Shown: one piece after another, positions 1 through 34,049 of the stretch
Position numbering within the stretch: the first letter of the stretch is position 1
Layout: each line of letters begins with the position of its first letter
Assembly (NCBI GenBank): GCA_021731965.1
Contig: JAKFWI010000228.1
Coordinates: 1 to 34,049, forward strand
Direction of reading: 5' to 3'
Source of the DNA: Hyphomonadaceae bacterium
Lineage (GTDB): Bacteria > Pseudomonadota > Alphaproteobacteria > Caulobacterales > Aquidulcibacteraceae
Length of the DNA stretch: 34,049 nucleotides
Position numbers and translations under genes: made by a program
The notes under the pieces: generated by a model
Told to the model about the DNA's origin: nothing
What the model saw: the letters and a program-made list of their open reading frames with translations, nothing else
The model's database searches: none

Positions 1-93
1 GGCCTGGCTGACGGGCGGCGGGGCCGGGGGCGCGGCGTGGGCGCTTGTCCCAGCCGCGCAGCAAACGGCGGCAAGCAGAAGGAGGGTGCGCAT
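1..93 (-). CDS. Partial CDS (5' end only, runs off the left edge); secreted protein with signal peptide
   Basis: Reverse complement from ATG at 93 reads MRTLLLLAAVCCAAGTSAHAAPPAPPPVSQA..., a typical Sec signal peptide with AHA-A cleavage; open to the window edge. Confidence 0.55.
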   Translation of the reverse strand, partial: MRTLLLLAAVCCAAGTSAHAAPPAPPPVSQA

Positions 94-167
94 GGCCTTG
101 CCTTTGTCTCGATGCAAGCGGGCTAGCTTGGAGTATCGCCCAAAACTGCGGCAGCTTTTCGATGGAG

Positions 168-950
168 TTAGCGCGGCGGCATGCGGATGGCCCCATCGAG
201 GCGCACGCATTCCCCGTTGAAATAGGGATTGCGCAGCATTTCCAGGGCCAGCGAGGCAAATTCCGGCGGATCCCCCAAGCGGGGCGGGAAGGGCACCGAG
301 GCCCCCAAAGCGGCCTTCACCGCTTCGGGCGCGGCATTCATCAGCGGCGTGTTGAAAATGCCCGGCAAGATGGTGTTGACGCGAATGCCCTCAGCGGAAA
401 GATCGCGCGCGATGGGCAATGTCATGCCCACCACGCCGCCCTTGGAGGCGGAATACGCAGCCTGGCCGATTTGGCCATCTTGGGCCGCCACCGAGGCGGT
501 GTTGACGATGGCCCCGCGCTCTCCCCCATCCAGCGGCTCAAGGCGCAGCATTCCGGCCGCCGATTTGGCAATGCACCGGAAGGTGCCGATCAGATTGATC
601 TGGATGATGATTTCGAAATGGCTGAGGGGGAAATGCTTTGGCTCCCCCGTGGTTTTGTCGCGGCTGGCGGTTTTGATGGCATTGCCCGTGCCGGCGCAAT
701 TGACGAGAACGCGCTCTTGGCCATGCGCGGCGCGGGCCTTTTCAAAGCCGGCATCGACGCTGGCCTCGCTGGTCACATCGACTTCGCAGGCGATGCCCCC
801 AATGGCCTGGGCCACCGCGCTGGCCGCGTCCAGATTGCGATCAAAAATGGCCACGCGCACGCCATGCGCCGCGAGGGCGCGGGCGCTGGCTTCGCCGAGG
901 CCGGACGCCCCCCCGGTGACGATGGCGGAAATCGAGGCATTCAATTGCAT
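168..950 (-). CDS. SDR family NAD(P)-dependent oxidoreductase (3-hydroxyacyl-CoA dehydrogenase type 2-like)
   Basis: TGGASGLG nucleotide-binding motif, NCAG, YSASKGG catalytic YxxxK, C-terminal NGECVRLDGAIRMPPR typical of HSD17B10-like SDRs. Confidence 0.9.
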   Translation of the reverse strand: MQLNASISAIVTGGASGLGEASARALAAHGVRVAIFDRNLDAASAVAQAIGGIACEVDVTSEASVDAGFEKARAAHGQERVLVNCAGTGNAIKTASRDKTTGEPKHFPLSHFEIIIQINLIGTFRCIAKSAAGMLRLEPLDGGERGAIVNTASVAAQDGQIGQAAYSASKGGVVGMTLPIARDLSAEGIRVNTILPGIFNTPLMNAAPEAVKAALGASVPFPPRLGDPPEFASLALEMLRNPYFNGECVRLDGAIRMPPR

Positions 951-1016
951 GGGTTTGGCCTTTTTGAATTTGCCCCATTCTGCCCAATTCCGGTGGGCAA
1001 GCGCAAGCGCACGGGT

Positions 1017-1922
1017 TCATTCCACGACGGGCGGCTTAAGCGGTGCGCGCATATTGCTTTCGCGCCAGGTGATATAGAGTGTCGAGCCGATGACGATGCC
1101 CGCGCCCAAAAGGCTGGCAGGATCTGGCTGTTCCGCGAACAGCACAAAGCCCATCACCATGGCCAAAGGCAAACGCACATAATCGATGAGGCCGAGCAAC
1201 GAGGCCTCGCCCGTGCCCAGAGCGCGCACATAGCAGCTTTGCGCGGCAAGACCGAACACGCCCAACAGGATGAGCAGCAACAAATCCAGCCAGCCAGGCT
1301 GGATCCAGCCGAAGAATGCGAAGGGCGCGCCGGCCAAGGTGGTGAAGCCGTTGGTCCATAACACGAGCGTCAAGGTGGAATGATCGCGGGTGAGATCCTT
1401 GACGGTGACGATGGCGAGGCCAAAGAAAAAGGCCGCCGCCAGCGCCATCAGGCTGGCCAGGGAAAAGGTGGCGCTTTCGGGCCGCGTCATGATCAATACG
1501 CCGACAAAGCCGATGCCCACCGCCGCCCAGCGCCGCCAGCCCACCGGTTCTTTCAGCATCAAGGCCGCCAAGGCCACCACGAATAAAGTGCGCGAAAAGG
1601 ATAAGGCCTGCGCCTGCGCCAAGGGCAAATGCGCGAAGGCATAAAAGCTGGCGAAAAAACCCAAAGTGGAAAACAGGCAGCGCAGCAGCACCTGAACCGG
1701 GCGCTTGACCGCCCAGGCCTTGGCCCCGCCCATGAGCGCCACCGGGGTCAAGACGGCGAAGCCCGCCGCAGCCCGGAAAAACACCATTTGCGATTCGGCA
1801 AAGCCGTGCTGGGCCAGCACTTTCAGCAAGGCGGCCATAAAGGTGAAGCAGATGGCGGAGGCCAGCATCCACAGCGCGCCGCGCGCATTGCCCGACCAGG
1901 CAAGCGGGGTGCGCGGCTTCAT
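1017..1922 (-). CDS. DMT superfamily / EamA-domain transporter
   Basis: 301 aa, about 10 hydrophobic segments, duplicated EamA-like halves, start MKPRTPLAWSGNARGALWMLASAICFTFMAALLKV. Confidence 0.85.
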   Translation of the reverse strand: MKPRTPLAWSGNARGALWMLASAICFTFMAALLKVLAQHGFAESQMVFFRAAAGFAVLTPVALMGGAKAWAVKRPVQVLLRCLFSTLGFFASFYAFAHLPLAQAQALSFSRTLFVVALAALMLKEPVGWRRWAAVGIGFVGVLIMTRPESATFSLASLMALAAAFFFGLAIVTVKDLTRDHSTLTLVLWTNGFTTLAGAPFAFFGWIQPGWLDLLLLILLGVFGLAAQSCYVRALGTGEASLLGLIDYVRLPLAMVMGFVLFAEQPDPASLLGAGIVIGSTLYITWRESNMRAPLKPPVVE

Positions 1923-1932
1923 GACATACGCA

Positions 1933-2799
1933 TCAGGGCCGCCGGCCCATTTGGGCGATTTGCTCCGCGGTGAGATCGAACAGGCGGCCCATTACGCCGG
2001 GGTCTGATGGATCCCAGCTGTGGCGCGGGCCGGTTAGCATTGCGCCGTCCACCAAGATGTGGGCACCGGAGACGAAGCGGGCCTCGTCGCTGGCCAAATA
2101 GAGCACCGCATTGGCGATATCTTCCGGCGCATTGCCCTTGAGCGGCTGGGCGCTACCGGCGCGCATGGCCACCATGGCGGCCATCTGATCGGCTTGCTCA
2201 CGCGAGGCACCCATGGCGGTGCCGAAAATGGAGGTGGCGATCAGCCCAGGACACACGGCATTGACGCGGATGGCGTGGCGGCCAAGCTCGGCGGCGGCCA
2301 GTTTGGTGGCGTGCAGCACCGCGCCCTTGGCCACCGAATACGAGAACGGGGCCCAGCCAGCGCTGAAAGCCGCCACCGAGGCGGTGTTGATGATCGCGCC
2401 GCCGCCGCGCGCCAGCATGAAAGGCACGGCATGGCGCATGCCGCATATGACTGAGCGCAACAGCAAAGCCAGGGTGGCATCGAAGCCGGCGATGTCCAGT
2501 TCTTCCAAAGGGGCGATCGCGCCCACCGCGCCGGCATTGTTGAACAAGATATCCAGGCCGCCATACTCGGTGCTGGCGCGTGCCAGCAATTCCTTGATGG
2601 CCTCTTCTTGCGTCACATCACAGTTTTGATAAACGAGCTGCCCGTCAAAGCGTGTTTGCAAAGCCGCGCCCTTGGCATCTTGCACATCGCCGGCCACCAC
2701 TTTGGCCCCTTCGGCGATAAAGCGCTCGGTGCTGGCCAGGCCGATGCCAGAAGCGGCACCGGTGATGACGGCGATCTTGCCCTCTAAACGCTTTGTCAT
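1933..2799 (-). CDS. SDR family oxidoreductase
   Basis: MTKRLEGKIAVITGAASGIGLA..., NNAGAVG, YSVAKGAV motif, C-terminal SGAHILVDGAMLTG. ATG at 2799 preferred over the upstream start at 2811. Confidence 0.9.
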   Translation of the reverse strand: MTKRLEGKIAVITGAASGIGLASTERFIAEGAKVVAGDVQDAKGAALQTRFDGQLVYQNCDVTQEEAIKELLARASTEYGGLDILFNNAGAVGAIAPLEELDIAGFDATLALLLRSVICGMRHAVPFMLARGGGAIINTASVAAFSAGWAPFSYSVAKGAVLHATKLAAAELGRHAIRVNAVCPGLIATSIFGTAMGASREQADQMAAMVAMRAGSAQPLKGNAPEDIANAVLYLASDEARFVSGAHILVDGAMLTGPRHSWDPSDPGVMGRLFDLTAEQIAQMGRRP

Positions 2800-2800
2800 C

Positions 2801-3799
2801 TCAGCCTCCAATCGTCACAACGAGCTTGCCTTGGGCTTTGCGATCGCTCAGCGCGCGGATCGCTTCGGCACCGCGCTCCAAGGGATAGGTGGCGCTGATG
2901 CGTGGGCGGATCTTCCCGCAGCCATAGAGAGAGAACAGCTCAGCGATGTTTTCGGCATTGCCGGCGGGATCGCGCGCCACGAAGGCCCCCCAAAACACCC
3001 CAACAATCTGGCAGCTTTTCAGCAAAGTGAGATTGAGCGGAATTTTCGGAATGCCGGCCGGGAAGCCGATCACCAGATAACGCCCTTCCCAATTGATGGC
3101 CCGCAAGGCCGGCTCTGCGTAATCGCCGCCCACCGCATCATAAATGACATCCGCGCCGCCGGAGCAGGCCTGCTTCAGCTGCTCGGACAATTGGCGCTGC
3201 GCATCCTTATCCAAGGGCCCGGTGGGATAGATGATGCCGCCATCGGCACCGCAAGATTTGGCAAATTGGAGCTTGTCTTCGCTGGACACGGCGGCGATCA
3301 CGCGCGCGCCCATGGCCTTGCCCAATTCCACCGCCGCGATGCCCACCCCGCCTGCCGCGCCGAGCACCAAGAGGGTTTCGCCGGGGGTCAAGCGCGCCCG
3401 GTTTTTCAGGGCGTAATGGGATGTGCCATAGGTCATCAAAAAGGCGGCGGCCTCTGTGAAGGGCATGGCATCGGGAATGGCAATGCAGCGCTGCGCCGGC
3501 ACCGCCACCTCCTCGGCCAAGCCGCCCCAGCCGGTCGAGGCCAGCACCCGCTGGCCCACGCTGAAGCCCGTCACGCCAGCGCCCACGGCCTTGATATGGC
3601 CCGCCAATTCCCCGCCCGGCGCGAACGGCCTGCCGGGCTTAAACTGATATTTATCCTCAATAATCAGCACGTCAGGAAAATTCATGCCGACGGCGCGCAC
3701 CGTGATCAGCACTTCGCCAGGGCCGGCCTCTGGCGAGGCGATTTCCGAAAGGACGAGCGATTCTGGCCCTCCAACCTGTGTGCTGAGCAGCGCCTTCAT
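2801..3799 (-). CDS. NADPH:quinone oxidoreductase family protein (MDR/zinc-type alcohol dehydrogenase-like)
   Basis: MKALLSTQVGGPESLVLSEIASPEAGPGEVLI, GELAGHIKAVG, LVLGAAGGVGIAAVELGKAMGA Rossmann motif. Confidence 0.9.
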   Translation of the reverse strand: MKALLSTQVGGPESLVLSEIASPEAGPGEVLITVRAVGMNFPDVLIIEDKYQFKPGRPFAPGGELAGHIKAVGAGVTGFSVGQRVLASTGWGGLAEEVAVPAQRCIAIPDAMPFTEAAAFLMTYGTSHYALKNRARLTPGETLLVLGAAGGVGIAAVELGKAMGARVIAAVSSEDKLQFAKSCGADGGIIYPTGPLDKDAQRQLSEQLKQACSGGADVIYDAVGGDYAEPALRAINWEGRYLVIGFPAGIPKIPLNLTLLKSCQIVGVFWGAFVARDPAGNAENIAELFSLYGCGKIRPRISATYPLERGAEAIRALSDRKAQGKLVVTIGG

Positions 3800-3866
3800 C
3801 CCGGTGTCCTTGTCTAGAAGCGTTTAGGCGTGCAGCGTAGCGCCGCGTCATCGGGAAGGAAAGCAG

Positions 3867-4736
3867 ATGTCGAACTGGGCGTTGGCCTTGCACGGTGGGG
3901 CCGGGCCCTTGCGCGCCGCCAGCTATGCGCGCGAGGAGGCCTATTTGGCGGACTTGTTGAAGCAAGGGGCGCAAGCGCTCAACGCCGGCGAGGCGTCACT
4001 CGATGTGGCGGTGCGTTTGGTGGCGGCCCTGGAGGCCAGCGGCCATCACATTGCCGGCAAGGGTGCCGCGGCCAATGCCGATGGGGAATATGAACTCGAT
4101 GCCGCCGTCATGGACGGGGCCGCCCGCAAAGCTGGGGCCGTGGCCGCTCTGCGGGGGTTTTTGTCACCGATTGCGGTGGCGCGCGCGGTGATGGATTGCA
4201 CGCCGCATGTCTTGCTGGTGGGGCTTGGGGCAGAGGCTTTCGCGGCCGCTCAAGGCTGCGAGCGGGTGGGGGATCCGGCCAGCTATTATCAACCGATCAT
4301 CACGCGCCCCGTTGCCCCAGGGGAGTTGGCGCATGGCACGGTAGGGGCCGTAGTGCGTGACAACGCCGGGCGGCTGGCCTGCGCCACCTCGACCGGGGGC
4401 CTGCTCAACAAAACGCCGGGCCGGGTGGGCGATACGCCCATCATTGGGGCCGGCATATGGGCTGACGAACGCGTCGCGGTGTGCTGCACTGGCCAAGGCG
4501 AGATGTTTTTGCGCGCCAATGTCGCCGCTGATGTCAGCGCACGCATGGCCTATGGCGGGCAAAGCGTGCACGCCGCCGCCGCCGGGGCGCTGGCCGATAT
4601 GGCCGCTTTGGGCGGGGATGGCGGGCTGATCGCCGTCGATGCCGCAGGCAACATCACGATGCCGTTTGTCTCGGAAGGCATGAAGCGGGGCTGCATTACC
4701 CAGGCCGGGCGGTTTGAGGTCAAGACCGTGCGCTGA
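3867..4736 (+). CDS. Isoaspartyl peptidase / L-asparaginase (Ntn-hydrolase)
   Basis: MSNWALALHGGAGP start; autoprocessing site HGTVGAVVRDNAGRLACATSTGG with catalytic Thr; GDTPIIGAG. Confidence 0.92.
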   Translation: MSNWALALHGGAGPLRAASYAREEAYLADLLKQGAQALNAGEASLDVAVRLVAALEASGHHIAGKGAAANADGEYELDAAVMDGAARKAGAVAALRGFLSPIAVARAVMDCTPHVLLVGLGAEAFAAAQGCERVGDPASYYQPIITRPVAPGELAHGTVGAVVRDNAGRLACATSTGGLLNKTPGRVGDTPIIGAGIWADERVAVCCTGQGEMFLRANVAADVSARMAYGGQSVHAAAAGALADMAALGGDGGLIAVDAAGNITMPFVSEGMKRGCITQAGRFEVKTVR

Positions 4737-5457
4737 ATGGGCGCGCTTTGATAAAGCTGATTGGCGTATTGGGTTGCAGCACGGCGCAAGTCAGCGGCCC
4801 GCCATAGACGGCCCCAGTATCCACATTCAGCCGCTGGCCGCGCTGATCGGGCAAAAAATCCTGCGTCGGCGTGTGGCCGTGGATCACGAACAGGCCTTCC
4901 AGCTCGCGCCGCTTGGGCCAGCGCCGCGGATCGAAGAATTTCTCCGAGCGGGTCCACAGCAATATCTCTTCATCGCAGCGCGGCCAGGTGGCGGGATCAA
5001 TGCCGGCATGCACGCAAAGCCAGCCCAGAGCCGGGTTTTCCCAATAATAAGGCAACGCATCGAGCCATTTTTGGTGCGCTTCGTCGATGCAAGTGCGCCA
5101 ATCGGCGCGCCGGCCGTTGACGCGTTCATAGGAGGAGAGCGTCTCAGCCCCGCCATTGCGCAGCCAGAAGGATTCCTCCTCCGCGTCGTCACTGGCCAAA
5201 GCGTTCAGCAGCATTTGCTCGTGATTGCCGCGCAGGCACACCACTTCCAGCAAAGGCGGCGGCGCGCTTTGCAGGCGTATGACGGCGGCAACCACCGCCC
5301 GGCTATCAGGACCACGATCAATCAAATCGCCCAAATGTACGAGATCGGCCGGGCCGCCGGCCGCCTGATGGTGCGCTAAGATGGCTTCGTGCAGGCTTTC
5401 AAGGCGCGCAGCTTCGCCATGCACATCGCCGATAACATAGAGGCGATCGTCAGCCAT
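4720..5457 (-). CDS. Metallophosphoesterase (serine/threonine protein phosphatase-like)
   Basis: YVIGDVHGEAARL, HLGDLIDRGPDSRAVV, CLRGNHEQML, VIHGHTPTQ: full set of metallophosphatase motifs. Confidence 0.9.
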   Translation of the reverse strand: MADDRLYVIGDVHGEAARLESLHEAILAHHQAAGGPADLVHLGDLIDRGPDSRAVVAAVIRLQSAPPPLLEVVCLRGNHEQMLLNALASDDAEEESFWLRNGGAETLSSYERVNGRRADWRTCIDEAHQKWLDALPYYWENPALGWLCVHAGIDPATWPRCDEEILLWTRSEKFFDPRRWPKRRELEGLFVIHGHTPTQDFLPDQRGQRLNVDTGAVYGGPLTCAVLQPNTPISFIKARPFSARS

Positions 5458-6358
5458 GCGAGCCCCGTGGCCGCAATGTCCAGCCGCTGGCGCGCACCGC
5501 CTGCAGGCTGAATACCGCCAGGCCCAGCCAAATCAGCACGAAGCTCGCGGCATAAAGCGGCGTGAGGGGCTCTCCTAAGGCTAAGCCAACACAAAACTGC
5601 ATGGTAGGGGCAAGATACTGCATGAAACCCAGCGTGGCGAGGGTCAAGCGCTTTGCGCCGAAAGCAAACAAAACCAAGGGTGTGGCCGTTACAGCGCCCG
5701 CGCTGGCGATCAGCGCGCGCAAAGACCAGCCCGCGGTCTCGAAGGCCAAAGGCGCGGCATTGGCAAAATGCTGCAGCGTTAGAATGGCCAAAGGGGCCAA
5801 CAGCACGGTCTCGACAAACAGGCCCACGGCGGGCGGTGCCGGGGCTTGCCGGCGCACCAGAGTGTAAATTCCCCAGGAGAAAGCCAAAGTCAGGGTGATC
5901 CACGGCAGTGAGCCGACGCCAAGCGCTTGCAAGGCCACGCCAGCACCCGCCAGCGCCACCGCCACGCCTTGGTAAACATTGAGGCGCTCACGCAAAACCA
6001 GCACGCCCAGCATCACATTGATCAAGGGATTGAGGAAATAGCCCAGGCTGGCTTGCAGGACATGCCCCTGCTGCACGGCCCAGACGTAAACCCCCCAATT
6101 GGTCGCCACCAGCATAGCGCTCAGCGCCAAAGTGGCCAACAATTTGGGCTGCAGCACAAGGCGCAAGCTGGCCTGCTCACGCATGATCCAGACGCCGAGG
6201 CCCGCCGCTGGCACGGTGAACAGAATGCGCCAAGCCAGCAGCTCAAATACCGGCACCGCGTGCAGCAAGCGCAGATAAAGCGGCATCAGGCCCCAGCAGA
6301 GCGCGGCACCGAGCACCGCCAACAGGCCATTGCGCACCGAGGGGTTGATCGGGGCCAT
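5450..6358 (-). CDS. rarD: RarD-like EamA family transporter
   Basis: MAPINPSVRNGLLAVLGAALCWGLMPLYLRLLHAVPVFELLAWRILF... NWGVYVWAVQQGHVLQASLGYFLNPL...; classic RarD signature. Start ATG at 6358 preferred. Confidence 0.88.
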   Translation of the reverse strand: MAPINPSVRNGLLAVLGAALCWGLMPLYLRLLHAVPVFELLAWRILFTVPAAGLGVWIMREQASLRLVLQPKLLATLALSAMLVATNWGVYVWAVQQGHVLQASLGYFLNPLINVMLGVLVLRERLNVYQGVAVALAGAGVALQALGVGSLPWITLTLAFSWGIYTLVRRQAPAPPAVGLFVETVLLAPLAILTLQHFANAAPLAFETAGWSLRALIASAGAVTATPLVLFAFGAKRLTLATLGFMQYLAPTMQFCVGLALGEPLTPLYAASFVLIWLGLAVFSLQAVRASGWTLRPRGSHG

Positions 6359-6566
6359 GAGCAGAAATCCAAAAACAAAGGAGAGAGGCCGAAGGGTTAA
6401 CACCTTGATCGCCGCTGAGCCATGGCCGGCAATGCGTCGCCACGCGTATTTGCTTCAGCTGGGGCGAAGCGTGGGCGCGCGCGTTCATGAGCGGCCTTGC
6501 CCAGGGCAAAATTGCACCTTAGACCGATTTGGGAAACGCGTCCTTGTCCGAAACAATTTACGGCAA

Positions 6567-6640
6567 GCGGGCATAGCTCAATGGTAGAGCTCTAGTCTTC
6601 CAAACTAGTGACGAGGGTTCGATTCCCTCTGCCCGCTCCA
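6567..6640 (+). tRNA. tRNA-Gly (anticodon TCC), CCA encoded
   Basis: GCGGGCA...AGCTCAATGGTAGAGCT..CTAGTCTTCCAAACTAG..GGTTCGATTCCC..TGCCCGCTCCA; cloverleaf arms pair and anticodon loop is CTTCCAA. Confidence 0.95.
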
Positions 6641-6650
6641 GCGTCAAAGT

Positions 6651-7331
6651 TCACGCGGCCGTGGCCGTGAAACGCGCACTTCCCGCCCAGGTTAGCCGCC
6701 AGCGCGCCCCGGGGCGCACATTCTGCACAAGGTGCGGCTGGAAGGCCACAAGGCAGGTGCCCGGTGGCCGGCGCACGGATGGATAGACGATCCCGCGTGA
6801 TTGCTGGGCGCGCAGGCTACGCGCCAGCGCCTGCCCCGCGCGATAGGCTGTCGCGGGGTCGCGCCCAAGAAAATCCGCCGCGCCATCCATGCCCCGCACA
6901 TCATGAAAATCGCCAATAAAGGCAGCCAGCAGGACCTGATAGACGGCTTCGTCCTTGAAAGTCTTGATCCGCTCAAGTTCGCGGGTGCGGTGATAGCCGA
7001 TTTCCTCGATGGCGGTGAGATCGTCAAAGGCGCAATACCAGGCCCCCCGGCCAGCATCATTGAAGCGGTTTCCCTCTGGCCGGGTATAGGCAAAGGCGGC
7101 GTTGACGTAGGTCTGGCCAAAGGCGTTGAACATCAATTCGCGCGCTTCCAGATCGCTTAAGCCCGCGTTTTCAGCACGCAATCTCTGATTGGTCAGGCCC
7201 TCGAAGGCGGAGAGAATAGCCAATTCCTCATCGGTATCGATCAGTGGCTTTAGCACCGGCGGCTTGTAATAGGCGCTGGGCAGCAATCTGACGGTGTCGG
7301 TCTGGTGCACGGCGCATAAAGGTGGCGTCAC
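6651..7331 (-). CDS. RES domain-containing protein (RES-family NAD+-degrading toxin)
   Basis: RLLPSAYYKPP...FNDAGRGAWYCAFDDLTAIEEIGYH..., ...ARSLRAQQSRGIVYPSVRRPPGTCLVAFQPHLV; the R...Y...S layout fits RES. GTG start at 7331 overlaps the antitoxin stop (GTGA); the longer ORF to 7457 is an upstream extension. Confidence 0.85.
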   Translation of the reverse strand: MTPPLCAVHQTDTVRLLPSAYYKPPVLKPLIDTDEELAILSAFEGLTNQRLRAENAGLSDLEARELMFNAFGQTYVNAAFAYTRPEGNRFNDAGRGAWYCAFDDLTAIEEIGYHRTRELERIKTFKDEAVYQVLLAAFIGDFHDVRGMDGAADFLGRDPATAYRAGQALARSLRAQQSRGIVYPSVRRPPGTCLVAFQPHLVQNVRPGARWRLTWAGSARFTATAA

Positions 7332-7759
7332 AGCCCGCCTCTGAGCGCGTCCACGTAATTTCGGGTGGCCAGGATTGCTGGCAGGCCACCTTCGCGCATG
7401 TAATCCAGCGGGGATTGCCCCCGAAAGGGCGGCCCAGAATTGGACAGGCCCACCCATTGATCCGCGAGCGCGTCACTGAAATAGAGGTGGAGGCCCTTAT
7501 AGAGGCCAGTGAGTGCGCTCAGGCGCAGAGTCTGATCCTGGTTGAAATCGCCTGTCCAGTTGGCCGCTTTCATGCGCGCCCAGGTCCGCGCGCTGACTCC
7601 AGCCAGCTCCGCGGCGTGGTCATTCTTGAGGGACCAGGCGGCGGCGATGCGGGAGACGGCTTTGGTCACCGTCGCTGTGACAATGCTGGCGTCGGCCAGC
7701 TTACCGCTCTCTCTCGCCAACGAATACGCCCGCGCCATTGAGTTTTCCAGTACTGCCAC
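7328..7759 (-). CDS. Antitoxin Xre/MbcA/ParS toxin-binding domain protein (DUF2384-like)
   Basis: 143 aa, HTH-like N-terminus (HAAELAGVSARTWARMK), RLSALTGLYKGLHLYFSDALADQWVGLSNSGPPFRGQSPLDYMREGGLPAILATRNYVDALRGG is typical of MbcA/ParS antitoxins. Start is GTG 7759 or ATG 7738. Confidence 0.87.
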   Translation of the reverse strand: MAVLENSMARAYSLARESGKLADASIVTATVTKAVSRIAAAWSLKNDHAAELAGVSARTWARMKAANWTGDFNQDQTLRLSALTGLYKGLHLYFSDALADQWVGLSNSGPPFRGQSPLDYMREGGLPAILATRNYVDALRGGL

Positions 7760-7764
7760 GTGGC
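7755..7764. promoter_or_regulatory. Perfect 10-bp palindrome GCCACGTGGC at the 5' end of the antitoxin gene; candidate autoregulatory operator
   Basis: GCCACGTGGC reads identically on both strands; overlaps the GTG candidate start and lies about 17 bp upstream of ATG 7738; AT-rich ATAATATA follows immediately. Confidence 0.35.
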
Positions 7765-7932
7765 GATAATATACGTGTCATTTGGCAAAGTTCAAGTTCG
7801 ATGCCCTGACCTGTTGGCGACCCCCGCGCCGTGCCACGCAACCGGGCGCACGCGCGCGCGCCGCTCTTGCGCCTGGCGCGGGGCAGGTCGGCATATTGTG
7901 TCCGGCGGGGAAGTGGGCTTCAAAGGGCGCAA

Positions 7933-7944
7933 GCGTTGCAACGC
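7933..7944. repeat. Perfect 12-bp palindrome GCGTTGCAACGC in the region upstream of sucD
   Basis: Sequence equals its reverse complement. Confidence 0.4.
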
Positions 7945-7946
7945 CG

Positions 7947-7993
7947 GAGCATGATCCGATCAGATAGTCTGGTTCGATCGGTGAATCGTGTTC
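7947..7993. repeat. Degenerate dispersed palindromic element
   Basis: GAGCATGATCCGATCAGATAGTCTGGTTCGATCGGTGAATCGTGTTC: imperfect dyad around GATCCGATC / GATCGGTGAATC, similar in style to short intergenic repeats common in alphaproteobacteria. Confidence 0.35.
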
Positions 7994-8072
7994 TTATTCA
8001 AGAGTATAGGCATCCATTCTGGGCCCAGGCGCCGCTGCTTGACCCGATGATGCGTTAGCTGGAAAGAGGCCC

Positions 8073-8948
8073 ATGTCCATCCTCGTTGACTCCCAAACCC
8101 GCGTGATCTGCCAAGGCTTTACGGGGAAGAACGGCACCTTCCATTCCGAGCAGGCGATCGCCTATGGCACGCGGATGGTTGGCGGGGTTTCCCCCGGCAA
8201 AGGGGGCCAAACGCATTTGGGCCTGCCGGTGTTCAACACGGTGCAAGAGGCGCGCGCCGCCACCCAATGCGATGCCAGCGTCATCTATGTGCCGGCACCG
8301 GGCGCGCCGGACGCGATTTTGGAGGCGATCGCCGCTGAAGTGCCCCTGATCATTTGCATCACCGAGGGCATCGCCGTGCTGGACATGGTGCGCGTCAAAG
8401 ACGCACTGAAAGGCTCGAAATCACGGCTGATCGGGCCCAATTGCCCCGGCGTGATGACAGCTGGCGAATGCAAGATCGGCATCATGCCCGGCAACATCTT
8501 TCAGCGCGGTCGGGTGGGCATCGTCTCACGCTCTGGCACCTTGACCTATGAAGCAGTGTTTCAAACCACCAATGAGGGCCTTGGCCAAACCAGCGCCGTG
8601 GGCATTGGGGGCGATCCGGTCAAGGGCACCGAGTTTATCGATGTGCTCGATCTGTTTTTGAAAGATCCCGAAACCGAGGCCATCATCATGATCGGCGAAA
8701 TCGGCGGTGCGGCGGAGGAAGAAGCAGCAGCCTTTATCCAATCTCACCCGATCAAAAAGCCCATGGTGGGCTTCATCGCCGGGCGCACCGCCCCGCCGGG
8801 GCGGCGCATGGGGCATGCGGGCGCGATCATCTCGGGCGGCAAGGGCGATGCCGCCAGCAAAATCGCGGCCATGGAGGCGGCGGGCATTCGCATCGCGCCG
8901 CATCCGGCCGCTTTGGGCCGCACCATGCGGGAATTGCTGGCGATATGA
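8073..8948 (+). CDS. sucD: Succinate-CoA ligase (ADP-forming) subunit alpha
   Basis: [66 protein letters not shown], phospho-His motif [14 protein letters not shown]. Confidence 0.95.
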
Positions 8949-8951
8949 CCT

Positions 8952-9815
8952 CTACGCCTCGACGGTATTCATCGCCTCTTCGAGTTGGGCGAAGGAGGGC
9001 TGCATGTCGCTGGGTACGATGCCGCGGCCGATCTCCACCGCCACCTGGGCAGCGTTGCCGTGCAGATACGCGACCATCACGTCCTTGATGATGCGGTAAA
9101 ACGTGCCGTCTTGCTCATTGACCGCGCCGATACGGCTGGCCATCGGCCCCACGATCCCATAGGCCAAAAACACGCCCAAAAAGGTGCCAACCAGCGCCGA
9201 GCCGATCAAAAGGCCAAGCTTTTCAGGAGGCTCGGTGATGGCACCCATGGTTTTGATAATGCCCAAAACGGCCGCGACAATGCCCAGCGCCGGCAAGGCA
9301 TCAGCCATGCCCTGCAAAGCATGCGCGGGGCCTTGCGTCTCGTGATGATGCTTTTCGATTTGCTGTTCCATGGCCGTTTCGATCTGGTGCGGATCATCCA
9401 GGTTCATCGTGGTCATACGAAAGGTATCGCAAATGAAATCCACCGCGAAATGATCCTTCATGATCCGCGGATACTTCTCGAAAATCTTGCTTTCTTTTGG
9501 GTTTTCGATATGGCTTTCCAAGGCAACTACACCCTTGGCCTTCGCCAGCTTGGTTAAGGCAAACAACAAAGCCAGCAAATCCTGGTAATCGGAGCGCTTC
9601 CATTTCGCGCCAGCCATGACTTTGGCAAACTCACCCGGCAGCTTCATCGTGGTCTTACTGTCATTGCCAATCAACAGCGCTCCGAGGGCGGCACCGCCAA
9701 TCATCATCATTTCAAACGGCAAGGAATGTAGGATCACATCGAAATGACCGCCGGCCAGCGTGAAGCCGCCGAAAACCATGCCAAACAAGCAGACGATGCC
9801 GATGATTTGAAACAT
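8952..9815 (-). CDS. motA: Flagellar motor stator protein MotA
   Basis: MFQIIGIVCLFGMVFGGFTLAGGHFDVILHSLPFEMMMIGGAALGALLIGN..., GMADALPALGIVAAVLGIIKTMG, LGVFLAYGIVGPMA. ATG at 9815 preferred over 9893. Confidence 0.93.
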   Translation of the reverse strand: MFQIIGIVCLFGMVFGGFTLAGGHFDVILHSLPFEMMMIGGAALGALLIGNDSKTTMKLPGEFAKVMAGAKWKRSDYQDLLALLFALTKLAKAKGVVALESHIENPKESKIFEKYPRIMKDHFAVDFICDTFRMTTMNLDDPHQIETAMEQQIEKHHHETQGPAHALQGMADALPALGIVAAVLGIIKTMGAITEPPEKLGLLIGSALVGTFLGVFLAYGIVGPMASRIGAVNEQDGTFYRIIKDVMVAYLHGNAAQVAVEIGRGIVPSDMQPSFAQLEEAMNTVEA

Positions 9816-9906
9816 TGCGATGGACCTGGAAAAACCAATGAAGCCCCTATAAACCGGGTTTAGCTTAAGGCCGGGTTTCATTTGCCGGCGCAAACGTCAC
9901 GCGATC

Positions 9907-11217
9907 ATGCCAAAACCGAATTATCTTTCTGCGCACACGCTTGTGATGCGCTGGCGCGACGGGCGTGCCTTCGCGTTGACGTTCGCGGCGCTGTTCGTGG
10001 TGGGCTTTGGCAATTCCATGCTGTTGGCCGTGCTGCCGCCGATCGCGCGGGCCATTGCTTTGCCGGATCGCTTTGTCGGGGCGGTGTTTTCCGTGTCTGC
10101 TTTGCTGTGGGTGCTGACCAGCCCGCACTGGGGCCGCTTGAGCGATCGGGTGGGGCGCAGGCCCATTATCGCGCTTGGGCTATGGGCGTTTGCGCTGTCC
10201 ATGGGCTTGTTTGCCTTGGTGGCGGCGGGCGGGGTGGCTGGGCTGTACGGGCCGACGCTGTGCTTTTTCGGCATGGCGGCGGCGCGCGCGGTGTTTGGCG
10301 GTTTTGGGTCCGCGACTGCACCAGCCGCGCAAGCTTATGTCGCCGATACCTCCGCGCCGCATCTGCGCTTGCGCCAGCTTGGGGCGCTGACTTCGGCTTT
10401 TGCGTTGGGCTCGGCTATCGGGCCAGCCTTTTGTGCGGCCTTGGCGGCACGCTTTGGCTTGATCGCGCCCATCGGGTTCACCACCGGCTTGGCGGTTCTA
10501 GCGGGGCTGGCGTTGCATTTTTTGTTACCCAAGCCGGCGGTGCCGGCCGTTTCGCCGCGGGGCGGCGGGGAGGTGGCGGCCCAAGCGCGCAGCGGTGCCC
10601 TGCGCCTGGCCTTGGATCCGCGGGTGCGGTCCTATTTGGTCTATGGGGCGGGGATGTCTTTGGCGGTGGCGGTGCTGGCGCAAACCTTCGCCTTTTATAC
10701 CCTCGACAAACTGGGCGTTTCCGGCCCGCAGGGCGTGGCGCGGGCTGCTGCCGGCTTTAGCTCCGGCGCAGCGGCGCTGTTGGTGACACAATTGCTGATC
10801 TTGCCGCGCGTCCGCATGAGCACCCAGGCGCTGATGGTGCTTGGTGCGCTGCTGGCGTGCACCAGCGTGGGCATGCAGATCGCCGCGCATGATCTCTATG
10901 GGCTGATGGCGGCGCAGGCCGTGCAGGGCTTGGCCTTTGGCTTGGCGCGGCCCGGGTTTTCCTCCGGTGCCTCTTTGGCCGTGCAGCCGCATGAGCAAGG
11001 CGCGCTGGCGGGCTTGGTGGTGGCCGCCAATGGGGCTGGCTTCGTCATTTCACCTTTGGCGGGCAACGCGCTCTATGAGGCGGCGGGCATGGATGCGCCG
11101 CTTTGGCTTTCCATCGCCGTGCTTGGCAGTCTGGCGCTGTTCGCCTGGCGCGATCCCGCTTTGGGCCGCGCCATGGTTAACGCGCACCCGCCGCTTTCTT
11201 CGCCCGGCCCAGAATGA
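9907..11217 (+). CDS. MFS transporter
   Basis: 436 aa, 12 TM-like segments, SPHWGRLSDRVGRRPIIALG MFS signature between TM2 and TM3. Confidence 0.9.
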   Translation: MPKPNYLSAHTLVMRWRDGRAFALTFAALFVVGFGNSMLLAVLPPIARAIALPDRFVGAVFSVSALLWVLTSPHWGRLSDRVGRRPIIALGLWAFALSMGLFALVAAGGVAGLYGPTLCFFGMAAARAVFGGFGSATAPAAQAYVADTSAPHLRLRQLGALTSAFALGSAIGPAFCAALAARFGLIAPIGFTTGLAVLAGLALHFLLPKPAVPAVSPRGGGEVAAQARSGALRLALDPRVRSYLVYGAGMSLAVAVLAQTFAFYTLDKLGVSGPQGVARAAAGFSSGAAALLVTQLLILPRVRMSTQALMVLGALLACTSVGMQIAAHDLYGLMAAQAVQGLAFGLARPGFSSGASLAVQPHEQGALAGLVVAANGAGFVISPLAGNALYEAAGMDAPLWLSIAVLGSLALFAWRDPALGRAMVNAHPPLSSPGPE

Positions 11218-12721
11218 AGGCGTCCAGCCGGCCGGTCTGCTTATAGCCCAGCTTGGCCTCCAAAGCGCGGACGGCGGCGCGGGTGCGGGGCCCGGCGGAG
11301 CCGTCAGCCCGGCCGACCTTATACCCAAGCTGGGTCAAATAGCGCTGCAAGGTGCGGATGCCGCGATAATCGAGCAGGCCCGAGGAGGTGGGCCGGGTTT
11401 TCAGCGTGGGCGGCGCAGGCCGGCTTGGCGGGGCGGCCTGGTCATCGGACTGGTCGGCGACGAGCGTGGGGCCTAGGCCGCGAATCCGGGCCAATAAACT
11501 GGGGGTGGGGTAGCCATCCGCCGGCAGGAGGTTTTCGAGCTGGTAGGAGCGGATTGCCCGGCGGGTGGCCATGCCGAATGTCCCGTCGATCTTACCGGGA
11601 GAATGGCCGCGCGCCGAAAGCTGGGTTTGCAGTTCAATCATTTCGTCGCGGTTGAGATAGCCAGCCTCGATCGGCCAAGGGGCCTGCAACAACTGCTTGC
11701 CCTCAAAGCCGCGCGCCAGCAGCGCGACGGTCAGCGCATAACGATCCGAGGGGTTATAGGTCTTGATGACCTGAAAATTGCCGAACAGCAGCAAAGCCGG
11801 GCCATCCTTGCCGGCAGGCAGCCATAACTCACCGGGCTGACGCAGCGCCTGCGCGGACCAGGCACCGTCGCGCGGCATGACCCCGATGGAGGCCCAGGCA
11901 TCGACAGGGCGCGCTATTTCGTCCGCCAAGCCATAATTGAAGTCGGGCGGCAGCGAGACTTCGGAAAACACCGGCCCGCCAGCCACCCAATTATGCTGCG
12001 CCAAATATTGCGCGATGGAGGCCAGCACATCGCCAACATCATTCCAAATATCGCGCCGCCCATCGCCGGACCAATCCTGCGCATAGCGCAAATACACATC
12101 CGGTAGGAATTGCGGCTGGCCCAGGGCCCCCGCCCAGGAGCTTTTGAGCTCGTTGGGGCCGGCATAGCCGCGCTCCACCATTTCGATCAGCGCCAGCAGA
12201 AAGCCTTCAAATTGCGCGCGCCTGCGCCCTTCATAGGCTAAAGTCGCGAGGGTTTGGGGCGCGTCATAGCGCAATGGATAGGTGCCGAAATTGGTTTCCA
12301 CCGCCCAGATGGCGGCGATGACATCGCCATCCACACCGTATTTGGCTTCGATCGCCGCGAAGGTGTCCGCGTATTGCTGGCGCAGCTGGATGCCCTTGGC
12401 GATCCGCGTTGCACTCACCCCCTGGGTGACGTATTCCCAAGGCGGGCGGGTAAATTCTGGCTGGTTTTGATCTTGGTCGATCACCTCCTGTGAAGGGGTG
12501 ACCCCCTTGAGCAATTGCTCAACCACAGCGGGATCGCGCCCGCTTTGCACGGCTCGATCTGCGAAGGCATTGCGCCAAGCATCGAATTGCCCATTGCCTG
12601 AGCTGGCGAACTCGATGGCCGCTTTCGCCTCGAAAGCCGGTGCCAGCACTGCCAGCGCGGCAATGGAGAGCAAAGCCGTACGAAACTGCATCCGTGGAAT
12701 CCCTTTTTGCGATCCGTGCAA
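11177..12721 (-). CDS. Lytic murein transglycosylase (MltB-type, SLT_2) with C-terminal peptidoglycan-binding repeats
   Basis: IAAIWAVETNFGTYPL (catalytic E), ELKSSWAGALGQPQFLPDVYLRYAQDWSGDGRRDIW; LQTQLSARGHSPGKIDGTFGMATRRAIRSYQ and LQRYLTQLGYKVGRADGSAGPRTRAAVRALE are PG_binding_1-like. Confidence 0.93.
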   Translation of the reverse strand: MHGSQKGIPRMQFRTALLSIAALAVLAPAFEAKAAIEFASSGNGQFDAWRNAFADRAVQSGRDPAVVEQLLKGVTPSQEVIDQDQNQPEFTRPPWEYVTQGVSATRIAKGIQLRQQYADTFAAIEAKYGVDGDVIAAIWAVETNFGTYPLRYDAPQTLATLAYEGRRRAQFEGFLLALIEMVERGYAGPNELKSSWAGALGQPQFLPDVYLRYAQDWSGDGRRDIWNDVGDVLASIAQYLAQHNWVAGGPVFSEVSLPPDFNYGLADEIARPVDAWASIGVMPRDGAWSAQALRQPGELWLPAGKDGPALLLFGNFQVIKTYNPSDRYALTVALLARGFEGKQLLQAPWPIEAGYLNRDEMIELQTQLSARGHSPGKIDGTFGMATRRAIRSYQLENLLPADGYPTPSLLARIRGLGPTLVADQSDDQAAPPSRPAPPTLKTRPTSSGLLDYRGIRTLQRYLTQLGYKVGRADGSAGPRTRAAVRALEAKLGYKQTGRLDAFILGRAKKAAGAR

Positions 12722-12867
12722 TGATTATGTCCAAGTCTTGGCTGGCCAGGCTTTCACAGAGGCTTAGCGCGTGTCGCTTCGGCTGCGAAGACATTGACTT
12801 CCATGGCTTGCCCGTTTAGGAACGCGCCCTTCCTATCCCCATTCAATGGTCCGTGAGCCCTTCGGCG

Positions 12868-12993
12868 ATGAAAATCAAAAGCTCCCTCAAATCGCTGAAA
12901 TTGCGCCACCGGGCGTGCAGAATCGTGCGCCGCAAGGGCCGCGTTTACATCATCAACAAAGTTGATCCACGCTACAAGGCCAAGCAAGGCTGA
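12868..12993 (+). CDS. rpmJ: 50S ribosomal protein L36 (41 aa, lacks the full zinc-binding Cys set)
   Basis: ATG at 12868 reads [41 protein letters not shown]; below the ORF-track length cutoff. Confidence 0.93.
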
Positions 12994-13143
12994 TTTGCCC
13001 TTCAGTCCGACGGTCTAGCAGCATGTCGGATTGAGGTCATGGTTGGCGCGGTTTGCGCCGGGACGATCCTGCCGCTAAAGCGGTTTCTGACGCGCGTGCG
13101 CATGGTCCGTTCCACCGGATGATGCGGGGCTGAAAGGGCAGGA

Positions 13144-15147
13144 ATGTTCGGAAAAATCCTTATTGCTAATCGCGGGGAAATCGCCTGCCGGATTATTCGC
13201 ACCTGCCGGCGGCTCGGTGTGCGCACTGCGCTGGTGTTCTCGGCGGCTGATCGTGACAGCCTGGCCTGCGAACTGGCGGACGAGACCATTTTCATCGGCC
13301 CGGCTCCGGCCTCGCAAAGCTATTTGGTAATGGACAAGATCGTGGCCGCCGCACGCAGCAGCGGGGCCGAGGCCATCCATCCGGGCTTTGGCTTCCTCTC
13401 GGAAAAGGCGGAATTTGCGGAGCTTTTGCTCAGCGAGGGCATCACCTTTATCGGGCCCAACCCCCACGCCATTCGGGCCATGGGCGATAAGATTGAATCC
13501 AAGCGCACCGCGGGCGCGGCAGGTGTCTCCACCGTGCCCGGCTTTATCGGCGAGATCGCCGATGTCGATCACGCCTGCTCCATCGCTGAGGACATCGGCT
13601 ATCCGGTGATGATCAAGGCCAGCGCTGGCGGCGGTGGCAAGGGCATTCGCATTGCGCATAACCGCAAGGACGTATTGGAGGGTCTGCCGGCGGTGCGCGC
13701 GGAGGCCAAAAGCGCATTTGGAGATGACCGCGTTTTCCTGGAAAAATTCGTGGTCAGCCCGCGCCATATTGAAATCCAAGTGATGGGCGATAAGCATGGC
13801 CATGTCGTGCATTTGTTTGAGCGGGAATGCTCGATCCAGCGCCGCAACCAGAAGGTCATCGAGGAGGCCCCCTCACCGCTGCTCGATCCCGAGACCCGGG
13901 CCGCCATGGGTGCCCAGGCGGTGGCGCTGGCGCAGGCCGTGCAGTATGACAGCGCCGGCACGGTGGAATTCGTCGCCTCCAGTGCCGACAAGAGCTTTTT
14001 CTTCCTTGAAATGAATACGCGTTTGCAGGTTGAGCACCCGGTCACGGAAATGATCACGGGGGTTGATTTGGTTGAGTGCATGCTGCGCTCGGCGCTCGGT
14101 GAAGCATTGCCCATGCGCCAGGAGGATCTGCGCATCAATGGCTGGGCGATCGAGAGCCGCATCTACGCCGAGGATCCCTACCGCAATTTTCTGCCATCTA
14201 TCGGCCGGTTGAAGCGCTATAGCGCGCCTAAAGAGGGCAAGCAGGGGGCCACCCAGGTTCGCAACGAAACCGGCGTGCGCGAGGGCGATGAGATTTCCAT
14301 CCATTATGACCCGATGATCGCCAAACTGGTGACGCATGCGCCCGATCGGCTGGCGGCCATCGACGCGCAAGCGCGTGCGCTCGATGGATTTGTCATCGAG
14401 GGTATTCAGGAAAATACGCCGTTTTTGGCCGCGGTGATGGAAGAAGCGCGTTTTCGCTCCGGCAAATTCACCACCGCTTACATTGGGGAGGAATTCCCTG
14501 GCGGCTTCAAAGGCGTTGCAGCCACGCTTTTCCAGCGGGATGCTTTGCTGGCGGCCAGCGTTTATGCGCAGGTGACGCTGGCCACGCGCGCTTTATCGCT
14601 GGGCCTGCCCTTGCGGGGGGCGCGGAGCTTCGAACGGCGCGATTGGCTGGTCATCCTTGACGGCGCGCCGGTGCCGGTGGCGTTTGAGCTGGCGCAGGGG
14701 GTCGCCTCGGTGCGCATCGATGGCGGGCCGTTGCGGCGGCTGGAAACCAGCTGGCGGCCCGGTTTGATCTTGTTTGAGGGCGCGCTGGATGGGCAGAGTT
14801 TTGCGTTGCAGCTGCGCCCGCGCGCCCAGGGCTTTGCGCTGCGCTTGCGGGGCGTGCAGGCTTTTGCCATCGTCGCCAGCCCCGAGGCTGCGGCGCTGCG
14901 TGCGCTGATCCCGGAGCGGGAAGCGCCAGACACCTCGCGCCTCGTTCTCTCGCCCATGCCTGGGCAAGTGGTGGCCGTGGAGGTGCGCGTGGGCCAGGAG
15001 GTCAAGGTCGGCGAGGCGGTGGCCGTCGTCGAGGCCATGAAAATGCAGAACATCATTCGCGCGGAGCGCGACGGTGTTGTGGCCGCCGTGCACGTGCAGA
15101 TCGGCGCGAGCGTCGCCGCGGATGAAGTCCTGGCCGAACTGCATTAA
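13144..15147 (+). CDS. Acetyl/propionyl/methylcrotonyl-CoA carboxylase biotin-containing subunit alpha
   Basis: MFGKILIANRGEIACRIIRTCRRLGV, GGGGKGIR ATP-grasp loop, FFLEMNTRLQVEHPVTE, C-terminal biotinyl motif VVEAMKMQNIIRAE. Confidence 0.93.
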   Translation: MFGKILIANRGEIACRIIRTCRRLGVRTALVFSAADRDSLACELADETIFIGPAPASQSYLVMDKIVAAARSSGAEAIHPGFGFLSEKAEFAELLLSEGITFIGPNPHAIRAMGDKIESKRTAGAAGVSTVPGFIGEIADVDHACSIAEDIGYPVMIKASAGGGGKGIRIAHNRKDVLEGLPAVRAEAKSAFGDDRVFLEKFVVSPRHIEIQVMGDKHGHVVHLFERECSIQRRNQKVIEEAPSPLLDPETRAAMGAQAVALAQAVQYDSAGTVEFVASSADKSFFFLEMNTRLQVEHPVTEMITGVDLVECMLRSALGEALPMRQEDLRINGWAIESRIYAEDPYRNFLPSIGRLKRYSAPKEGKQGATQVRNETGVREGDEISIHYDPMIAKLVTHAPDRLAAIDAQARALDGFVIEGIQENTPFLAAVMEEARFRSGKFTTAYIGEEFPGGFKGVAATLFQRDALLAASVYAQVTLATRALSLGLPLRGARSFERRDWLVILDGAPVPVAFELAQGVASVRIDGGPLRRLETSWRPGLILFEGALDGQSFALQLRPRAQGFALRLRGVQAFAIVASPEAAALRALIPEREAPDTSRLVLSPMPGQVVAVEVRVGQEVKVGEAVAVVEAMKMQNIIRAERDGVVAAVHVQIGASVAADEVLAELH

Positions 15148-15192
15148 GCTGCCGGCGCGGGTGATGCAGCATTTTGTCAAAAGGGTAGACGC

Positions 15193-16767
15193 ATGACTGC
15201 TGAGCGCCAGGACGTCGAAAGCCCCCAGGCACCATCCTACAGCGCCGATCCGGTGCGCTCGCGCTTGGCGCACATTTACCTTTCGGGGGAGGGTGTCGAG
15301 TTCGGGGCGCTGCACGCCGGCTTGGCGATGCCGCCGGGTGCGCGGGTGCGCTATGCTGATTTCGCCGACGCCACCAAGCTGCACGCCTTTTTCCCGGATC
15401 AAAGAGGCATCCGCGCGCCAGACATCATCACCAGCCTGGAGAGCATGGACGCCATCACCCCCGCAAGTTTGGATTTTATCGTTGCCAACCATGTCTTGGA
15501 GCATACGGAAAACCCGTTACGGGCGCTCAAAGCGATTGCCTCGCGCCTGAAGCCCGGGGGCATCGCCTATCTGGCCTTGCCGGATAAGCGCTACACTTTT
15601 GATATACAGCGCGAAATAACGTCCCTCGCGCATATCGTGCGCGATGAAAACGAGGGGCCGGAATGGTCCGCCTTCCGGCATTACGAAGAGTGGGTCACTT
15701 TGGTAGATGGGCTAAGCGGTGCACAACGCGAGGCCAAAATCCGTGAGATGCTCGAGACGCGGGCAAACATTCACTACCATGTCTGGGATCTCCCGGCCAT
15801 GCAGGAAATGTTCGATTACCTTAATCACCGCGAAGACATCGAACTGCAAACCATCGAGCATGTTGTCAATGGAATTGAAGTGATTTGGCTGCTGGAGCGC
15901 AGCAAGACACCAATATCTGCGGCGCGACAGTTACCTCCGCCAACGGCATGCCTGGTTTGTGGGAAAAGTGCATTTGAGACATTTGCGCCGGCATCTCTTG
16001 CCAGTTATCCCGTCTATCTCTGCGGCGCGTGTGGGTTTGCCTTCGCGTGGCCGCGCGTGGCACAGGATTTCACGCATATTCCAGAAGAGGCTTGCTTTGA
16101 CGAATGCTTTATGGAGCACGCGCCGGGCAATGCTGCGTTGGCGCGTGAATTGGATCGCACTGCGCGCGATTTGATGGCTGTCACCGGTGCGGAGCCTGAA
16201 GCTGCATTACATGCACCATCTCTGGAGGAAAAAGGCGCAGCAGGCACGCCGAGCCGAGAGCCTAAAGCCCCCCTGGCCCCGCCGCGTTTGGTGGACGTGG
16301 GCTGCGCCGGCGGCGTGCTATTGCCCTATTTCCGGGCGCTGGGCTGGCAGGTGGAAGGCGTCGATCCATGGCTGGCCGCGGCGAAAGCCGGCCGCAAATA
16401 TCTAAGCGCGCCCATCACCATGGCCAAATTGGCTGACGCCGGCTTGGCGATCCATGCTTATGATTTCGTGCTGGTCCTCGACACTTTGCAATTTGTCGAG
16501 GATCCGCGTGATTTTTTGAGATCCTGCTGCGCTCTGTTGCGCGAAGGCGGGGTGATGATGATCGAGACGCCCAATTTCCACTCCGAGGAATTTCGGATGC
16601 GCGGTGCCGACGCGAGCATGTTTTTGCCCGCCCATCATATCAGCTATTTTTGCGCCGAAAATTTGAGCGCCATGCTGGCTGAGATGGGCTGCGTCCCCTC
16701 AATGACGCTTATCTATGGCGGCGAGAGCCAAGACAGCCGTCTGCGGGTATGGGCGCGCCGGCTTTAG
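15193..16767 (+). CDS. Two-domain SAM methyltransferase-like protein (N-terminal methyltransferase-like, central Cys4 zinc ribbon, C-terminal methyltransferase)
   Basis: N-half: DFIVANHVLEHTENPLRALKAIASRLKPGGIAYLALPDKR; middle: CLVCGKSAF...YLCGACGFAFAWPR; C-half: LVDVGCAGGVLLPYFRALGWQVEGVDP, DFVLVLDTLQFVEDPRDFLRSCCALLREGGVMMIETPN. Confidence 0.85.
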   Translation: MTAERQDVESPQAPSYSADPVRSRLAHIYLSGEGVEFGALHAGLAMPPGARVRYADFADATKLHAFFPDQRGIRAPDIITSLESMDAITPASLDFIVANHVLEHTENPLRALKAIASRLKPGGIAYLALPDKRYTFDIQREITSLAHIVRDENEGPEWSAFRHYEEWVTLVDGLSGAQREAKIREMLETRANIHYHVWDLPAMQEMFDYLNHREDIELQTIEHVVNGIEVIWLLERSKTPISAARQLPPPTACLVCGKSAFETFAPASLASYPVYLCGACGFAFAWPRVAQDFTHIPEEACFDECFMEHAPGNAALARELDRTARDLMAVTGAEPEAALHAPSLEEKGAAGTPSREPKAPLAPPRLVDVGCAGGVLLPYFRALGWQVEGVDPWLAAAKAGRKYLSAPITMAKLADAGLAIHAYDFVLVLDTLQFVEDPRDFLRSCCALLREGGVMMIETPNFHSEEFRMRGADASMFLPAHHISYFCAENLSAMLAEMGCVPSMTLIYGGESQDSRLRVWARRL

Positions 16768-16774
16768 GCCGGAT

Positions 16775-16804
16775 CCCGATTTGACTGAATCAGGTCAAAC
16801 CGGG
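16775..16804. terminator. Hairpin between convergent genes; candidate bidirectional terminator or palindromic element
   Basis: CCCGATTTGAC-TGAATCAG-GTCAAACCGGG: 11-bp stem with a single mismatch, 8-nt loop, no strong T-tract. Confidence 0.5.
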
Positions 16805-16849
16805 TGAATCCGCTCTGCGCCGCTGGCCTAGCGGGCTGTCGGGCTGGGG

Positions 16850-19798
16850 TCATGGAGTGCGCACGGCCACATTGGTCGCGCCAACAGTAACGCCATTGGT
16901 GTTTCGTAGGCGCAAGAACACGCGGTTGTTGGCCGGATCAAATGGGATCGCCCCAGTGTTCTGCAGGAAGATGGCGTAAAGCGCGGTTTCTCCATTCGCG
17001 ACTGCGCTGCTGACATTCACGGCCGGGCCCTCGCCAGGGCGGCATTGGCCGGCGCTATCGGTGCGGCACACCAAAAGCGCGACGGGCGGCGTCAGCGGGC
17101 CGCGCTCGGCGGTGGCCACAATCGTCCCCGTCGCCCCGATATTGACGGCCGCCACCGCGAATGCGGCGCTTTCCCCCGACACACCGGGCACATTTATGAT
17201 GCCGTCATTGGTTGGTGTGGCCGCGATGGCCACCAAATCCGGTAAAGGTGTTAACTGCGCGCTCAAAATGAAGGAATTGACTCCATTCACCACTCTAGAG
17301 GCTTCTGTGGCACGGCAACTGATTGAAATGCCGATTTCCGCCTGGTTAAGTGGTGAGTCGGGCGAGATTGCAAACACAAAGTTTTGTTGTCCATTCACAG
17401 GGATCCTTCCTGAGGGCGTGTTCGCATTTCCCACAAGTTGATTGGCTGAATTGGTAGTTTGGTAGGAAAAGAACGTGCTTTGCAACACGCTTGGATCGGC
17501 TCTGGCAAACGGGATGCAACCACTTACTTCCCTGCCCGACGTGTTTAGCATGACTGCGAAGGCCGTTGCCGTTTGGCCTAGAGTAATTGCGCGGGCATAG
17601 GGCAGCACGGCCGCGACGGGCGGCGGGCTAGGCGGGCCTAAGGTTTGAGCGATTCTTAGGGTAATGTTGCCAGTCGCGCTTCCAAATCCATTGATCTGTA
17701 TCCGATAGCGCGTATCGGCAATCGCTTCGAAGGTGATCCTGCTGTCCACGTCGTCAACTTGGATATCGTCGTTTTCCGCGACCAGTTGCAAAGCACTGAC
17801 GGCATCGCCGGTATAGGCTGCGAGCACTGTATCAAAATCTGAGCCAACCGTATCGATGGTTACCGTGCCGTTACCCGGCGCAGTCCAACTCCACCAAACA
17901 CTGGCTGTGCCAGCCGCATTGTTGATGGCGCGTGGCTCGCCCGGCTCGAGGGTTGCTTGGCGGTTTGAACCTGTGGCGGAAGTATTTGTTCCAAATAGCG
18001 CCAGCGCCGCGGCGAACCCATCATTGGCGGGAGGCGGCTCGGCCCGGATGGCGTGCACGGGCACCTCGAAAGAGCGCTGCACGCCATTTTCGGTGCCGGT
18101 GATGATCACAAAACCAGTCTCACGAAAATTGGCAATGGTGTTTGGATTAACTGTGACTTGGATTGAGGTTGAGGCGGAGGGGGCAAGTGTACCACCGGTT
18201 GTGCTCAAGATTAGGATGGGAGAGGTTTCGCTCGCCGACCACGAGATCGTATTGGTCGCCGAGGTGTTTAGCAGCGTCATGGTCAAAGTGGTTGAATTGG
18301 TCTGAGTATTGCTGAACCGCGCTGTTGGGGCGTTGCTGGAGGCCAAACGCAGGCTCTGCTGGAGGAATTGCTGGGCTTGCGCCAGATCTAACCGATGGAA
18401 GGTGAAGTTCGAGCTGATATCGGTGATGCGTAACCCCGTGAAGGCCATCGCCTCGGTGATGTCGCGTATGCTGGCGCTGGGCTGAAACGAGCGCAGCAAG
18501 GCCACCGCACCCGCCACATGCGGCGTGGCCTGCGAGGTCCCGCTCATATTGGCGAATGTATTGGGGCCGACGGTCGACGAGCTAATGCTCAACCCCGGTG
18601 CCAGCACATCCACGATGGGCGAGGTATTGGTAAATGAGGCGATGCCCTCGAACTGTTGGCCGGTCGTGCTATTGGTAAAGATCCCACTGGCCCCGACGGT
18701 AATGGCGTTGCTAATGCAGCCCGGAGAGGAGACGGCGTCATTGAAGCCTTCATTGCCCGAAGCAATCACGGTGGCTACCTGGAGACTGGCCAACGTATTA
18801 ACCGCGAGCGCGCGCGTAATGGAATCGCAGACCGTTTGAAACTCCCCGCCGCCGAGACTCATATTGACGGACGCGACCGCATCACCGGCATTGACGCGAG
18901 CGATCACGTCATTCAAGGCGGCGAGACCATCGGAGGCATTAGATAAGGCTGTCGGCGCGTCGTCATCTGGATCGCGCCCGCCAAAGAAGATTTGATACGC
19001 CCAAATGTTTGCGGCCCGCGCGACGCCGCTTTGCGTGTCATCGCGCCCAGCGCCAATCCCGGCCACATGCGTGCCGTGGGTGCAGCCGGCATATTGGGTG
19101 CCGGTGCTGGTCGTAATGCCCTGGCAGGTGCGGCCGGCACCGGGCCCGATCTCAGACGGGCCGTTATTGGCGCAAAAGCTGCGGCTGGTATCGGTGCCGC
19201 TGCCAGTCGAAAAACACGCCGAGCGCGTAATGCGCGAACTCAAAAACTCATGGGTGTGATCCACGCCCGTATCGGTGGTGACGACGGCAAAGCCACTCCC
19301 TTCGATGCCTTGGTTCCACAAGGTCGGCGCGTTGATGCGCGCCGTGGAGGTCGGCAGGCTGTTGATGCGCTCGATAGTGTCGCGCTCGACCGAGAGCACC
19401 TCCGGATCGGCGCGCCAGGCGGCGATCTCATTTTCCGTGAGGTTGAGGTGCAAGATGGGCAGCTCGGAGTACAGCTTAACAAAGGTGCGGTCGCTGAGGC
19501 CGGCGCGCGCGGCCGCGGCTGCTGCAGGCGCATGTTTCGCCAAAACGCTCAGCATCTTCGCACGCATCATATCGGAGCGCCGTTTCGCACCCGCCGGATC
19601 GCCGGCCCGCAAAGCGGGGATGCCAGTGTCTTTCAGTGCCACAAGCACCGAATAACGGCCATCCTCGGCCTTGGGGGTGAGCATGATCGTCGCGGAGCGG
19701 TTTTGCTTGCCGTCGGCAAAAGCCGCGCCAGTCAGCATCGCGGTGAAAGCCAACAGCACCGAATAAAAACAAGCAGTCGAAGCGATGAGGCGGTTCAT
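16850..19798 (-). CDS. Secreted S8 family serine peptidase (subtilase) with I9-like propeptide and C-terminal PPC-like/accessory domains
   Basis: Signal peptide MNRLIASTACFYSVLLAFTAMLTGAAFA; catalytic Asp VVTTDTGVDHTHEF, His GCTHGTHVAGIGAG, Ser MSGTSQATPHVAGAVALL; ANDGFAAALAL...VWWSWTAPGNGTVTIDT...RYRIQINGFGSATGNITLRI. Confidence 0.93.
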   Translation of the reverse strand: MNRLIASTACFYSVLLAFTAMLTGAAFADGKQNRSATIMLTPKAEDGRYSVLVALKDTGIPALRAGDPAGAKRRSDMMRAKMLSVLAKHAPAAAAAARAGLSDRTFVKLYSELPILHLNLTENEIAAWRADPEVLSVERDTIERINSLPTSTARINAPTLWNQGIEGSGFAVVTTDTGVDHTHEFLSSRITRSACFSTGSGTDTSRSFCANNGPSEIGPGAGRTCQGITTSTGTQYAGCTHGTHVAGIGAGRDDTQSGVARAANIWAYQIFFGGRDPDDDAPTALSNASDGLAALNDVIARVNAGDAVASVNMSLGGGEFQTVCDSITRALAVNTLASLQVATVIASGNEGFNDAVSSPGCISNAITVGASGIFTNSTTGQQFEGIASFTNTSPIVDVLAPGLSISSSTVGPNTFANMSGTSQATPHVAGAVALLRSFQPSASIRDITEAMAFTGLRITDISSNFTFHRLDLAQAQQFLQQSLRLASSNAPTARFSNTQTNSTTLTMTLLNTSATNTISWSASETSPILILSTTGGTLAPSASTSIQVTVNPNTIANFRETGFVIITGTENGVQRSFEVPVHAIRAEPPPANDGFAAALALFGTNTSATGSNRQATLEPGEPRAINNAAGTASVWWSWTAPGNGTVTIDTVGSDFDTVLAAYTGDAVSALQLVAENDDIQVDDVDSRITFEAIADTRYRIQINGFGSATGNITLRIAQTLGPPSPPPVAAVLPYARAITLGQTATAFAVMLNTSGREVSGCIPFARADPSVLQSTFFSYQTTNSANQLVGNANTPSGRIPVNGQQNFVFAISPDSPLNQAEIGISISCRATEASRVVNGVNSFILSAQLTPLPDLVAIAATPTNDGIINVPGVSGESAAFAVAAVNIGATGTIVATAERGPLTPPVALLVCRTDSAGQCRPGEGPAVNVSSAVANGETALYAIFLQNTGAIPFDPANNRVFLRLRNTNGVTVGATNVAVRTP

Positions 19799-19872
19799 GT
19801 CTCTGTCCTGATCAATATTTGGCGAAACAGTCGGCGGCGCAGAACGCGATGAAGATGGCGGCTATCTTGAAT

Positions 19873-19914
19873 AAGCCGGACTAGACTGATCTTGGAGGAA
19901 ACATAGTCCGGCTT
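19873..19914. repeat. Inverted repeat upstream of the subtilase gene
   Basis: AAGCCGGACTA (19873-19883) and TAGTCCGGCTT (19904-19914): perfect 11-bp arms, 20-nt loop. Confidence 0.6.
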
Positions 19915-19954
19915 TTGGTTCGAGAGTGAGTTAATCAAGTAGTCTTTCATGCGA

Positions 19955-20650
19955 TCATCTTGGAGCTGCTGCAGTTTGAGCTGGCGGCGCTTGGGGAAGA
20001 CTTCCCCTGGCTGCCTGCAGGGCGGCGGCCAAAGCCTGCGCATCCGCCTGCGCTTGCCGGGTCGCGGCTGCGAGTTGCGCTTGGGCAGCGGGATCGGCCT
20101 CGACCACGCCATTGCGGATTCGCAGGCTGCCGCGTTCCGGGGTTGGCGCGGCCGGCTTGGCCGGTGCAACCTTGGCGCGCAGCAGTTTTTGAACGCGCCC
20201 ATTCGCGGTGAGCTGGGCTGTTTGCGCCGGCACTGGTGCACGCGCGGCTACAGCCGGCGGCGAACCACTGGCCGCTTGTGCGGGTGGCGGCGGGGCTGCT
20301 GGCGCGCTCGCTTGCTGTGTGCCTTTCAGCCCGCTGGCGACTTGAATACGCCCGTCAGCGGTCAAGACATGCCCCTGGCCAGCCAAAAACCGCCGCAGCA
20401 ATTGCGACAAGCTCCCTTCGAATGTGCCAGTCCAGCGCTGATTTGTTGCCACCGGCGCGCCCGTCAGGGTGCGGCCAGAGGCCAGCGCCAAAGCCGCTGC
20501 GATTTCCGGGCTATCTGCCGCCTGCGCGTCGAGCTGATAGATACCCGCGCTGCCCGGCTTTGCCAAAGCAGTCGCGGCGGCGCGCGCTTGGCTCGAGCAA
20601 AGCGTTAGCCCACACAAAGCCGTGAACACCACCAAAGCTCTTAGCACCAA
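19955..20650 (-). CDS. Secreted protein with STN-like (secretin/TonB short N-terminal) region and Ala/Pro-rich tail; unknown function
   Basis: Signal peptide ...ALCGLTLCSSQARAAA; STN-like AADSPEIAAALALASGRTLTGAPVATNQRWTGTFEGSLSQLLRRFLAGQGHVLTADGRIQVAS; low-complexity tail. Confidence 0.65.
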   Translation of the reverse strand: MVLRALVVFTALCGLTLCSSQARAAATALAKPGSAGIYQLDAQAADSPEIAAALALASGRTLTGAPVATNQRWTGTFEGSLSQLLRRFLAGQGHVLTADGRIQVASGLKGTQQASAPAAPPPPAQAASGSPPAVAARAPVPAQTAQLTANGRVQKLLRAKVAPAKPAAPTPERGSLRIRNGVVEADPAAQAQLAAATRQAQADAQALAAALQAARGSLPQAPPAQTAAAPR

Positions 20651-20661
20651 TCGCCTCCTCT

Positions 20662-20711
20662 AGAGCATTTTCAAAGAAATCGAAGTCGATTTCTGATTCG
20701 AAAAATGCTCT
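20662..20711. repeat. Intergenic palindromic repeat element A
   Basis: Outer arms AGAGCATTTT (20662-20671) / AAAATGCTCT (20702-20711) and inner arms GAAATCG (20676-20682) / CGATTTC (20687-20693). Confidence 0.75.
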
Positions 20712-20722
20712 GATTCAATATG

Positions 20723-20777
20723 CTAGAGCGCATTCGGACGGAAAACCGCAACTCCACTTTTCTTGAATGCGCTCTAG
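20723..20777. repeat. Intergenic palindromic repeat element B
   Basis: Perfect 13-bp arms CTAGAGCGCATTC (20723-20735) / GAATGCGCTCTAG (20765-20777). Confidence 0.75.
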
Positions 20778-20951
20778 CCCGCCTTATTCACGATAGCCGG
20801 CCGACAGGATGCCCATTGGCCAAAAACCTTTGCCTGCCACCTGAAACAGATACGTCGAGCCCCAAATCGACCAGCAAGCGGCTGACCCTTGTTGAAAACA
20901 GCATATCAGAAGTCGGTGTGCTCCTTCAACATTCGCGAGAGTGCTTACCGC

Positions 20952-21386
20952 TCAATTTGCGTCGGCGTTGCCCGGCGCGGTTGCCGGCGGGCTCAGCAGC
21001 AATGTGGCGTCTTCGAAACGCAGGCCAACGCCGCTCTGCGCGATGCTTTCCACGACCCAACCTCCGATTGTATCGCCCTGCTGCACGCGCGTTTCGATCC
21101 CCGATATCCGCACGAGGGCAGCAGATTTTCCCCCGGTGGTGACAATCCCCAAGACCTTGGCATCGGGCGGTGCCGGCACCGGCGGCGCTTGAGGCGGCAA
21201 AAGTGGTGGCTCGGGCACGCGGCGCGTGGGGGAAAACAGCGGCCGGTCAAGGGCGGCGCGCAAGGTCGGGGCGGCGCGCTGCGCCACCGCCACTGGAGCC
21301 ACTGGCTTTTTGTTCAGGCGATCGACGAGCAGGAGCACGAGCAGCGAACCCGCAATCGCGAACAGCCAAAGCGAGCGTGCATTCAT
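20952..21386 (-). CDS. Short T2SS GspC/GspN-like protein (TM + HR-type domain, no PDZ)
   Basis: One N-terminal TM segment, LDRPLFSPTRRVPEPP motif, KVLGIVTTGGKSAALVRISGIETRVQQGDTIGGWVVESIAQSGVGLRF HR-like region; last gene of the T2SS run, ATGA-type overlap with gspM. Confidence 0.7.
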   Translation of the reverse strand: MNARSLWLFAIAGSLLVLLLVDRLNKKPVAPVAVAQRAAPTLRAALDRPLFSPTRRVPEPPLLPPQAPPVPAPPDAKVLGIVTTGGKSAALVRISGIETRVQQGDTIGGWVVESIAQSGVGLRFEDATLLLSPPATAPGNADAN

Positions 21387-21835
21387 GGGCGGCTTTCCTT
21401 GGGCGGAGGGCGCAAACGCGCGGCAACCACCAGATCCGCCTGCAGTCGCGCGCCATCTTCGCGTGCGCGCTTGATGCTTAGGCGCTCCAATTGGAATTGG
21501 CCGGGTGCGGCTTGAACGCGCCCGATAAAGCTCAAAACAGCGGCGTTGGGCCCCTCCACCCGAATTTGCGCGCGCACCTTGCGCCCCTTGGGGGCAACCG
21601 GCAACGGATCGAGCGTGGCCAACCCACTTTGGAGGGCCAATTCGGCTCCCTGCCGCTGCAGAGCGATTGCGCCTTCGCGCGGGCCCGTGGCTTCGATATA
21701 GGCGGCGTTAGCTTGGGGCTGGCGCAAGGTTGGCTGAGCCAGGCAATAGGCTGCCAACGCGCCGAAGGTGAGCCCCAAAGCGAGGAGTCCCGCCAGCACG
21801 CCATAGGCGGTGAGGATGCCGGGTCGCTGCGTCAT
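21383..21835 (-). CDS. gspM: T2SS protein GspM
   Basis: Position and topology: single TM segment followed by a small periplasmic domain; 4-nt overlaps with both neighbours. Confidence 0.65.
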   Translation of the reverse strand: MTQRPGILTAYGVLAGLLALGLTFGALAAYCLAQPTLRQPQANAAYIEATGPREGAIALQRQGAELALQSGLATLDPLPVAPKGRKVRAQIRVEGPNAAVLSFIGRVQAAPGQFQLERLSIKRAREDGARLQADLVVAARLRPPPKESRP

Positions 21836-22674
21836 GGGTTGGCTTCACGGGTTTGCACAATCAGATGGGCCCCCGCAGGGGCTCCCTTCGGCACCGGAAA
21901 CTCCTTGAGCGTGCGAAAGCGCGCTTTGGTAAGGCCGGCGGCCATGGCTTTGTAATCAGCTGTTTCCACTTGGATTTCTAGCTTTCCCCCGGCCCATTCC
22001 AGAGCCGATAAACTGCTGGAATCGGGCAAAGCCTGTGCCAGGCGCTCAATCATTTGGGTTGGCGTGTTCGCCGAATCCCGCGCCGCCGCTCTGGATGAAA
22101 CCGCAGCGCTGAACTGACCCCAAGACGCGCCGATCAACGCACCGAGTGCGACAAAGCCAAGTGCCGCGGCTCCAGCAAAACGCAATCGCGTGCGGAAAGG
22201 CCGGCGCGGGCCGCGCAGATCATAGGCTGCGTCCTCATCCCCCTGTGCGCGCACGGCGCACAGGCGCGCACCCAGCTGGCGGCTACTTTCTTGCGCACGC
22301 AGCAGAGCATCGCGATCGCACAGCATTAGATCCAAGCGCAGCCCGCCATCCGCGTCGCGCGCTTGGCCGATCAGCGCGATCTGCTCGCGCCCGGCGGGCC
22401 ATGGCGAAAAGCCGAGCCCCTGCAATTTGGCGATCGCTTCCAGGCGGTGCCCGGCATTCGCCTGCGCCTCGGTGGTGCGGCGGATTACGCTTTCTGCCGG
22501 CAGCAGCACGATGATGCGCTCTCCCGCGCCGGGTGGCGGCGCGGATCGCCAATCCTGCCCGTCAAACACCACCGTGCGTGCTTTGCTCTCGCCGGCATGG
22601 GCCACGGCCTCATCCAGAGAATCGAGCCAGCCTTGGGCGGCCAGGAAACGCTGTTGCAGCGCCGCAGGGATCAT
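21832..22674 (-). CDS. gspL: T2SS protein GspL (short)
   Basis: 280 aa, cytoplasmic N-region, TM at FAGAAALGFVALGALIGASWG, small periplasmic region; order K-L-M. Confidence 0.65.
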   Translation of the reverse strand: MIPAALQQRFLAAQGWLDSLDEAVAHAGESKARTVVFDGQDWRSAPPPGAGERIIVLLPAESVIRRTTEAQANAGHRLEAIAKLQGLGFSPWPAGREQIALIGQARDADGGLRLDLMLCDRDALLRAQESSRQLGARLCAVRAQGDEDAAYDLRGPRRPFRTRLRFAGAAALGFVALGALIGASWGQFSAAVSSRAAARDSANTPTQMIERLAQALPDSSSLSALEWAGGKLEIQVETADYKAMAAGLTKARFRTLKEFPVPKGAPAGAHLIVQTREANP

Positions 22675-23378
22675 GGGCGGGGCCTGATTCGTGGCGGGGC
22701 AGGGCTTTGGTTCGCGGCGATCACTTGGTCACTCGAAAGCGTGCGCCGAACGACGCTGGCCAGCGCCGTATCGTCAAGGTATTCGAGCCGCACGACGATG
22801 TTGCTGCGGCCGCCTCGCATCCCTGTGCCATCGGCAAAGGCCTCCGTCTCGGGACTGAAGGTCACGTCAGCCAATTGCGCTGTTTGAGCCTCGACCTCCA
22901 ACAATCCGGCCACCGGCCCGGGGGCAGTCAGCGCTTGCGGCACCACTTGCCCGCGTGTGGTCATCCAATAGCGCGCGAGCCCACCCTGGCCGATGCGCAG
23001 CTGGCTAAACATGGCCTCGACACGCGACCAGGGGCGTCCACGAACGATCTGCAAGGAATAGGTTTGCGCCTGCGCGGCACTTTCCCCAGCCATCATCAAG
23101 GCCTTGGCCAACAAGCGCGGGTCGCTTTGATTGATATCGATGAGGCCCGTGGCGAGATAGGTCCGTGGCGGGCGCTCGGTCGGAAAAAAGGCGGCTCGGG
23201 CGGCCTGCTCAAACGCCTTTTGCTCTGCTGCGCTGCGCGCTTGGCCGGCCGCGAACCGTGCCTGCGCAAAGCTCAGGGCATCGGTGGCGCGAATACTGGC
23301 TTTGGCCGCGAGGAAGCCGGCCGCGCCAAGGATGGCGATCACCGAAAGCAGAGCAAAGGCGCGTGGCTGATTGCGCAT
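22671..23378 (-). CDS. gspK: T2SS minor pseudopilin GspK
   Basis: MRNQPRAFALLSVIAILGAAGFLAAKAS hydrophobic start lacking Glu+5, internal RTYLATGLIDINQSDPRLLAKAL; ATG at 23378 preferred to the track start. Confidence 0.75.
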   Translation of the reverse strand: MRNQPRAFALLSVIAILGAAGFLAAKASIRATDALSFAQARFAAGQARSAAEQKAFEQAARAAFFPTERPPRTYLATGLIDINQSDPRLLAKALMMAGESAAQAQTYSLQIVRGRPWSRVEAMFSQLRIGQGGLARYWMTTRGQVVPQALTAPGPVAGLLEVEAQTAQLADVTFSPETEAFADGTGMRGGRSNIVVRLEYLDDTALASVVRRTLSSDQVIAANQSPAPPRIRPRP

Positions 23379-23379
23379 G

Positions 23380-23937
23380 TTATTGCACCACGCCGCTGCG
23401 CGCTTGCGGCCACGCATAGATGGCGCTGGGCCACGGCCGACCCTCAGACTCCAGCGAAACCCGCACCAGAGTCGGGGGGGTATCGCTATTCCATGAGGTG
23501 CTCCACGTGCCGTCGCGCCCCGCATAGGCAAAGCTGGCACCCTTTAGGCTACGCAAAACGGGGGCCGTGACTTCGCCGCCGCCGAGCAATGAGCGCCGGT
23601 GAAACACGACGTCCACGCCTTTGCGGTCGCGCCCGATGGCGTCAGCGATGTCAAGCTCCACCTCGTATAGGCCCGGGGCAGCCGGATAGCCCAATTCAGC
23701 GATCATGAAACGCAAGCCGGCACCATCGCCCTCCACTGGGCCATCCGCCGCGCGCCCGATCACGGCCTGGAGCGCATCCAGCCCGTTGACAATATCGGTA
23801 TCGCGCGCGGACATGGCACTGATGCGTGTGTCAAACCGCGCCGCTGCCGGTGCGATACCAATGAGCAGGGCCAGTGCGCCCGACGCGATGGCCAAAGCGA
23901 TCAGGACTTCGACAAGCGTGAAACCGCGTGCGCTCAC
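23380..23937 (-). CDS. gspJ: T2SS minor pseudopilin GspJ
   Basis: MSARGFTLVEVLIALAIASGALALLIG type III signal sequence; order I-J-K. Confidence 0.8.
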   Translation of the reverse strand: MSARGFTLVEVLIALAIASGALALLIGIAPAAARFDTRISAMSARDTDIVNGLDALQAVIGRAADGPVEGDGAGLRFMIAELGYPAAPGLYEVELDIADAIGRDRKGVDVVFHRRSLLGGGEVTAPVLRSLKGASFAYAGRDGTWSTSWNSDTPPTLVRVSLESEGRPWPSAIYAWPQARSGVVQ

Positions 23938-24293
23938 GGTGGCACCGCCGCGGCTGGTTTCCAGAGCGGGGCCGCGCCCTCTAGCACCAGCTTTCGACCG
24001 CTCTGCGCCTGCGTTTCCACGTTCACCGAGAGGATTAACGGCGCATCGGCCGCGAACTCCGTGTGCACGCGCCAGGCCATGCCCGCCTCTTCCCCCGCAA
24101 AATCACCCGGACCCATCACTGCGGCTTGGGCCAGGCGCGCCTCGGCCAGCACGGTCAAGCGCATGATATCGCTGGCGGCGCGATTGGCGCGGGCGGCAGA
24201 ATTGGCCAGTTCGTGCAGGGTTGCAAGGCCTGCTGACGCGAGGCCAAGCGCGACCAGGGCCTCGATAAGCGTGAAGGCTGGCTTGTGCGTCAT
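23934..24293 (-). CDS. gspI: T2SS minor pseudopilin GspI
   Basis: MTHKPAFTLIEALVALGLASAGLATL; A|FTLIE processing site; ATG at 24293 overlaps the gspH stop by 4 nt. Confidence 0.8.
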   Translation of the reverse strand: MTHKPAFTLIEALVALGLASAGLATLHELANSAARANRAASDIMRLTVLAEARLAQAAVMGPGDFAGEEAGMAWRVHTEFAADAPLILSVNVETQAQSGRKLVLEGAAPLWKPAAAVPP

Positions 24294-24751
24294 GGCGCGC
24301 CGCGCAGTGACAAGCTGCAGCCACCGGTCAGCCATTGGATGGTCACCCGCGAAGACTGGCCAGGCCAGCGGATATCAACGTGCGCGCCGGTAGAGCCCCC
24401 CTGCGGGAAAAAGCGCACACCGATTTGATCGCGGGCGCTTTCGCGAGCCGCACCCGTTGCGGTGAATTGAACGCTCGCCGGTGCCTTCAGGGTAACGAGC
24501 CCGTCCGCACGAACCATCCGCGCCTCCGCATCAAATCGCAGCAAAACGGGCTGACCGGAGCGCAGCGCCAAAGCCTGCGATCGTCGGCACATTTGCTCGA
24601 CTGCTTCGGCAAAGGCGCGCCCCGATTGGCGATCGCGGGGCAAAAAAGGCGCAGCACCAGCCGCAATGATCGCCAATATCGCCATCACCACCAGCAATTC
24701 TGTGAGGGTATAACCGAAGTTAGCGGTTCGACAGATCTTTGTTCGGGCCAT
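24290..24751 (-). CDS. gspH: T2SS pseudopilin GspH
   Basis: MARTKICRTANFGYTLTELLVVMAILAIIAAGAAPFLP; G|YTLTE processing site. Confidence 0.8.
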   Translation of the reverse strand: MARTKICRTANFGYTLTELLVVMAILAIIAAGAAPFLPRDRQSGRAFAEAVEQMCRRSQALALRSGQPVLLRFDAEARMVRADGLVTLKAPASVQFTATGAARESARDQIGVRFFPQGGSTGAHVDIRWPGQSSRVTIQWLTGGCSLSLRGAP

Positions 24752-25163
24752 CGCCGCCTTTCACTCCGTCCGCGCCGAGGCTGGAGATGCGAAAGCGCCC
24801 CGTGCTAGCCTCCAGCTCAAAGAGATAGGGTTTGCCCCAGGGGTCAACCGGGATGGCGTCTCGATCCAAATACGGCCCGGCCCAGCCCGCGCTGCCGGCC
24901 GGGGCTTCCACCAAAGCCTGCAGGCCTTCCTGCTCGGTCGGTACGCGGCCCACATCATATTCAAACAGGCCTACGGCGGACGCCAGATTGCGTATTTGTG
25001 CGGCGCAGGTCTGCGCCCGCGCATCGCTCAATCGGTTGAGCAGGCGGGGCGCGAGCAGGGCTGTGAGCAGAGCCAGGATGGCCATGACCACCAGCAATTC
25101 CGTCAAGGTATAGCCCAAGCGGCGTCGTGGATTAACGTGGGGAGAGCGCGTCGAGAAAATCAC
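24720..25163 (-). CDS. gspG: T2SS major pseudopilin GspG
   Basis: GYTLTELLVVMAILALLTALLAPRL; YDVGRVPTEQEGLQALVEAP...GPYLDRDAIPVDPWGKPYLFE...ISSLGADGVKGGDGPNKDL is a canonical GspG body. Confidence 0.93.
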   Translation of the reverse strand: MIFSTRSPHVNPRRRLGYTLTELLVVMAILALLTALLAPRLLNRLSDARAQTCAAQIRNLASAVGLFEYDVGRVPTEQEGLQALVEAPAGSAGWAGPYLDRDAIPVDPWGKPYLFELEASTGRFRISSLGADGVKGGDGPNKDLSNR

Positions 25164-26353
25164 AAGGCGTCCAATGCTCCTTGGCTGGCGGCCGACAATG
25201 CACTAAGTAACGTCAGTACAATGTAGCCGACGACGAGTCCAACCAGCAAGATCGCGGCGGGTTCGGCAATCCGCACCCAGCGCTTGGCTGCATGCTCAGC
25301 TTGACCATCCAGCAGGTCAGCGAGCCGGCGCGCGGCATTGGTCATGGCACCCGCTTCGATGGCGCTCCCAAGCAATTCAATGGCGATAGGCGGCAAGAGC
25401 TGTGCGCTCGCCAAGGCAAGCGCCAGATCTTCCCCGCGGCGAACCCCCTGCAAAGCCCGGGTCATGGCCGCGCGTGCCGCGCAGTTCGCTATCGATACCG
25501 AGGCAAGCTTGACCGATTCAGAAGCCGATGCGCCCGATTCGCTGGCCAAAGCCAAGGTGCGCACGAAGCGGGCAGCCTCAACATGGCGTATCGCCGCACC
25601 GATGCCCGGCACGCGCAGCAAAAAGGCATCCACCTGCGCGCGGAGCGCAGCATTGAGCCACACCGCCACCGCGCCACTCGCCGCAAGCGCCCCGCCCGCG
25701 GCGAGGTAAGGCAGTGCCCCGCGCAGCCAGTTGGCCGCGGCAAACACCGCGGCGGCATCTTTGGGCAGTTTTGCACCCGCACCCCGCAGCGCCGATTCAA
25801 ACTGTGGCAGGATGAAAACCGCGAGGCCGCTCAATATGGCCACCGCGGCGAAGATGAGCAAAACGGGGTAGATCAAAGCGTTGATCAATTCCCCACGCAC
25901 GGCGCTGCGTCGATCCCAATCCTTCGAGAGTTCGGCCAGGCCGGTCGCCAAGGCACCGGAGGCTTCAGCCGCGCCGGCCGAGCCAGAGAACCAAGCAGGA
26001 AAAACCTCCTGATGGCGCTGCATCGCTTCGGAAAAGCTGGCCCCGCCGCGCACTTCGCTAAGCAGGTCGCCTGCCAGCTTGGCCATGCGTCGATCGCTCG
26101 CGGAGCGAGCCATGGCGTTGAGGGCGGCATCGGGGCGCATGCGTGCGCTCAACAAGATCGAGATTTCCCGGGCGAACCGCCCTGCCAGATTGCCGCCCGA
26201 TCCCGCCCGAATCGTCGGGGCAGGTGAGACGGAGATGATCGCCCCCAGCCCCGCCCGGTGATTGGCCACCACATCGTGCGCAGAGGGGGCCGTGACCCGC
26301 TGTTTGCTGGTCTTGCCCGCCCGATCGAGGATTTCGACCACGAAATCAGGCAT
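25160..26353 (-). CDS. gspF: T2SS inner-membrane platform protein GspF
   Basis: MPDFVVEILDRAGK...; FAREISILLSARMRPDAALNAMA, GGASFSEAMQRHQEVFPAWFSGSAGAAEASGAL, duplicated T2SSF domain with TM segments. ATG at 26353. Confidence 0.9.
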   Translation of the reverse strand: MPDFVVEILDRAGKTSKQRVTAPSAHDVVANHRAGLGAIISVSPAPTIRAGSGGNLAGRFAREISILLSARMRPDAALNAMARSASDRRMAKLAGDLLSEVRGGASFSEAMQRHQEVFPAWFSGSAGAAEASGALATGLAELSKDWDRRSAVRGELINALIYPVLLIFAAVAILSGLAVFILPQFESALRGAGAKLPKDAAAVFAAANWLRGALPYLAAGGALAASGAVAVWLNAALRAQVDAFLLRVPGIGAAIRHVEAARFVRTLALASESGASASESVKLASVSIANCAARAAMTRALQGVRRGEDLALALASAQLLPPIAIELLGSAIEAGAMTNAARRLADLLDGQAEHAAKRWVRIAEPAAILLVGLVVGYIVLTLLSALSAASQGALDAL

Positions 26354-27962
26354 CGACAATGCCCAATACGCGGCGGATTTCCTGCGCGCTGGTGACGCCG
26401 GCGCGTACCTGGCGGTAGGCATCATCCAACAGGCTGGGAAGGGCCTCGCAATCCGATTGGATCAAATCTTGGCTGGAAACGCCGCTGCGAATTAGGGCTG
26501 CCCGCGCTGCATCGAATGGCAAGGGCTCAAACACCCCGACGCGCCCGCGATAGCCGGTTTGTTCGCAGCTAGGGCAGCCAACCGCTTCAAAGCCCGCGCC
26601 CAAACCGGACCCCGCTTCTGCTCCGGCGTGGTGGGTGGTTTGGCGTCGGCACGTCGCGCACAGCCGGCGCACTAGCCGCTGGGCGAGCGACAGCCGCAGG
26701 GTAGAGCGCAACAAGGACGGCTCCACCCCCAGATCGAGCAAACGCGGCACGGCACCCGCCGCGTCATTGGCGTGCACCGTGGCCAACACCAGATGGCCAG
26801 TTAACGCCGCATCGACGGCGATCTGCGCGGTTTCACCATCGCGCAATTCCCCGACCACCAGGATGTCGGGATCATGGCGCAGGATGGAGCGCAGCGCCGT
26901 GGCAAAGGTCAAGCCGATCTCAGGGCGCACAGCGATTTGGTGTACGCCGTCCAACCGGTGCTCGATCGGATCCTCGATCGAGATGATCTTGCGGCTGGGG
27001 TGATTGAGCTGCGAAACCATGCCCGCCAGCGTGGTGGATTTGCCCGCACCCGTTGGGCCGGCCACGATGATCAAGCCGAAGGGCGCGCTCAGTGCGCTGT
27101 GCAACAGCGCCAGTTGCGGCTCCGAAAACCCGAGGCCAGATAGGGCAATGGTTTGGGTGCGGTCCTCCAGCAGACGGATGGAGACATTCTCGCCATGCTC
27201 GGCTGGGGCGGTGGCGACCCGAAGATCGAGCGTGCGGTCCCCGAGCGTGACGCGCGCGCGCCCGTCCTGTGGCAGCCTGCGATCTGCGATGTCCAGCCCG
27301 GCGATGATCTTCATCCGCGAGATAACAGAGCGCGCGGCGCCCGGCGAGATCGAGCCTGCCTCGTGCAGCACGCCATCAATACGGATGCGTATGCGCAAGC
27401 GATCGCGAAAGCTTTCAATGTGGAGATCAGAGGCGCGCCTGCGCGCCGCCAACGCGAGGAAATCATCCACCAGCCGCACCGTGGGCGTTTCCCCCGCCGC
27501 GCGAAGCAGGCCTTCGGCGTCATCCTCATCGGTTTCGGTTTGCGCAAAGCCGCCATCGGTATCGCGCAGCAAAGCGCGCTCGATGTCGTCGAACTGCCCA
27601 ATGACGATCCGTAAGCGCCCGCGCGCCGCGGCACGCAGCGCATCGACCGCTTCGATTTGGGTGGGATCGGCCATGGCCACGATCAGGTGATCGCCCTCAA
27701 GCGCAAGCGGTACGGCGCAAATCTTTGCCAGAAAGCGTGTTGAGAGGATCTCCCCCCAAAAGGGTGCCTCAGGGTAATGCGCCCGCTGGGCTTGGGTCAG
27801 GCCGGTGGCTCTCGACAAGGCGCTGGCAATGCTGGCGTCCGAGGCCAAGCCAAGCCGGCGAATAACCAGCGCGATCGGCTCACCGGTTTGGGTCGCCATG
27901 TCTCGAGCACGCTGCAGCTCTTGGGGCGCGATCTCGCTCAGGGCCTTGGTCCAGTCGGTCAC
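26346..27962 (-). CDS. gspE: T2SS ATPase GspE
   Basis: GPTGAGKSTTLAGM Walker A, DPDILVVGELRDGETAQIAVDAALTGHLVLATVHAN, CATC...CPSC zinc motif, TGYRGRVGVFE. Confidence 0.95.
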   Translation of the reverse strand: MTDWTKALSEIAPQELQRARDMATQTGEPIALVIRRLGLASDASIASALSRATGLTQAQRAHYPEAPFWGEILSTRFLAKICAVPLALEGDHLIVAMADPTQIEAVDALRAAARGRLRIVIGQFDDIERALLRDTDGGFAQTETDEDDAEGLLRAAGETPTVRLVDDFLALAARRRASDLHIESFRDRLRIRIRIDGVLHEAGSISPGAARSVISRMKIIAGLDIADRRLPQDGRARVTLGDRTLDLRVATAPAEHGENVSIRLLEDRTQTIALSGLGFSEPQLALLHSALSAPFGLIIVAGPTGAGKSTTLAGMVSQLNHPSRKIISIEDPIEHRLDGVHQIAVRPEIGLTFATALRSILRHDPDILVVGELRDGETAQIAVDAALTGHLVLATVHANDAAGAVPRLLDLGVEPSLLRSTLRLSLAQRLVRRLCATCRRQTTHHAGAEAGSGLGAGFEAVGCPSCEQTGYRGRVGVFEPLPFDAARAALIRSGVSSQDLIQSDCEALPSLLDDAYRQVRAGVTSAQEIRRVLGIVDA

Positions 27963-27984
27963 GATGTCACGCTTAGTCCGCGGC

Positions 27985-28989
27985 TCATGGCGCGCGATTG
28001 CGCACCAGTCCGCGCAAATGGCGATCGATCATCGAGATGTCATATTGGCTCACGGTGCTGACTAAATTGCGCCAGGTAAAGAGATTCTCGATACGCTGCG
28101 AATTGTCGATCAAAAGATCGCGCTTGATGAAGGGGTATTTGAATTGCTTGATCAGAACATCCCAGTAAAAATGCGTGGCATTGAGAGGTGTGCCATCTTT
28201 GGTGTGATGTGCAACCCGTTTCGAAATAAAAGCATTTTTTCGCGCCGACTGGTTGATTTTTTTTAGGTATGCTTCACGCGTGCGCGCGTATGAAAATACG
28301 GTTTCGACACGCAAGCCGGCGCGGATCAGTTTTTGTGAAAGCCCCACCTCGTGCTGATTAATAGCGTATTCCTTGCCGTTGCAAAAGATCATTTTGCGCC
28401 AGAATTGAGCAAACACCTGCGATCGCAGGGCGTTGGCCCGAAACAGCAGAAAATAGCTTTGCAGATGCCAGGCGCGATCCCAGGAATCGGTCAAACCCCA
28501 GACATCTGCGCTGTCATCACACCGCGCAAGGACCGGCCTTAAATCATGCAGCGGCCCGTAAACACTGTCATTGACCAGCAGCAAGCAGTCAAGATTTTGA
28601 AAGTTGGGGATTTCGGCGATGGCATCATTATAGGCACCGAAATCATAGCCGCGATTGACCCGAAACAGCGTCAGCGCCACATGCGGCGTGATGCGTGCAA
28701 TTTCAGAATGCACGAGTTTCTTGCACGAGGTCGCGAAGATGACGGCAAAGCCAGCCTCCTGCAGGCATTTCGCGTAATTGACCACATAATCATGGACTCG
28801 GCTGCGCGGATCCCAATGCACCAGTACCGCAACGCGCCTGGCCTGGTGCAGGGATTTCGCCCCTGGCACGCGCTGCCGGATTCGCGGCATCCAACCAATC
28901 AAGCAACCCAACATCAAGCTGCTGACAAGCGATGCCAAAGCCCGCGCCCTTCGCAGCGCGGCGAGGATGGGTCTCGTCTTTGGGATCAT
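27985..28989 (-). CDS. Rhamnan synthesis protein F (RgpF)-family protein
   Basis: RVAVLVHWDPRSRVHDYVVNYAKCLQEAGFAVIFATS, NRGYDFGAYNDAI, LLLVNDSVYGPL, VWGLTDSWDRAWHLQSYFLLFRANAL: RgpF hallmark motifs. Embedded between gspO-side genes and gspE. Confidence 0.85.
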   Translation of the reverse strand: MIPKTRPILAALRRARALASLVSSLMLGCLIGWMPRIRQRVPGAKSLHQARRVAVLVHWDPRSRVHDYVVNYAKCLQEAGFAVIFATSCKKLVHSEIARITPHVALTLFRVNRGYDFGAYNDAIAEIPNFQNLDCLLLVNDSVYGPLHDLRPVLARCDDSADVWGLTDSWDRAWHLQSYFLLFRANALRSQVFAQFWRKMIFCNGKEYAINQHEVGLSQKLIRAGLRVETVFSYARTREAYLKKINQSARKNAFISKRVAHHTKDGTPLNATHFYWDVLIKQFKYPFIKRDLLIDNSQRIENLFTWRNLVSTVSQYDISMIDRHLRGLVRNRAP

Positions 28990-29942
28990 GGTGAGATCCG
29001 TCCGGTTTCGGCGCGCTCATCGCGCGAAAACCTCTCAAGATCGGTTTGCGGCAACGGGCCCTGAGCGCGCACGGGCGGGCGGGCAAAGGCGGCGCGCGCC
29101 ACCAAATCCTTGCCGTCCCTCGCCACCTCGAGCCATGGAAAATCTTGGCGTGCCAAACTGGCTTCTAGGCCCGCGCGTGAATACAGCACCGGGCACAAAT
29201 ACGGTGCGGCGAGTGCCAGTGCCCCGTCCCCAGTTCGCTGACCCTGCTGGATCTGCTCACAATCACGGCAGGTGATCAGCAGGCAGGACCACGCCCCCAT
29301 GCAGGATTTCATCAGGGCCAACAGCATATCAGGGCGATCAAATTGCTCGATCAAGCGAAAGGCAGCCACAACGTCAAAGGGAAAGTCACCCGGACGCTGG
29401 GCCTCGATCAGCGCGTTTTGCTCCGCGCGGGACGCCGCCGGCACAAAGTTACCCGGATGGGCAGCGCTAGCGCGCCATCCCAGCACATCTCTTGCGAAAG
29501 CCAGCGTCAGTCCGGGGGGGCGTCCGAACTCACAATAAGATTGCACCTCGGTGGGCGGGAATTGCCAGAGCAGGTCGGCGCATTGGCTGAAATCGGCATC
29601 CGCCTGTTGGGCGGGCGGCATGATTTGCGGGCCGGTAGAGCCGCCGGCAGGATCAGCCCGCAGGGAACGGCATTTTGGGCAGCATTCGTAAGAGCCGCGC
29701 TCTTCGCCATTGGCCACCACGCTCACGAAATGCACCATGGCGTCAGAGCCGAGGCAGGCTGGGCAGGGGAGAGACGGCGAAGTTTTCACCGCTTCCCCGG
29801 ACCCGCTCCAGTCAAGCTGGATTCGATCGAGGCTCAGAGCTGGGGTCATCCGCGCGGGCTGCGTCGTCGATCTGCCAAGTCCGAGCGCGGCCTGCAAGTC
29901 CCCGATCAGGATGGGGTCCTTCGGAAGAGCGCCGCGTTCCAT
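28986..29942 (-). CDS. Cys4 zinc-ribbon / degenerate class I SAM methyltransferase-like protein
   Basis: CPACLGSD...YECCPKCRSLRADPAGG; SYCEFGRPPGLTLAFARDVLGW (motif I-like, degenerate); FDVVAAFRLIEQFDRPDMLLALMKSCMG; 4-nt overlap with the RgpF-like gene. Confidence 0.6.
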   Translation of the reverse strand: MERGALPKDPILIGDLQAALGLGRSTTQPARMTPALSLDRIQLDWSGSGEAVKTSPSLPCPACLGSDAMVHFVSVVANGEERGSYECCPKCRSLRADPAGGSTGPQIMPPAQQADADFSQCADLLWQFPPTEVQSYCEFGRPPGLTLAFARDVLGWRASAAHPGNFVPAASRAEQNALIEAQRPGDFPFDVVAAFRLIEQFDRPDMLLALMKSCMGAWSCLLITCRDCEQIQQGQRTGDGALALAAPYLCPVLYSRAGLEASLARQDFPWLEVARDGKDLVARAAFARPPVRAQGPLPQTDLERFSRDERAETGRISP

Positions 29943-29975
29943 GGCTTTAGCCTCAGTCTAGATAGGGCCGTTAAT

Positions 29976-30614
29976 CTACACGTAGATTTCCGAGAATAAA
30001 TCAATTGCTGCAGCGAGCGCCATCAGGGTTATGAGCGGCAATTTGAACGCAAAGCCCTGAAATAGCAATCGGTTGGCCGCAATCCCAAGCGCGGCGCAGA
30101 TGGCACAGGTCCAAGCGATGTCAGGAAACCCGAGCCAGCAGGCGAGGGCGGCCAGGATTGGCGGATCGGCTTCGCCCATCCCGTCATGGCCCCGCAAGCG
30201 CCGAAATCCCTGGAGGAGAGCTGTGGATAGACCCAGAGTAGCAAGGCCAGCGAAGGCAAAAGCCGCCGCACCTTGCGCTCCTATCTGAATGTAAGCCTTT
30301 GCCAATCCGCCGATTGCAAGCCATGCCGCGGGCCAAAGGGGCGCGCTGCGCGTGCGCAGATCGCTCCAGGCCATGACGCTGAGCAGCCACAGGCATGCGC
30401 CGTGCAGGAGCCGTGGCGCGCCCGGCGGCGCACTGGCGACGGCCAGGGCCGCGCAGGCCAATCCCAAACCGGCACCCCAATATTCTTGTCGCCGGCACCT
30501 TTTCACGGCCTCACCCAAGTCCGGCAAGGGCAAAGCTGTGGCATGGCGCGATAGATACGCCCCGAGCGGCGCTCCAGCGAGCAGCACGAACAGGCCAACC
30601 GGATCCAGGGTCAT
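29976..30614 (-). CDS. A24-type prepilin peptidase, peptidase domain only (GspO/PilD-like)
   Basis: 212 aa multi-TM protein; AWSDLRTRSAPLWPAAWL (first Asp) and GHDGMGEADPPILAALACWLGF (second Asp, GxGD-like); no CxxC motif or N-methyltransferase region. Confidence 0.78.
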   Translation of the reverse strand: MTLDPVGLFVLLAGAPLGAYLSRHATALPLPDLGEAVKRCRRQEYWGAGLGLACAALAVASAPPGAPRLLHGACLWLLSVMAWSDLRTRSAPLWPAAWLAIGGLAKAYIQIGAQGAAAFAFAGLATLGLSTALLQGFRRLRGHDGMGEADPPILAALACWLGFPDIAWTCAICAALGIAANRLLFQGFAFKLPLITLMALAAAIDLFSEIYV

Positions 30615-30663
30615 GTCAACGCACGATCACCCCAGACCGCTGCCCGCGCATCCGGCTGGGGCA

Positions 30664-32931
30664 TTATCTGCGTTTGGCAAGCGAGATTGGCTGCTCATTA
30701 CGGGCGCGGAGTTCATCTGGGTCTATGGCCGGCGGATCAGTGCTTTTTTCGGGTGAGAAGCTGCCGGCTTTGCGCAAAGCCGCGGATAGCGCGCCCATGC
30801 GCGCCGCCAATTCCTCCGCCGCGTGGGCGGCCGCTTCAGGCGAGGTGATCACCCGCGGGGAGAGGAAAACCAGCAATTCCGTGCGCCGCGCCGTGCGCTC
30901 CGTGCGGCCGAACAAGGCCCCGATGACCGGGATGCGCGTCAAGCCCGGAAAGCCAGTTCGCCCCGATTGCTGGCTGTCGTCGATCAGCCCGCCAAGTACG
31001 ATGGTGTGGCCTGATTGCACCGCCACGCTGGACGAAAATCGTCGCTGCGAAATGGTTGGCGTCAGGGTGGTGGCTTGCCCGGCGACACGAACCACGCTTG
31101 AAACTTCCTGCTCAACCGTCATGGTGACGAGGCCATTCGCCCCGATCCGTGGCGCGACCCGCAAGATCACGCCGGTATCGCGAAACTCGATGTTGGAGAC
31201 CAAGGGCGCGGTGCCGTTTTCGGTTCCCTGTGCCTGGCGGGTCACGATGGGAACTTGATCACCAACTTGCAAGGTTGCCGATTGATTGTCCAAAACGGCA
31301 ATCGAGGGGCTGGATACGACTTGCACATTGGTGATGGCGTCAAGCGCATCGAGCACGACGCGGGCCGTATCCTGATTGGCCAGCAGGAAATTGAACCCGG
31401 GAAATAAAGCTTGCGGGATCAGGCTGGAACCGAGCGTGAGGCCTCCCGAGGAGCTGTTGCCATCGCCGCCGCCGGGCCCCTTGGTATCAAAGAAGTATTG
31501 GACACCAAACCGCAGATCGTCATTGAGCGTGACTTCGGCGATGGTCACATCAATGAGCACCTGCTCGGGCAGGGTGTCGATCGCCGCCAAAGCGCGGCTC
31601 ACAAAGGTGTGCCCGTCCGCGCGCGCCATCACCAATAGGGAATTGTTGGAGCCATCGGCGACAATGCGAGCCAAAGGCGCGCCATCGATCGCCCCGACCG
31701 AAACCGGACCGCCGGCACCGGTCTGGCCCGAGGAGAAAGGCGCGAGATCAGCGACGCGTGCTGGCCCGCTATTGGCGGTGCCAGCCTGGGAAGCCTGACC
31801 GGTGGAGGCGGTCGCCTGCGCCAAATCCGGTGCCACGGCACCCGCGTCACTTTGTCCGCCGCTTTGCCCCAACAACCCGCCGAGCAATTGGGCGGCATCG
31901 CGTGCCGCGATATTCACGACCGGGTAGGCCCGCAGCGATAGGCTGGCACCGCTGGCGCGATCCAGTTTTTCGATCAGCGCCTCTATTTTCGTCAGGGTCG
32001 ACCGGTTGGGTGCCGCGACCAGCACCGAATTCAGCCGCTCAAGCGGGGAAATTCGGATGCCGCTCCCGCCGCCGGGCGCGCTGCCGGTCCCGGCGTCTTC
32101 GGTGACATTCATCGCCACCCGCAATTCGCGGACGATGTCGCGTGGAGCCGCGAATTGTATGGGGTAGATGGCCAGCGCTTCCCCCCCCAGGCCGCTATCT
32201 TGCAGCGCTTCGATGGCCGAGGCGATCGATTGACGCTCCGCGGAGGTGCCAACGGCGAGTAGGAGATTAAGCCGCGGTGCAGAGCGCAACAAATTGGGGC
32301 GCGAAGCCACCCCTTCGAGCAGGCCGCGCACCTCGTCGCCGTTCAGTCCCCGCATGGGGAAAACGGAGATGCCATAGCCAGCCTGCCCGGCGGGCCGCAC
32401 AGGCAGGCCCTGTCCCAAGGCGTTGTCGATGGGGGTTACAATATAGCGGCCCTGTTGCTCGATCAGGGCACAATTATTGAGGCTCAACGCCGATTCAAAC
32501 GCGTGCAGCAGCTGATCGCGCGAGAGCTCCCCGTTGGTGGACAATGTCACCCGGCCCTGGGCGCGCGCATCGATCGAGTAGGGCAAGCCAAGCAAATCGC
32601 CCAACACCAGCTTGGCGGCTTCGGCCAAATCGGCATCGGCAAGCTCAACCGAGCCTCCGCTTCCCAGCAAAACCTGTGGCGCTTTGACCGCTTCTTCCGG
32701 CTCAACGACAATCTGTTTTTCCTGCGGCGCAGCCTGCGTTTCAGGGAAAACCGCCTGCGACTGCCCAGGGGCTTTGCTCGGCTCGGCGGATGTCAGCTGC
32801 GTCTGGGTGGGATCGGGCAGGCCTTCGAATATACGATCGGAAGGGGGTGGGTGCGGCGTCGCGCAGCCCGATAGCATCGCCGCCGCCACGAGGCCGCGAG
32901 TTAACCCAGTCGAATCGACGCGAGCTGCCAT
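30664..32931 (-). CDS. gspD: T2SS secretin GspD, probable lipoprotein
   Basis: N-domains, secretin core VLIDVTIAEVTLNDDLRFGVQYFF...VVSSPSIAVLDNQSATLQVGDQVPIVT...GLTRIPVIGALFGRTERTARRTELLVFLSPRVI. ATG at 32931 gives GLVAAAMLSGC lipobox. Confidence 0.93.
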   Translation of the reverse strand: MAARVDSTGLTRGLVAAAMLSGCATPHPPPSDRIFEGLPDPTQTQLTSAEPSKAPGQSQAVFPETQAAPQEKQIVVEPEEAVKAPQVLLGSGGSVELADADLAEAAKLVLGDLLGLPYSIDARAQGRVTLSTNGELSRDQLLHAFESALSLNNCALIEQQGRYIVTPIDNALGQGLPVRPAGQAGYGISVFPMRGLNGDEVRGLLEGVASRPNLLRSAPRLNLLLAVGTSAERQSIASAIEALQDSGLGGEALAIYPIQFAAPRDIVRELRVAMNVTEDAGTGSAPGGGSGIRISPLERLNSVLVAAPNRSTLTKIEALIEKLDRASGASLSLRAYPVVNIAARDAAQLLGGLLGQSGGQSDAGAVAPDLAQATASTGQASQAGTANSGPARVADLAPFSSGQTGAGGPVSVGAIDGAPLARIVADGSNNSLLVMARADGHTFVSRALAAIDTLPEQVLIDVTIAEVTLNDDLRFGVQYFFDTKGPGGGDGNSSSGGLTLGSSLIPQALFPGFNFLLANQDTARVVLDALDAITNVQVVSSPSIAVLDNQSATLQVGDQVPIVTRQAQGTENGTAPLVSNIEFRDTGVILRVAPRIGANGLVTMTVEQEVSSVVRVAGQATTLTPTISQRRFSSSVAVQSGHTIVLGGLIDDSQQSGRTGFPGLTRIPVIGALFGRTERTARRTELLVFLSPRVITSPEAAAHAAEELAARMGALSAALRKAGSFSPEKSTDPPAIDPDELRARNEQPISLAKRR

Positions 32932-33111
32932 GCTCCTCCCATACCCGCATTCTCCGCCATCGCCAAATACGCTAACGCAGCAGGTGCGACGCGGCACCTC
33001 GGTTTGCTTGCTTGCAGGGGAAGGCTTTTTCCGAGTGGTGGGCGACAAAGAAGCGATAGCATTGTTTTGCTCAAGGCGTTCGAAAGGCCCAGAGCGGCAC
33101 CAAGAGTCGCG

Positions 33112-33612
33112 TCACTTCGTCAGGCGATAATCCTCAATCGCGATTCCTGCTGGCAAAAGCGGCATCTCAGCGAGGCTGCGTAAATGCCCTTCAAGCCGTA
33201 TGCCGCCGGCGGTGGCCAAAATAGCGAGATCCCGGCGCGTTAGTTCCGTGCTCCACCAGGCTGTTAAGAGACTAACCCCATCTCCGCACAGGCTCATGTC
33301 CATCGCCGATGTCATGTTTTCGGCGATATTGCGTTGCGCCGCAGCGAGCATACTGGCTTTAGCAATTGTGAAAGTCATCGACGCATCGAACGGGCCGGCG
33401 AATACAGTCAAACTGGTTGGCGCGTGATTGGTTAATTGGGCGCTGCGGGCGCTTGGCAAAACGGCCATCGCCAGATCCGCGCCATAGGCCGCGCTTGGCA
33501 AAGCCCCCATGCACGCAGCCCCAGCCAATGCCGCCGATAGCGCTTGGTTGTATACACATGAACGCAAAGCGGCGCGAAGCCAAGGGGCGTGGGGCATGGT
33601 GATTCCCAACAA
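33112..33612 (-). CDS. Hypothetical secreted protein upstream of the T2SS operon
   Basis: 166 aa with hydrophobic N-terminal segment ending AAYGADLAM; no family recognised; start 33612 or 33597. Confidence 0.5.
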   Translation of the reverse strand: MLGITMPHAPWLRAALRSCVYNQALSAALAGAACMGALPSAAYGADLAMAVLPSARSAQLTNHAPTSLTVFAGPFDASMTFTIAKASMLAAAQRNIAENMTSAMDMSLCGDGVSLLTAWWSTELTRRDLAILATAGGIRLEGHLRSLAEMPLLPAGIAIEDYRLTK

Positions 33613-33788
33613 AACTCTAGAATACTATCCTAAAGCCCTGAAACTCCTCCCTTAGGCTATCGTTAATTATCTCCACGCGCAGCAACCGAACGCAGCCAAA
33701 GCCAATTCGACTGCAGAAACTTGAAGCCAATTGTTCAAGAGGCGGGACTGCCGGGTGAGCGCAACTCTTCTGCCCCGGCGCGTTTGCG

Positions 33789-34049
33789 CTATTGCGGGCG
33801 CATGGCCCCTGCCAATTGGCGGCGGTAATATTCCTGCGCGGCGTCGGGCTGGGCGGTCATCAGCTCATCATAGAAGAAATCGCCATGCGCATCGGCATGC
33901 CCCCCGCGCACCCCAGCGGTGGAGGGCACGGTTTTGCTATCGAATACCGTTTCAAACCGGCGCTTCAGCGCGTGATCAGCATCGCTCATGCTTGCCTCAA
34001 TGCCCAGCGCCGCCAAACTGGTGACGCCATAATCTTGGATACCGCAGGG
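33789..34049 (-). CDS. Partial CDS (3' end; 5' end beyond the right edge), unknown function
   Basis: Frame stays open to the window edge: [86 protein letters not shown]. Confidence 0.55.

What the first reader, a model, noticed from the sequence alone, without database searches (positions are those of the whole stretch)
20952..32931. Non-canonical T2SS operon: gspD first, peptidase second, two non-secretion genes embedded, GspC-like gene last
Read on the minus strand the order is gspD - A24 peptidase - Cys4/MT-like - RgpF-like - gspE-F-G-H-I-J-K-L-M - GspC/N-like. Most junctions overlap by 4-32 nt or are gapped by fewer than about 50 nt, so this looks like one transcription unit including the two extra genes. 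Textbook T2SS operons usually start gspC-gspD-gspE with gspO at the end or elsewhere. The sequence shows order and spacing directly; that the extra genes work with the secretion machine is inference.
Basis: partly seen in the sequence, partly recalled or inferred. Interest (0 to 1): 0.75.

Follow-up and report, generated by a model that had tools for sequence, protein, structure and literature searches.

The report
Secretion operon with built-in sugar-coat genes
A bacterial protein-secretion operon carries two sugar-chemistry genes inside it, and across the genomes examined that pairing occurs together with a previously unnamed domain carried by secreted enzymes, which points to an undescribed way of exporting proteins and perhaps holding them on a sugar-coated cell surface.

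Summary
The operon is real: gspD-A24 peptidase-MT-like-RgpF-gspE-F-G-H-I-J-K-L-M-C on the minus strand, 32931-20952, tightly packed, with strong stem-loops just after gspC. It is not strain-specific. In 24 other non-redundant loci (Robiginitomaculum, Hyphobacterium, Oceanicaulis relatives; one genome of another family) RgpF sits directly before gspE, with MT before RgpF wherever covered. These GspEs form one clade, apart from the ordinary T2SS of the same order. Peptidase-before-gspE and late GspC are ordinary for Xps-like alphaproteobacterial T2SSs; gspD in front and the MT-RgpF insert are the new features. The best clue lies outside the coordinates: the adjacent subtilase (16850-19798) and unrelated secreted enzymes share an unnamed ~255-aa domain. 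Among 398 genomes of the order it occurs in exactly the 16 with T2SS-linked RgpF. In another order, RgpF, MT, an STN-like protein and this domain cluster with a T2SS of a different GspE lineage. I infer that the domain marks cargo of this T2SS and that the enzymes make or cap a glycan that retains it; neither secretion nor anchoring was tested. In this genome the system looks reduced: MT lost its SAM motif and C-terminal half, the peptidase lost its N-terminal domain, and only two domain proteins were found.

The parts
30664..32931 (-). gspD, secretin with lipobox (ORF open to 33048)
   Evidence: TIGR02517 376.6 bits over cut-off 351; PF00263, PF03958, PF21305; lipobox LSGC, also in 20 of the 21 relatives with a complete N-terminus by a strict pattern
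29976..30614 (-). A24 prepilin peptidase, 212 aa, lacks the N-terminal A24_N Cys4 domain present in the relatives; both Asp columns kept (D85, D150)
   Evidence: PF01478 32.8 bits; alignments; the only A24 peptidase found in the assembly
28986..29942 (-). MT-like protein, 318 aa: Cys4 plus degenerate methyltransferase domain; lacks the C-terminal half seen in relatives
   Evidence: relatives-only profile E=4e-22; SAM motif EFGRPPG against E/DVGxGxG in all 22 relatives
27985..28989 (-). RgpF-like glycosyltransferase, 334 aa, intact
   Evidence: PF05045 92 bits; AF2 model pLDDT 87.6 resembles GT-A fold enzymes
26346..27962 (-). gspE ATPase
   Evidence: PF00437 E=5e-116
25160..26353 (-). gspF (start 26353 most likely; ORF open to 26425)
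   Evidence: PF00482; start codon check
24720..25163 (-). gspG major pseudopilin
   Evidence: PF08334 E=5e-30
24290..24751 (-). gspH
   Evidence: N_methyl; best NCBIfam match XpsH (below its cut-off); relatives-only profile 8e-37
23934..24293 (-). gspI (start 24293 most likely)
   Evidence: relatives-only profile 2e-20
23380..23937 (-). gspJ
   Evidence: relatives-only profile 1.4e-23
22671..23378 (-). gspK (start 23378 most likely)
   Evidence: position and relatives-only profile 3e-7
21832..22674 (-). gspL
   Evidence: weak PilN; relatives-only profile 5e-7
21383..21835 (-). gspM
   Evidence: relatives-only profile 7e-6
20952..21386 (-). GspC/XpsC-like, 144 aa, no PDZ domain found
   Evidence: PilP family below cut-off, no Pfam; relatives-only profile 1.5e-18
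20662..20778 (-). two strong stem-loops after gspC, likely 3' end or attenuation point of the operon
   Evidence: fold z-score -5.8; perfect arms of 14 and 10 nt
19955..20650 (-). STN-like (secretin/TonB short N-terminal domain) protein with apparent signal peptide, 231 aa (TTG start)
   Evidence: same family next to this T2SS in f4, G375 and G641/G720; STN hit weak (E 0.013, two of eight members)
16850..19798 (-). S8 subtilase carrying the shared domain at its C-terminus (residues 724-982, coordinates 16850-17629); candidate cargo
   Evidence: PF00082; domain shared with unrelated enzymes

Best explanation
This is a T2SS specialised for a defined set of exported proteins that carry a shared ~255-aa two-part domain (ending GATSVAVRT when C-terminal), joined to enzymes that build or cap a surface glycan. 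Proposed steps: (1) domain-bearing enzymes (subtilase, reprolysin-like, M23 peptidase and others) cross the inner membrane by their signal peptides [signal peptides judged by eye]; (2) the T2SS exports them through the lipoprotein secretin GspD [inferred]; (3) RgpF, with the sugar-methyltransferase-like MT, adds or caps sugars on a surface glycan, which in Robiginitomaculum could be exported by the ABC-2 transporter encoded in the same operon [enzyme classes shown by family and fold, product inferred]; (4) the domain binds that glycan and keeps the protein on the surface [inferred]; (5) the STN-like protein acts at the secretin or platform as an adaptor [speculative]. Shown here: gene order, conservation, co-occurrence and domain sharing. 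The window genome carries a reduced version.
For: RgpF directly precedes gspE in 24 of 24 other loci and MT precedes RgpF in all loci that reach it, junctions mostly -4 to +6 nt. GspE of these systems is one clade, support 100/99.7, apart from the order's ordinary T2SSs including this genome's own second one. The shared domain is in 16 of 398 genomes of the order, exactly the 16 with T2SS-linked RgpF; three genomes with RgpF outside a T2SS lack it. In 385 genomes of the class it is in this genome and two others (G641, G720), and those two carry RgpF x2, MT, STN-like protein and T2SS genes in one locus (domain proteins there in G720), although their GspE belongs to another lineage (AU p=0.0007). 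Domain hosts are diverse enzymes: S8, M12B, M23, di-haem peroxidase, Vgb-like propeller, esterase, DUF1800. The domain has four invariant Cys, fitting folding in the periplasm before T2SS export. RgpF model has GT-A fold; full-length MT of a relative is closest to sugar C-methyltransferases TcaB9/KijD1. ABC-2 transporter pair, sulfotransferase and PMT_2 genes also sit in or beside the operon in relatives.
Against: No secretion, localisation or glycan data. The window MT has lost its SAM motif, so methylation cannot be required here unless another enzyme does it. The domain is not always C-terminal (7 of 19 inspected proteins have it near the N-terminus or internal), so it is not a simple C-terminal tag. 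Most of the 16 genomes are one family, so the co-occurrence counts far fewer than 16 independent events. MT-RgpF pairs also occur outside T2SS loci.
Confidence: 0.5

Rival explanations
1. RgpF and MT glycosylate the cargo domain or a T2SS component covalently, rather than building a glycan that the cargo binds.
For: Only two sugar enzymes are strictly conserved with the T2SS, too few for a whole polysaccharide. PMT_2-type (protein mannosyltransferase-like) genes lie directly upstream of gspD in about ten loci.
Against: PMT_2 is absent from the window neighbourhood and from other loci. RgpF and the sugar-MT are predicted cytoplasmic enzymes and T2SS cargo folds in the periplasm (established knowledge), so a flippase and ligase would be needed; the ABC transporter is present only in Robiginitomaculum.
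Confidence: 0.2
2. Shared regulation only: the operon co-expresses secretion and surface-glycan genes because both are needed in one growth state; the domain is cargo of this T2SS but the glycan enzymes have no direct role in it.
For: MT-RgpF also occurs as a pair in non-T2SS sugar loci. The window MT has degenerated while the T2SS stays intact.
Against: The same enzymes joined two different T2SS lineages together with the same cargo domain and STN-like protein, hard to explain by co-regulation alone.
Confidence: 0.2
3. Passenger insertion: MT-RgpF landed in the operon by chance or transfer and persists without function there.
For: The window MT is degenerate. Among the window's own family sampled, only this genome has the system.
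Against: RgpF is intact and conserved, with catalytic-type motifs invariant across 34 sequences, kept adjacent to gspE in every locus.
Confidence: 0.05
4. The window contig is a mis-binned piece of another bacterium.
For: The genome is a fragmented assembly (269 contigs) and its sampled family lacks the system.
Against: Contamination estimate 0.4%; a second domain protein lies on another contig of the same bin, C200. The conserved-system argument does not depend on the bin.
Confidence: 0.1

Closest known systems
Xps type II secretion system of Xanthomonas (order xpsE-F-G-H-I-J-K-L-M-C-D)
   Same: Gene block E to M then C; PDZ-less GspC; GspH closest to XpsH model.
   Different: gspD moved to the front, peptidase inside the operon, MT-RgpF between peptidase and gspE.
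Type IX secretion with CTD cargo anchored to A-LPS (Porphyromonas)
   Same: Works-like comparison only: one secretion machine, many cargos sharing a domain, surface glycan genes linked (PMC4560394, PMC8545088, abstracts).
   Different: Machine is a T2SS, not Por proteins; domain is about 255 aa, not always C-terminal; no sortase identified.
GlyGly-CTERM/rhombosortase and MYXO-CTERM/myxosortase surface sorting linked to T2SS
   Same: Many-to-one pairing of a shared protein feature with T2SS export and surface display (PMC6219818, PMC11980579, abstracts).
   Different: No short tripartite tail with membrane segment and basic end; instead a large folded domain with four invariant Cys; no sortase found beside it.
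RgpF family (PF05045) and TcaB9/KijD1 sugar C-methyltransferases
   Same: RgpF above Pfam cut-off; MT of relatives closest in fold to TcaB9/KijD1.
   Different: Found inside a T2SS operon; window MT lacks the SAM motif; relatives' MT has an extra helical C-terminal half.

Membership tests
Type II secretion system | GspD-type secretin with N0 and secretin domains | tested here: met
   TIGR02517 over its equivalog cut-off; PF21305, PF00263
Type II secretion system | GspE, GspF, GspG and minor pseudopilins H-I-J-K | tested here: met
   PF00437, PF00482, PF08334; H, I, J, K by relatives-only profiles, K weak but significant
Type II secretion system | GspL, GspM and GspC platform proteins | tested here: met
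   relatives-only profiles 5e-7, 7e-6, 1.5e-18; no Pfam match above cut-off
[quoted passage not shown]
   needs secretome of a deletion strain
Xps-type T2SS | Gene order E-F-G-H-I-J-K-L-M-C-D | tested here: not met
   E to M then C is met, but D is at the front
Xps-type T2SS | GspC without PDZ domain | tested here: met
   144 aa, no PDZ hit; the genome's other T2SS GspC has one
A24 prepilin peptidase with methylase activity (GspO) | Peptidase_A24 domain with two aspartates | tested here: met
   PF01478 32.8 bits over 26.5; D85 and D150 invariant
A24 prepilin peptidase with methylase activity (GspO) | N-terminal A24_N Cys4 domain (PF06750) | tested here: not met
   absent in the window, present in the three relatives scanned
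Class I SAM methyltransferase | Glycine-rich SAM motif (E/DxGxGxG) | tested here: not met
   window EFGRPPG; all 22 relatives keep it
RgpF glycosyltransferase family | PF05045 above gathering score | tested here: met
   92 bits against 25
GlyGly-CTERM / CTERM sorting tags | Short C-terminal motif, membrane segment, basic tail | tested here: not met
   window subtilase ends GATNVAVRTP with no hydrophobic segment; domain sometimes N-terminal
Type IX secretion | Por machinery and PorU sortase | not tested
   machine here is a T2SS; Por genes were not searched for

The most novel reading that the evidence does not exclude
A dedicated protein surface-display system in which a T2SS, a glycosyltransferase-methyltransferase pair and an STN-like adaptor form one genetic unit that exports proteins carrying a common, unnamed domain and retains them on a matching surface glycan; the pairing arose at least twice on different T2SS lineages.
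Probability: 0.45. Interest if true: 0.85.

Novelty: new variant of a known kind. Interest (0 to 1): 0.72.

Why it matters
How T2SSs recognise cargo is a long-standing open question because no shared signal is known for most substrates (established knowledge). Here a T2SS lineage co-occurs with a recognisable cargo domain in several proteins per genome, present in a cultured species (Hyphobacterium indicum, 12 copies), so recognition and surface retention become directly testable. It also links a secretion machine to glycan enzymes outside the Bacteroidetes T9SS case.

Tried and rejected
Relatives of the window MT by its own sequence: no hit in genome contigs. Plasmid search for the domain: none. 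PDB sequence searches for RgpF, MT, STN-like and the domain: nothing relevant. Internal terminator at the peptidase/MT junction: rejected. First two GspE trees contained wrongly read frames on reverse-strand loci and are superseded. Considered and dropped: gspO Asp lost (the alignment shows GEAD aligned with GLGD, Asp kept); domain as a strict C-terminal signal (7 of 19 not C-terminal). In ORF calling across loci overlapping frames hide some genes, so an absent gene in those strings is not proof of absence (gspO of L076/L077/L099 was hidden this way).
Full report
Observation. The minus-strand order gspD, A24 peptidase, MT-like, RgpF, gspE-F-G-H-I-J-K-L-M, GspC-like is confirmed at 32931-20952. 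Most junctions overlap by 4 nt; the largest gap is 49 nt (D/O). Promoter and terminator pattern matches do not exceed shuffles. Two strong stem-loops directly after gspC (20662-20778, z -5.8) look like the end or an attenuation point of the unit; the STN-like and subtilase genes follow on the same strand.

Conservation of the insert. Of 60 relatives, only three, all in one other family, have a gspE about 50% identical over full length, and all three have MT and RgpF directly upstream. RgpF-anchored searches gave 24 other non-redundant loci with the arrangement gspD-gspO-[0-2 genes]-MT-RgpF-gspE-F-... where the contig reaches. One (G375) lacks gspO between gspD and MT. Named members include Hyphobacterium indicum, Oceanicaulis and many Robiginitomaculum assemblies. 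In Robiginitomaculum an ABC-2 transporter pair, or once a sulfotransferase, lies between gspO and MT; a PMT_2 gene lies before gspD in about ten loci.

Lineage. GspEs of these systems form one clade (100/99.7) excluding the ordinary T2SSs of the order, including this genome's own second T2SS on contig C30, whose GspC has a PDZ domain; the window is sister to G375. The RgpF tree reproduces the subgroups of the main family but does not resolve the window. The nearest T2SSs elsewhere in the class have no MT or RgpF in the loci inspected and where readable run (O)-E-F-G-H-I-J-K-L-M-C-D, the xps order (PMC11981180). So the novelty of order is the relocation of gspD and the insert, not the late GspC or the peptidase before gspE.

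What the enzymes are. RgpF: PF05045 at 92 bits; its AlphaFold model (pLDDT 87.6) matches GT-A fold enzymes at modest TM-scores. MT: in relatives 705-871 aa, with invariant Cys4, an intact SAM motif and a helical C-terminal half; its model is closest to sugar C-methyltransferases TcaB9, KijD1 and MtmC. MT-RgpF pairs also occur in loci without T2SS genes in other Alphaproteobacteria, so the pair probably came from a polysaccharide locus. In the window, MT is 318 aa and its motif reads EFGRPPG, so it is probably not catalytic.

The linked domain. The subtilase beside the operon and the M12B proteins beside it in relatives share about 255 C-terminal residues. Pfam, NCBIfam and PDB give nothing beyond weak DUF11-like similarity. 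In 398 genomes of the order the domain is in 16; these are exactly the 16 whose RgpF lies in the T2SS operon, while the three genomes with RgpF elsewhere (G007, G310, G391) lack it. The naive chance of this is 7e-29, but relatedness makes that number meaningless as a probability: most are one family; the window and G375 add two more families. Copies: 2 in this genome, 12 in G043, 12 in G047, 8 in G375, 3 in G230. Hosts are varied enzymes with signal-peptide-like N-termini: S8, M12B, M23, di-haem peroxidase, Vgb-like propeller, esterase, DUF1800.

Second lineage. In 385 genomes of the class the domain occurs only here and in G641 and G720. Both have T2SS genes next to gspO, two RgpF, MT and the STN-like gene; G720 has domain proteins in the same locus. 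Their GspE does not group with the Caulobacterales clade; forcing it is rejected (AU p 0.0007). The accessory set is thus joined to two T2SS lineages, the strongest evidence here for a working link.

Interpretation. The domain most likely marks cargo of this T2SS, and the sugar enzymes most likely make or cap a surface glycan that holds it. The first part rests on co-occurrence and adjacency, the second on enzyme class and analogy (T9SS and A-LPS). No papers in the library searched describe the combination. The window genome carries a reduced version: degenerate MT, shortened peptidase that is nevertheless the only A24 peptidase found, two domain proteins. Limits: no expression, secretion or glycan data; genome samples, not full censuses; fragmented assembly.

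Noticed in passing
G000 contig C30 (L043) 5718-15702: Second, ordinary T2SS in the same genome: GspC with PDZ, then D, E, F and so on, with standard T2SSK and GspL domains.
   Followed up: partly
window 29976-30614: The only A24 peptidase found in the assembly lacks the Cys4 N-terminal domain, so one shortened enzyme may have to serve both T2SSs.
   Followed up: partly
window 15193-16767 (+): 524-aa protein with two methyltransferase domains, the second following a Cys4 and with an intact SAM motif, next to the domain-bearing subtilase; it might stand in for the degenerate MT.
   Followed up: partly
window 20662-20778: Two long perfect stem-loops of repeat-like sequence between gspC and the STN-like gene; the second was not found in other fetched loci.
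   Followed up: partly
L172 (G016, same family as the window): Another gspD-before-gspE T2SS, with a 210-aa gene between them and no MT or RgpF found.
   Followed up: no
window 33112-33612: 166-aa ORF upstream of gspD with no family hit; it may be unrelated.
   Followed up: no
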